Shown: in pieces, positions 1-64,000 of the stretch
Layout of the letters: every line of letters begins with the position of its first letter
Position numbering within the stretch: position 1 is the first letter of the stretch
DNA from: Coptis chinensis
Taxonomy: Eukaryota > Streptophyta > Magnoliopsida > Ranunculales > Ranunculaceae
Reading direction: 5' to 3'
Length of the DNA: 64,000 bases
Assembly: GCA_015680905.1 (NCBI GenBank)
Contig: CM027378.1
Coordinates: forward strand, 6,739,001 to 6,803,000
Notes under the pieces: generated by a model
The model's database searches: none
What the model saw: only the letters and a program-made list of their open reading frames with translations
Told to the model about the DNA's origin: nothing
Made by a program: the position numbers and the translations under genes

Positions 1-414
1 AACAGCCGACTTTGGGTTTGGATTTGGATCTGACATAATGTATTGTGTTTATCTAGATTGATTTAGAGAGAGATTAGGAGCTCCGCTCTGATACCATGTA
101 GAATTTAACACCTAAATAAATAGACAAGACACAATAATTTATAATGGTTCGGTGCCAATGCGGCGACCTACGTCCACGGGAGAAGAAAGGTTTTTTATTT
201 TGCTTGAGATAATAGGAGTTTAGGTTACAGAGAGTTTATATAGCACAACATGAGTGCATATTCGTGTTTATATGTTTCTATAAAGGATTGGAGACTTTCT
301 TTTATAGAAAACATAAGAATCTGATAAATCTCTGCAAACACCGACTAGGGTGCAGCTGCGCTCCAACTAGCCTTGGTCAAGGCGCGACTGCGCCCTTGCC
401 TTTCTTCTCCCACA
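1..414 (-). mobile_element. Copia-type LTR retrotransposon, 5' end only (runs off the left edge)
   Basis: Read on the minus strand, an LTR (97-414) is followed by a tRNA-Met-type primer binding site (plus-strand GCTCTGATACCA, about 85-96). Then comes a leader and the start of a gag-like frame, MSDPNPNPKSAV, reaching the window edge. This layout is typical of plant Copia elements. The rest lies outside the window, so whether it is whole cannot be judged. Family assignment below Copia is not possible from this piece. Confidence 0.75.
97..414 (-). repeat. LTR of the left-edge Copia element
   Basis: The 318-bp segment begins TG and ends CA and directly abuts the primer binding site. The partner LTR would lie outside the window to the left. 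A GC-richer patch near 340-400 contrasts with the AT-rich surroundings. Confidence 0.7.
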
Positions 415-417
415 GTT

Positions 418-929
418 TGGAGTTGTGACACTGAAGCTATCCTAGAAAACGGAGTGGATTGAACAGGAAGAAGGTTTGCCCAAATATTTAGTGCCACGTG
501 TGTGTTAAAGTGATGATCGATTGATTTATGTAGAGAGCCACACTACAATGATGGTGGTGCACAAGGCTTTCAGAGGTCACGATGGGAGGGATCTTTCCAT
601 TGGGGAGGTGGGAGAGATCTCTATTGGAGCCGCCCCTACCTTGTACATGCATGTACTCGATAGGAGTAAGAAAATTTCAGTATACATTACTTCATTTGTT
701 TGTGTTTTCTACATTTTGTTCCACTGAAGTAAACTCTTTTGTAATTTGAGCCATGCTCTGCTCCCTTGAATTTATACAGGTTCATCTTTGAGAGTTTTTG
801 GTGCCTTTGGTTACGAATAATTTGTCATAGATTCACATTGTATGTACTTACGAAAAAAAGAGAGAAGGTTTCACTACATTAATTGCAGCAGAGCAATCTA
901 AACTTACATAATTTGAAATTTATTGCTTC
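418..929. repeat. Duplicated host segment, copy 1
   Basis: About 510 bp, beginning TGGAGTTGTGACACTG, is nearly identical to 18965-19470 in the same orientation. The two differ by scattered substitutions and a small indel. A plus-strand frame reads ...GLPKYLVP... then SHTTMMVVHKAFRGHDGRD, which looks like decayed coding DNA of a gene I do not recognise. The copy starts right after the left-edge LTR, so that element inserted at or near its boundary. Confidence 0.8.
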
Positions 930-1211
930 AGCCATCCACTAAGAACATTTCTAATGTCGGGGAAGCTAATCATATATGTTACTCAAGAGTCCAACGACTT
1001 TAAGGTGAGTTGATATAGACGAGTTGAATTCTGATTGCATGATTTTCTTGACATCGTCCTAGTGGTATATTGGCTATCTAGTAGTTTTCCGAAATTGGTG
1101 TGCATATATATTCTCTGGCCTCTTGGGCTTGCCAGTATAAACAGCGTAACATATACATGTTTGTGATGGAGGATCTAGTTAGGCTCATTCGATCACCATG
1201 TATATGTTAAG
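930..1211. other. Host sequence between duplicate copy 1 and the Copia insertion
   Basis: One short open stretch (about 932-1003; LRTFLMSGKLIIYVTQ followed by a GT donor-like site) may be an exon remnant of the same unrecognised gene as the duplicated segment. The final five bases, TTAAG (1207-1211), are the target-site duplication of the Copia element. Confidence 0.4.
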
Positions 1212-1856
1212 CGTTAGAGTTATCCCTCACATGAGGAGAGAAAAAGAAGTTCAGTTTGTGTGAATAAAGAGCGTAGGCTTCTTGATTTAGTCTTACCTTG
1301 CCCAAGGTAGCATGCATCCATACCGCGGAACAACTTACAATACATTGAGGGCGCCAAGATTTCGACATTGGCCTTTTGCGCGCGCCAGCGCCCATGTCTA
1401 TTTTCAGTAGTTTGGTTGGTTTTACAAGAAGAACAGCGTTATAGCGGGTTACTATATAAACCGAAAACACTGTTTTGGAAACAAAGAGAAAACCCAATCT
1501 TGAAAGCAATCAAGATTGAGAGATAACCTTTACAGAGAAACAAGCCTATAAAGATAGAGGAGTGATCTAGTAAGGTGAGAGACTGAAAGGAGTGATTGTA
1601 ATCTTCCTTCCCACTTTATAAAAGGATTAACTCTTGTGGAAGTAGGCACCATTGGACAAACCACGATATGTCTTTATGTTGTGGTATGATTGTTCTTCTC
1701 CTTACATTATTATCTGTTGTTAATAGTTTTTTAGAGAGTTGGACATGTTAGCTAGGTTGTAGTTGATATTTAGATTGTTGTCTGGTGATTGTTGTTGGTC
1801 CTAGTACAAGTTATCTGTGTAGTGGGGATCGATTGGTATTGATATTAACCCCAACA
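1212..1856 (+). repeat. 5' LTR of the Copia element
   Basis: The 645-bp repeat matches 18286-18924 and ends CCCCAACA. The first ~200 bp differ markedly from the other LTR while the rest is close. The primer binding site starts at about 1859. Confidence 0.92.
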
Positions 1857-1967
1857 AGTGGTATCGGAGCCTTGGTTAGATTAACCTAGGGTGTTATCCA
1901 AACCTAGCCCAGAAGGTGTTTGAACAAATTCATATAAGGAGGTATGAGTTGAAAATAACTTGTAGAG

Positions 1968-4336
1968 ATGGACCATTCCGTGAACACTCACATGACGAGT
2001 CTGAATAGGAAGAACTACACCATTTGGAAAGCCAAGATAGAAGACTTGCTCTACTGTAAGGACTTGGCACAACCCATTGAAAATGGGGGAGAAAAACCGA
2101 AATCGATTGCTGCGGCTGAGTGGAGCAAGCTTGACAGAAAAGCAATTGGATACATTCGACAATGGATTGACGACATTGTCTTTCACCATGTATCCCAAGA
2201 AACTACAGCTTTTGGCTTGTGGAAGAAACTTGAAGACCTCTATGAGAGGAAGTCAGACTGAAACAAAGTGCTGCTCGTTAAGAAGTTTGCCAACACGAAA
2301 TACTAAGAAGGTTCTTCAATTCAATGTCTGAGCATCTTAATGAAGTACATAATACTATCAATCAGTTGCATTTGATGAAGATTAATATAGGAGACGAAGT
2401 TGAGACTTTGTTTCTATTAAACTCTCTACCCGAAAGTTGGGAAACGTTAGCAGTTTCTCTACACGAATCAGCTAAGGATGGTATCATTTCCATGGAGATG
2501 GCTACCGCGTCTTTATTGAATGAGGAGACTAAAAGGAGTTCAAGAAGCAGCTCCTCTCACTCAGAGATCCTTGTCACAGAGAAACGGGGGAGAGGAAGGA
2601 GCAGAAAACCATCTCATTCTAGATGTGATGACAGAAGCAAATCTAGGGGTGAAACTAGAACTCTTAAGGCAGAGAGGCAATATTACTACTGTGCCACCAA
2701 GGGTCACTTCAGGTATGAGTGCAGAGCACTGAAGAGGGATGAGAAGAATAATTGTGTACATGAAGACATGGTAAAGAGGAACAGAAACTCAGGCAGAGAT
2801 ACTACCACACTAGCTGATGATGGTCTAGTGGGAATTGTGTCAGATTGTGGTGAGTGATGTCTTAGTACCTCATGCCATGATACAGAGTGGGTGATAGATA
2901 CAGGAGCATCCTATCACATCACACTGCACAGGGGATTCTTCATTACCTACAGCTGTGGTGAATATGGTGAAGTGAAAATGGGCAACAGTAGAGTCTCGAA
3001 GATTGCAGGCATTGGGGATGTTCATATAGAAACCAATGTCAGATACACTTTGACACTCAAGGATGTAAGACATGTCCCTGACATTCTACTAAGCCTAATT
3101 TACGCTGGGAAGTTAGATGATGATGACTTTCTAAACTCGTTTGGTAACGGGGTATGGAAACTGAGCAGAGGTTCCATTGTAGCAGCTAAAGGGAAAAAAA
3201 ACTTGCTCTCTTTACAAGACACAGGCTAGTTTGTGTAAAGCAGAAGTAAATGCGGCAGAAGAAGAAGCTTCCTCCGAACTGTGGCACAAGAGACTATGTC
3301 ATATGGGCGAAAAAGGGATGAAAGTTCTTGCCAAGAAAAAGGCCTTGCCGGACATCAAAGGTACACATTTAAATAGATGTACTCATTGTTTGGTAGGAAA
3401 GCAACACAGGGTGTCTTTCCAAAGATTCCCGTCTCACAGAAAGGGCAATATCTTTAAGCTAGTGCACACAGATTTATGTGGTCCTATAAAAGTAAAGTCC
3501 CATGGGGGAGCTTTATACTTTGTGACCTTCATTGATGGTGCGTCGAGAAAGGTATGGGCATATAGTCTGAAAACCAAGGATGAAGTACTTGGCGTGTTTG
3601 AGAAATTCCATAGCATGGTGGAAAGAGAGACAGGGAAGCTTTTGAAGTTTATTCACTCAGATAATGGGGGTGAGTACATTGGGCCGTTTGAAGAGTATTG
3701 CCAGAGTCATGAAATTTGTCATGAGCAGACCGTTCCCAAAACTCCGCAGCAAAATGGTATAGCCAAGAGGATGAATCGTACTATTGTAGAGAGGATGAGA
3801 TGCATGATGTCTCACTCTAAGCTACCTAGAAGCTACTGGGTAGAAGCAATGTGCACAGCTGTACATGTGATCAACCTATCGCCGTCAAAGCCTCTGAATA
3901 GTGATTATCCAGAGAGAGTATGGTCAGACAAAGATGTTGATTATGGATACTTGAGGGTATTTGGGTGCAGGACATTTGTGCATATTCCGAAGGATGAGAG
4001 ATCCAAGCTTGATGACAAAGCCAAGCAGTACATTTTTCTGGGTTATGGGGATGAGAAGTTTGGCTACAAACTCTATGATCCGATTAACAAGAAGGTAATC
4101 CGAAGTCGAGATGTTGTGTTCTTAGAAGACCAAACCATAGCAGACTTTGAGGAGGGTGAGAAGCTATAAACTAGCTTTCACTAATGATCTTGTTGATTCA
4201 GAACCAGAAGTTCTTACTGTGGAACGTGTAAAAGGCATTGAGAATGTAGAGAACCATGGGCTTGAAGCTCATGATGAGAATCCTATTACTCATGATGGGA
4301 TAGAACCTATTGATATAGAAGACGCAGATGAAATGC
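1968..4336 (+). pseudogene. Copia gag, protease and integrase region (fossil)
   Basis: The gag-like part covers about 1968-2857. The protease active-site motif VIDTGASYHIT lies near 2890-2920. The integrase begins with a zinc-binding segment (ELWHKRLCHMGEKG, near 3280) and continues with catalytic-core motifs such as HSDNGGEY and TPQQNG. It ends with the conserved FGCRTFVH and RSRDVVFLED stretches near 3960-4130. All match Tnt1-94-type polyproteins. The region is a relic interrupted on its 3' side by the CACTA-like insertion. Confidence 0.9.
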
Positions 4337-4337
4337 A

Positions 4338-4641
4338 CACTATACCAAAACATGATATTCTTAACGGCGCAAAACCGTTACTAAAAATATTTGTAACGGT
4401 TTATTTTTGTAACTGTTTGGGAGTTATTAATATATCAAGTTATTTACTTACGGTTTTTAACCGTTACAAATTCTTTTTAGCATTCATAAAATTAATTACT
4501 AACGGTTTTCTAAACTCAATTGCCATTAAATATTTTCAAAAATAGTAACGGTTTCCTTCAATTTATAGCGGTTTGTACATGTAGCTTAATGAAAATATTA
4601 GTAACGGTTATGAGAAATTAGTAACGCTTTTTCGTGTAGTG
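4338..4641. mobile_element. Possible short CACTA-type element (TIR pair)
   Basis: The segment begins CACTATACCAAAA and ends TTTTCGTGTAGTG, whose reverse complement CACTACACGAAAA matches the start at 11 of 13 positions. Eight or so TAACGGTTT-like repeats lie between. It could be a 304-bp non-autonomous element. Alternatively it is the repeat-rich subterminal end of the larger insertion with an internal TIR copy, since similar repeats continue to about 4755. No clear 3-bp target duplication is seen (GCA versus TGT). Confidence 0.5.
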
Positions 4642-4759
4642 TGTGTTGCTAATTGAATAATTTACTAACGATTTTTGTACCCATTTCTAATGTTTTTCCT
4701 ACTTTATAAGTGTTACTTAATGAAGAGCTTAGTAACGTTTTTTTGTCGTTACAAAACAA

Positions 4760-6313
4760 TTTCATATTGAAAAAAAAAATGATTTTATCGTGCCACACGT
4801 TTACCACCTTCACCAATCACCTGCATAAAATGCCCCCATTTTTTTTGAAAATTCCACAAAAGTTACCAATAAACCAAAAACCTCACAAATACATCCAATC
4901 ACGTACGCACTCCTTTATATTACTACAAATCACAACCAAAAAGGCATACACTGCACATAAAGAACATGCGAATTCGGAAATTTGATGCATAAGGAAATAA
5001 ACATTTTAGATTTGTCAGGGAACTCACCTCTTTTTCTTCGACTATCTAGGCCTCGACATTCCATAAATATTGAGTCCTGAGAATAAGATAAATTAAAATA
5101 CGTAAGACAAGCAAAATGAAAGAAACATCCATACCTGAATTCAGTGAATGCTAATATCAAGTCTAATTCCAAATATTACCCAAGTACCTCAAAAACTTTC
5201 CAACCAAATAATTTTTTGCAAGACAAAACCTATATGAGTGCATAATGCCATAATCATACTATTTAGTGTTGGAACAGTACCAAATATTCGCTAAAGTGAA
5301 AATTCTATTACAACTAAGAACGTAAAAAAAAACATCCCAGCCAGTAAGGTGTTTGACTACTGACTAGTAGTAGTCCCAGTTAACTAATGTAGTAACAACT
5401 AAACTTTTCTTATTTAAAGGACCCTGGTAGAACAACAGCCAATGCACCCTAAATAGCATCTTAATACCTTACTAGGCCACAACATACCATTGTGTGTAAG
5501 CCTGCATAGTACACAATGTTGGCACCTGAACAACATCCCATACGATAACACTTTAATAAACCACAAACAACTTCCACCTAAGTCTTGCACGTTATTTAAC
5601 TTTGAAGGAAAAAAGAAATAGAGGTGATCCACAAAATGCATAAACATTTGTTCGTTGCAAGCTAAAAAAGGTGTTAATGTTACCCCATCAACAATTCTCT
5701 TCACTACATTAGTTAGTGGTATCCAAAATTTTCTCTTAACTTTCAAGACCTAAATTAACATCAATAACCATCACAATCTCACCATACTCAACAAAACAAA
5801 TAACAAGACTTTTACACACCTTTAGTAGCAGATTCCCAATGTTGAGTGAAAACTGTCCAAGGCACCGCCATCCTCCCTCCTTTATCTGGGCATGGGACTA
5901 GCATTTCAAACCAATCAAGCAAAATTGAAAGCAAGCAAACAAAAATGAAGTAAGCCAAAATAACAAAATATAATTCATAAGACCAAATAAGAACATACAG
6001 GTGTCTTTGATTTATTCTTGGAAATGCTTAACACCTAAACACTAACCAAACTGAAATGTATCATGATGGTGTCTGTTCTATCATATTCATCCTTAATATC
6101 TCATACCAAAAATCACTAGAAGCAAAAAACCCCAATTACAATCGGCATTATCAGTTTTTCATTTTGTTCCTAAAACAATGAGGGAAACCTCATCCTCAAG
6201 CATCAGCAAACTTGAAAATATAGTATCTCGTTAGCAGCTTGAAAACAAGATAAAAGTAAAAGTGAACTTTGCAGAGCGATAAACAGAACCACAAAGCAAT
6301 AATTTCCACTCAC
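4760..6313. other. Unrecognised captured DNA inside the CACTA-like segment
   Basis: This is AT-rich sequence without a convincing frame. A minus-strand frame at 5414-5746 has no family I recognise. It may be downstream flank or intron of the captured ascorbate peroxidase gene that follows. Confidence 0.35.
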
Positions 6314-6847
6314 CCCAGCTCAGAGCGCTTCAAATGGGCTTTAGCGTAGTCTGCAAAGAAGGCATCCTCACCCTGAAATTCAACAAAAATCCATTATAAA
6401 TCCACCTAGAGAATAAAAACACACAAAATATTGATCAGCATAGACCATTCAAATCAATGGAGCACACAATAGATGGAAAAGAAATAAGCAGAACTCAATC
6501 AAAGAAAAAATTATCTCAAATCTGAAAAATTCTTACTTGAAATAAAAGTTATCAAAGATTAGGGGGTTGACAGTCCAGGGCCCTTCAAAACCAGAGCGCT
6601 CCTTGTGGCACCTTCCCTATTGGATACATAACATATGTAAACAAAAGTAAGGAGGTAGCAAACTAATTGTTACAGCACAGGAAACACAATTGCTTTAATC
6701 ACCACAGTAGAACTAAATAAGCTAGAAAATAAGAAATGGAGATAAAAAGAGTATATTATCGACAAACCAAGGTGTGGCCACAAGAGAGAACAACAATATC
6801 TTGATCACTAAGACCCATTTGTTTAACGAAGACATCCCTCAGATGGT
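6314..6847 (-). pseudogene. Captured fragment of an ascorbate peroxidase gene (three exons)
   Basis: Three minus-strand exons with good splice sites are visible. Exon 6768-6847 reads [17 protein letters not shown] and on to the proximal haem region ending GHTL. Exon 6537-6616 reads GRCHKERSGFEGPWT then NPLIFDN. Exon 6314-6372 reads EDAFFADYAKAHLKRSELG. Together they cover the C-terminal half of a class I (ascorbate) peroxidase, closest to cytosolic forms; the family removes H2O2 using ascorbate. The family's usual exon between FDN and EDAFF is not visible, the glycine before GHTL is Cys, and there is no N-terminal half. It is a non-functional gene piece kept with its introns. Confidence 0.85.
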
Positions 6848-7259
6848 CTGAACTTGAAATGTTAACATATTTCATCAAGGAAACAAACAATTCATCAATT
6901 GTAGAAAAACAATATAATAAACAAAACCTAATATGGAAACCAAAAGAAGCCGGGTAACACAAAGTCCCTACAACCATTTAAAACAGGTTGATGCAAAGAT
7001 GATTCAAAGGACAATGTAGAGAGTGTGGGACTTTGTTTGTCTCTATATCTAAACTTAGTTAACATACTGTTAATAGTAGAAAATGGCTTAGGGATGGTCT
7101 ATATTAGATTGTAATTTCCTCTGATTAGTTTCTAACCCCAGATCACTTTTTGAAAACAAAACAGAACATATAAATTAAATAAACAAACTGATTCTCTAAA
7201 ATATTCAAATAAAATTAAAGAAAGGATTCCCAAATCAGTAAAATACTACTTAGTACAAC

Positions 7260-7396
7260 CTGTGACATCTTTAGAATGGCCTCTCAACTCCTTGACGATT
7301 GAAGGTGGCTTGGAGACGCTGCAAACTGTCAAGGTTCCGTCAGATGCACCATATGCAAGTAAATCCGAACTCATGCGCCCAAACTTCAAGACCGTC
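7260..7396 (-). pseudogene. Captured exon of a WD40-repeat protein gene
   Basis: A single minus-strand exon bounded by AG and GT sites encodes VLKFGRMSSDLLAYGASDGT, then TVCSV and LRGHSKDVTG. This is one WD40 blade plus the start of the next, as in plant transducin/WD40 proteins. It is transcribed in the same direction as the ascorbate peroxidase piece but belongs to a different gene family, so the insertion carries fragments from at least two genes. Only one exon was recognised. Confidence 0.75.
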
Positions 7397-7399
7397 ACT

Positions 7400-8233
7400 G
7401 AAAATAACATCATATTAGTTTGCATTGTTTGAAACAATAACTTGCCCATCACATATGATCCATCCTTAAGAAAAATCGACAATGAAAGAATTAACAGTTT
7501 CCAAATCAATCAGAAAAGCACCTAAAGATTTACAGGTGTCAAAAATACAGTGCATTCCCACAAAAGAATAAGCTGGTTCAACCTTCCGAAGTAGATGATC
7601 AGAATCACTTAAACTCGAGCTAAAACTTGTACGGTGACTAGAAGCTTAGTTGGGCAGTTAAATCGTTGAGTACTCGCAGAGTAATCGGTGAGTATTCTCT
7701 ACTTAGCCGACCCAAGTAACAATTTAATCCCCGATCACAATCAAGCTCAAAAACTCCCCGAGTACTTGGCCGATTAGCTGATTATTAACCGATTAGCCGA
7801 GTAATTGTGTTCACTATTTCATTGTTAAACATCAAATTCGACATTTCGCCGATTCAATCAACCCTCGATTCTTCAAAGTTCTACACTTTAATCATATTTA
7901 TTTTAGTTGATTGAGTATTTTGATTGTTTATTGATTGTTTGGGTTCTTAATTGGCTCCATTATGTTGGTATTTCAATGTTAAATATATTTAACAAATATT
8001 TCTAAGGAAATATAGTGTTCTAAAAAATCACCCGATTAATGCCGATTAATCTCCGACCGAGTAGACCTACTTACTACTCACTCTTCGACCGAGTAGCGAT
8101 TTAACTGCACAGCTATAAGCTTGGTTGAAGCTACGTAGATCCTGCATCAAGGGGCACAAAATTATTATATACATGACAGAGGAAAATACAACTGCTATCT
8201 ACAGGTTCAAGGAAGATTAAAATAACATGTTAG
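7400..8233. other. Non-coding stretch of the CACTA-like segment with GATTA repeats
   Basis: No gene is visible. From about 7660 to 8110 there are many copies of CCGATTA/GAGTAATCGG-like words on both strands (for example TTAGCCGATTA-type runs near 7770-7800 and CGATTAATCTCCGACCGAG near 8040-8070). They form an internal cluster of inverted short repeats. Confidence 0.4.
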
Positions 8234-8713
8234 TCAAAGTCTTGTCAATGGAAGGATTATGATGAAAACACATGTACACGTAACAATGCATACATACCCT
8301 GCTAGAGCTCCAACTTTCTCACCCCAAATCTGTGTCTTACGGGAGGCGGGGTCAATGTGGGGACACAAGGGAAATTCCAGCGTACCCAGGCAACGCCCAT
8401 TGGGTGATACAGGTAGAACTAACATTTATAACGGATGGTCTTTAGACACCACCTGCCATAGTATGTTAAAGCCATCTTTGTGTTTCAAAAGAGAAGCTAC
8501 GAGCAGTACAAAAGAAATGGACATTTTAGGCCTTAGGGAGTTAGGGGGATGACGTAATGCAACCGCTATTATGCCTTTAGCAGCTGTTATAACAGTTTCA
8601 AAGGAGCCTTCTCTAAAACAATGTGCCAAACAGCTGAAAGTAAATCTCAACAACTCAACTAAGCAAATAATGGATACAGATAGAGATGTCTCACAATACA
8701 TCACCATATGCAT
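8234..8713 (-). pseudogene. Unrecognised captured coding fragment
   Basis: Two adjacent minus-strand frames look exon-like, reading ETVITAAKGIIAVALRHPPN and LVLPVSPNGRCLGTLEFPLC. I do not recognise the family. Their position beside the ascorbate peroxidase and WD40 pieces, on the same strand, suggests a third captured host fragment. Confidence 0.35.
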
Positions 8714-8989
8714 AACTTGGTTTAACTGATGGAATACTAACTACAAAGCACGTGCACAAGCTATGGGCCCTACATTTTAACCATGAAATTGGTAAACATA
8801 TGTCATTCAGTAGCAAAAGAGAAAGAAATCGGTAACCATTCAACGCATGCACATGAAGCTAGTTGCCATATAAATGCAAGTACAAGGAAAATATTCAAGC
8901 AACTCAGCAGCAGAGCAAATGAATAAAGAGATAGGTTAGTTACTGAAAAATTCAAAATTTAAAAAGGAAGCAGTGAGTGAGCACGAGTG

Positions 8990-10275
8990 AAGACTGAAGA
9001 AGCTAGAATCTACAAGCAAGGAACAATCCACAAACCAGGAAAAGAAAACATGTCATCTCTACCAGAGCAAGCAGAAGTGTATCCTCCTGAAGCACCAGCA
9101 GATGGGGCAAAGAGCTCAGACCGAGAAAGACAAGCTTCAACCAGGTATCCACCACATATGTATGTTCTACTATCGGATGGTGGAGAACCTATGTAATATC
9201 AAGAGGCTCTTGAATGTACAAACAAAGAGAAGTGGTTGAAGGTCATGCATGATGAGATGAATTCTTTGCATAAGAATCACACTTATGAGTTAGTTGAGAA
9301 ACCGGAAGGAAGAAAAATTCTCAAGAATAAGTGGATCTACAAAGTCAAGCATGAGGAGAATAATCTACACCCAAGGCATAAAGCTCGTCTTGTTATGAAG
9401 GGATTCCGTCAAAGGAAAGGGATTAACTTTGATGAAATTTTCTCTCTTGTAGTGAAGATGACTTCTATCCGGGTGGTATTGGGTTTGACCGCAAGTATGA
9501 ACCTGGAGGTTGAGCAACTAGATGTTAAGACAACTTTTCTTTATAAAGACCTTGAAAAAGATGTCTACATAGACCAGCCATAGGGGTTTGAGGTCAAAGA
9601 CAAGGAGCACCTAGTATGCAAGCTGATAAAGAGCTTGTATGGGTTGAAGCAGGCACCGAGACAGTAGTACATAAAGTTTGATTCATTTATGGCGAAGCAA
9701 GGATACAAGAAGTCTGCTTCCGATTATTGTGTGCTTGTTCAGAAATTTTCAGACGGGGATTTTATAGTGCTCTTGTTATATGTGGATGATGTATTAATAG
9801 TTGGCCCGAACATCAACAATATATCTAAGCTGAAGAAAGACTTGAGTAAGTCCTTTGAGATGAAGGATTTGGGTCAAGCAAAACAGATACTTGAGATGTG
9901 GATCACTCATGACAGAAAGAGTGGAAACTTATGGCTTTCTCAAGAAAGCTACATTGAGAAGGTGTTGAAGAGATTCAACATGGATCAAGCGAATTGAAGC
10001 CAGTCAGTTGTCCGCTTGGTGGCTAGTTTCGTATGACCAAAGAGATGTGTCCAAAAGGTGAGCATGAGCAGAGTCAGATGGAAAAGATTCCTTATGCATT
10101 CGCAATAGGCAGCTTAATGTATGCTAAAGTGTGTACAAGACCGGATATTGCTTTCGCCGTTGGTGTTATAAGCCGATTTCTGTCAAATCTGGGTAAGGAG
10201 CATTGGGAAGGTGTTACGTGGATATTGAGATATCTCAAGGGCACTTCCAAATCGTGTTTATGTTTTAGTGGAAGT
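8990..10275 (+). pseudogene. Copia reverse transcriptase region (fossil)
   Basis: The stretch resumes the outer Copia polyprotein after the CACTA-like insertion. Conserved segments include NKWIYKVK, KARLVMKGF, VEQLDVKTTFL and the catalytic LLYVDDVLIVG. It ends with VCTRPDIAFAVGVISRF just before the Tat-lineage insertion at 10281. Order and motifs match Tnt1-94-type elements. It is a relic. Confidence 0.9.
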
Positions 10276-10280
10276 AAGCC

Positions 10281-10755
10281 TGTTTCGGCAGTAAACTGCT
10301 TCAACACAACGAGAGCAATGGTAAAGAACGCACTAAGAAACAGAGGAATTTGATGTTGGGGGAGATGAAACTGAACCAAATAATGGCTGCCTACGTACCC
10401 AAGATCTATTATCTAGGGATCAAGTTTCAACGTAGTTCCTTATGAAAAATAATATGGTATTTATATAGGTAGAGTAGAGAGTCCTTGTAGCTCAAGTAAT
10501 CTTGTTGCTTGAGTAATTGTGATAGAATATAACTGTCAACTGATAATTATCTCTTTGATAAGAAATGAATCTTGACATAAATCAATGTACATTAGTGACA
10601 AGCCATGTGGCTAAGGTTCAGCCTTAGACACATGAGTTAATGGGCATGTACATTGATCCATGGTATTGTAAATTGGGCTTTAGCCCTATTGATTAAATGA
10701 ATAAAATAGAGATTCCTACCAATGGACGTTCGCCATATAGGTGGGGGTCGAAACA
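10281..10755 (-). repeat. 3' LTR of the Tat-lineage element
   Basis: Begins TGTTTCGGCAG and ends TCGAAACA in plus orientation. It is about 96% identical by eye to 17278-17753 and is preceded by the target duplication AAGCC. Confidence 0.93.
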
Positions 10756-12555
10756 CCGCTCCCTCTTTGTCATGCGAACAAAGTTCACATGGCAAAGAAG
10801 AGAAGAAAAATCAAGGAAAACTTGGAATAAGAAAAGAGTAAGCGGAATGTATAACAAAGTGTCGTGGGAACGAAAACGATAGGAAAATGGACAATCGGAA
10901 AAAAATTGTGAATTATCGGAAACAAAATAATGTCAAATTAACGTATACGAAAGTGTCGTGTGAACGTAAACGATAGGAAAATGACAATCGGAAAAAATTT
11001 GTGAATTTATCGGAAACGACATAATGACAAATTAACGTATACAGGACGCAATGTCGTTAAAAAAATAGTTGAAAAATGCACCGAAAAAATAAAAGATGCA
11101 CAGAAAAAATTTCAAAAGAAATTGAGTGTCGAAAATGTACCGAACGCATGATGTAACAAGAATAAAATTGATTTTGACTACTCATGTCAGTGGAAGATTT
11201 ATATTAGGATTAGATAGTTAAAATTAAATGTAGGGGCAAGTTAGTAATAATAGGATTAAATAAGAATGCGGATTAGATAAAAATCTGGATTAGATTAGAG
11301 TTTGGATTAAATACGAATTCGGATTAGATAAGAGTTCAACTCTGGGGCCAACCAGTTTTAAGAACTTAATGTTCGCATTCTAACTTACGATAATATCTCG
11401 CAAAAGGGACCCATTATTATCATGATCGAAATATTATCAATTAATGACGCCATCATAACGCTATCAATTAAGGAGGCAAATCACGTAATCATTATTATCT
11501 TAGTATTGTCATTATATCCAATTAATAACGTAATGTTTGTTGTTATCAAGATCAATATTATCTTATTAAACAAAGTCCAAAACAAATGGCCCCATCAGCT
11601 AAACAATGAAAACCAGAACTCTGGATGGGTATGACAACAGCATGTGACGGCTCTCCTCTAGTAGAGAATTGTGGACATGGCAAACTAGAAAAGTGGACAC
11701 GGTCGAGAAGAAAAAATTGACGACTCAATTCAATTGGTTCAGTTGAGATGGGTTTTGAGACTAGTGCAAAGCGTAAAACAATCAAAGAGAAGTGGAATAT
11801 CTGTAATTGTTTTGCCAAAATCAATTGGAATTGGGAACGCAATTTAGATCGACAACTTCGAAAAACTGAATGGGTATCGATTGTACTGGTAGAAAAGGTA
11901 AGCTACCAATAGGATATTGATCGGCTAGCAAACTGATGAGTTTATATTTTTGGGGATGATCTTGACAGAGGGCAGTCAAGTAACTAACAGTGATGCTTTC
12001 TAACTTGGGTTTTGTGATCGATCTGTAATTTCGAATTGGATAGGCAACTAAAGAGTGATTGACCGATATAATCTAGCTCATGATTGATCAGTTTCAAATC
12101 GGATCTACTAAGATATTAAGTTCAAATTATTGGGTTTCGAGCAAAATTGAATTTGGGCTGCCGAAGAAGACGGAGAAGAGTTCGGAGAATATGAAAAAAG
12201 CGGTGTCAAAGAGTTTCGACAGCATGAAACAAGTATGTTAGTACTTTTGCTCAATTATCTTAAAATTTTAGTTAAGTCTGAAAGACTGACGAAAAATTTA
12301 TTCTTGTCGTTGCAGGTAAAAACGGCAGTATGACGGGAGAAAGAAATCGACGAAAAAGTCTTCGAAGAAAAGATTCGAGCGGAAAGATCGCAATGCCTTA
12401 TAAGAAAGAAAGAAAGAAACTGGAGAAAATTTTCGCTCAGAAAAGTCATCGAAAAGTGCCGCTTAGAAAAGTTGATGTAATGCGAATTTTCGCCGTACGG
12501 AGAAACAACAGAGAAAAGTTTCGCACAGAAAGGTGTCAATTAAAGCCGTAGAAAA
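10756..12555 (-). other. Non-coding 3' region of the Tat-lineage element
   Basis: No protein is recognisable. The stretch is AT-rich with short repeated words. Near 10860-11040, AACGTAAACGATAGGAAAA and CAATCGGAAAAAA recur; near 11250-11330, GGATTAGATAAGA recurs. It lies between the 3' LTR and the tandem arrays, as expected for the long, variable 3' untranslated region of Tat elements. Confidence 0.5.
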
Positions 12556-12559
12556 ATTA

Positions 12560-12930
12560 AAGAAACTGACAGAAGTTTCGTTAAGAAAGATCGGCTCAAT
12601 GTCTTAGAAAAAATAACGAAGCTGTCGAAAATTTTCGCTTGGCAAGTTTCTCGTAGAAAGATCGGCTGACGAAAATTGTCGCTAGAAAAATTTATCGTAA
12701 AAAGATCGGTACAATGCCTTAGAAAAAATAATGAAGCTGATGAAAATTATCGCTAGGAAAATTTATCGTAGAAAGATTGACACAATGCCTTAGAAAAAAT
12801 AAAAATGAAATTGTCAAAAAATTTCACTTGGAAAATTTCTCGTAGAAAGATCGGTAGAATGCCTTAGAAAAAATAACGAAGCTGTTGAAAATTTTCGCTC
12901 GGCAAGGTTCTCGTAGAAAGATCGGCACAA
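12560..12930. repeat. Tandem array, ~70-bp unit, about 5 copies (Tat 3' region)
   Basis: The words TCGTAGAAAGATCGG, AATGCCTTAGAAAAAATAA and GAAAATTTTCGCT recur in order about every 66-79 bp. One shorter interval is near 12660-12708. Copies differ noticeably, so this array is older or less homogenised than the 88-bp one. Confidence 0.8.
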
Positions 12931-13384
12931 TGTTTAAAAAATAGTGAAGTTGGAAGATAGTGAACCGAAAGCGCTAGCGAAGCGAATGCAGATTTCGAAG
13001 AAGAAAACGAATATTTAATCGAGCAACCGTAAGACAATGGATAGAGACGTTAACAGACACGGGAGATCAATTAGAATGTGAAAAGATGAATTACAAAGAT
13101 TTGTATGAGTTGTATAAGCAGAAAATTGGTAAGGAACCATTGGATTTTCCCAAACTAATTATTATGTGATTGTGTGAATGTAATACCATAAAGCCAAAAA
13201 TTCTTTTGATGAAAATAAAAATAAAGTATGTGTTGGTAATTGAATATTGTTGTTGTGTCAGATAACATACCTGTGGAAAACTGACAATGTTGTAGATTTA
13301 TGCAGTTGAAATAAAATAGAACGAGACGCCCCCACGAAGAGAAAAACGCCTCCAATGCGTACTTAATTTTGCAAAATTAGACTA

Positions 13385-14290
13385 AGCGAACGTAAAAACG
13401 TTCAAACTTAGACTGACGAAAAGAAGCGCGGTGACTTAGTCGGATATTGTCGTAGTGATAGTAACGGATTAAGCGAGCGTAAAAGCGTTCAAACTTAGAC
13501 TGACGAAGCTAAACGTGGTAACTTCGTCAGATTTTGTCGTAGAGATAGTAACGGACGAAGCGAGAGTAAAAAACGTTCAAACTTAGACTGACGAAGCTAA
13601 ACGTGGTAACTCCGTCAGATTTTGTCGTAGCGATAGTAACGAACTAAGCGAGCGTAAAAGCGTTCAAACTTAGACTGACGAAATTAAACGTAGTAACTTC
13701 GTCAGATTTTGTCGTAGCAATAGTAATGAGTAAGCGAGCGTAAAAAACGTTCAAACTTAGACTGACAAAGCTAAATGTGGTAACTTCGTCAGATTTTTTT
13801 CGTAATGATAGTAATGAGTAAGCCAGCGTAAAAAGCGTTCAAACTTAGACTGACAAAGCTAAATGTGGTAACTTCGTCATATTTTTTTCGTAATGATAGT
13901 AATGAACTAAGCGAACGTAAAAGCGTTCAAACTTAGACTGACAAAGCTAAATGTGGTAACTTCGTCAGATTTTTTCGTAATGATAGTAATGAACTAAGCG
14001 AACGTAAAAGCGTTCAAACTTAGACTGACAAAACTAAATGTGGTAACTTCGTCAGATTTTTTCGTAATGATACTAATGAATTAAGCGAGCGTAAAAAACG
14101 TTCAAACTTAGACTGACAAAGCTAAATGTGGTAACTTCACGATTTTTTCAGAATGATAGTAATGAACTAAGCGAACGTAAAAGCGTTCAAACTTAGACTG
14201 ACAAAGCTAAATGTGGTAACTTCGTCAGATTTTTTCGTAATGATAGTAATGAATTAAGCGAGTGTAAAAACGTTCAAACTTAGATTGACG
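13385..14290. repeat. Tandem array, 86-88-bp unit, 11 copies (Tat 3' region)
   Basis: The word TTCAAACTTAGACTGAC occurs at about 13401, 13488, 13576, 13663, 13750, 13838, 13926, 14013, 14101, 14187 and 14273, a very even spacing of 86-88 bp. Each unit also carries TAAGCGAGCGTAAAA and GTGGTAACTTCGTCAGATTT. The array abuts the RNase H coding end and lies inside the retrotransposon. Confidence 0.95.
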
Positions 14291-15260
14291 AAAAGATGAC
14301 TGCAAAAGTGATGTGTCAAGCCCTTCGCTTCTAACGGCGGCGGAGAGATAAGCCAATGAATTTGCATGACGTAAGTCATTTCGAGGTCTTTGAGTGATAG
14401 AGATGCTATCAAATTGTCGAACAAGACTATGTTTCAAACTAAGATAAGCCGCCATACGCTCATCTCTTGCTTCAAAAGACCCACTAAACTGATTTGCAAC
14501 AAGGCGAGAATCTGTGTATAACTGGAGCTTTCGCGCCCCCAGTGTCAAAGCTGTTATCAAGGCACAAATGGCATCCTCATACTCGGCTTCGTTATTTGAA
14601 GTGGCGAAGCCAAGTCGCACAGATTTCCCAATCTTTTCTCCTCCGGGTTTAACAAAAACACATCCAATTCCCGACCCAGATTTACTATGGGAACCATCTG
14701 AGTAAACAAATACATAGGTCAATGGGTTTAGGAATTGCGTTTTCAAGTTGGTCTTTGTCGCCCCCAGTTATTGGTGGCAGATGTCTTCCATAGATTCTTC
14801 TTGGTGCAAAAAATCGTCAATAGGAAAATCATCAATCGGAAAATCAGCTACCAAAGAAGCCAGAACATGTCCTTTTTCAGTAGTACGACTTTCAAAGACA
14901 ATGTTATATGCATTAAGATAACTTTCCCATTCGGCTAATCTACTTGATTCTGATAAAAAAAGACGGGTCTACCATCATCAATGAAAAGAACAAAGACTAA
15001 CTTTGAGTTGAAAGTTTGCCGGTATATGCCACTAAGTTGACCCGTTGAAGGACTTGTCAATATAGGAGGACTGGCCAAGTATTTCTTCAGTTGTTGCAAT
15101 GCCATCTTACAATCAATGTTCTAAGTTGCCGCCCTCTTTAAAGTCTCAGTATCCTTCGATTTAACGACTATATCATCGATATAAGCCTCCATTATTTTTC
15201 CCAGCAGATCGGAAAAAATTGTATTGAAGAGTGAAATCCATTTCACCCAAAAGATTTAAA
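14225..15260 (-). pseudogene. Tat-lineage pol remnants: RNase H and reverse transcriptase stretch (fossil)
   Basis: At 14225-14746 a minus-strand frame shows the RNase H motifs VYSDGSHSKSGSGIGCVF, SNNEAEYE and LQLYTDSRLVANQ. This matches the additional RNase H domain of Tat-lineage elements. Near 15130-15190 the minus strand reads MEAYIDDIVVKSKDTETLK, the reverse-transcriptase active-site region. Order on the minus strand is reverse transcriptase then RNase H, as expected. It is a relic. Confidence 0.88.
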
Positions 15261-15439
15261 CAGACAGACGCCCCCAGTCGAGCCTATGTGGAAGATGACA
15301 CCTGCCATTACCTCTTACAAGAGTTAGAGATTTTAGGCGGTACACACACTTCGGTCCGGACCGAGATTGTCTTTTTTTTTTGCGTGTAACCAACCTATCT
15401 AGGTCGGTAGTTTGTCTAGGATTGTGGTCTTCTCCTAGT

Positions 15440-17139
15440 TATTTCAGGACACCTTCATCCCCGCCCGGGTCGGACACATGCGGGATGGCGCTTTTCTCAA
15501 ATCTGCGAGGTCGGCCTTCCCTGTCAGGTCGGTCCAGTCTAGGATGAAGGTTTTCTTTATACTTTCTTCCGTGACGCCTTTTTTCCCTGTCTGGATGGAC
15601 CTGTCTAGGATGGCGATTTTCAGCAAATCTGCGAGGTCGGCTTTCCCTGTCAGGTCGGTCCAATCTGGGATGAAGTTTTTCCTTATACTTTCTTCCGCGA
15701 CGCCTTCTTTCGGAGGCGTTTGTACCGACGTTTGCGGTAGCGGCGGCGGCGGTGCTGCTGTATTCCGGAACCTAGTAACAAAAGTCCGTAACTTTTCGTC
15801 ATGTTGTTGCTTAATGTTCAAAAGTGAGTCGACATCCTTTGGTGTCTTGCAATTGTGGCGGAAACGATTAACAAACTGATTTTTCTAGTTCATTGTATTG
15901 GTGAATTGATCTTGAAGGCAACTCACTAAACCAGCGTAATGCTTCTCCCTTTAGAGTTGATGGAAAAAGCTTACATATGAGCGGATCATCTCCACCCCAT
16001 AACACCAACTTATTTTTGAACGATAGAACATGCAAGCCAGGATCTCCTTCCGACTCATCATAAAGTTCAAAATCGGGTTGGTTGAAGTCGGGATGGTGGT
16101 AAGCTTTCTTAATGTCGAGCGAAAACTTATCAAGTACGCCATTATTGACTGTCAAGTTATTCATTCTTACATCCCTTGACTCTCTATCGTTAAGTTCTTT
16201 TGCAATCAACTCTTTCAACTGTTGTTATGTTAGAGTGAAAGTATTGGCTCGATCAACTGGACGCCCCCGGTCGTGCCCATGTGGAGAAGGATACCTTCCA
16301 TTATCTCTTATTGGAGTTAGAGATCTTTGGCTGTACGCACGATTAGCTCCGACCGGTGATTGTCTTTGTCTATCCCTGTAACCAGCCTGTCTAGGTCGGT
16401 AGTCACCCTTGGCCGGGTGGTCGGTATAATTATACCACTTCTATGTTTTGTTGCTTTTGTGCGGGATGCCCGCCTTCCGGTCATGTCGGACATATCTCGG
16501 GCGGCGGTCTTCCCTGAAATTGCTTCTCAGAGGTAAATCTTCCCTTTGAGATCGGACATGTCTAGGGTAGTAGTTATCCTTGCCAATCTGATTCTCCCTA
16601 TAAGTACGGGTAATATGGTTATTACTCCTAGAAAGCGTAATCGGTTGATTGTTTGAGAAATAGCACGCTGTCGGAGGACGACGAAGTGGATCGTCAAGAC
16701 GGTCCCATACACTGGAATGGCTGCGGCCCGCCGTGCGGGTCGCCTTGATGTTGTTGAATTTGCAACATCGCCCAATCGCCTTTGCCTTTTGCTAGCTTCC
16801 TTCTCAAGTTCCTATTTAAATTTTTGATTCGTCAGTAACTCCCCGCTCAACCGTATTAAGGGTGAATTGGTTGTTACTATCACCTTTTCCGTTAGTTGGC
16901 GTGAGAGTAATGTCCACGTCCATATCCATGTCAACTGAAGGATCGACATGGATAGACGGCGGACCGCATGGAGGATTATTGACTTGTCGGTTTTCTTGTT
17001 GCAAGGCTGTTAGGGTTGGTGCCGGCGGTTGTACGGCCTTTTGCGATGGCGAAGGCGGTGGTGGTTGCGCTGCTACAGTTGGATGTTGAGAATTGATCCT
17101 ACCACTAGGATCAACTTGATTGTTCAACGGTTCTTGCAT
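15440..17139 (-). pseudogene. Tat-lineage gag region (fossil)
   Basis: Minus-strand stretches at 16816-17139 (Pro/Gln-rich start), 15868-16218 and 15444-15821 match a Ty3/gypsy retrotransposon gag. Motifs include HVLSFKNKLVLWGGDD, LICKLFPSTLKGEALRWFS and DEKLRTFVTRFRN. A GC-rich repeated motif near 15480-15700 (GATCCCAGATTGGACCGACC-like, twice) sits in the C-terminal part. It is a relic. Confidence 0.8.
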
Positions 17140-17277
17140 TGGCCGATTTGAATTTCGAGGGTTGCGAGTATTATTAGCAGGAGGAATATGTCAACTATTT
17201 GGTCTGCTTCTTGTGCTTACCATCTTGATTGTTTCACGTGATAATGAATTCTAAATCCCCACAGACGGTGCCAATTA

Positions 17278-17753
17278 TGTTTTGGCAGTAAACTGCTTCA
17301 ACATAACGAGAGCAATGGTAAAGAACGCACTAAGAAACAGAGGAATTTGATGTTGGGGGAGATGAAACTGAACCAAATAATGGGCTGCCACGCACTCCAA
17401 GATCTATTATCTAGAGATCAAGTTTCAACGTAGTTCCTTATGAAAAATAACGTGGTATTTATATAGGTAGAGTAGAGATTCCTTGTAGCTCAAGTAATCT
17501 TGTTGCTTGAGTAATTGGGATAGAATATAACTGTCAACTGATAATTATCTCTTTGATAAGAAATGAATCTTGACATAAATCAATGTACATTAGTAGCAAG
17601 CCATGTGGCTAAGGTTCAGCCTTAGACACATGAGTTAATGGGCCTGTACATTGATCTATGGTATTGTAAATTGGGCTTTAGCCCTGTTGATTAAATGAAT
17701 AAAATAGAGATTCCTACCAATGGACGTTCGCCACGTAGGTGGGGATCGAAACA
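17278..17753 (-). repeat. 5' LTR of the Tat-lineage element
   Basis: Pairs with 10281-10755. The primer binding site complement TCCCCACAGACGGTGCCAA lies at about 17256-17274, just outside it on the element side. It is followed by the target duplication AAGCC at 17754-17758. Confidence 0.93.
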
Positions 17754-18236
17754 AAGCCCTTATTTAAACGCTACACTGATACAGACATGGCAGGTGATGT
17801 TGACTCGATGAAGTCCACCTCCAGTTATCTGGTTACTTTTGCAGGGGGAGCAGTTTCTTGGCAATCTAAGTTGCAAAAGTGTGTTGCCCTCTCCACCACA
17901 GAAGTCGAGTATATTGCAGTCACTGAGTGTTGCTAAGTGATGCTATGGATGAAGAGATTCTTTGATGAACTAGGGCTAAAGCAGAAACAGTTTGTAGTTC
18001 TATGTGACAGTCAGAGCACCATTCATTTGAGCAAGAATCTGAGTTTTCATTCTAGATCCAAACACATACATGTGTGTTATCATTGGATTATAGAAGTACT
18101 CGAAGACAAACATTTGTGTATCGAGAAGATCCATACCGACAAGAACGGGTCGGATATGATAACCAAAGTCTTACCGAAAAGTAAGTTTGATGTTTGTTGT
18201 GCTACCGTCGGAATGGTAGCACACTCTTTCTATTGA
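17754..18236 (+). pseudogene. Copia RNase H region (fossil)
   Basis: Copia similarity resumes directly after the Tat insertion with GAVSWQSKLQKCVALSTTE, then VLCDSQSTIHLSKN and a C-terminal segment near NGSDMITKVLPKSKFD. This is the standard Copia RNase H. The purine-rich tract GGGAGGGGGAGA near 18273-18284 precedes the 3' LTR. Confidence 0.9.
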
Positions 18237-18285
18237 TTTGGAAATGCATGAAGGTATCTCCCTTCACTGTTCGGGAGGGGGAGAT

Positions 18286-18924
18286 TGTTGGAGTTATCCC
18301 TCACATGAGGATAGAAAAGGAACTTCAGTTTCCGTGAATAAAGGCCGCCGCGACGCGTGCGGTTTTGGTCTTTGCTTCTTGGCGCACACCCGCCCATGCC
18401 GCGGAACAACTTATAGTACATTGAGGGCGCGCGCGCTCGACATTGGTCTTGCCCAAGGCGCCGCGCCCATGTCTATTTTCGTAGTTTCTGGTTGCTACAG
18501 TAACCGTGAGATAGCGGGTTACTATATAAACCTAAAACACGATTTTGAAAAACACATAACACTGAGAGAAAACCCAATCTTGAAAGCAATCAAGATTGAG
18601 AGATAACCTTTACAGAGAAACAAACCTACAAAGATAGAGAAGTGATCTAGTATAAGGTGAGAGACTGAAAGGAGTGATTGTAATTTTCCTTCCCACTTTA
18701 TAAAAGGATTAGCTCTTGTAGAAGTAGGCACCATTGGCCGAACCACGGTATATATTTGTGTTGTAGTATAATTGTTCTTCTCCTTACATTATTATCTGTT
18801 ATTAATAGTTTTTTAGAGAGTTGGACATGTTAGCTAGGTTGTAGTTGATATTTAGATTGTTGTTGGTCCTAGTACAAGTAATCTGTGTAGTGAGGATCGA
18901 TTGGTATTGGTATTAACCCCAACA
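18286..18924 (+). repeat. 3' LTR of the Copia element
   Basis: The 639-bp partner of 1212-1856 starts TGTTGGAGTTATCC and ends CCCCAACA. The target duplication TTAAG follows at 18925-18929. The proximal ~200 bp are GC-rich and differ most from the 5' LTR. Confidence 0.93.
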
Positions 18925-18964
18925 TTAAGCTGAACAATTATGTAGATTGCACAAAGCCTCGTCA

Positions 18965-19470
18965 TGGAGTTGTGACACTGAAGCTATCCTAGAAAACGGA
19001 GTGGATTGAACAGGAAGAAGGTTTGCCCAAATATTTAGTGCCACATGTGTGTGTTAAAGTGATGACCGATTGATCTATGTAGAGAGCCACACTACAATGA
19101 TGGTGGTGCACAAGGCTTTCAGAGGTCACGATGGGAGGGATCTTTCCATTGGGGAGGTGGGAGAGATCTCTATTGGAACCGCCCCTGCCTTGTACATGCA
19201 TGTACTCGATAGGAGTAAGAAAATTTCAGTATACATTGCTTCATTTGTTTCTGTTTTCTACATTTTGTTCCACTGAAGTAAACTCTTTTGTAATTTGAAC
19301 CATGCTCTGCTCCCTTGAATTTATACAGGTTCATCTTTGAGAGTTTTTGGCGCCTTGGGTTACGAATCATTTGTCATAGATTCACACTATGTACTTACCA
19401 AAAAAAGAGAGAAGGTTTCACTACATTAATTGCAGCAGAGCAATCTAAACTTATATAATTTGAAATTTAC
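18965..19470. repeat. Duplicated host segment, copy 2
   Basis: Direct-orientation partner of 418-929. Upstream, 18925-18964 continues an open frame (LNNYVDCTKPRHGVVTLKLS) that is absent before copy 1, where the left-edge LTR abuts instead. Before the Copia insertion the two copies would have lain about 0.3 kb apart, so they are a local tandem duplication. The gene family is not recognised. Confidence 0.8.
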
Positions 19471-19510
19471 TACTAGAATACTACTTGAACCTTCAATGAA
19501 ATCTTGATAC

Positions 19511-21800
19511 TTATATTCTTGTAAAGAGAATCTGAGCACCATATTGAGGTTGTAGGGTTAGAAACTGCATAGGTGCATGAACATATGATGGAGATACAGT
19601 AAATAAGAATCGACGAATAATAGTGGCCAAGATGATTTTGGCCTCAATGATAGCTAAATTTTGGCCCACACATATCCTAGGTCCTAATCCAAATGGGAAA
19701 AAATAACCTAGATGTTTTCTTGTACTTGCAAATCTTGATGGATTGAAGTTTTCAGCATCTTCTCCCCAAATTTTAGTGTCATGGTGAACAGCAGTCATTG
19801 CCAAATAAAGTTGAGTTCTGGCTGGAACATTGAGAGCCCCAAGCTTAACATTTTTGCATGTTTTGCGCATCATCATGACCGATGGAGGGTAGAGACGAAG
19901 TGTTTCATTGATGATCCAGGCTACCTGTTAAACAGTATATCAACCATGACAAGAATCAAATTTTATTTCTTTGCCTAGAAACTACCATATAAGTCTCAAT
20001 GAACTAACAAGTGAACTTACAGTCTTGAGGTTACTCAGGTTCTCTGCAGTAGGAATCTCATTACCGCCATACACATGATTAATTTCTTCACGTGCTTTGT
20101 TTTGCCAATCTTGGTGCAGTGATAGAAGAAGAAGTGCCCATGTTAAAAGATTAGCAGTTGTTTCTTTACCTGCAAAATAGAATGTCTTGCACTCATCTAT
20201 GATCTCTTCCACTCCTAACCTTTCTACAGTTTCTTCTTGGTCTTTGTTAGCCAACATCAACAGCCCTAGCAAATTTTTTGAACTTTTGCACATTTCACCA
20301 TTCATCTTTATTAACTTCCTTAATGAATCTCGAGTTTCTTTCTCCAATCTCCACCTCATCTTGTTCTTCTTTGTGGGCAGAAACCTATACACGTGCACCA
20401 ATGTAAAGATATTGAAGTAAACTATTCTCTCTGTGAAGAAATGAAGATTCTAGTATCAATTTGAGATTAATGCGTCAACTATCACTTATATTGGACACAA
20501 AATAACAGGCTTGAATCAAGTTTTTCTAATGAGGATGGCATTGGTGTTATGGAGAGCATTATTAGAAACTTTTGAGCAAAGAAAAAAAGATAGGTCAATG
20601 GGAAATTTTCTAATCTTCTTTAAGCTTGTGCTACAATTTTCAATATATTTTTCGTCACTTTTCCAGTGTGTCTATGGTTTCATAATTACTTAAAGGTTTA
20701 GTTTGATAAGGGGATAGAAGTCTTGCAAGAATCACAATTTGAATTTTAGGGAGGGGCTTAGCTCTGTCCCCCAGATCCCTGTTTCAGAAGGACTGAATTC
20801 TATAATACATTGTGTCTAATATGCACGATGGTGGTTATATTTGAAGTAAATCTCATTGAACAAGTAATACTCAAGTTCACCTGAATCCAGGAATGTATAC
20901 ACTTCTCAGGGCTTGTGAAACCAAGTGCATTTGTTCTTCTTGCAATAGAAATATGCGCTTCCCTTCCTCATAACTACTTCCGAAAGCTGTTCGAGAGATT
21001 ATATCTGCTGTGAGGTTATGAAGTTCCTTGTGCACCTCTATCTCCAAATCATCTTTTGCTCCACTTTTTTCTTTCCAATTATCTAGCATTTTTGAAGTGC
21101 TAACCACAATTTCTGGAATCCAGGCCTGAAAATTTATTGCTCATACATATATTAGGGAGTTTCTGCTGAGCAAAATAAAAGTGATAGGATATACGGATTG
21201 TTCTCTCAGAATAATGGCTGGTAGTATACATAATCACAACTTCATAGATGTTCCTCAAGTTTCTTTTAAGTATACTGTGTATAGATGTATGGTATGGGGA
21301 TTTTTGGTGCTCACCTTGACCCTCTCCATGTTAAATGCTTGGCTTGTGATCCTTCTATGTCTTGCCCATTTTTCACCCATCAAACCAACAAGTCCATCCC
21401 CAAATAGTGGCTTAGACAGGGGATTGAACTCAATCTTCTCAAAGCAACCACTGTGATTGAGTAACACTTCCTTGATCATATCGGGTTCCGCTATAGCTAA
21501 CCGTGGCGTGGAACCAAACCAATATAAGAATGTCTTCCCATATTTGCTGGACCACTTGTAGTAGTGTGGAGTGACTCTATGAATAATATTGTGAGTAAAT
21601 GGCATAGACTCGGCTTGAGCTTCTTTGATCAAATCTCGGATCTCGAGTGAGTTTCCAAAGATCGAAGGGTATCCAGGGCCTTCTATACCTTGTTTGCTGA
21701 AATGTTGTTGAATTGTCCATGGAATCCAAATGAGATTGTATGTGAATTTGAATATGATGAAGAGAAATACAGAGGATATAAGAGGGAAAAGAAGATGCAT
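19511..21800 (-). CDS. Cytochrome P450, CYP72 clan, CYP749A-like
   Basis: Four exons (21315-21800, 20881-21125, 20021-20384, 19511-19924) with GT-AG introns give an unbroken 502-aa protein, normal for the family. An N-terminal hydrophobic anchor (about residues 1-25) places it in the ER membrane. Family marks are the C-helix WARHR (about 144), I-helix AGKETT (315-320), K-helix ETLR (372-375) and haem loop [10 protein letters not shown], with the haem-ligand Cys near 450. CYP72-clan enzymes are mono-oxygenases needing NADPH-P450 reductase; many act on terpenoids or hormones. I resolve this one only to CYP749A-like by remembered similarity ([32 protein letters not shown]). The substrate is unknown. 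It is the one apparently intact gene beside the 5' transposon nest. No in-frame stop or splice defect was seen. Confidence 0.92.
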
Positions 21801-22320
21801 GATGGGAACTGAAAACTGAGCTCAAGTGTTATGCTTTTGCAACTGAAAAGGGACAAGATGCTATTACCACGTAGTGAGCACACCTAACGTTATTAATTAA
21901 AGTGAAGGGGGCATTTGAGGATCCAAAGCGTTTCAATATAGAAATAGAGATTAAACAAAGAGGTTTGAATCCAAGGAAATGGTAGGTTCATGGGCGTCAC
22001 TAGTGGCTCACTATTTCGTGTTTATTTTTTCTAAATTAGCAAAATTGTATTAGAATGGGAAAAAGGAGGTACAAGTTACATTGCAGTAGATGGTTTGGGT
22101 TTGTACAATACCTAACCACCTTTAAACAAATCTATAGTAGGTCACCGAGGGAGATTCCCATCTAGTAAGCCAGTCGGGTCTTCCCTAATACAAAACTTGA
22201 TCCGTGCAATTGGTGAAATCGCATGATTTGCGACTAAATCAGCTTGTAATCTGACAATGAGACAAACTGTGCTAATAATATTAACCTAGTAATTAAGTTA
22301 ATCAGACTACAAATTTTATA
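21801..22320. other. P450 upstream region
   Basis: Promoter side of the P450 gene. I see no other gene and no clear TATA box that I can place with confidence. AT content rises toward 22300. Confidence 0.3.
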
Positions 22321-22329
22321 ATAAGTTAA

Positions 22330-22717
22330 GGGAAGGGTTATATGGACATATTTCATTTTTAATATGTAAACAAATTCAAAATCATTAGTACATTTATAAG
22401 TTTTGGATTAGACTAATTTTTTTGTAGATATGATCTCCTAACTATTCTAAACAATGTTACAAATAATTCAAAAAATCAAAAAAATTCAAACTTGCCAAAT
22501 GTAATCAATAATTGTAGACCGTTCATTTTCACCATTTTTTATATTATATTTGGCAAGTTTAGAAATTTTTTATTTTTTTTGATTATTTGTAACAATGTTT
22601 AGAATAGTTAGAAAATCATATCTACAAAAAATTAACCTAATCCAAAACTTATAAATACCCTAACTATTTTGAGTTTATTTAGATTTTAAGATAAGATATG
22701 TCCTTAGAACCCCTCCC
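22330..22717. mobile_element. Foldback MITE, Mutator-like (9-bp target duplication)
   Basis: The 388-bp element is almost entirely an imperfect inverted repeat. The arms are 22330-22500 and about 22545-22717, with a ~45-bp centre. Ends read GGGAAGGGTTATATGGACA and, reversed, GGGAGGGGTTCTAAGGACA. The arms share TTATAAGTTTTGGATTAG, TAACTATTCTAAACA and TTACAAATAAT. ATAAGTTAA occurs at both borders (22321-22329 and 22718-22726), a perfect 9-bp target duplication that points to a MULE-type transposase. It encodes no protein. Its RNA would form a long hairpin. Confidence 0.88.
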
Positions 22718-22919
22718 ATAAGTTAATTGGACTCCATGTTTAGACTATAGCTTCTTCGTGTGTTAGTCAATCAAATCAAATGCAAAGGATTGGGCACTCA
22801 TCAAATTGGATTGGGCAACCCCTCAAAAAAAAAGAAATTTTACAAATTTGCCATATTACAAGTTTGCCATCAAAGCCCAAACCCAGCAACCAATTCAACC
22901 GGTATCGCCAAAACGAACC

Positions 22920-23830
22920 CCCGGGTCGTTTACGTTTACACTCAAACGACACGACCGTGTCGATGCGAGTGTACACTCAAAACGACTTGGTTGTCGTTTT
23001 TACGTTTACTCAAACGACACCACCGGTGTCGTTTGAGTGTAAACGTAAAACGACATGACCATGTCGTTTGAGTGTAAACGTAAAACGACTTGGCCAAGTC
23101 GTTTGAGTGTACACTTAGACGACATGACCATGTCGTTTGAGTATTACTTTGAGTTTGAGTTACACTCAAACTACATGGCCAAGTCGTTTGAGTGTATACT
23201 CAAACGATATGGACAAGTCGTTTGAGTGTTACTCACACTAACACTGAAACTACGTGTCCATGTCGTTTGAGTTTACACTCAAACTACGCGGCCATGTCGT
23301 TTGAGTGTGCACTCAAACTACATGACCAAGTCGTTTGAGTGTATACTCAAACGACATGGTCGCGTAGTCGGTGTTACTCACACTAACACTCAAACTACGC
23401 TGCCATGTCGTTTGAGTGTACACTCAAACTACACGCCATGTCATTTGAGTGTATACTCAAACTTGTCATGTAGTTTGAGTGTACACTCAAACAACATGGC
23501 CGCGTAGTTTGAGTGTTAGTGTGAGTAACACTCAAACGACGGGTTCATGTAGTTTGAGTATACACTCAAACGACATGGCCGAGTAGTTTGAGTGTACGCT
23601 CAAACTACATGGCCGCGTAGTTTGAGTGTACACTCAAACGACATGGCCGCGAACGATATGGCCGCGTAGTTTGTGTGTTAGTGTGAGTAATACTCAAACG
23701 ACTTGTTCATGTAGTTTTTGAGTATACACTCAAACGACTTGGACATGTAATTTGAGTATACACTCAAATGACTTGGTCACGTGTTTGAGTGTACACTCAA
23801 ACGACGTGGACACGCACTCAAACGATTCCA
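22920..23830. repeat. Array of GTCGTTTG...CAAACGAC half-palindromes (array 1)
   Basis: About 0.9 kb alternates GTCGTTTGAGTG and CACTCAAACGAC, joined by short variable spacers such as TA, or ACATGGCC and its variants. Adjacent arms form perfect palindromes of up to about 26 bp. Arms vary mainly at the CpG (AACGAC to AACTAC). No protein is plausible; open frames here are periodicity artefacts. Related arrays lie at 25018-25255, 28785-29045 and 49010-49290. Confidence 0.9.
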
Positions 23831-24024
23831 AATGCACTCAAACGATTTCAATTGAATTAGAAAAATTGAAATCCGATTTAAAAAATTGGGTTAGAAACAA
23901 CACAATTACATCAATAAAACTACATGCACTCTACACTCTTTATCTGTTATGACATAGTATCTTTATAACCAAGTTAAAACATGTAATCAAACATGCTACA
24001 TGTAATCAAACATGCTATAAAATC

Positions 24025-24600
24025 TAAAATAATAATTTGTTTTATATCTAAACTTGTTATTATTATTATTTTTTCAATTGTGAATCATAAACTAGTTTGG
24101 GGTTTAGAGTTCAGAGTTCAAGATTTAGAAATTTCGTACCAACATATTTCACTTAATTATTTGAAATAATAATTTGTTTTATATCTAAACTTTTTATTTT
24201 TTATTTTATTTTTAAAATTGTGAATCATAAACTAGGTTGAGATTTAGGGTTTAGGGTTTAGAGTTGTTTACAAATTTCGTGCTAACATATTTTACTTAAT
24301 TATTCAAAATAATAATTTGTTTTATTTATAAACTTATTATTTATTATTTTCTTTTTCAAATTTTGAATCATAAACTAGTTTGGGGGTTTGGGGTTTGGGT
24401 TTAGGGTTTATAAATTTCGTACCGACATAAAAAAAAATTAATTTCAAATATATTTCACTAAATTATCCAAATCTAAAATAATAATTTGTTTTATATCTAA
24501 ACTTGTTATTTTCCATTTTTTTTATTCAATTGTAAATAATAAACTAGTTTGGGGGGTTTACAAATATATTTCACTCAATTATTCGAAATATATCAAAATT
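24025..24600. repeat. Tandem repeat, ~140-170-bp unit, four copies, with telomere-like motif
   Basis: ATAATAATTTGTTTTATATC starts units near 24029, 24167, 24309 and 24477. Each unit continues with TGAATCATAAACTAG (or a near variant) and a run like GGGTTTAGGGTTTAG. The middle copies hold two TTTAGGG units, the plant telomere repeat, too few to call telomeric. This lies directly upstream of the MULE transposase gene and may be part of the element's end. Confidence 0.75.
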
Positions 24601-24709
24601 TCAAATATATATAGAATACTCATTCACTCAGTTTAGAGTTTAGGGTTTATATAGAATACTCAAGTTTCTCTACATACTCAAGTTTCTCTACACACTCAAG
24701 TTTCTCTAA

Positions 24710-27700
24710 ATGGAACATGAAGATGAAGAAGAAGTATTTGAGGTAATGTTTGAGGTACAACAACAAATTAGAGAAGAACAACAAATTAGAGAAGGAGAAA
24801 ATAGAAGATATGTTGAAAGTGAAGAAGTGGAACAAAATGTTGAAGGTCAAGGTGAAGAATTTGAAGATGTGACAAGTCGAGCAAATGAAATTCCGGGAAA
24901 TAGTCGACGACAAAATGCAAACCTAAATAATGAGGTAACACTTGATTAAAATGAATACAAAACACTTGATTGATTGAATAAATGAATGAATGGATGCAAA
25001 ATGAATGAATGCAAAACCCGAGCCCAAACGACATGGCTGGGTCGTTTGGGAACACTATCAAACGACATGGGCCTGTAGTTTGAGAACACTACGGAACGAC
25101 ATGGCGGTGTAGTTTGAGAACACTACGTAACGACATGGTGGGTCGTTTCATTACACTATAGCACTACATGGCGGGTCGTTTCATTACACTATAGAATTAC
25201 ATGGCCGGTCGTTTGGACTCTTGATGAAACTACATGGTCGGGTCGTTTGAAACTAAATGCAAATTGTTTGAGACTCTTGTTTTATTCTTCTATATGTAGA
25301 ATTCTTTGCCGCTATCCGGGAACCTATCTTCTGCAAACTCGAATGATGTGGATTGTCAACCGATTTTAAGTGATACAACATAAATTTTTACTACGGAAGA
25401 GGTATGATTGAGTAGGCATTGATTTCATTTTTTTTTTAAAATTTTTTAAATATAATTTTATTAGTGTATTAATAATAGTTGTTGTTTTTATGTGTTTAGG
25501 TCTTTTCATACACGAAGCGAGGCAATCGATTGGGCAACCGCTAGAGGAAGACAAGTTAATGTTGTTGTGGTCATTGAAAAGTCGGAGTGTGCCAAAGGAA
25601 ACCGAAAGTAGCAAGATTGAATTTGGCTTGCGAGTGCTCGGGTGTGTATCGGTCACACAAGAAGGAAGGCTAAGAGAAGGCTAATAAGAGAAGGTCGGGA
25701 ACCAAGAAATCGGGATGTCCATTTAAGTTAAAAGGTGTTTTCCAACGCCAAGACCGTCGATAGTTGGAAAATTGTCGCTCTTAATGGTGTTCACAACCAT
25801 CCATTGGCGAAGACCCTTGAAGGACATGCATTTGCTACTTTCGACTAACCGTTCCAGAGTTCGAAAGTATTTGTCGAGATGAGTAAGTGTGGAATAAAAC
25901 CTAAACAAATATTGGATTCCATCAAGAATAGGTATCATGATAACATCTCTAGTATATCCCAAGTTTACACCGCAGCAAAGCGAAGGTGAGGAAATTGGAT
26001 ATGAGCGGTCTCACACAATTACGAGATTGCGTGAGTTGTTAGCAAAAGAACATTATTTTTGAGGAGTTGAGACGCGGGGATGAGAATACCGAGGAGATAA
26101 CGAGATTATTATGGGCCCATCCAGAAGGTGTTAAGTTGGCTCAGACTTTTCCAACAGTTTTCATGTTAGACGCTACCTACAAAACTAACAGGTATCGGTG
26201 ACCTTTCGCATGCTTTGTTGGGGTGACTTCAACGTGGAAATCTTTCACCGCGGTGTCAAGTGTCGCTTGACCAAAAAACAACAATGACTATGAGTGGGCC
26301 CTGCATCATTTTAGTGGCTTGCTTGGTGACATAAGCCCATCTGTGATCGTGTCTGACAGGGACTTAGCCCTGATGAGTGCTGCTGACAGAGTTTTTCCTA
26401 ACGCACACAAGCATCTATGTAGATGGCATATCGCTACGTGCGTCCTTTCAAAATGTTACGATATTTTTCCAACTACAGAACTTGTAGAGAAGGCCCAGTT
26501 CTCGTGGAACACTGTAGTCAAATCGAAAATAGAGGTTATTTTCCAGCGTAGATGGGATGATTTGGAAAAATATTACAGGGTTGAGTACTCCAATTTTGTT
26601 TGTTATTTGCGAGAGACTTGGTTTCCTCACAGGGATCGATTCATATGTTGTTGGACTGACCAACACATTCACTTTGGGAGTACAACGACCAATAGAGTTG
26701 AAGGGTCTCATGCTCAGGTGAAGCGTGTACTAGGAAATGCAAACTGTCATGATTTTTTGAGTATGTTTAGCTTAATCCACCCGATTCTAGAGATCCAGAT
26801 GTCCGAGATTAGAGCTACCTTCGAGAGAAGTATGATTGTAACTCAGCACCACCACCGGATTCCTTTGTTTCGTGAACTCAGAGGCCTTGTCTCACGCAAG
26901 TGTTTAGACTTGTTATTTGAAGAAATAGATACCCGCGTAAAAGCGTGTTAAAGATGGAGAGATAAGGTGTTGGTGCTATTTGGCGCCACGAGCCATGGAC
27001 CGCCATGTGCTCATGAATTAATTAAGTTTGAAGAGCAAAAGCAGTCCATCCCTTTGATCGCTATCGACCCCTTTTGGAAAACATTATCCGCTTCTCCCAA
27101 TGTGTTGGGTGTTGGTCCCGATGTTGCACCTTCGATGGACTTGTTCATGAATAGGTTTGCAATGGTTTCTGAAGAAGAGCAGAGGGTTATGATTAGGAAG
27201 CTTATGGAGATTGCCATACCAGAAAGTACATGGCTAGTACCGCCTTGTGAGGAAGCAAAAACCAAAGGTCGGCCGAAAGGTAGCTGCAGCAGAAAACTTC
27301 AAACTGGAGATGATAACTCTTCAAAGCGAGATCCATCTCATTTTGAACATTCTCAACGTGACCATGAAGAGTGGGTCTCGTCACAACCAAACATTACGCC
27401 CACCCAAAACACCCACACTACACCAAGAAAGAAGTCTTCTCCAAAACTACCAACCCAAAACATCCACACCACACCAACAAATAAGCCTTCTCCAAAAACA
27501 CCAAAAACAACCACACAAAGAAATAAACCTTCTCCCAAAACACCAAAACAACCACACCATTTAAATAAGCCTTCTCCAAAAAAGTCACACCACGATAAAT
27601 GTGAGAGATGGCTTAGACTTTGGAAAGACGAGGGTCCTAAGGATTACGGGTTGGATATTCCTGAAGAAATGCATAAATACATTGTTAGAGTCCATGACCC

Positions 27701-28260
27701 GTTGGCGATGGCAAGCTGCGGTTATAGAGCTTTCTGCATTGCATTAGGAAGAAGTCAAGAAGAATGGCCACGGATGAGAAGGGAGTTGACGAAGAGCTTA
27801 TCGACAACCTCCCCTTTATTGTACTTTGTACAATCAAAGTGAGGTTTTTATTCGATGAAGGAAATCCTACATAAAGAAGGTTACGACCCTTAAATAAGTG
27901 GATGAGCATGCCTTTTTCTTTGGATACTTATTTGCTTCAAGATTTAATGTTGTCCTTATGCATTTAGGAGCTCATCGATTTCCTTCTCATGCCGCTGAGA
28001 ACCCAAGCAAATCCTCGAGAGTGACCCAAGTGTTGGGTAGCGTACATGTTGGTGGAAATCATTTTGTCAATGTTGAACTTGTTGAAGATTGTCCGGTTCC
28101 TCTAGTAATGCGCCAATGGCTTAGAGCTCGATATGATATTGCTGAAAGTTGGAATTTGGCCTTGACAGTAAGGCAATTGCAATTTATGGCATTGAACATT
28201 CCCAATTTAATATGGGAAAAGGAGCTTGTTGAAGACCCAACAGTACATGTTATCGACTAA
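24710..28260 (+). pseudogene. MULE transposase with FAR1-type zinc finger and OTU-like protease domain (decayed)
   Basis: Exon 1 (24710-24934) is acidic, MEHEDEEEVFE onward. Exon 2 is about 25300-25401. From 25500 a zinc-finger region of WRKY-GCM1/FAR1 type appears (SGCPFKLKG, then WKIVALNGVHNHPLA). The MULE DDE core follows: FMLDATYKTNRYR near 26170, VIVSDRDLALMSA near 26350, and TNRVEGSHAQVKR near 26700. A Pro-rich linker of NKPSPKTPK repeats (27440-27600) leads to an OTU-like cysteine protease: CGYRAFCIALGRS near 27720 and GGNHFVNVEL near 28050. Several frame changes and stops interrupt it, e.g. TAA within exon 2, frame changes between 25500 and 26300 (the first DDE segment is in a different frame from the second) and near 26950, and a frame change and stop near 27840. 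It is inactive as read. The combination matches known MULE-OTU proteins of plants. Confidence 0.88.
25018..25255. repeat. AAACGACATGG / GTCGTTTG array inside transposase intron 1 (array 2)
   Basis: About five to six units of AACGACATGGC...GTCGTTTG, with GAGAACACTA spacers, lie between transposase exons 1 and 2. They have the same half-sites as array 1 but different spacers. Confidence 0.8.
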
Positions 28261-28780
28261 GTTGTTTGTATGTTGTCGATATGATATTTTGATGTAATTT
28301 GTATTTTGATGTAATTTGGAACAAGTGTAATTTGATTTGATTTTTATGTTATCAATGTTAGGGCTTTTATTTGGTTTGATTTGGAAATCGAGTAATCGAC
28401 TAAGTTGATTCGGACGGCAATCGAGTGATTTTGAAATCGAGCGATCGACTAAGTGATATATTGATGTAATTTGATATTTTGATGTAATTTGGAACAAATG
28501 TAATTTTATTTTATTTTTTTGTTATTTGGAAATAATGTTAGGGCTTTTATTTGATTTGATTTGGAAATCGAAAGTGATCGATTAAGTTGATTCGACGGCA
28601 ATCGAGTGATTTGGAAATAGAGCGATCGACTAAGTTGATTCGGACGTCAATCGAGTGATTTTGAAATCGAATGATCGACTAAGTTGATTCGGATGGCAAT
28701 CGAGTGATCGACTAGTTGATTCGGACCTTAATCGAAAGTGATTTGAAATAATGTTCGTATGTTGTCAATAATGACCGAAA
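28261..28780. repeat. Tandem ATCGACTAAGTTGATTCGG repeats downstream of the transposase
   Basis: From about 28380 to 28740 the words GGAAATCGAGTGATTTT, GCGATCGACTAAG and TTGATTCGGACG recur every ~50-60 bp. Two larger copies also share TTTTGATGTAATTTG (28290-28320 and 28460-28490), indicating duplication of a ~170-bp block. No gene is visible. Confidence 0.75.
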
Positions 28781-28784
28781 CTAC

Positions 28785-29045
28785 ACGGTGAAGTCGTTTG
28801 GCTTTAATACAAAACAACCCAGCCAGATCGTTTGGTCTAAAGGCCAAACGATGTGGTCGTGTCGTTTGGCCTTTAGACCAAACGATGTGTCCATGTCCAT
28901 GTCGTTTGGCCTTTAGACCAAACGATCTGGCTGGGTCGTTTGAGATTAAAAGCGAACGATCTGCCGTGGTCGTTTGGTATAAAGGAAAAATGATCTGCTG
29001 AGGTCGTTTGGCCTTTATGCCAAACGATGCGGCTGGGTCGTTTGG
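28785..29045. repeat. AAACGATSTGG / GTCGTTTGG array (array 3)
   Basis: About eight half-sites such as CCAAACGATGTGG and GTCGTTTGGCCTTTA alternate in inverted orientation. The array lies between the 3' ends of the transposase gene and the opposing PMD gene. Confidence 0.85.
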
Positions 29046-29089
29046 AAGAATTTTTTTTTAAAATTCGTTTTGTTTTTACAACACTTTCA

Positions 29090-29400
29090 TATTCATCAAA
29101 TTCCACTTTTCCATTCAAACATCAAATATCAAACACTCTCATTCATCAAATTCCACTTTTTCATTCAAACATCGATATCAAACACTCTCATTCATCAAAT
29201 TCATCCATACATAAAATTCCATTCAAACATTAAACCTAAACTCAAAACAAATTACATTCAAACATTAAACCCTAAACCCTAAATATTAAATTCCATTCAA
29301 ACATTCATGCAAACATCATATCCATCAATTCATTCGAAGTTAACAAAATTACAAACCCTAAACTGGAAACAAATTACATCCATCAAACTAAATTACAAAG
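29090..29400. repeat. AT-rich tandem repeats CATTCAAACATC / CATTCATCAAATTCC
   Basis: Imperfect ~55-bp units with TTCATCAAATTCCACTTTT and CATTCAAACAT recur about four times, then degrade into TTACAAACCCTAAAC repeats. Non-coding, in the 3' flank of the PMD gene. Confidence 0.65.
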
Positions 29401-29409
29401 TTACAAACC

Positions 29410-31779
29410 CTAAACTGGAAACAAATCAACTATAAGCCCACCAATGTACTTGCACCTAGTCAAGTTGTGCGCTGTTGAAGGAGGACCTTGCTTCCTCGGC
29501 ATATCATTCCCACCAATTGCAGACCTCTCTAGCAAACGACTGGTTTCATCGATGACGCCGTTCATGAAAAAGAAAAATCAAGATAAGTTACCAATCAAAT
29601 GCAAAAAATCACAGTTGGAGAAAACTCAATTAAAAATCACAATACTTACAATCGGTGAACAGTTAGGCAGTGTCTCCAGGGAGGGATGAATAGGAAGAAG
29701 CTCAGGGTTCACCAAAACTACATGAGAATTCCTCGCATACCAAGTCATGTAGTTTTGATGACACTCCCATGGATAAGACGAAATAGGTCCTCGGTTGCAG
29801 AGTTGAATCACGTGATTCTGCCACGACTCCCAGTAAAGTGGCCCAATATTGGTCCAGCTCACCTCATACCCGCGTCCTGCCACAGTTCTTGTTCTCCAAT
29901 TTGGCATTGGAGGATCTTTAGGTACAAGTTGCACGTGACCCAACTGACGCACCACCCTTGCGACAGCGTAAAGCTCGACAATGTTGAAAAAACATAGCAA
30001 TCCCTCAAAAAATGCAATGTCATCGATCGGGTTTGTATCTCTGATATTTTGTAGGGATGCCAAACAACCTGAAACAAAATCAAATGTGTCATTAACAACT
30101 CTAATGATCAATTACTAAAAAATAAATATAAACAAACTTAAATACCAAATTGTCATTGAATTTAATACTTACATTGAACTCATTCAAATCATCAATTATC
30201 GCTCGATAAAACTGCAATGCATACGTTGTGTCGTAATAGTGTGGAGGTGAATGGGATGTGTCTCATGAGCACGCACGGGCCGAGGCGCGAGATATAGTTG
30301 AAGTTTGGGACTGTCATGAATACCGGAAAATACTCATAGATCCATGCCTAGATATACACAAATAGTTAACATATTGATAGAGTAATAAAATTAACATTAA
30401 AAAAATAAACTCTAAAATACTCAAGTTTTACGTAGAAGAGTCATATAGCCCGTAACCCCTTTCACCTTCGCACATATGTGGCAGCCCGAGACCTCTATAT
30501 AAAAACGCCAAAATTGTCGCACCCCATGCATACTCTTCTATCTCTCATTGAATTTCAACAACGGCCTCGGATAACATATAGGCACTCCATCCCGGACTTG
30601 TCGGAAAAAGCGGCACATCCAAAGAAAAACAGAATAAAAGCTCTAACGATCCGTTGAACATCTTGGAAACTTCGAGGCCTTCTCTACCACATTCCCAAAG
30701 CGTCACATATAGGGCTATCATGAATCTTGTTAGCAAAATGCTTCCGGATGAATTCTAGCCTTACTTTTGAAGTGAACTTGCTAGCTTCCATCTCGCCCTA
30801 ATCAAATCAATAGGGAGCCCGCACCAAGATGTAAGAGATTTATCGATTGTTGTAAATTCAGCTCCTTCGTCCCCTTGCACCGCTCTTCCTCTAATTGTGA
30901 CTCCACAGATTTGGACAACATCGCCCAAAGTCACGATCATCTCCCTAACCGGCATATGGAAGGTGTTGGTCTCCGGATGCCATCTCTCCACAAACGCAGA
31001 GATCAATGGTGGATCCATATGCTCGTGATAACCTTCCACGAGATCAAACAACCGATCCTTCTCAACCGCACGGCAAATCTAGGAGACCTTTCACATTCAT
31101 TTTGAAATTCCATTGGGATAACTTCGCTAAGTGTGAAACACACTTCAACGCTCGCGATCCTCCTCAAAACAACCGAAAGCACGATTAGATATATATGAAC
31201 GAAACAAAAGATTTTGTAAAAAGAAAATCAAAGTACACAAGAAAAACAAAATATTACCCTTCTCTCCCAAACATCGCGAGCGACATGCACCGCATAGTCA
31301 TACAACAACTCTGACTCATACGGGCCTCCCCCATACACACCTCTTTGAAACTCCAAATCATCATTGGATTTTCTTACGAAATCCAATACCGGAGGTGCTT
31401 CTTCCACTGGTGGTACGTCTTCTACCACATATTCTTCAACATCATCATCCTGCTCATCCTCCTCCTCACTCTCCTCCTCACTCTCTTCCTCACTCTCCTC
31501 ACTCTCCTCTTCTACTATACTCTTCCCTTTGTCTAAACCTACATTAGTATCACTATCTACACTATCTACACTATCTTCACTAAACGAATCAACCTCAGGA
31601 ACCTCAGGAACCTCTTTTTCCAAATGGTCCCCTCTACGCGCTGATGCCGTTAAGCCGTCTGCCCTATGTCTTTTTCTTCCAACTGCATCACCGCTAGAGA
31701 AACCGCCACCAAACAATTTCTTAACACCCTTGAATGTAGTTTTCGCTACATTCTTCACATTCTTTGATCGAGGACCCAT
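29410..31779 (-). pseudogene. Plant mobile domain (PMD) gene 1, transposon-type, decayed
   Basis: The start ATG at 31777-31779 opens MGPRSKNVKNVAK, a basic then strongly acidic Ser/Glu-rich leader, ending RKSNDDLEFQRGVYGGGP. After an intron the PMD follows: PPLISAFVERWHPETNTFHM, VTLGDVVQICGVTIRGRAV near 30870-31010, FILFFFGCAAFSDKSG near 30600, and DDIAFFEGLLCFFNIVELYA near 30000. The last exon ends NLTRCKYIGGL (about 29440). PMDs occur in MAIN/MAIL1-type host proteins and in MULE or LTR elements. The exon 2 start and several joins are out of frame, so I read it as broken. It converges on the MULE transposase gene, with array 3 between. Gene 2 (46285-48709) has the same exon order. Confidence 0.8.
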
Positions 31780-32520
31780 CGCTACAAAGAAAAATAAAAC
31801 AAGTATTAGTAAACCATATTTAAATAAACAATGTACAAAGAAAACCACTAGAAAAAAGAGATCATCCCAGTCGTAAAACTAATAGACTTATAAGCTTGCT
31901 ATGATAACTCCAAGTATATATGAAGAAATAGAATGAGGCGTTACGCTATCCAAATTCTATCGAATTTTGGGCAGAGTTTCCTTTGTTTGGTCAACATTTC
32001 ATATACTTAAACCTGTCATAACCTGGAAATCAATAATGACATCCTTCCAACAACCATATGTACATATAACCTAACTTTTACACGACGATTGCAAAATGTA
32101 TATATATACAAGATCTGTTTTCGTATGAACCGGCCATTTATGTACATCAAGTATTACAACAAAATAACCGGACTCTCTACAACAAAATGAACTTGACTCG
32201 TCCCCTCGTCAAGCATGGGGAAACCACCCAAAAACCACCTTGATAACATACATTCAAGAAGTTTGAAAACCAAAGAAAGCTTCTCACCTATAATGCTTTA
32301 CCGCTTTAGTTTTGTTCCCTCAGTATCCGGACCTTAAGCAAGTACTGTAAAAGCCGCATGTGATCAAGGTCATTATTCATTAGTCAAGACTCAAGAACAT
32401 AAGCAGTATGAAAGGTGAGTAAAAGAATGTACAGAAACACTAATCATAAAATGGTAAAAGTATCTTCTCTTAAAACATCAGGCCCTAAAGGAAAATACTA
32501 GTTATGAAAGATGAGCACAA
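31780..32520. other. Upstream region of PMD gene 1
   Basis: No gene is supported. The right boundary of the MULE-related DNA should lie in here or shortly beyond, but I could not identify terminal repeats or a 9-bp target duplication. Confidence 0.3.
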
Positions 32521-32523
32521 CTC

Positions 32524-33458
32524 CTAACTCTTAGTCTTTACGTCAATAAGCACATTATCAAGCTTTACGTTGTAGTGAATTATTGGTGGCTCACAATGCT
32601 CATGCAGAAAAGAGAGCCCAATTGCAATCTGAATTGCAATCTCATACAACTTCCCCCATTCTATGTTAAGGTGATTCTTGAACAAAATTTTATCGAATGA
32701 TCCGTTTTCCACGTGATTAAGTAAACAAGTGCTTTCATGTTGGTATCAAAGCAATCGATGCGGCTCATCCTTAATGTGAAATGGCGACCGCCCTAAGGCC
32801 ACAAGAAAAAAGGCCTAGTAAAGTTTGGTATGTGTATAATTACGCACTATCAAAAAAAAAGAAATTTCCTAGAAAATAGGAGTTTGATTCACACAAAAGC
32901 CTTAAATTCCTGAAAACATGGACTTTAATTTCAATCATTCAACTAAACTCTCGATAAATAGGCCTCTCTAATTCAATCGAATACTCTTAAACATCTTCGG
33001 TGTATAATCTACATAGAATCCTATAAATTAGGCATTCATAGTAAGTAATTCTATAAGAATCTTCTTATAGAAGAAGTCTCACCGTTTAGATTGTTCAAGG
33101 CTTTTGATTTTTTAAGGCCTCACTGGGTCCCTGCTTTAGGCCTCGAGTTGGGTTTTTTGAAAGCAATACCCATATAGTTTGATCGGGTTTTGATGGGAAG
33201 TTTTGCCCATGGTGCCCACTTCACCGAATTGTTTCCTCATAATTTCTTTTGTGTTATTGTTGTCTTTTAGTACCTTCACGCTATTTTGACACCATTAGGA
33301 AACTTTGTGTAGGCGTCTCCAAACCCACCAACACCTACATTCTTCTCGAGATTTGACGTAAATCTCTTAAGTTCATCAAGTGAAAATGATTTTGGTTTCT
33401 CGTTTGTTAGTTTATACAAGAAATCTTCGATTGGTTGTGAACCGTCATCGTGTTCCAT
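32524..33458 (-). pseudogene. Receptor-like kinase fragments (LRK10L-type), decayed
   Basis: Two minus-strand pieces match a receptor kinase. One (33276-33458) has FSLDELKRFTSNLEKNVGVG and FPNGVKIA, the start of the kinase N-lobe with an altered Gly-rich loop. The other (32524-32712) has ENGSFDKILF, WGKLYEIAIQIAIGLSFLHE and IIHYNVKLDNVLID, around the catalytic loop. The latter reads HYNVKLDN where the family has HYDIKPEN-like, so the catalytic Asp is missing. The lysine and DFG regions are not visible, and the intervening DNA does not encode kinase. The pattern FPNGVKIAVKVL is typical of Lr10-like/LRK10L kinases. It is a dead gene relic. Confidence 0.75.
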
Positions 33459-33459
33459 C

Positions 33460-33950
33460 GGTTTATCTCACAAAATATAGGTTGTAGTCCAACAAAGTAG
33501 AGTATGAAAAATGAGTGATAACGACAACTTCGAAAAGAAAAGATGACAATGAGCTAGACATGAATTTCTATAGATTAGAGAATAGAAAATAGACACCGAT
33601 GATATATCATTTATCCAATAAACAACTAGTTAGTTACGTGGAGATATTTCATTCAAGGATATCTTGGAGGAGCAATAGAATAAAAGTTCTAGGATTTTTA
33701 GTGCAACTTGATTGGTGCATATATTTTTGGTATATTATCCTAAAACTACTGAGATGTTCCAAAATGGGGGTTTTCAATAAACTTTGGTGAATAATTACTA
33801 AATTTTCTCGGGGGCATGTTGTATATTGTATTATTTCATAATGAAGGCTTCGATACATACCAAAATGAATGGAGTCTGTGTTTTTAGATAGAAGTTGTTC
33901 TTCTCAAACTGTTGGACGAGACTAAGAGTTAGGAGTAGATACTTTGTTGG
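33460..33950. other. Intergenic, no feature recognised
   Basis: AT-rich with only short chance frames. It lies between the kinase relic and a dispersed repeat. Confidence 0.3.
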
Positions 33951-33954
33951 ATTG

Positions 33955-34162
33955 AAGGATCGCGAGAGGGATTTTGTCGAGGTTTTTGGGTGAGAAATCG
34001 CAAGAGAGATGACCGGTTACAACAAGTTTTCCGGTTTTTAGCGATTAGGTGGGGGTGTACATGGCTTTTTGTTGGGCTTTGTGATTTGGGGGCTTGGAGG
34101 CTGCCCAATCCAATTCGGTGGCTTCAACACTTGGTGATGTGGATGTTGAATTTTTTGTTGTT
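33955..34162. repeat. Dispersed repeat, copy A
   Basis: Shares GAGATGACCG, TTTCCGGTTT, GGTGGGGGTGTAC-like, GGGCTTTGTGATTTGGG-like and TTGGAGGCTGCCC-like blocks, in the same order, with 36600-36800. The family is not identified. It abuts the 3' end of the ALOG relic. Confidence 0.6.
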
Positions 34163-34164
34163 GC

Positions 34165-34558
34165 AGGTCTCTTTCTCTTCTTATGCTCATACCCTCTAGC
34201 TTTAGCTTGACCATCTTTTACTTTCCTCAAATACATACTCACAGATCTTGAAGCAAACAAATTCGTTTGAAGGCTTCTTCCACCATTCTCCTCATAAGCA
34301 GCACTCAATCGTCCAATCATAGAATCAACACTACCCTAGTAGTTGAAATGGACAATGACAAGGCCCTAGTGGATTCGGATTGCCATAATAATGACAGTCC
34401 AACAAATGCACCCTAGTATTACCAAACTGATTTAAATTGTTCAAAAAGTCAATAACTTGACCATCACTACATCTTTCCAAAACTAAAGGGGGTTGATGGT
34501 TTTTCAAATACTTCAAAAAAGTATTCCAGTCTCTCTTCTTTTGTGTCTCGTAACGACT
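34165..34558 (-). pseudogene. ALOG-domain (LSH/G1-type) gene relic
   Basis: The minus strand reads [59 protein letters not shown], then [20 protein letters not shown] and [14 protein letters not shown], ending KKRKRP. This is nearly the whole ALOG domain of LIGHT-DEPENDENT SHORT HYPOCOTYLS-type nuclear DNA-binding regulators, including its zinc-ribbon insert and C-terminal nuclear localisation signal. A single-base loss near 34334 (family CPLRQAWGSLD) shifts the frame. No in-frame start codon lies upstream before a TAA. Its reading frame runs on into dispersed repeat copy A. It is a recent-looking pseudogene, as the sequence is otherwise well kept. Confidence 0.85.
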
Positions 34559-34629
34559 TAGTGGAACTAGTAATGAGTCTTGTGTGGATTCTATACATAA
34601 TGTAGGTGAAGGTTCTAATGTTGAGTCCG

Positions 34630-35640
34630 TAACTTAAAACTGCAAACACAAATGCCACATATTAAGAAACCAAATTTCTACAGTATTGGGCTTAATGTTA
34701 AAGTTGCAACTGCAGTCCAAATCACCTGAACTAATTTAAATCATGAACCCATATAAGTTGCGGGTGATTCCAAATCACGTTTCTTGTTATTATTGAACCT
34801 TTTCCATAACTTGGTTTTCTTGAATCTCCTTTTTAACACCATTCTTATGCTCATACAAGTTTGATCTTTTGCAATAATATCTTGTTCTTGCATATACCTT
34901 TGTAGGGTTCTTTTCCTTATTTTCATCTTTCATGTAGTTTCCTAGCTATTTGCACTTGAATATTGCTACTTCAAAGATGAAGTTCATAGCATAAACGTTT
35001 TGTTTCTTCTATTGGTACTTCAATGATCATTTAACTCTTAAAGCTTATTCTATAACAACAAAGAGTCTCAAAACCCCTTCTTCCTCTAGTCCATTCTCCC
35101 CAAACCCACCAATTAATGAGCTCCAAGACACCAAATCAGACCTCATAATACCATTAAAACTCTCACCGAATCCCAAACACACCCACAACTTGCATACATA
35201 CTGCGAACTTCATAATACACTCAAACGACCCTCTAAACACTCCACATTAGATTTTTCATGTTATGATATTTTTCATCATGAAACATGAACAAGAATTAGA
35301 TCACTGCCTGTCCGAAAACTAGACGCGCGACCCTCTAAACACTCCACATTATTAAAAAAAGTAGGTAAATCCTATCCAGCGTTCTTTGTGTTTCAAAGGA
35401 TCCTTCAAGTTTTGGACAGACCGACTTAATCCCTGTTCAATCATCATCATATAAGAATGCTAATATGACAACTTGAGTACTTGACAAGACAAATATTCAT
35501 TTATGAATTACTGATGAGTTCGTTGCCATAGAAAAAACTCGGCACTAGTACAATCAAACTAAGATTATTCAGTAAGCACAAATTATTCAGTTTAGTATTA
35601 ATTTTCCACATTGTTAACTAGCTTATTGTGTATATGTTCT
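34630..35640. other. Intergenic, nothing recognised
   Basis: Includes a basic minus-strand frame (34741-34926, KIRKRTLQRYMQEQD) without a family I know. The GACCCTCTAAACACTCCACATTA block occurs twice (about 35229 and 35330), a ~100-bp local duplication. Confidence 0.3.
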
Positions 35641-35641
35641 A

Positions 35642-35852
35642 CTTAGGTGCTGGCGGTGATGGCTTTATTGCTCGAGACATATCCTTTGTCAATACTGCCG
35701 GTCCATCTAAGGGTCAAGCAGTCGCTCTTGTAGTCACTGCAGATAAATCTGTGTTTTATCGATGTTCCATTATTGGTTACCAAGACACTTTGTACACCCT
35801 CTCGAATCGACAATTTTACAGAGAGATTGATATCTATGGAACTAAAACCTAG
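35642..35852 (+). pseudogene. Pectin methylesterase exon fragment
   Basis: An open stretch reads [20 protein letters not shown], then [36 protein letters not shown] and IYG. These are the central catalytic-region motifs of plant pectinesterases (GDGF.ARD, QAVAL, GYQDTLY, RQFYR), which demethylesterify cell-wall pectin. The family continues VDFIFGN after IYGT, but here a stop follows within two codons. There is no N-terminal pro-region or GNA.A.FQ segment. It is a single relic exon preceded by an AG acceptor-like site. Confidence 0.85.
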
Positions 35853-36599
35853 TACACTTTAGTTCACACAATCGACACTTAGTACACTTTGTACCCTTAA
35901 AAAAAAAATCTTTTGTTGTTCACTTTCAATGCATTGATTCTCTTTTTCAGTTTCTCTCGAAGAAAATATATAGGAAATTCGAGCTCATTTTCTCATACTA
36001 TATAAAGATGAACAAGACAAACATCACATTCCCATAACTCATCAAATTAAAATTAAGAAGAACTAACCTGAATTAATTAAAGCATCACATTCCCATAAGG
36101 AGAGACTTGGCTGGTCGGGTGTTCGACGATCGTGGTTTTCAGAGGGCGAAAGCAAAATGGAGCCAAAAAGCGTGAGCTCCCTTTCCGCTTCTTTCTTCTT
36201 TTCTGCAGACCACTCAAAGTAAAGCAAAGCAGCGAAATTGGGTAACTTCACATTGAAAACTTCGAATTCACAACCATCCATTATCACCAAACGACCATCC
36301 ATCATACATTATACATTATACACTCGAATTCACAACCATCCATCATACATTATACACTATTCTAATTACTTATGTAAAACGACTAATAAAGTTCGGAATT
36401 GAAATAGGATAAAAGGGGAGGCGTGTACGAATCGGGATGAAGAAGATTGAAACGCAAATCAAGGGCAAGCTGTTGGCGATAAACAGGTAAAGATGAAGGG
36501 CAAGCTGTTGGCGATAAACACGGCTTTCTTGCTACTAGAACAAACCCTTCCTCATAGTCGAAGGTTCAATTGGATTGCTTCAATTCGGATTTTGAATTT
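35853..36599. other. Intergenic, no gene supported
   Basis: A minus-strand frame (36063-36305) has no recognised family. CATCATACATTATACA recurs near 36300-36350 and AGGGCAAGCTGTTGGCGATAAACA is duplicated near 36462 and 36497. Confidence 0.3.
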
Positions 36600-36805
36600 T
36601 TTTGGTTAGGTTTCGCGATAATTGGCCGAAGGGTTTTGGCAGAGAGATGACTGAGAGAGATGACCGAAGGAACATGTTTTTCCGGTTTGCGATTTGGTGG
36701 GGGAGGTGTACTTGGCTGGGCTTTCTTGTTTGGACTTTGTTGTTTGGGCTGGGCTGGAGGCTGCCCGATCTAATTTCAGTGGCGCCCAATACAGCACTCC
36801 AAACT
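36600..36805. repeat. Dispersed repeat, copy B
   Basis: Same-orientation relative of 33955-34162, sharing GAGAGATGACCG, TTTTTCCGGTTT, GCGATT.GGTGGGGG, GGAGGCTGCCC and CAGTGGC-like words. The element type is unknown. Confidence 0.6.
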
Positions 36806-36821
36806 ATACATTTCCTTATCA

Positions 36822-36874
36822 TTGTTTCAGTCAGAACTAGTTTGGATTTATTATAGTGGTTCTGACTGAAACAA
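36822..36874. repeat. Perfect 16-bp hairpin
   Basis: TTGTTTCAGTCAGAAC (36822-36837) and its exact reverse complement GTTCTGACTGAAACAA (36859-36874) flank a 21-base AT-rich loop. It could be a small foldback element end or a structured transcript. The stem is short for a plant miRNA precursor. Confidence 0.75.
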
Positions 36875-37498
36875 GTGCAAAATATTGAAGATCAAAGTCG
36901 GGATAAGATCAAAGTGACGGATGGGCAAGTAGAGTGTTATCAGCATGACATAACTACTGCAGAAACTCTTCCGGGCATTAATTTATATTATATATACTCT
37001 TTCCTGAGCAGTGTATTCGCTTAATGGGTCGCATGACGCATTTCATTGTTGAGATGCACCATAAATTTCAGAGCCTTACAAACACATCATTTACATGATA
37101 TACTATATATACAAGACTAATGACACATTTGACATAAGACTGATGGCTCTGATGATGATAATAGTTTGCTAAACGATAATACAAACGACAATGTCAAAAC
37201 AAGAACCTGTGACTGCCATACGGAATAACTGATCTAAGCTGATCCCAACACTTTCCTGACTCAGAGCTATCCAGGATAAAAAGATAAGCATCTTTATAAC
37301 AGGTTATTCAAATTCACCCTTTCGCAGTTTAGTGCCGTTTTCAGCACAATACTGGCAAGAACGCTAGATGGCACAAAAGAAATAGCGTGCGTAACTTTAG
37401 TATACAGACAGACTTGAAGCTCATGCCCCGCTCACAATCAAAACAAGCAAGGGTTTGGAAAAGCAAGAAGGCTTCACCGAACTGTCATTGAAATCTAG
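36875..37498. other. Intergenic, nothing recognised
   Basis: No frame of note. It lies downstream of the F-box relic, which is on the minus strand. Confidence 0.3.
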
Positions 37499-38252
37499 GC
37501 TCCTATATTGAAATCTACTATTTCGATCCAGGAGTCGTCCTTCCCAGCCCTACAAAAGAACAATTTTCTGTGAACAGCCGGCATTGCTACGAGCCTACGA
37601 CTATGGAAAGGTGAGAAGAAGAAGATCTACCCGGACCTGGGTCAGGAGGACAAGTAATTACCTTAGCAAGGTGGAAATCACGCATTTCATCCATATAATA
37701 ATGCAGGTTTGTGTGATACTTGGAAATGATACAAACAGGAAATTCTTCTTTTTCATCACCATCATCACCAGTAGTAGGTTTTTCAGCATAATCAGTAGGT
37801 AGTTCATTGGTATCATCAGGATCTCGTCTAGTGCTTCCCAGTTTTTTTTTGTGAAGGGCTGAAAAAGTTGCTTCTCTGTATTCGCATGAACTGTTACAAA
37901 CCATCCAAAAGAAGCACCACATATTCGACGTTCAAGTAGTTCTGGTGTCTTTAATTTGTAAGTAATTCCATCCAAAATACTGAAAACCCGAGGAGACCAT
38001 CACGACAGTAGTTCTCCTCATCGCCCACCACACTTTTGGTGTTCTCAATATCATAGGTAACTAGAAGCCATGGTAGACGACTTTTGTGACCTAGGGCAGC
38101 CGCTGCCTCACCCCGAAACAACAACAGATCTCCACGATGGGCATACAGAAGCGAAACGGATCAAATCTGGAAGTTGTTTAAGGTTTTCTTTGATTGCATA
38201 TAAGAGTTCTTCAAGAAGTTCACACCAGGTGTCAACTTGGTCATCGTAAATT
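37499..38252 (-). pseudogene. F-box protein with DUF295 domain, decayed
   Basis: The minus strand gives an F-box start WCELLEELLYAIKENLKQLP DLIRFASVCPSWRSVV (38140-38240). The frame then changes to FRGEAAAALGHKSRLPWLLV, then to YKLKTPELLERRICGASFGW FVTVHANTE. The C-terminal DUF295 signature RKLFFCRAGKDDSWIEIVDF follows near 37500-37560. F-box proteins are substrate receptors of SCF ubiquitin ligases. At least two frame changes and an in-frame stop (after WRSVVVSG), with no start codon upstream, mark it as a pseudogene. The part between about 37600 and 37890 is poorly conserved. Confidence 0.8.
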
Positions 38253-38259
38253 CGTAATA

Positions 38260-40088
38260 CTATTTTCCAAAGCCGATCGTACGACTTGGAATATTTATAT
38301 CAATATTCAAGACAGAATCCTAGGCGAAAAACAAACAATCATGAAATATGGTCTAACCAGGTTCAGTTAAGGTGTTGAGGATGGCTACTGTATCTTCGCC
38401 AAATCTCAAATGATTTATTACCATATATACGTTTAGAATTTTGGATTACGTAACTCTTGGTGTACAAGGATTAAAATAATCAATACCAAACACTCTCTAA
38501 TTCTTGCATATATAAGATGATCGCTAAGCATAAAGCCGCTGTATAGTGGACGAAAAATCTTAATGGGACATGGCGCTGCCAAGTGCCAACCAATGTTAAC
38601 CTCTGGTCTTCTCGGAAGTCGGCACAAAACATACCCAGCACAGTTGACTGGGCGTTACTGCAGGGTGCCCTCAACTTTTAAACCCACTCCTTAATGCTGG
38701 AGAATCAATAAAATCAGATTTACCAGATATCTGACTTTAGTTCAGGTACAACAAAGATATCTCGGACCACTGAAATCTGGGTCTAACCAGTACCGAGGCT
38801 GTGGTTGGCCTCACTTGTGCTCTTTCCATTACTGGGAGATGAGGTGTTGGGCATCACACAATCGAAAGGCGTTTTCTGCTGGGAAAGTTATACATAGGGA
38901 CTGTTGGCGATGGACGACTACATAATACCTTGCTGAAAAGGACAGGACATTTGTGTAAAGGTTATAAAGCCAACATCCAAAAGATGTAATTCTCTTAAAA
39001 TTCCATTAATGTGGAGGTTGAAAAGATAGAGAGATCCAGCTAAAAGCGTGATTTTCTTTACAGTCCACTGATGAGAGACCCCAGGGTGGGGCAAAAGAAA
39101 AGAAGGAAAGACTAATCCATTAGGTAGCAAAACTGCAGAACACACAACAAAACCAATGTCTGACTTCAACCTTTCCAAGCAAATAGTCTTTTTCATTGTG
39201 CTGCACTTCGAACTATCCTAATCGTCTGGAGATGTAGTGTGAAGTCCTGGACTTAATAGTTGTCAATGTCCATAGCGAAGAATCAAAATATTTATTGGGA
39301 AAGTTGCATACTCGTGGTTGACGATCAACAGCATAATTCATAATACTCGGAAGTCAGAACGTCGGACCCGCTTTCATCAACCTGCTTTAATTTTTAACAA
39401 GAAATCCCCCAAATCATCGTTAACCCATTCAGAATAGTTTCGACACTCCCATGCCATGGTTATAGGACTTGTAGGTGGTCTACTGCTCTCTGAATGTATT
39501 AGTACCCAGAAGCTAGCAGAGCCTCATTTTTCTCAAGTCGACTACAACTATGTTAATAATTAATATCATGTCCTAAATTCTAACTTGTGTAATAGAACTT
39601 GCAATGCGCATAGCAAAAATAATCCTCATCAATCACGCACAAAACTCTCTAGGGAGAGTCACTATGGAGAAGTTATGAGTGTAACTATACAAGTTGACAT
39701 CATTCCAAGATGTCCCGACTCCTGATGTTCCAATATTGTGATTCCAAGTTACATGTTGCATAGATACTCAAAAATTCTTAAGTAAAAAACAAAAAAGATG
39801 TTTACATCTCAAAATTTATATTAATATTAATCTCATTGGAACCTTTGGTTTTTCTTCATAAATAATACCAACAACATATAACTACAATGTACACGTACCT
39901 AAAGCATATTAATTTACCAAAATAACGAAGACAAAAATTAGACATCTCTCGCCTCCTTCATCAGACAAAATTGAGATCAACAATGATACAATCAACAGAG
40001 AAAGGAAAATAGAGAACTATTTTTCTTTACCAGCTTCTACCTGTTGAAATTACAAGGTTTACCTATACGCAGAACAACCATGCTTCAA
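38260..40088. other. Intergenic to IDD downstream region, no gene supported
   Basis: Minus-strand frames at 38433-38674 and 38918-39196 lack any family I recognise, though they are richer in GC than their surroundings and may be more gene relic. The last few hundred bases before 40089 probably hold the 3' untranslated region of the IDD gene. Confidence 0.3.
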
Positions 40089-42210
40089 TCAATCAGATTT
40101 GGCTTCTGAATTGCCTTCTACTATTGATGAAGCAGTGCCATCAACAACATCCAGACGACCACCAACAGCGGTACCTCGCATTGATGAATATAGAGCTGAT
40201 ACCCCCCCAGTTGGAAGGCCACCACCACCCAATCCCATTCTTAACCCCAGAAAATCATGTGTGGGCAGTTTTGACCCAAACAGTAGAGATGGACCCGTCA
40301 CCAATTCCGTCAAACCAACACCCCCTTCGGTAGGATGTCCAGATGCAGATGCAGTGTTCACCTCATGGCCTGCATTCCACTGTAAAGTCTCCTGCTGCCC
40401 AGATGATGAAGCAACTGACATATTAAAACCCCGCAACAATGACGGATTAGAAGCTGTAGCACCCATCTCTGCTGCTTTCTGAAGCAATGCAGTGGCTGAC
40501 ATTGCAGGTTGTGATGGCCGAGCAAATTGAGAACTATCTTTCCCCGTCGTCCCAAAGAGTGTAAAGCCACTATTGGAAGAGAGACGGAGTAATGGGGGTT
40601 CTGTAACAGAAGTCGACTCCCGAGAGGCTACACAAACTAAATCCGAAAATGACGAGGGTTGAGGTTGCAAATTTCCACTCAATGCTGAACCAAACACACT
40701 ATTAAACATACTGGTACCAGTGCTTGAGCTACCACTGCTTCCATTTACACCAGCCAGAGGCGGGTTCAATTGGAAATGTCCCACAGGATTTTTCGGCAAC
40801 TCTGTTTTTTGATAAATTGGTAACTCTGTTTGACCTAAAACAGAACAATTACACAAAAGGAAGTTTAGATAGCAGTCTTTTCATCAAATTCTACAAGGAG
40901 CTAAATCTCCCCACACACACTATTGTCTTTTAAACAGCGCGTCCTTTGTATCAATGCAAGTATCTAGTCTCTATTCTGCAAACACTAAACCTCAACAAAA
41001 TCTTTAAAAACTTGTTCTTGGGGGAGGAACGAAAAGTTTTGCAAGCTCATACAGCTAATTATCTACCTCTAAGGTGAATATCCATGACTACATAAACACA
41101 ACGGGAAAAAAGGGGTAACTCTGTTGAATTTAAATTAGAACTATCACACAAACGGCAACTTCGTGCCACTATGCTATCAATAGAAAGCAATATTATCATC
41201 TACTACTCATCATTTTTGGACCAGGAGCAGAAATTTTTTTCCGTCTCTATAACGTTTTAATCAATGAGGGCAATGCTGATTAAAATCTCCACAAAGTCAT
41301 GCAGAACTTGAAACATGGAAGGAAAAGAGAGTGAAAACTCTCACTCCTCTTACCCCTAACAATCTATTTCAATCTGAATCTCCATAACTAAACGAAAATA
41401 TTATATCTTTATAAACTACAAACAAAAATTTTACCAGTATTCTCAACTGGTTGAGCCATAGAAACCACCGAAGACGAATTCGGCGACGAACAAACCACCA
41501 ACGCAAGTTTCTGAAGCTTCCCTCCTCCTCCATCTTTCCTCGAACTCTCATCCGCTAAAGCATCGCAAAATGCTCTATGCGTAACAAAACTATCTCTCCT
41601 ACAAACACCATATCAAAAAAAACAATCAATTATGGAAAAACACAAAAAGAAACCTAAAAAAAAAAAGAAAACAAGAGGCAAACCTTGAAAACACAGTGCC
41701 ACAATCACATTTATACTCTTTACTCCCACAAGTCTTTCCATGAGCTTTCCAATCAGACTGAACCGCATATTTCTTCCCACATTTATCACACTTCCATTTC
41801 TTCTCCCCATGTTTTCTACTAAAATGTTTCTTAATCCCAGTCAAATCACCTAAAGCTCGTTTCGGATCATGATGAATACAAGTCGGTTCAGGACAAACGT
41901 AAACTCTTTTTCTCACTACTTCTTTATTACTTCTCTGTCTTAACTTCCACGGCAAATTATGCCCACGTCTATGCAATTGTAAATTCTGATCACGTTGAAA
42001 CCCTTTGTTACAGATCTCACATATGAATCTGTTTGTTGCCATTAGTGTCTTTGGGGACAACGATATTACTTCTGCTTCTGGATCTGGCATTCCTGGTAAA
42101 TTCCTCTTCCTCTTTACTGCTTCTGTATTGTTTGTTGAATTTTTTGCTAATTGGTTACCTGATGATGACCCACTTGCTTCACCTGACGAATTTTCCACTT
42201 CTTCTTCCAT
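40089..42210 (-). CDS. INDETERMINATE DOMAIN (IDD) C2H2 zinc-finger transcription factor
   Basis: Three exons (41684-42210, 41435-41598, 40089-40834) with GT-AG introns give 478 aa in one frame. The ATG at 42208-42210 is the first in frame. A nuclear-localisation-type stretch KRKRNLPG (33-40) precedes the ID domain. That has ZF1 FICEICNKGFQRDQNLQLH, the LPWKLRQRSN linker, ZF2 YVCPEPTCIHH...HFSRKH, and the two CCHC-type fingers WKCDKCGKKYAVQSDWKAH and YKCDCGTVFSRRDSFVTH. The C-terminal IDD marks MSATALLQKAAEMG and DFLGL are present. IDD proteins bind DNA and, with GRAS partners such as SCARECROW or DELLA, control development; the subgroup is not resolved. No defects seen. It is the best-preserved gene in the 33-49 kb stretch. 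Confidence 0.95.
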
Positions 42211-43133
42211 AATTAAGGTTTTCAGTATAATCAAAAAAAAACTGATATATCGGGCGATACGGATGTGTTTCGGAGGGAGAGCGTTTTTTTGTTTCGTCTG
42301 GTTTTGAAAAAAAGGACAAAATAATTTTAGACGGAGAGTGTATGTTAGTGAACTAGTTACTAGGGTTAGATAGAATGACCGTGGTTAGGTGTGGAATGAG
42401 GTGGAGAGATTTGGACCGTACACGTATTTAGAGAACGTGTTTGTCTGTATTGTTTGGCATCTGTCAGAGTAGGTAATAGGACAAAATGAAGGACGACCTA
42501 AAGAGTTTGTCGGTTTGTGACAAGGGTTGGATTTTGTGGAAATTTTGAAAATTGTTTTGTTTTTATGTACGTGTTATAAGGCTATAAGCTTGGCTTGTGT
42601 AAGTTGTCTTGCATCTTGCAGAGGAAAATCGCATGCGTGTGTGCCTCGCTTTTTTATCTTCAGACTTTCTTTGACAACTTCTTTGGCATTTCAGAATAGA
42701 CACGTACGTACACACAAGACACAACTCGTTTAGCTTGCAAGTTGCAACACCACTAGGACCCCATACTCTTTCTAATAACTTGCTAGTAATAAGCGAGCAT
42801 CCTAAGAACTACTTGTGACCTCTGTCAAAGTGGGGTAACGCCGTAACATTTCAACCAACTTCAAGCTGTAAATGATCGTGCAAAGAAAAAAAGTGTTGAT
42901 GGACTAATGGGAGTGTGGCTGTCAATACTTAAACATAAATTTGAGTTGGATTACAGACTGTATTGAAGCCTTGAAGCAGCCCTCACATAGTTCAAATTTG
43001 AGTTACCAAAATCCAAAATGACCCGTTTCTAAAAAGAGTCCTGTTACGGACACCCCATATTGTGTTGGGCAGACCCTGAGTTGGCCGTGCCCATTGTGTT
43101 GCAAGAAATGGGCCTCAGCCCCCTCGTTCTATT
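42211..43133. other. IDD upstream region, no gene
   Basis: Promoter side of the IDD gene; 5' untranslated sequence is expected just above 42210. No other coding signal is seen. A short purine/pyrimidine mix near 42240-42330 precedes AT-rich DNA. Confidence 0.3.
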
Positions 43134-44370
43134 ATGGTTGTATAAAAACACCCTCCCATCGGCACATACCTCTTAACCTCCCTGTTTTATAATATCTCAT
43201 CAAATAACCTCCCCGTTTTTTCAGTTGAGAAAAAATCACGGTTGTTTTTTATTTTCCCAAATTTTTTTGCTTCCTTTTTTACCCTTTTAGATAAACATCA
43301 CATATTCATCGCTATTTCAAAGGAAAAACACTTATTCAACTTCAATAACATGATTCAAACATTGATTCAACTTCGATAATACGATTCAACTTGGAAATTA
43401 AGGGAATAAGGTTCGATAATGAAGAAATCAGGTTCGACAATGAAGAAATCAGGTTCAAACAATGAAGAAACAAAGTTTCATGATGAATAAATGAAATAAT
43501 CACTTATTCCCTTGTTAGTCGTGTCTCTGGTATTTGTTTTATTTATTCTTCTTCTTCTCCTTCTTCGATCTATTTTGAACATTTTCCATCACTATGTAAA
43601 TTGTTTTTTGTATACAAATTTTAGTATGCAATTTTTTTTTTACATAATGATGTTTCTTTGCAAATCCCATCAATATGTAAATATGTTTTTGCATAGAAAT
43701 TTCACTATGCAATTTTATTTTTACGTAGTGATTTTCTATGAAAATTTATTTTTACATATTGATTTTTCTATTTTTCTTCTTCATCTATTCGAACAAATTG
43801 GCTCCCGTCACTATGTAAAATTGTTTTTTGCGTACAAATTTGAATATGCAAATTTATTTTTACATAGTGATTTTTCCATGCAAATCCAATCACTATGTAA
43901 TTTTGTTTTTGCATATAAATTCCACTATGCAAATTTATTTTTACATACTGTTTTTCTATTAAATTTTGTTTTACAAAGTGTTTTTTGAAAGTCTATTTTA
44001 TCTTTTTGATATATGAATTTTTGCATTTCGAAATCATGACTTGAACAAGTTTTTTCAAATGATATCATCTTCAAATGGGTTTCGATCCCAAAATCGTCTC
44101 GTAAAAACCGGATCTACAACTTTCATGAGACAGCTACCACTTTTGTAATTTATTTTTGTCATGAAATGAATGATGTTAATATTTTTGCATTTTGTGTTAT
44201 TTTGAAGTGATTTCTCTGCCAAACACAAAAACTGGAATTCTCATGTTGAAAATTGAAAAGAGAGGAAAGAAGAAGACATTATAGGGGTATTTTTGTCTTT
44301 ATCATGTTTTTTCTGAAAACAGGGTGGTTTCATGGGTTGGTTCGTTTTGAAGGGTGTTTTATTGAACCAT
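43134..44370. mobile_element. Non-autonomous TIR transposon (candidate)
   Basis: The left end ATGGTTGTATAAAAACACCCT and the reverse complement of the right end, ATGGTTCAATAAAACACCCT, match closely. Similarity continues inward through CCTCCCTGTTTT / CCACCCTGTTTT for about 55-60 bp. The interior is AT-rich repeat DNA without a transposase. I found no convincing target duplication, so the superfamily is open and the outer limits are approximate. Confidence 0.5.
43585..43985. repeat. AT-rich tandem repeats CACTATGTAAA / TTATTTTTACATAGTG
   Basis: Blocks like CACTATGTAAATTGTTTTTT, TATGCAATTTTTTTTTACATA and their variants recur four to five times every ~85-110 bp inside the TIR element. Complementary words (TTTACATAGTG versus CACTATGTAAA) let the region fold. 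The 158-aa frame across it is a periodicity artefact. Confidence 0.7.
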
Positions 44371-45451
44371 TTACCTGGCAGGGAGATTTTTCTTAAAACC
44401 TGCATTGTGTTGGGCGCATCTTCGAATCATACACCCCCCAACCAAATATCCAAGAAACCGGCAAACCGGCTACCACCCTTCGTCCTTCAAACCCTCGATT
44501 TCGCGATTTCTCTCGACCAAAAACACACAAAATCAAACTCGCGATTTCTCTCGGCCAAAAACCCACAAGATCAAACTCGCGATTTCTGTTTCAATTCTTT
44601 GTTTCCATCAAACTCTCGATTCTTTACCTCGATCTCAATCAAACCCACCCAATTACTGCTCGATCTCGATCTCGATCCCAATTCGTCGATCAACTAAACA
44701 GTGTTTTACTAAAACCACAATTAGTGAGTTCGGTGAGTATCTGAAACCACCTCAAGCTCTTCTATTAACACAAATTTCAAAGTGAGTTTTTTGCTTTCAA
44801 AGTGAGTTTTTTTATGCATTGTAGTTTGTCCATACATTGTAGTTAGAGTGTTCAAGATATTTGTTTATACATTGTACACTGTATTTGGTTGGTTCATACA
44901 AGTCAAAAAATAATATCGTAGTTTTTTTTGCCGTAGTTTTAAAGTGAGTTTGTTCATACATCGACCAACCAAATACACGTAAACACGCTCCACCACCAAT
45001 TTAAAAATGTTAAGTTTGTATGAAGTGTACGTAAATTGTATTAAGTTTGTATGAAGTGTTGTGATCTTTGTGCGACATTGTTGCTTGTAATTTGCTAGAC
45101 TAATTTGACATTATAGATTGTGTTTCTATTAATATCTTTGTGCAGCATTGTTAGGCGTTAATTGAATCGAGTTAACATTTGTATTGGGTTAATCATTAAT
45201 TGATGATATATTAGGTGGAAGTTTTTCTTGTGGTTTCCCATTGACGTTAATTGAATGTGTATTATTAAGTCCTAGATTATGTGTAATGCTTCCATTTAAG
45301 AGTTGAGTTTGAATTTTGAATAGTGCGGCATTGTTGGCTTATTTTGGTATATATGTTGAGAAATGACCTTGTACTAATTTTGAGAGCTAAATTGAGTTAT
45401 TGTTCTTTTATCTCGAGACGTTATACTAAGTTCTTTATCTCGAGATGTAAG
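44371..45451. other. Region upstream of the H2A exon, no gene recognised
   Basis: CT-rich sequence near 44470-44700 (repeated CGATTTCTCTCG and AACTCGCGATTTCT words) resembles a 5' untranslated leader, followed by intron-like AT-rich DNA. No first exon of a histone gene was found here. Confidence 0.35.
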
Positions 45452-45641
45452 GCATGTTTTGTTGGCAATAAGGAATGATGAGGAATTGGGGAAGTTACTT
45501 GCTGGTGTAACTATTGGACATGGTGGTGTTTTGCCTAATATTAATCCTATTTTGTTACCAAAGAAGAATAAGAAGGCTGACAAGGTTGAAAAGGCTCCTA
45601 AGTCTCCTGGCAAAGGAACTAGGTCACCCAAGAAAGCCTAA
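45452..45641 (+). pseudogene. Histone H2A (H2A.W-like) terminal exon without its first exon
   Basis: After an AG, the frame reads [39 protein letters not shown] and a Lys-rich tail ending in GTRSPKKA and stop. This is the H2A docking region plus a C-terminal tail with the SPKK motif typical of plant H2A.W, which marks heterochromatin. The histone-fold first half (AGLQFPVGR... region) is absent upstream for over 1 kb. It may be a gene piece captured by, or stranded beside, the PMD element starting at 46.3 kb. The tail is intact and about 190 bp remain open, so the relic is fairly young. Confidence 0.85.
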
Positions 45642-46284
45642 TGTTGGGGTTTTCTTGTTGTGACGGTGGAAGTTTAGTTTTTATGTAATGTTGGGGTTGT
45701 TTTTATGTTTTTAGATTTTTGAATGTGAAAGAAGAGTTTAATATAGTAAGTAGTAGTGGTAGTGTTGTTGTTTAGGACTTAGGTGATGTGGAATTGAAAT
45801 GAATGAAAACATCTTGTTTTGTTTCTTCTATGGATTTGTTTCTTGTTGTGTGTATTTGAATCTTACAAATTTGTGCATCTGGGGTTTTTGATATAACAAG
45901 ACTATAGTCTGGCACACAAAATCAATCAATTTACACATTAGGATCTCATATTTTTGTAAGGGCCCATATTTTTTCTCGAAAGCTTTATAGTTGGACGTCT
46001 CAACTTTTTCTAAGGTCCCTGAGCTTACTATATGTTCTGATTGTTTTCAATTTGAATTAGTTGAATGTGTTATGGATATGTATGTTTTAGACTTTAGTTA
46101 GTGAATTCCAAAGTTAATAAACACTTACAAGTTGAATGTCTTAGCATTAGAAGTTGTACATTTGCTTGTTAGTATTAGAAGTTGTGCATTTGCTTGTTAG
46201 TATTAGAAGTTGTGCATTTGCTTGTTAATAAACAATTTGAATTAGTTGAATGTCTTATTTTTAACTCCTATTTATTTTGTAGCA
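45642..46284. other. Former H2A 3' flank and PMD gene 2 leader
   Basis: Non-coding. A ~30-bp unit (TAGTATTAGAAGTTGTGCATT) is repeated three times at 46144-46226, just before the PMD start. Confidence 0.45.
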
Positions 46285-48709
46285 ATGCCTCGAACAAAGA
46301 ATGTAGCAAAAAGTGTTTTCACGGGTGCTAAGAAGTTGTTAGGTGGGGGGAGTAGTACTTCAGGTCGCGATGACCCGCCTGAGAAAAAGAGAGGAAGGGG
46401 AACAACCACCTCGGCATCAATTCGTAGAGGCAATCGGAAAGCGGATGATCCCAGTAATGTTGTAAGTGGTGTAGAGTTAGGAAATCAAAAGAGAAGAAAG
46501 GAGACAATTCTGAGTGATGTAGATGTAGATGTAGATTTAGATTTAGATGTAGATGTAGATGACGATGACATAAATATGGATCGTGGGAAGAGTGTAGTTG
46601 TAAGTCATGCTGATAGTGAAGAAGATGACGAAGAGGGTGTTGATGATGTAGAAGAGGAGAATGACGAGGAGGAAGAGGACGCGGAGGATGAGGACGCAGA
46701 GGAGGAGGATGACGAGGAAGTCCCTGAAGTCCTTGTGCCTGTACCCCCAGTGAATATTATGAGAAAGTCCAACAATGACTTGGAGTTCTAGAGAGGCGTT
46801 TATGGAGGTGGCCCTCGTGTGTCACATATGTTGTATAACTATGCGGTGCACGTGGCTCGCGATGTTTGGGAGGGGCAGGTAATATTATTATATATTGTCT
46901 ATTAGTATTTAAATTTTGTATTACGAAACCTTGTGCATACATTAATACTGAGTTTTTGTTGTTTTAGGCGGAGCGAGGTGTTGAAGTGCCATGGGCACCT
47001 AAACAAGTTGGTACAATGGGATATTGTCGGAGAGTGTTCAGACTGTTCTAATTTTCATGTGGAGATTCAAAGGACTGGCTTATGTGCTCTGGTCTTAGGT
47101 GTATACATGCATCAGGATCCTGTGTTGGTCTCTGCGTTTGTGGAGAGGTGACATCCAGAGACCAACACGTTTCATATGCCGTGGGGCAAGATGACAATCA
47201 CGTTGGACGATGTTTCCCAACTCTTAGGAGTTCTGATAAGAGGCAAAGCAGTGACTAGGGACACTAATTTGACCCTGGAACAGACAAAAAGACTCCTCCA
47301 CAAAGATCTTGGCATACCCATAGACAAGATAGATGCGGAGATGAAATTCAATAAGTTCACTTCCAAAGTTAGGATGGATTTCTTGATGAAGGAGTTTGCT
47401 GGGAAGGTAACAGATGAAGATTTACGGGATGAAAATGGGGTTGTTGTGAAGAAAGCGTCAACCCAAAAAGAGTTGCAGTTTGCTATGAGAGCTTATCTGT
47501 TATTTTTTTTTTGGATGTACCGCCTTCACCAACACGTCTAGAACTGCAGTTCCCGTTTGTTATCTGAGACTGCTTATGAAATTTGCCGAGATCAGAGAAT
47601 ACGCGTGGGGTGCAGCCTTACTGGCTTACTTGTATAGGGGTCTTGGGACTGCCACAAGTGCCAAGGTGAAGGGTGTTTCAGGCTATTTCACTCTCCTACA
47701 GGTATTAGTTTTTTTTGTTTTTCTTTTCAATGTCAATTTTATCTATCTATTATAATATTAACTGGGTGTCTATATTAATCTAGGCATGGATTTATGAGTA
47801 CTTCCCGGTGTTCAGGCCATTCCCAAACGAGGACTATCAGTTGAGCATGTCGCGTACTCATAGGTACTCAGTTACTTTCGATCTTTTATGCTAGCACAAC
47901 GGTGCATTGAAGCATACCCGAGCGATGATTGATAATATGACTTGTACCGATGTAAACATTTTTGTATGTAAATAGTTTTATTTATTAATTGATATTATTA
48001 GTATGTGGTTAATGATTAATTTCCTCGATCATATGCTATTTGACAGGTTGAATGGTATCCATATGCTGAAGTCCGAGCTACACGGCCGGTGGATGAAATA
48101 GCATTTTTCGAGGGATTTATATGCTTTCTTGATAATGTCGAGCAGTACAATGTTTTGAGGGTTGTGCATCAGTTGGGTCATATGTAGTTTGTACCCTCAG
48201 ATCCCCCAAGACCAAAGACCTCGACGCGAACTACTTCCGGACGCGGGTACGATGTGAAATTTAATATTGCGGCTTCCTACTAGAGTAAATGGCAGAATCA
48301 CTTGATACAACTTGAACATCGAGGACCCATTCCGTCTTATCCATGGGAGTGTGTTAGTAGATACATGAGTTGGTACAAAAATAATAGTCATATTTGAATG
48401 ATAAACCATGATCATCATAATCACTACCCCCTACAGAGCCTTTCATATCATAATCTGATGAGTTAATACCTTACAACGTTAGTTTTTGTTTTTTTTTTGT
48501 TTTGATATTTTATAAATGTATATACTAATGTAGTTTTTCGTTTTGATATTTTACAGCACCCCATGGTCGATGAAGTTTCTCGCTTGCTCAATCAAGGCCT
48601 GCAATTGGGTAGGATTGCGATTCTAGACGATGCACGGAACGAGTTCATTGAGGCATACAATTTGACCCGGTGCAAGTTCATTGGTAGACGATATCGTGAA
48701 GGAGCATAA
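46285..48709 (+). pseudogene. Plant mobile domain (PMD) gene 2, transposon-type, decayed
   Basis: The ATG at 46285 opens MPRTKNVAKSVFTGAKKLLG, a basic then Asp/Glu-rich leader ending RKSNNDLEF. The PMD follows over several exons: DPVLVSAFVER, HPETNTFHMPWGKMTITLDD, VSQLLGVLIRGKAV, KVRMDFLMKEFAGKV (47100-47410), AEIREYAWGAALLAYLYRGL (47590), AWIYEYFPVFRPFPNEDY (47785), DEIAFFEGFICFLDN (48090) and a last exon ending NLTRCKFIGRRYREGA. It shares this order with gene 1 and also the leader and end motifs. Stops in place of conserved codons (e.g. TAG where gene 1 has Gln after NDLEF; TGA for Trp in VERWHPET) and frame changes show it is broken. No transposase is beside it. Confidence 0.82.
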
Positions 48710-49009
48710 GTGAAGAAGCAGCTTGAGCATTGATCTCAACTCTGGAGTTCTAGTTTAGATTGCTTTTGTTGTAAAGAGTGACGTTGTGATATCTATACCC
48801 AAATACTTGTTTTTGTCGTATGCTATTTCAAAATATTATTTGATGTTATGTGAATTTGGTTTTGATGTTATGCGATTCCATTTTATTTCAAAATACTTGA
48901 ATTTGATGTTGCAATTCCATTTTATGTCTTTGGTTTTGAATTTAGAAGTGTTAGAATTGTTGGAAGTTGAATATGGAAGTTAAGAAAAAAAGAAATCGAG
49001 GTTCGGCAA

Positions 49010-49290
49010 ATTTCAGTCCCAAACAACATGGCCACACCGTTTGGGACTTAGTCCAAACGGTGTAGCCACACCGGTCAAGAGGCAAAAAAACAGAAGTTTG
49101 GGATTTTTCAAAGTTCAAATCCCAAACGACATGGCCACACCGTTGGGGACTTAGTCCAAACGGTGTGGACACACCGGTAAGTTTTTTTAAGTCCAAATAA
49201 AAAACGACATGGCCACATCATTTTGGACTCAGTCCAGACAGTGTGACCAGACCATTTGGTGTGCAATAGAAACGATCTAGCCGGGTTGTT
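49010..49290. repeat. AAACGACATGGCCACACCG / CGGTGTGG array (array 4)
   Basis: Three to four inverted units of CCCAAACGACATGGCCACAC, with TTTGGGACTTAGTCCAAACG as the joining palindrome, follow PMD gene 2. They are of the same design as arrays 1-3, 200-500 bp downstream of a PMD 3' end as for gene 1. Confidence 0.85.
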
Positions 49291-49640
49291 TAAGCCTCGA
49301 ATTTTCTCTTTCCGTCACATCACTGTACACTTGAATAATTACTACATGCATAATTACTATATGTATAATTACTACATGCATAATTACTACATGCATAATT
49401 AAGTTTAATTTAGATTTACCTTATTCTTATTAAATGAATCATCATTCATTCCTCTATTTTCTTCACTTTGAACTTGTTCTACATTTTCTTCTTGAATGGG
49501 GTAATGACCTTGCCTCTTTTTGTGTGTGAGATGGTATATGGATGATGTAGATAGATGATGGTCGTTGAACAAAATAGAAGCATATCAAAACCTAATTATC
49601 CCTCAATGAGTAAAGGATGAGTAGGGTATCGTTCCACTTT
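49291..49640. other. Intergenic with ATAATTACTACATGC short repeats
   Basis: TGCATAATTACTA is repeated about four times at 49335-49400. The outer end of the second PMD element may lie here, but no terminus was identified. Confidence 0.4.
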
Positions 49641-52540
49641 TAAGTGTATGTTTATATGAAGGACAGGACTGGAAAGGGGGTTTGGGGGATTAAAAACTAT
49701 GATTATAGATATTATAGATTCTAATGCTAAACTAAACTAAACTAACTAAACTATTAAGAATTTATAAGAAAGGGAATTCAAGAGATTAGAATCCACCAAT
49801 ACTTTTGATCTATGACCTTCTGCTTCATGGTTGTTCTTACAAGTATACTACAATTAGGCAATCGAGCGAGTGCCGATGCCCTCTTGGATGAAACATCGTT
49901 AACAAATAACTCTACTTAAGGTTGTTCCTATGTTTATGTTACTAGCATCTTCTTTCCTTTTATGTGAGCTTGGGCAGCTATTCAATGAATCACCATCTAA
50001 GACAAACACAAGGAATACTTCCCTTACTCTAAAACACTATACAATTAGAAGAAAAGTAGAGAATAATGTATAATATTCAATTACAATAAATAAAACCATA
50101 TTCTAGCATTATATTCAATTGCAATAAATAAAAGCATGTCACTAGCAAATATTAAATTTCAATAAATAAAACCCTAAACTAGAATGATATTCGATTACAA
50201 TAAATAAAAACCTTAACCTATACTTCGATCCCTTAGTCTGGGCAATGGAACTAACGACTAAAAACATAAAGAATAACCTGATTGAAGAATACCATGAACC
50301 ATAAGAATCAACAAACCCTAAGCACCGGCTTCATCTTCTCCCTTAAAGGAGAATATTATCCTTCTATAAAGAAAGAAGAACACGAAGAACGAGAAGAAGA
50401 AGAGTCAAAGAACATAAGACTAGAAAGACTAATTTATTAAGACTCAGCTAGTTAAAATCGAATATTTTATTATTAATCTCTCTCTGCCTCAAGTTCTGGA
50501 GACAAGAGTATAAGTGAATTGGCCAATTACATGGGGCACTTAGGTCCTTTATTTATAGAGGTTACAATGAGCTCTAGAAGCATTCCAAACCGTTATTTGT
50601 TTCCTAATACAAATAGACTTCTTTCAGAGTCCAACTTCGTCTTCAAAACTGAGAAGAAATTGGCTATAGTGTCGATCCATGCGTCTGGATGCACTATTCA
50701 TGCGTCTCAGACCTGATAAATGCGTCTGGACGCTCGATCCATGCGTCCCAGACGCATTAGCCGATTTTGTCTCTTCTGCTCTATCTTTCTATCATCTTTT
50801 GTGGGCTTTGGTCCAAGCAACGAATCCTTTGGTATTGGGCTTCCAAATAGGCTTTAAAATAGGTCCAAGTTGCATCTTTAATAGCTCCAATTCCTTGGCC
50901 TTCTCCATGATTGTCCACGGGATTCTCATGCGATCCTTAATGCTCCGAATTGCTCCGTTTTACCCCTTTTTCTCTAATATTCCACAAAACTCTCTCTTTG
51001 ACCAGTAGAATCATAAAACATAACTTACAAACAATATTAGTTCACTAAGATGGCTAAACAAGAGGCATAATCGAGGGTCAAATAGCACTTTTTGAGCACT
51101 TATCACAACTCCCAACTAGCCTTTTGCTAGTCTTTTAGCAAATAAGATAAAAAAATAGATAAGTGATCAAAATCACATCCTAATAACAAAAATAAAATCC
51201 TAACTCATTTTCACAGGCATCGCTATTGCATTTACCATATGCAACAAGGCTTTAAACCTTTAAGTTCCCCAAAAAGGACGAGTTATAGTCTCGTGAGGGT
51301 TTTCAGGTGATATACCCACAAAATCAATCAATAGCATGTTCAAGAATGATAATATTTTTGAGAGAGAAATTCCTTACCCACTTAGTGCTTACTCCAATGA
51401 GGCGGTCTCCATTACTAACTACATTGCTGCAAAGACTCATAAATTATGATGGGAGATAGTAAAAATTGACAAAATTCTTAATCAAGGCTTATGTGTGTAC
51501 TTAGTCAATCTCCTATACTCTCCTATCTAAGAAACAGAATCCCTAGTTTACCATAAGTAGATGATCTCAACTTTCAATCCTCACCGGTCATACTCTCAGA
51601 AAAGAGTCTCTCAGAAGATGGCCTACTATTTTACCTCGTGTATGTGGGGAAAAGAATAATGAATACGAACATCCCACATACTACCTTGAAAAACGGACTT
51701 CTGGATGAAATTAGTCTCATGGAAAGAATGTCAATCACATATGAAGTGTCGGGTCCTTCACTTTAGCATCCTCTCACCTATTCTAGACTTCGTACCATAG
51801 TATAGTGATAAGTTATGGGTTGTAACTTGGCTTGGGTATTGGTTTATGAAGGAAAGGTAAAAGGGATTCAAAGGTTGTTTCTGAAAAACACTAAGGGTTT
51901 TGCTTTATTATTTGGAAGATTTCTTCAAATTCTGTATTTCAGAGAAAATTCTTCCTTTGTCTTAGCTTTTCCATCCATTCTGTTCAACATTTTTTTTTCT
52001 TTAGCTCAGTGGTATATCCTTGATTAGTATTGGATATGCTTGTTTTCCACTAGCTTCTTTCACTTAGAACAGAATGATGGTCTTCATTGTATCTCTCTGG
52101 TATCTCCTTGTAATCTTCCTTTTGTGTTATTCTTCCGCTTTGTGCCTCTCGTATTTTCAGAAATATATGGCCGGGTATGGCTGATAAAGATTTTGGCTAT
52201 ACTCCTTGTCTGGAGTTGGGTAAAGGGTAAAAGGTTTTATGAAAGAAAATGGTTTATTGTAAGGCTCAAAAGGGTTTAACATGATGGTCCTACTAGGTGG
52301 GATAAAAGCTGAATGGGTTCACTACTTGACTTATCAGTATGATACTCTGTTTCGAATAGACTACAAGACCTAATGGCGATCTCCCCAGTTGATGTCACTT
52401 CGTGATTAACCAAATCAACAAATAATGAGACTATATTACAACGACATAAAGAACTGAAAGATGTTGAGTCACTAAGACTCGGATTTTTCGTAAGAACTCT
52501 CCAAAGAATGGGTATAAAGCTCAAGTCTCACGAGCTAAGT
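49641..52540 (-). mobile_element. Probable non-coding remnant of an LTR retrotransposon
   Basis: Read on the minus strand, a purine-rich stretch (AGGCTAGTTGGGAGTTG, about 51107-51123) is followed by TGATAAGTGCTCAAAAAG at 51105 and below. This looks like a polypurine tract and 3' LTR start of a plant Ty3/gypsy element. The matching LTR end and any coding part were not found, so the limits are rough and the family is uncertain. It would be an old, incomplete copy. Confidence 0.35.
50670..50762. repeat. Short tandem ATGCGTCTGGA / ATGCGTCTCAGAC motif
   Basis: ATGCGTCTGGA, ATGCGTCTCAGAC, ATGCGTCTGGACG and ATGCGTCCCAGACGCAT occur four times in ~80 bp, with partial palindromes. It sits inside the presumed LTR. 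Confidence 0.65.
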
Positions 52541-53580
52541 CTAAAAATTCTACTTCCAGTTTACTAGGGGTTTAAATCTCTCTTCTAGCAAAAGTACACA
52601 AAACTGACCAAGTATTATGGTGGTGCCTTGATAAAGAATTCTATTAACAAGAACTATGTCCGAGCATAATAAATAGTCTAAGTTCACTCCACAGTCCCAC
52701 CCCAACCCATCAATTTTGTGTAATGAACCACAACTCTTCATGTATTCAGTTCAAATGTAGAGAGTGTATTTGTGACATTTGAATTTAGGTTCAAAATTAT
52801 ATTCTTCTATGATGAATGAGAAACAATTAAAAAAGTTATCTCATTTAAAAATTACCACTTGAATTTTAGTTCAAGTTTTGTTTAAAGGATATTTACTTGA
52901 GGAAACATCTAATCGAAATTGGAATCCAATTTCGTGTTTTCTCTTCTTCAACCAAAACCCCATTGTTCTTGCTTCATGGTTATTTTTGTTTTGTTTTGTT
53001 TTTAAGTTTAAAGTACACCCTTTTTCTCATGGAAGAGGGTGCAAGTTTGAATATTACTAAGTGTTGGTTGTGATTTCTTTCTTGTGCAATTATGTGAGGC
53101 ATTTGGGCCAAGTGAGTCTCCGAGCTAGATAATGGGTGCTGCTATGATGGGTGGACCGATGAGCAAAAACAAGTCTATGTAGACAAAGTGGATGTGATTG
53201 GGTCTACTCAAAATGGCGCATCAGCGCTTCGAGCTAGGTTATTTTCGGAGTTAGTGAGCCTTCGAGCTAGGTTCCTTTCGGGGTTGATGAATATTCGGTT
53301 AATGTAAGACCTAAGGTCCTTCAATATAACCGGTGTGGATATGCCTTAACCCTCTTAATATTTTTTTAAAAAAAAACAGAGAAAAAGTTTATAGTAATAC
53401 CTCTTAAAGTGGAAGAAAACAAAAAAAATTAAATAATAGAATACGGTCCTTTATTTATTGACCACGTGGCTGACTCTCATTCGGCCAGAAACAAGCTAAG
53501 CATCTCAACACATTGCAACAAATTTCTAGGATTTGAAAGTGTAGAAACACATACCATTATACCAGTCATTCAAAATCATT
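52541..53580. other. Intergenic, nothing recognised
   Basis: No coding signal. TTCGAGCTAGGTT.CTTTCGG recurs near 53227-53280 as a ~45-bp direct duplication. Confidence 0.3.
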
Positions 53581-53581
53581 A

Positions 53582-53970
53582 CGAGTGCGTTTGTTTACCA
53601 AGAATTATACTTGAGGAATGAAATTAACTAGAATCCTTGGTGGACCACCCATTTTTGCCCTGTTTGGGGGCTTGAAATCCAATAGAATTGGATTCTAAAT
53701 GGACTCCAACTAATTTTATTAAGTCTTTGAGAAACCCATATTAATCCAACAGAATCTCTAGTCTATGGAATCGGTTTCTTATTTATAATGCAAAACTTGG
53801 AAAAAAAAGAAAAAGAAATGAAATAACCTTACGAGTTGGAGTATGTTAGAGGTTTCTATAAAATTGTAAAAGTTGGAATCGAATTCTATTATAGTGGATT
53901 CCATTCCAATGGTTTCCAACTCTATTCTATTCCTAATTAGTTTTCAATTTCAAATGCCAAAAACACTCTA
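53582..53970. mobile_element. Possible MITE with TIRs GAGTGCGTTTG / CAAAAACACTC
   Basis: A ~390-bp AT-rich segment begins GAGTGCGTTTG and ends CAAAAACACTC (reverse complement GAGTGTTTTTG, 9 of 11 matches). Internal words TCCAATAGAATTGGATTC and GGAATCGAATTCTATTATAG are partly complementary, giving an overall hairpin. The target duplication is not clear, so the superfamily is open (hAT-like or PIF-like). Confidence 0.45.
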
Positions 53971-54753
53971 ACACTACTTCGTTGTACATAACGACAGCCA
54001 CCTCGAACTAAAACTGAAGAGTAGAGATGTTTTCAGCATTTCAAATGTAACAGTTAAAGCTTTGAACATCGAATCCTAAACCTGTATTCTTTCTGCTGGT
54101 TTCTTCCAAATGAGTTGATCCCTTTGTGCCGATCTTCGTCAAGGTAGGGAGACCATCACTATGAAAAATCTACCCTTCATATTACATGAGAGGACAAAGT
54201 GACAAACTAACTATTTCTTGAGATAGGTCCACTAGTCCACTACCGACGTGAAAAACAAGTGGCTCTTGAAGAAGATCTAACTTGAAGACCATAAAGTGTT
54301 TGCAAGTGACAGGACACACTTAAGAGCAAATTCCAATCTACTTTTGATCTAAATAGTGATTGGAGCAAGTTATTAAGGTTAAGACCCCTTGATTGAAAGC
54401 CGAGGACTGGAGATGGTTAAGATCGCCCTCATCTTTTTTTTATTTATTTTCTAACAAATCAACACAAACGCTGACACCAACTGACAATTATACATATGCA
54501 TGCTGACGGAATAACTTACATTAGAGTGCCGACAAAAAACGAAGCTTTATTGCAAGTAATGGCCTCAAAACAGAACACGTAAAAATAAAAGCCGAGAGAG
54601 ACGAGAGAAAGCAGAACAAGTAAACATCAAGTCGTCATTCTAGAAATCCAGACAAGCAAGATAATTTTGTTCTCGAGTTTGTTTATGGACAAAAACAAGA
54701 GTCATATCCACTTGACATCTAAAGATGAAATCATCTTCTTAGAACTTCACATG
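53971..54753. other. U2AF downstream region
   Basis: No coding signal. The 3' untranslated region of the minus-strand U2AF gene should lie just below 54754. Confidence 0.35.
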
Positions 54754-57700
54754 TTAACCATCATAGTCACCCTGGGAGAACTTATCCTCTGGATAAAAAA
54801 CAGCAACAACAGGATTTCCACCAAACTTCCTTCCATTCATCCCCGTCCGTGCCTTTGAAGCCCCATCAGTGTCAGCATACTCCAAAAAGACCTAGTGGAA
54901 GGATAATTCACGTTCAGGAAACTATATGTTACATATTAGAAAAACAAAAACACACATGAATTCTATCTTTCTACTAACCTTTCCAACGCCTGGAGAAGGT
55001 TCACCATTTGCATTCGGACGAGGAATGGCAACATTGACCAGATTACCTGCAAAAAAAATTATAAGTTTTTGCAATCCCAGTACTCTGTAAATGAAACCAA
55101 ATTCACTCATCAGGAAAAATGATAGAAAGGTTATAGATTCTTCTGTGGTTAAGGCCTGATTCTTTATAGCAAAATGGGGGCCAACAGGCTGTAAAACAGA
55201 AAGATACATGAAAAAAGAAAATTAATGAAGGCAAAAAAAATCAGATGAACAAGAAGAAAACGACGAGTGATGTATGAAATATATTTCTAGAAACATTAAA
55301 ACATCTACCGAATTTCCTGCTTTCTTCTCTCATATCTTCCACAATGTCTTCGTACTCCTGATCATCTCTAAGCTCATCCGCACTTACAACCTGGGTCAAA
55401 CATACAACCCTGGTAGGAAGGACACCAGGTCCACCTTGGAACAAGAGCCTCTGCAAGATCATCAGGCAACGAGAAACCTTATAACCAACATCAATTCAGT
55501 AATAACAATTTAAAGTTTAACCTAAACAAGAAAAGTGGTAGGATTTGAAGAATTAAAAATTGAAGACACTGGACTCCAGCTCAGGGATTTTGTAAACACT
55601 GTACAAGACAATTCTGAATCATTCATATACCCTACAAAATCAGTTCCATATATGGTGAACAAGAAAAATAATTGATGATTATTAATTATTAATTATTAAT
55701 AATTTTTAATTCAATTTCAGATCATTGATTGAAGTAGTGAACATATAAAAATCAAAAGCATAATACTTGTAAATCACGCTATCATAGAAGTCAACATCAA
55801 TGTATCACATCCGATTTACATAAATCATTTTCCCTCAAATGGGATTCACTGTGAATCTCGTCTGCAAACAGACATACAAGAGAAAATTTCTCTTCGCATG
55901 AGCATATATTAACACGAATATTTGGATATACAAATATGAAAACACTTCCATACAAATTACTAAACTAATACTGTAGATCATAAAACTGAGGAACTGAATG
56001 TCAATACAAAATCCTTATGCTCTAGCATGCGTAGAATGGCAGGCCCAACTGCTATAATTCCACGCAAAGAACCATATACATGTAACTTTGCTACAGACAA
56101 AATACAAATCTAACAACAATCCCATTCAGAAGAAGAATCGTTCATGAATTTAAGATGAAATACTACAGCCCAAATACCTTGTCACCTGAAGTCTATAAAA
56201 GCATAATGTAACCACAGTGACAGAAAATCATTTAATATTTTCTGCTAACACCGACAAAAATTTATTACTTACTATAACTAACCAGTTTATATTCCTTCAT
56301 AGAGGTTCACAGTTCACTATATTCTAACAAAATCAATGATAATAACAATTTTATTATTTTAATAATAAGTTAAACTAACTAATAATTAGAAAAACAATTG
56401 GATTGCAGATGTTCTCACCTGCAATGCTACCTGTTGTTGCGCCTGCAATAGAACGGTCTCCTGCTCAGGCTTGGGCTGAGAAGCACCCTGATTAGCCCGC
56501 CTAACAGTAAGAGTTTTATCTCCCATTTTAATTCCATTGAGAGCCGCACAAGCAATGTCTGTAACTGATAGATCCTGGTAAACACAAAAGGCGTAGCCTT
56601 TCGAATTACCAGTTTCCCTGTCCTTGACTAAATCGAAACCACGGAGAGGCCCAAAGGACTCGAGCAGCTCTCTTATCTGCACTTCTGTGAAGTAGTAGGG
56701 GAGCCCTCCAACAAAAATGCGATCAGGACCCTCAAGTCCACCAGCAGAACCAGCTGTCAGACCCACAGCAATCAAATTCAGATTAGGATTAGGGTGGCTT
56801 GGACCAAGTGCTGCCGCAAGAGAAGGGTTGTAATCACTAGGCCTCCTCACTTTCACTGGTGCTCCCTGGACAAATGCAAGAGCCAAATAAACATGATTTA
56901 GAGACAAAAAACAATAGCGGGAGCCGGGAGATATTAAAACGCTACACACTAGTAGGGAGTTCTTCTAGGCATACAAGAAGCTTCAATTATTGAAAGTTTC
57001 GGAAAAGAGAAAGAAAATACTCAACATCATGTGAACACAAATATTCTAGCAACTGAATAACAAGTGTCAATGTATATTTTGCATTCTCATCAGGATGGTC
57101 ATAATCATGCATAATTTTCCCTCCAATCTGTTCTCATCTCCATTCTCTCACAATGGAAAAGCAGAGGAAAACTAAAACTTGGGTGCAACCAAAATCCAAC
57201 TTAAAATGGGGTCTGAGTTCACATTTGTTGAGAGGGGGGGCAGAGACAAACACTGACACCTGTCTGACAAACAACCATCACGGCTGCCTACCTGATTTGT
57301 GAAATAAAATCAAACCATACCACACATGCATTTACATAAAACCCAGCATTTGTCAAGGCCAATTCAAACTAAATCTTGCACGTTTTTGCTCATCTTTTAA
57401 AATGCCAAGAAATTGTTTCGGTTCTTAGAAAGGGGACATCCCCACAACCCTCGTAAGGAGATCACCATCGACTAAATTTTTCAGACAGGTTGCATCTGAC
57501 CAAACATACTAAACTTTGAACCCTTCTGTTTTTAACTTTTTATGCTGCTGGGTGGACCATTGGGTAGGCAACTGTGTAGGGGGTCTTGGTCTGTGTTTTT
57601 TTTTTTTGATCAGTAAAATCAGGATATATATATTGATAAAAGAAGAACAATTACAAGAAGGATGAGATATCCAAACTACAAGTAACAAAAAACAAAAACT

Positions 57701-60700
57701 TAAAAACAAAAAAGATCATTCCCTAGGTTCCACACCTCGAAACCTACTACAAAGAAAGAAAAGCATCGAAATCAGAACATGAATAACTCCCATCTACGGT
57801 TTTTTCTTCGTAACGAAAGGTAATAGCCACAATCCTAGGTAATGAGGCCAGCAATAAAATCCAGATTGACCATTGGCTTGATCTCAATCAATGTTTTAGT
57901 CATCCATGTGAATACATACTATTCCTTAACAGTTACCACCTTCACAAACAGTTCCAAAATAAAATCTCAACTTTTTAGGTCTGTTAATTGGACCCGTAAG
58001 GCAATTAATTTGTGCTCCTACATTGTTTCACAATTATCTCATCAAATAACTTAAATCCATTTAGATCAAAATATTACACCAAATAACTAAATCATAAACA
58101 TAATGTACCTCAAAAATGATGCCATCCAAGGCCATTGCATTACTGGCCTCCTCAACAGACCTCATCTCTACAAAGGCAAACTTCTTCTCATGGTTTATGT
58201 ATACATTAACAACAGCATCCCCTAAAAACAGGCAAAAGTACAAAGTTAAAAGCAATAAAAGAAAGTGCACTGTTAACTACCACCAAAAGGGCAGGTGTAA
58301 CAGAAAAACTTAAGAACTCTGGAATACCTGGACCAGCAGTATTTCCTCCAATTGCAGACATCACCTGGCTGAAAAAAGTCGCTACAGACTGCAGTAGTAA
58401 CGAAAAAAAACATAATCAGGACTAAGTAAAAATACCGCATACATTACCAACGGAATTAACAAAAAACTGCCCATACAAAATCAGAAAACACCTGATAACA
58501 AAAAAAATACCTAGGTTAACAATAAGAAGAATATAAGATGGATAACCTGTTCATTAGCCGAAGGTGAAAGGCCACCAACATAAACCCGCCGCGCATGTCG
58601 AGTAGCCTACAACACCAAAGATAAGGACAAAATGGATATTCAAATGAACCCAATACAATAAAAGGAAAAGGAAAACGAAGTCATATAAATGTTGTCTTTC
58701 ATCAGCTTTTCCAGATAGTCTGGAGTACTTGAGATAGAAGAAAGGGAAATAGGGGAATATAAGAAGGCATAGAGACTTGGGAGAGAAATCAACACCGACA
58801 GACTTTGCTAATATTTACAGCTGGAAAATAAAATAAAATAAACACAGGACTAAGTTGCTCCGAACCTGTTGGGTCATAGCCTGAACTGGCATTACAGGGA
58901 GAGTAGGAAAAGTCTACATCCACAAAAAAAATGGCAACATTTTATTATAGCTAAAGGATTTAACACAATGTCACAGAAAATTGAGATAGAATAGTACTGT
59001 TCCAGTGCTTAATGGAAATATGGTCTGCAACATTCCAGAAACAGTAGGAGTGGTCCCAGTCACTTGGCCTGTAAAAGTCAGTCACGTTACACATTTTAGA
59101 ACCAGAGCCTAAAAGTAATGATGTAAGACTATTTATCTTTCAGCACCGAAAGCAGTAAGCACCTCCTCCATCTTTGATCAGCTTATTTAAATTTCTTTTG
59201 CATGCCCAAGCATATTGGAATAATTCTTACTAAAGACGAATGTATAACATCTACTTCAATTAATGGACGAAATATTTATAAGACTACCAAAAATGGCTAT
59301 AGTTGCTGGTTGAAGACGAACAAGAACCATCAAACCGGTGCATTGATTCCTCCATGTACATAAAAGCTACAGTAGTCGGCTCACGCCCCATTGGCAGCAC
59401 AGTGGGACAAGTAGCCCAAATTGCCTTCTTACAACAACATATAGACACAAAAACAAAGAAACAACCACCAAAAACAAGAAAACAACCAAAAAAGGCTCTC
59501 AGTTTCAGTATTAAACCACGAAGAAAACAATACGAAAAAAAAAATAATAATGCAACCATCGAGACATTGCATCATACACTCTAGCAAGGCCAAATGGTTG
59601 ATGAAATGCTTACCGAGTGAAACTTCTAGAGAGAGTAAAACTAGTGAAAGATGCAAATAATAGGAGACATATTGAGGGTGTACAAATATGTACCTGCACC
59701 AGGAGCACCAGCTAGCAAAGTAGATACAGGTGGCGCCATGTCAAATCCGCTAATCCTTTTGCTGCAAATAAAAATCAACCGTGATACAACAATATTAATT
59801 TTTTGGAATAATATTAAGTTAATGAAACAACTGCATAAAAGAAAAGCCTTGAGGAAGGAGAAGTGAAACAATTAGAAAACTTGCATCAAGGAGTGAAGAG
59901 GTGAAATAAATAGATTCTTAAAAAGAATCCGCCTCAAATAGATCATACTTATGCAATGATCTCCAGATGATAGACAGAGCTGACATCATCGCACAAAAAG
60001 ATCTCATTCCAGTAAGCAAAGGAGCAGACATGCAACGCACAGTTTTACAGTTAATAGCATAGAAAAATATATTTACCTTTTTGATCGTGATCGTGATCGT
60101 GATCGAGAACGAGATCTTGACCTGTGAGAATGAGACCCCGATCTATGAGATCTAGATCTATGAGAACGAGACCTCTCTCGAGAATGAGATCGAGACCTGT
60201 GCCTACGTCGACCATCTCTGTCTCTATCATATTCTCTAATCCTGAACACATAGTAAAACGAATATCTTTATTCAGTATTAGAGAGAAACATTTTCAAGAT
60301 AAACTCTCTATCTTAGAGAGAATGCAAAACTGTTGGAATGGACTTCAAAATAGGATCCCAAAAAATCATTTTCACATGTCAATTATAGCACAACGTACGT
60401 GAAAAGCTCTACTATGCTGTAGGCACACATGTACAGTTAATACAGTTGGTACTGCCTAGATATATAGCTTCCTCTGATTAGTGTTTCATATCTTACAATA
60501 TCTACAGCTCAAGACAAGTTTCCTTGTGTACAAGTTTGCAGTCATTGTCAATCAAAGTTGTCATCGACTGCAACATTGTGCATACTTAACCTAGTAATAA
60601 AGAGAGTACTGTCTAAGCTTTCCCTTAAAAAACTCCAGAACACGAACAGAAGCAACGCAAAATGCATGCTAAACACAAGCCAGGCGGCAAAATATGATCT

Positions 60701-62814
60701 GTTCATTGATCTCAGGGTGCATGTGATATTCAAGTTTGATATAAAATTTAAAGCTATGACTAACAATAGGCTACCTCAATATATCCCGACAACTATAAAA
60801 CACCAGGATATACTAACACAGCTTAGATGAAATACAAAACAAACTGCTAATTAAAGAAAGCAGATTTTTCACCTATCATAGTCTCGACTTCGGCGATAAT
60901 CATCTTCCTCATCTCTACTTCTGCCTCGTTCCCTTCTCTCACTTCTATCCCTGTGATGATCTCTATGACGATGCTCACGATCCCTATCTCTGTCACTATC
61001 CAAGTCTCTGTCTCTCTGTCCATCCCTTTCCTTCTCTCTTTCTCTGCCCCTCCCTTTGGAAGATTCTCTTTCGTAATCACGTGAATCATGCTGTCAATAA
61101 CACTAATAAGTACAACTCAAGCAAAAATAAAAGTCCAATGACTCACTCTCCCAGAGTCCCAGAAACATAACAAGACAATCCTCATTCTACTACCAACCAA
61201 AATAACAACAACAACAACAACAACAACAACAAAAATAAATTAAATTAAATTAGTTATAACTTAAGAATTGTATTCTAGATGTGGACTTATGAAAATTGTG
61301 TAACCCAAGATTCTCAACAAAACTGGAAAACAGTTGAGTATAGAAGTCATGTTACTTCTAGTTATATTGTGTAATGTTACATAAAAAACCTAACATACAA
61401 ACAGTATTAATATTCCATATTTTCAAAATTTGTTAAATTCCTGTGTAGTTTGAAGTTTAAAAATTATAATCCTATCGATATCTTTAAACTAAAGTGTAAA
61501 TTAAGACCCTTAATACCTAATGATATTCTTTGTGTGTGTTCTTCAAATTATGATACCTAGTAAGTATAGTTCAGAAACCATCATTCTTATTATTCTAAAG
61601 AAAAATCAAAAGCATTTTTTTCATCCATTCTATGATTCTATCCATTCAAACACTAGAAAAACTGGCAGAAGAAAAATATATGACACAAATCAATCAACGA
61701 TGTCTAAATCTGTACTATATAAGGACCTTGATACAAGTTAGTGTCTGGCAACTCCTCAAAACATTTTTTCCCCAAAATTTCCATTTATTAGCATTAATCC
61801 ATGACTGATTGTCAACTTTCTCCTGAAGCTACTAGCTACTCTATTACTGGATGTTGCTAAGAGAATCAATTCAATAAGAGCATTAGAGCTCACAAACACG
61901 CCCAATAAGGATTTTAAAAAACAATTGTACGTTTTTTTTTGCTCTGTAAATGACAATAATATTGATAATAATAATTATACAGCGATATCCTGCATCCGAG
62001 ACCCATCACCATAAGTTCATAGCCAATCGAATCTCACACACAAATGGAATAGGTGCTTATTTTTTAAACGTACATTGTGCATTTAAAAATACCTCATAAA
62101 TAACCAATTAGTCTAATTCTTTTGTTTGAAACACAATTTATGCTACGACCAAGCACAAATGTCCTTAGAATATTAAATTACCATCCAGACACATGTGGCA
62201 CAAATGACACATAGAAAATGCAACATGTATAAGACCGATAGATGCTACGACTCGACGTAATGATATTTTATTTATTTTTATTGAAGTACAGATTCAAACA
62301 CACATGTTACATCAAAATCGGATACAAGTCAGAACAGGCCACACGATCCAAAGCAGACAAGTTAAGGGAAACATAATATTTCCCTATTACACTGATTCAA
62401 AATCCTCAAACACAAACCACAATAAAAAACAATTCAACTCATTCTCCAAAACATAAAAAAATAAAGGAAAATATCTTAATCTATATGTCTGGAAATTACA
62501 AAACCCTAGATCCTTCTAAAACAACAACACAATCAAACTCTACAAAAGAAAACATAATCTTCTCTATAACAATTCATTCTTCATATAATAATTCAAAACA
62601 AAACACGATAAACTTACTCCTTAACACCTTCTTAACTAATCACACTAATAATTCAAACAGAAACTGATCATTCATTCAACAAAAAAAAAACACAATCATC
62701 AAATTGATCATTTACTATTACTACCTCCGATCTATCATTAAATCCATCACTGTTTTTATGAGGCGGTGATGGTACGTAATAATCATCTTCTCCATTCCCT
62801 TCGTACTCTCCCAT
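54754..62814 (-). CDS. U2AF65: Splicing factor U2AF large subunit (U2AF65)
   Basis: Thirteen GT-AG exons (62725-62814, 60873-61090, 60077-60241, 59694-59761, 58998-59068, 58866-58913, 58547-58606, 58328-58388, 58109-58221, 56419-56865, 55309-55450, 54979-55046, 54754-54891) give 562 aa in one frame, usual length for plant U2AF65. An Arg/Ser-Asp-rich N-terminus (about 30-158) is followed by RRM1 (RRVYVGGL, KKFAFVEM; about 226-305), RRM2 (DRIFVGGL, KGYAFCVY; about 346-425) and the C-terminal UHM (RVVCLTQVVSADEL, GVGKVFLEYAD; about 455-555). RRM1-2 bind the polypyrimidine tract and the UHM binds SF1, recruiting U2 snRNP to 3' splice sites in the nucleus. Intron 1 is ~1.6 kb. No defect seen. A or B paralogue is not resolved. 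Confidence 0.96.
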
Positions 62815-62861
62815 TTTTCTCTCTCCTCGTTTTCGAGTTTTGTTAAAATCTAAATGCCGGC

Positions 62862-62872
62862 CTATTTATATA
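62862..62872 (-). promoter_or_regulatory. TATA box of the U2AF gene
   Basis: On the minus strand TATATAAATAG stands about 50 bp before the ATG at 62814. A start site ~30 bp downstream would leave a leader of only about 20 bases, within the purine-rich GAGGAGAGAGAAAA sequence just upstream of the ATG. Confidence 0.6.
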
Positions 62873-62874
62873 CT

Positions 62875-62899
62875 GTTATATATATATATATATATATAT
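62875..62899. repeat. (TA)n microsatellite
   Basis: About twelve TA units lie immediately upstream of the U2AF TATA box; likely length-variable. Confidence 0.9.
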
Positions 62900-63404
62900 C
62901 GATCAAATAATATATTTCGATAAATAAAATTATTTCACGAATATCGTAACAATCTTTTTATATTTCATTGAAACATAACGACGTTTGATATTTTGGGTTA
63001 CAATTAATCTTTATATATCTACTATCTACTATCTACTAGTTTTCGAACCCGTCTTACGAACGGGTGCCATTATATTAAATTATTCTAAAAAATATTAACA
63101 ATTATACATAGCTATGAAATATATATGATAATTATATTAATCACTCATTTAAATTTCTTGCACCACTCTCAATAAAAAAGAAAACGCCAAACTTTGATAA
63201 AACCTATTGACTTCTTTTAGCTGTTAGGTTTAACAATTGAAGTTTGATTGAAGTTTTATGAGAATGCTCAATGTGGCGAAGATGATATTGAAACTACTTG
63301 AATAGTAAGACACTCTCAATCATAATAAAATAATTATGATAAACATTATTTAAAATGCAAAATTATACTTGTTGAGACATTATATTTTCCCTACAAATAA
63401 TACA
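62900..63404. other. U2AF upstream intergenic DNA
   Basis: AT-rich without a gene. A short hairpin ACCCGTCTTACGAACGGGT lies at about 63047-63065 after a CTATCTACTATCTACTA run. Confidence 0.4.
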
Positions 63405-64000
63405 ATTATGTTTCGAGGTTAGTTCAATGCATTTGCATAAAGTTTTCGATTTTCTGTTAATTATTCATGGAGGTTAGTTCAATGTAGTTATTGCATCTAG
63501 TTTCTGATTTCCCATAAATTATTCTTTGAGGTTAGTTCAATGCAGTTGCATCAAGTTTTCGATTTCCCGTTAATTATTCTTTGAGGTTAATTCAGTGCAG
63601 TTGCATTAAGTTTATGATTTCTCGTTAGTTATTCATTAAGGTTAATTTAGTGCAGTTGCATCCAGTTTTCGATGTTTCTTTAATTAGTTTTTGATATTAC
63701 TTCATTGCATTTCTATCCAGGTTCCAATTTATCATTAATTACCCTTTCAGATTACTTCAATACATCTGCATCCAGTTTCTGATTTCTAATTATTTTTAGA
63801 GGTTAGTTCGATGTTCAATGCATTTGCATCTAGTTTCAAATTTTTGGTTATTTATGCTTTGAAGTTAGTTCGACCAGTTACATCCGATTTCTGATTTCTA
63901 GTTAACTATTCTTTGAGATTATTTCAGTGCATTTGTATCAAGTTTCTGATTTCCCGTTAAATATTTCTCAAGATATTGCATCCAATTTCTAATTTACCAT
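63405..64000. repeat. Minisatellite, ~55-bp unit, about 11 copies, runs off the window
   Basis: Units built on GAGGTTAGTTCAATGCA, TTGCATCAAGTTTTCGATTT and CCGTTAATTATTCTT recur every 50-60 bp from about 63418 to the end. The copies have diverged by substitutions and small indels. Its right boundary lies outside the window. Confidence 0.9.

Follow-up and report, generated by a model that had tools for sequence, protein, structure and literature searches.

The 64-kb window, that is the whole stretch of Coptis chinensis DNA that was analysed, contains a decayed transposase gene of a Mutator-like element (MULE), two decayed PMD genes and four arrays of a short palindrome, whose positions are collected in Table 1. 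PMD gene 1 is antisense to the transposase gene and convergent with it, one array lying between the two, and PMD gene 2 is located further along the window beside another array. The window also contains a zinc-finger gene at 41.6-42.4 kb, which matches BIRD-IDD models in Pfam and marks the DNA as plant-like, and direct repeats 82-97% identical (418-922 / 18965-19469, 10281-10755 / 17278-17753 and 1213-1856 / 18287-18924), probably nested retroelements or LTRs. A 150-bp sequence is present twice upstream of PMD gene 1 (33980-34122 and 36630-36783), with 73% identity.

Table 1 Coordinates of the genes and palindrome arrays in the 64-kb window.
Feature	Coordinates	Strand	Basis or content
Array A	22943..23851		22 core matches at 15 or more of 24 positions; upstream of the transposase
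Transposase gene, predicted first coding exon	24710..24934	plus	open frame and GT donor
Array B	25021..25250		CAAACGACATGGCCATGTCGTTTG-type core; inside predicted transposase intron 1
Decayed MULE transposase gene, remainder	25300..28257	plus	MULE domain, open frames
Array C	28777..29044		8 cores; between the convergent transposase and PMD gene 1
PMD gene 1, decayed, convergent to transposase	29440..31779	minus	Pfam, open frames, shared blocks
Decayed PMD gene 2, without a transposase in its vicinity	46285..48709	plus	Pfam, open frames, shared blocks
Array D	49020..49292		4 cores; beyond PMD gene 2

The MULE domain (PF10551) of the transposase was placed at ~26.07 to 26.46 kb, with an open frame from 26271. 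The Pfam match had an E-value of 2.4e-20 for the piece in which X replaced its two stops and of 2.9e-9 for the unaltered ORF. The predicted first coding exon, which matched no Pfam family, is followed by a predicted intron 1 running from a GT at 24935 to an AG at 25299. Pfam scans of the broken pieces showed no SWIM zinc finger, and neither DUF1985 nor DUF287 was matched on the pieces scanned (8 in one scan and 7 in another). The C-terminal region at 27.6-28.26 kb carries the Cys and His motifs SCGYRA and GNHFVNVEL, in an arrangement that resembles the OTU protease of plant MULEs. Searches for an OTU domain with the transposase pieces, the X-joined pieces and the read-through gave no relevant Pfam or PDB sequence match, and the AlphaFold model of the unaltered 120-aa C-terminal half exhibited a pLDDT of 37. 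An earlier note on this DNA had described PMD gene 1 as facing a MULE-OTU transposase across an array; the MULE domain and the convergent orientation hold, but the OTU part of the description found no match in Pfam or the PDB. The same note had described PMD gene 2 as being without a transposase, and this was borne out by a tblastn search with four transposase pieces, in which the window gave no further copy and the strongest remaining match (E 0.26) fell within PMD gene 2 itself.

A piece of PMD gene 1 matched the Pfam PMD family (PF10536) with an E-value of 5.9e-15, a second piece of the same gene with 6.8e-6, which is under the cut-off of the family, and a piece of PMD gene 2 with 6.4e-14. 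No Pfam family was matched by the leader exons of the two genes or by one piece of gene 2 that is 46 aa long. When a piece of PMD gene 2 was searched against PDB sequences, the result was 0 matches. As the earlier note had proposed, the leader, the exon order and the last exon are common to both genes. In each of them the coding sequence starts directly 3' of an acceptor-like TTTGTAG sequence with a lysine-rich leader, M(G)PRxKN..VAKxxFxGxKKLxGGG, which is followed by an acidic repeat-like stretch, the PMD blocks and then the shared last exon, whose C-terminal end is xNLTRCKxIG. Frameshifts and in-frame stops disrupt the two genes alike.

The divergence of the PMD pair was estimated on the 347 codons of the blocks that read openly in both genes, leaving out the frame-shifted stretches, the codon pairs with a stop and the section of exon 1 that is acidic and repeat-like. 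The pair exhibited a pS of 0.51 and a pN of 0.25, corresponding to a dS of 0.85, a dN of 0.31 and a dN/dS ratio of 0.36 (bootstrap 0.26-0.50), with a remaining silent-site identity of 0.49. The PMD protein was thus under purifying selection in the past, during much of the history of the pair, and the decay came later. The two genes are old relatives and, with a dS of this size, PMD gene 2 is therefore not a recent deletion derivative; the earlier suggestion that it belongs to a recent transposase-less derivative of the element carrying gene 1 is not upheld. In the same way, the spacers from stop codon to array at the two loci aligned with an identity of 0.73 compared to 0.70 in shuffles (sd 0.02) and the 300 bp upstream of the genes with 0.69 compared to 0.66 (sd 0.02), only 1-1.5 sd over the shuffles. 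Among the introns, intron 1 exceeded the shuffles (0.77 versus 0.66, sd 0.04), and intron 2 and intron 3 gave 0.77 versus 0.74 and 0.67 versus 0.72, respectively.

At 45438-45638 on the plus strand, 0.6 kb to the 5' side of PMD gene 2, we found a C-terminal fragment of histone H2A (Pfam Histone_H2A_C, E 2.9e-17), which ends in an SPKK motif, presumably like that of H2A.W. Four N-terminal H2A words were absent from all six frames of the 64-kb window, and the fragment is possibly a captured gene fragment. Its presence makes the surroundings of PMD gene 2 a mix of gene pieces and, together with the lack of a transposase remnant nearby, would suit a PMD gene of the host type, decayed at its original position beside an unrelated or captured repeat. 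Against this count the leader and last exon that it has in common with gene 1 and an array with the same motif, and we consider this origin very improbable.

The unit of all four arrays is a 24-bp palindrome, CAAACGACATGGCCATGTCGTTTG, with a linker of typically 10 bp, each unit being a pair of inverted half-sites, CAAACGAC / GTCGTTTG. Array A, the largest of the four, has AGTGTACACT as its commonest linker; it makes up long inverted arms and is separated from the transposase gene downstream by ~0.9 kb. Exact 34-bp steps were counted at 10 of 21 positions in array A, 2 of 3 in array B, 6 of 7 in array C and 0 of 3 in array D. With a threshold of at least 16 matches out of 24, the window gave 36 core matches, of which two overlap, and all 36 fell within the four arrays, compared to 0, 1, 2, 2 and 3 places in five first-order Markov shuffles; with at least 15 out of 24, the window gave 44 places, 6 of them outside the arrays, and the shuffles 3-8. 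Profiles built from three arrays recovered the left-out array in all four trials, with best E-values of 3.3e-5 for A, 5.4e-5 for B, 1.8e-4 for C and 7.1e-4 for D, and gave 0 matches at E<=1 elsewhere in the 64 kb. In these trials the units of the excluded array were absent from the profile, the list of units itself coming from the core scan.

The distance between array C and the 3' end of PMD gene 1 is 395 bp (29044 to 29440), and that between the 3' end of PMD gene 2 and array D is 310 bp (48709 to 49020). Both lie within the 200-500 bp of the earlier note, and the profiles established that the motif is the same. Because arrays A and B carry the motif too, the former upstream of the transposase gene and the latter in its intron 1, it is not confined to PMD 3' ends. 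The tie between array and PMD gene that had been claimed stands in that the motif lies beyond both PMD genes, but it is not specific to this position, the motif being a noncoding feature found across the element. Five of the 13 half-sites outside the arrays (~10 expected overall) cluster within 2 kb at 35222-37182, on the 5' side of PMD gene 1. This span is possibly a decayed array, but the full core profile finds nothing in it. A collection of non-plant viral contigs, which is uninformative on the distribution in plants, did not contain the motif. Relatives by protein were likewise absent from non-plant viral contigs (three pieces) and genome contigs (one piece), a result uninformative on plants.

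We then compared cores and linkers between and within the arrays. Between arrays, the core identity was 0.63-0.75 and the linker identity 0.24-0.39 for units picked by their core, a choice that biases the comparison, and both a picking by half-site and the leave-one-array-out profiles were used as repeats. With the left half-site as the criterion for choosing units on the plus strand, the unpicked right half exhibited identities of 0.47-0.81 between arrays and the linkers 0.30-0.37; on the minus strand, the values were 0.39-0.56 for the unpicked half and 0.26-0.29 for the linkers, with no picks in array D. The second half-site is thus shared above the linkers in every comparison possible, and more clearly on the plus strand. 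Between arrays C and D the core identity was 0.63 with the biased picking, and the right half gave 0.59 without it, which is modestly above the silent-site identity of the PMD pair and counts against the reading that we favour below. Within array A, the linkers (0.78) are as alike as the cores (0.77), the mark of a local duplication; the corresponding values for linkers and cores were 0.45 and 0.78 in B, 0.45 and 0.67 in C, and 0.60 and 0.69 in D.

RNA folding of the arrays compared to shuffles gave z values of -52.9 for A (20 shuffles), -4.4 for B, -14.9 for C and -7.4 for D. Such stable folds follow from the palindromic nature of the arrays, and folding alone does not demonstrate an RNA role. 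The linkers themselves exhibited a self-complementarity of 0.86 in A, 0.50 in C and 0.20 in B. The much greater fold stability of each of the four arrays relative to shuffles, and the palindromic linkers of array A, which look as if alternating inverted halves had been copied, would be in line with independent minisatellites or short foldback repeats, unrelated to the MULE, that landed at these places or grew by slippage or hairpin-driven duplication, and whose folding transcripts would feed small-RNA silencing. Spreading of one repeat, however, predicts something other than a core that is kept while the linkers differ between arrays, and the profiles find the motif nowhere else in the 64 kb. 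Moreover, the chance that two unrelated arrays lie <=400 bp 3' of both PMD genes is ~4e-5 by a crude and after-the-fact estimate, and an independent origin of the arrays appears quite unlikely to us. The CpG observed/expected ratio was 1.41 in A, 1.19 in B, 1.30 in C and 0.72 in D. For comparison, the body of the transposase gene had a ratio of 0.89, the two PMD genes had 0.87 and 0.77, and the three large stretches outside these loci had 0.54-0.72; the motif itself contains a CpG.

The ends of the elements were searched by local alignments and by a joint scan for target site duplications and terminal inverted repeats (TIR), for the putative element around the transposase with PMD gene 1 (element 1) or without it (~22.9-29.05 kb), and for the one around PMD gene 2 (element 2). 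No ends stood out. Exact 9-bp pairs numbered 36 for element 1 compared to 27-44 in five mononucleotide shuffles, 12 compared to 7-19 for the short element without PMD, and 79 compared to 70-78 for element 2. The best terminal inverted match was 13/20 for element 1 (12-13 in shuffles), 11/20 for the short element (10-13) and 13/20 for element 2 (11-14). Near-exact pairs (8 or 9 of 9) were in excess, with 870 versus 810-860 for element 1, 285 versus 149-240 without PMD and 2061 versus 1763-2027 for element 2; since mononucleotide shuffles lose low-complexity structure, the excess was put down to such sequence and was not read as a signal. In the local alignments, the flanks of element 1 were at chance and those of element 2 gave one low-complexity TTCTTC match (44, control maximum 37). 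Upstream of both PMD genes, a TC-rich, leader-like match scored 41, where 40 shuffles reached at most 34; it may represent a leader exon common to the two genes. The match of 44 versus 37, and another of 40 versus 35, are low-complexity or telomere-like, and the three matches above controls were rejected as shared termini. The shared termini and 9-bp duplications that the earlier note had asked for were thus not convincingly found, nor was a TIR, and a single element is for this reason unproven; a full element accompanied by a transposase-less derivative is possible. Tandem repeats with telomere-like TTTAGGG/CCCTAAA sequence are present at 24026-24560, on the 5' side of the transposase, and at 29214-29430, on the 3' side of PMD gene 1, and a MITE-like inverted repeat with arms 83-88% complementary lies at 22359-22689, just outside array A.

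Comparison with foldback elements places arrays A and C on the two flanks of the transposase, B inside and D alone. The arrays could on this basis be the terminal or subterminal repeats, serving the transposase for cutting, of a transposase-only MULE or foldback-type element at ~22.9-29.05 kb, with PMD gene 1 as an outside neighbour and array D as a solo remnant. The very long inverted arms of folded array A point in this direction, and transposase sites near MULE ends are established, long Mutator TIRs containing binding sites of the transposase (PMC3310237). This arrangement would, however, leave array B inside the transposase gene, and array D adjoins PMD gene 2 on the same side as array C does gene 1 and at a similar distance. 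Neither the TIR nor the exact 9-bp duplications of the short element were above the shuffles, only its near-exact pairs being so, and antisense PMD genes inside MULEs are on record. Taken together, we consider the transposase-only element rather unlikely.

The reading that we favour, and to which we give an even chance of being right, is that the segment at 22.9-31.8 kb represents the remains of one MULE, that PMD gene 2 is an old relative of its lineage and that the arrays are noncoding sites for an element-encoded protein. The locus would then derive from a single Mutator-like element of a plant, in which the PMD gene was antisense to the transposase gene and converged on it, and PMD gene 2 with array D would correspond to an old relative in which a recognisable transposase was lost or never present. 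The palindromic arrays would be cis-acting noncoding repeats of the lineage, placed upstream of the transposase, in its intron 1 and between or beyond the gene ends. Since the palindrome consists of inverted half-sites and is kept while its surroundings change, we infer a protein-binding site, with CAAACGAC / GTCGTTTG as the site of a symmetric dimer. The recurrence of the palindromic word in the gaps around the transposase gene and PMD gene 1, and again beside the distant PMD gene 2, suggests that an element-encoded protein lands on it, and the likeliest role of the arrays would be to be bound by such a protein keeping the element expressible, in the way that VANC acts on the tandem motifs of VANDAL elements. 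The candidate binder would be the PMD protein in the first place and the transposase in the second.

Several observations count for this one-element reading. Four noncoding sites hold the motif, and the profiles give no match at E<=1 in the remainder of the window; the arrays agree in their cores and not in their linkers; and the dN/dS of the PMD pair is 0.36. In addition, antisense PMD genes in MULEs and tandem targets of VANC have been published, a use of PMD against silencing has been proposed, and CpG ratios are higher in arrays A-C (1.19-1.41) than outside (0.54-0.72), though the motif contains a CpG. Against the one-element reading count the failure to find element ends, the less clear sharing of half-sites on the minus strand, where array D had no picks, the CpG ratio of array D, unlike that of A-C, the fact that the MULE-borne PMDs of Ikeda 2017 are described as transposase fusions and not as separate antisense genes, and the small sample of two PMD loci and one transposase, to which the non-plant collections added no relatives. 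Transposon silencing in Arabidopsis requires PMD proteins, and a short palindrome travelling with PMD genes makes the idea of a PMD anti-silencing function directly testable.

Two convergent genes, a transposase and an accessory gene, are also found in MuDR of maize (mudrA/mudrB), which has long TIRs and whose mudrB is not a PMD gene; the layout here is alike, but the accessory gene is a PMD gene and no long TIRs were found. Closer to our locus, Table 1 of Dupeyron 2019 (PMC6446971) lists antisense PMD in MULE groups 42 (with no TIR listed), 49 and 50, and sometimes in 47 and 48, and the same paper gives PMD and/or DUF in half of the VANDAL members. The convergent PMD-MULE layout, which the earlier note had credited to this sequence, is therefore not new. 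The likeness to these groups (MULE-Solanaceae_1, MUDRAVI2, MUDR) lies in a MULE transposase with an antisense PMD, here in what would be one element; palindromic arrays, present here, are not mentioned in the available part of that paper. The open-licence literature searched, with most subscription papers outside its scope, yielded no paper that connects palindromic arrays with PMD-MULEs. For the EPSPS cassette of Amaranthus palmeri, a 2017 paper (PMC5240378) reports one region with palindromic short tandem arrays as well as six PMD genes, and here too both are present; the part of that report available to us draws no tie between the two, and we take it as a lead only.

An anti-silencing use was suggested for MULE-borne PMD by Ikeda 2017 (PMC5418596), on transposase fusions in grasses and Amborella, and a 2021 review (PMC8616336) made a similar suggestion for transposon PMD; Nicolau 2020 (PMC7156037) linked MAIN/MAIL1 to the DOWN promoter motif. 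In VANDAL21, the VANC21 protein binds the motif YAGTATTAY and induces a loss of DNA methylation (Hosaka 2017, PMC5735166; Sasaki 2023, PMC10398659), its targets forming tandem repeats that lie 5' of VANA21, the transposase gene, and within introns of two further genes, VANB21 and VANC21 (PMC5735166). Our locus resembles these elements as a MULE with an accessory gene and tandem short motifs in an intron and upstream of the transposase (PMC5735166, PMC10398659). It differs from them in that VANC has DUF1985/DUF287, neither of which was matched on the pieces scanned here, and in that the motifs of VANC21 and VANC6 (AGTTGTMC) are both distinct from the CAAACGAC palindrome. By analogy, the anatomy of the locus would fit the VANC scheme with PMD in the place of VANC, and the binder could also be the transposase or a host protein. 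We put forward, as a tentative and fairly doubtful proposal, that the MULE-borne PMD may itself bind DNA at specific sequences and counteract silencing. The VANC strategy would then have been invented a second time by an unrelated protein, with the palindrome, co-inherited with the PMD genes, as its target across the noncoding regions.
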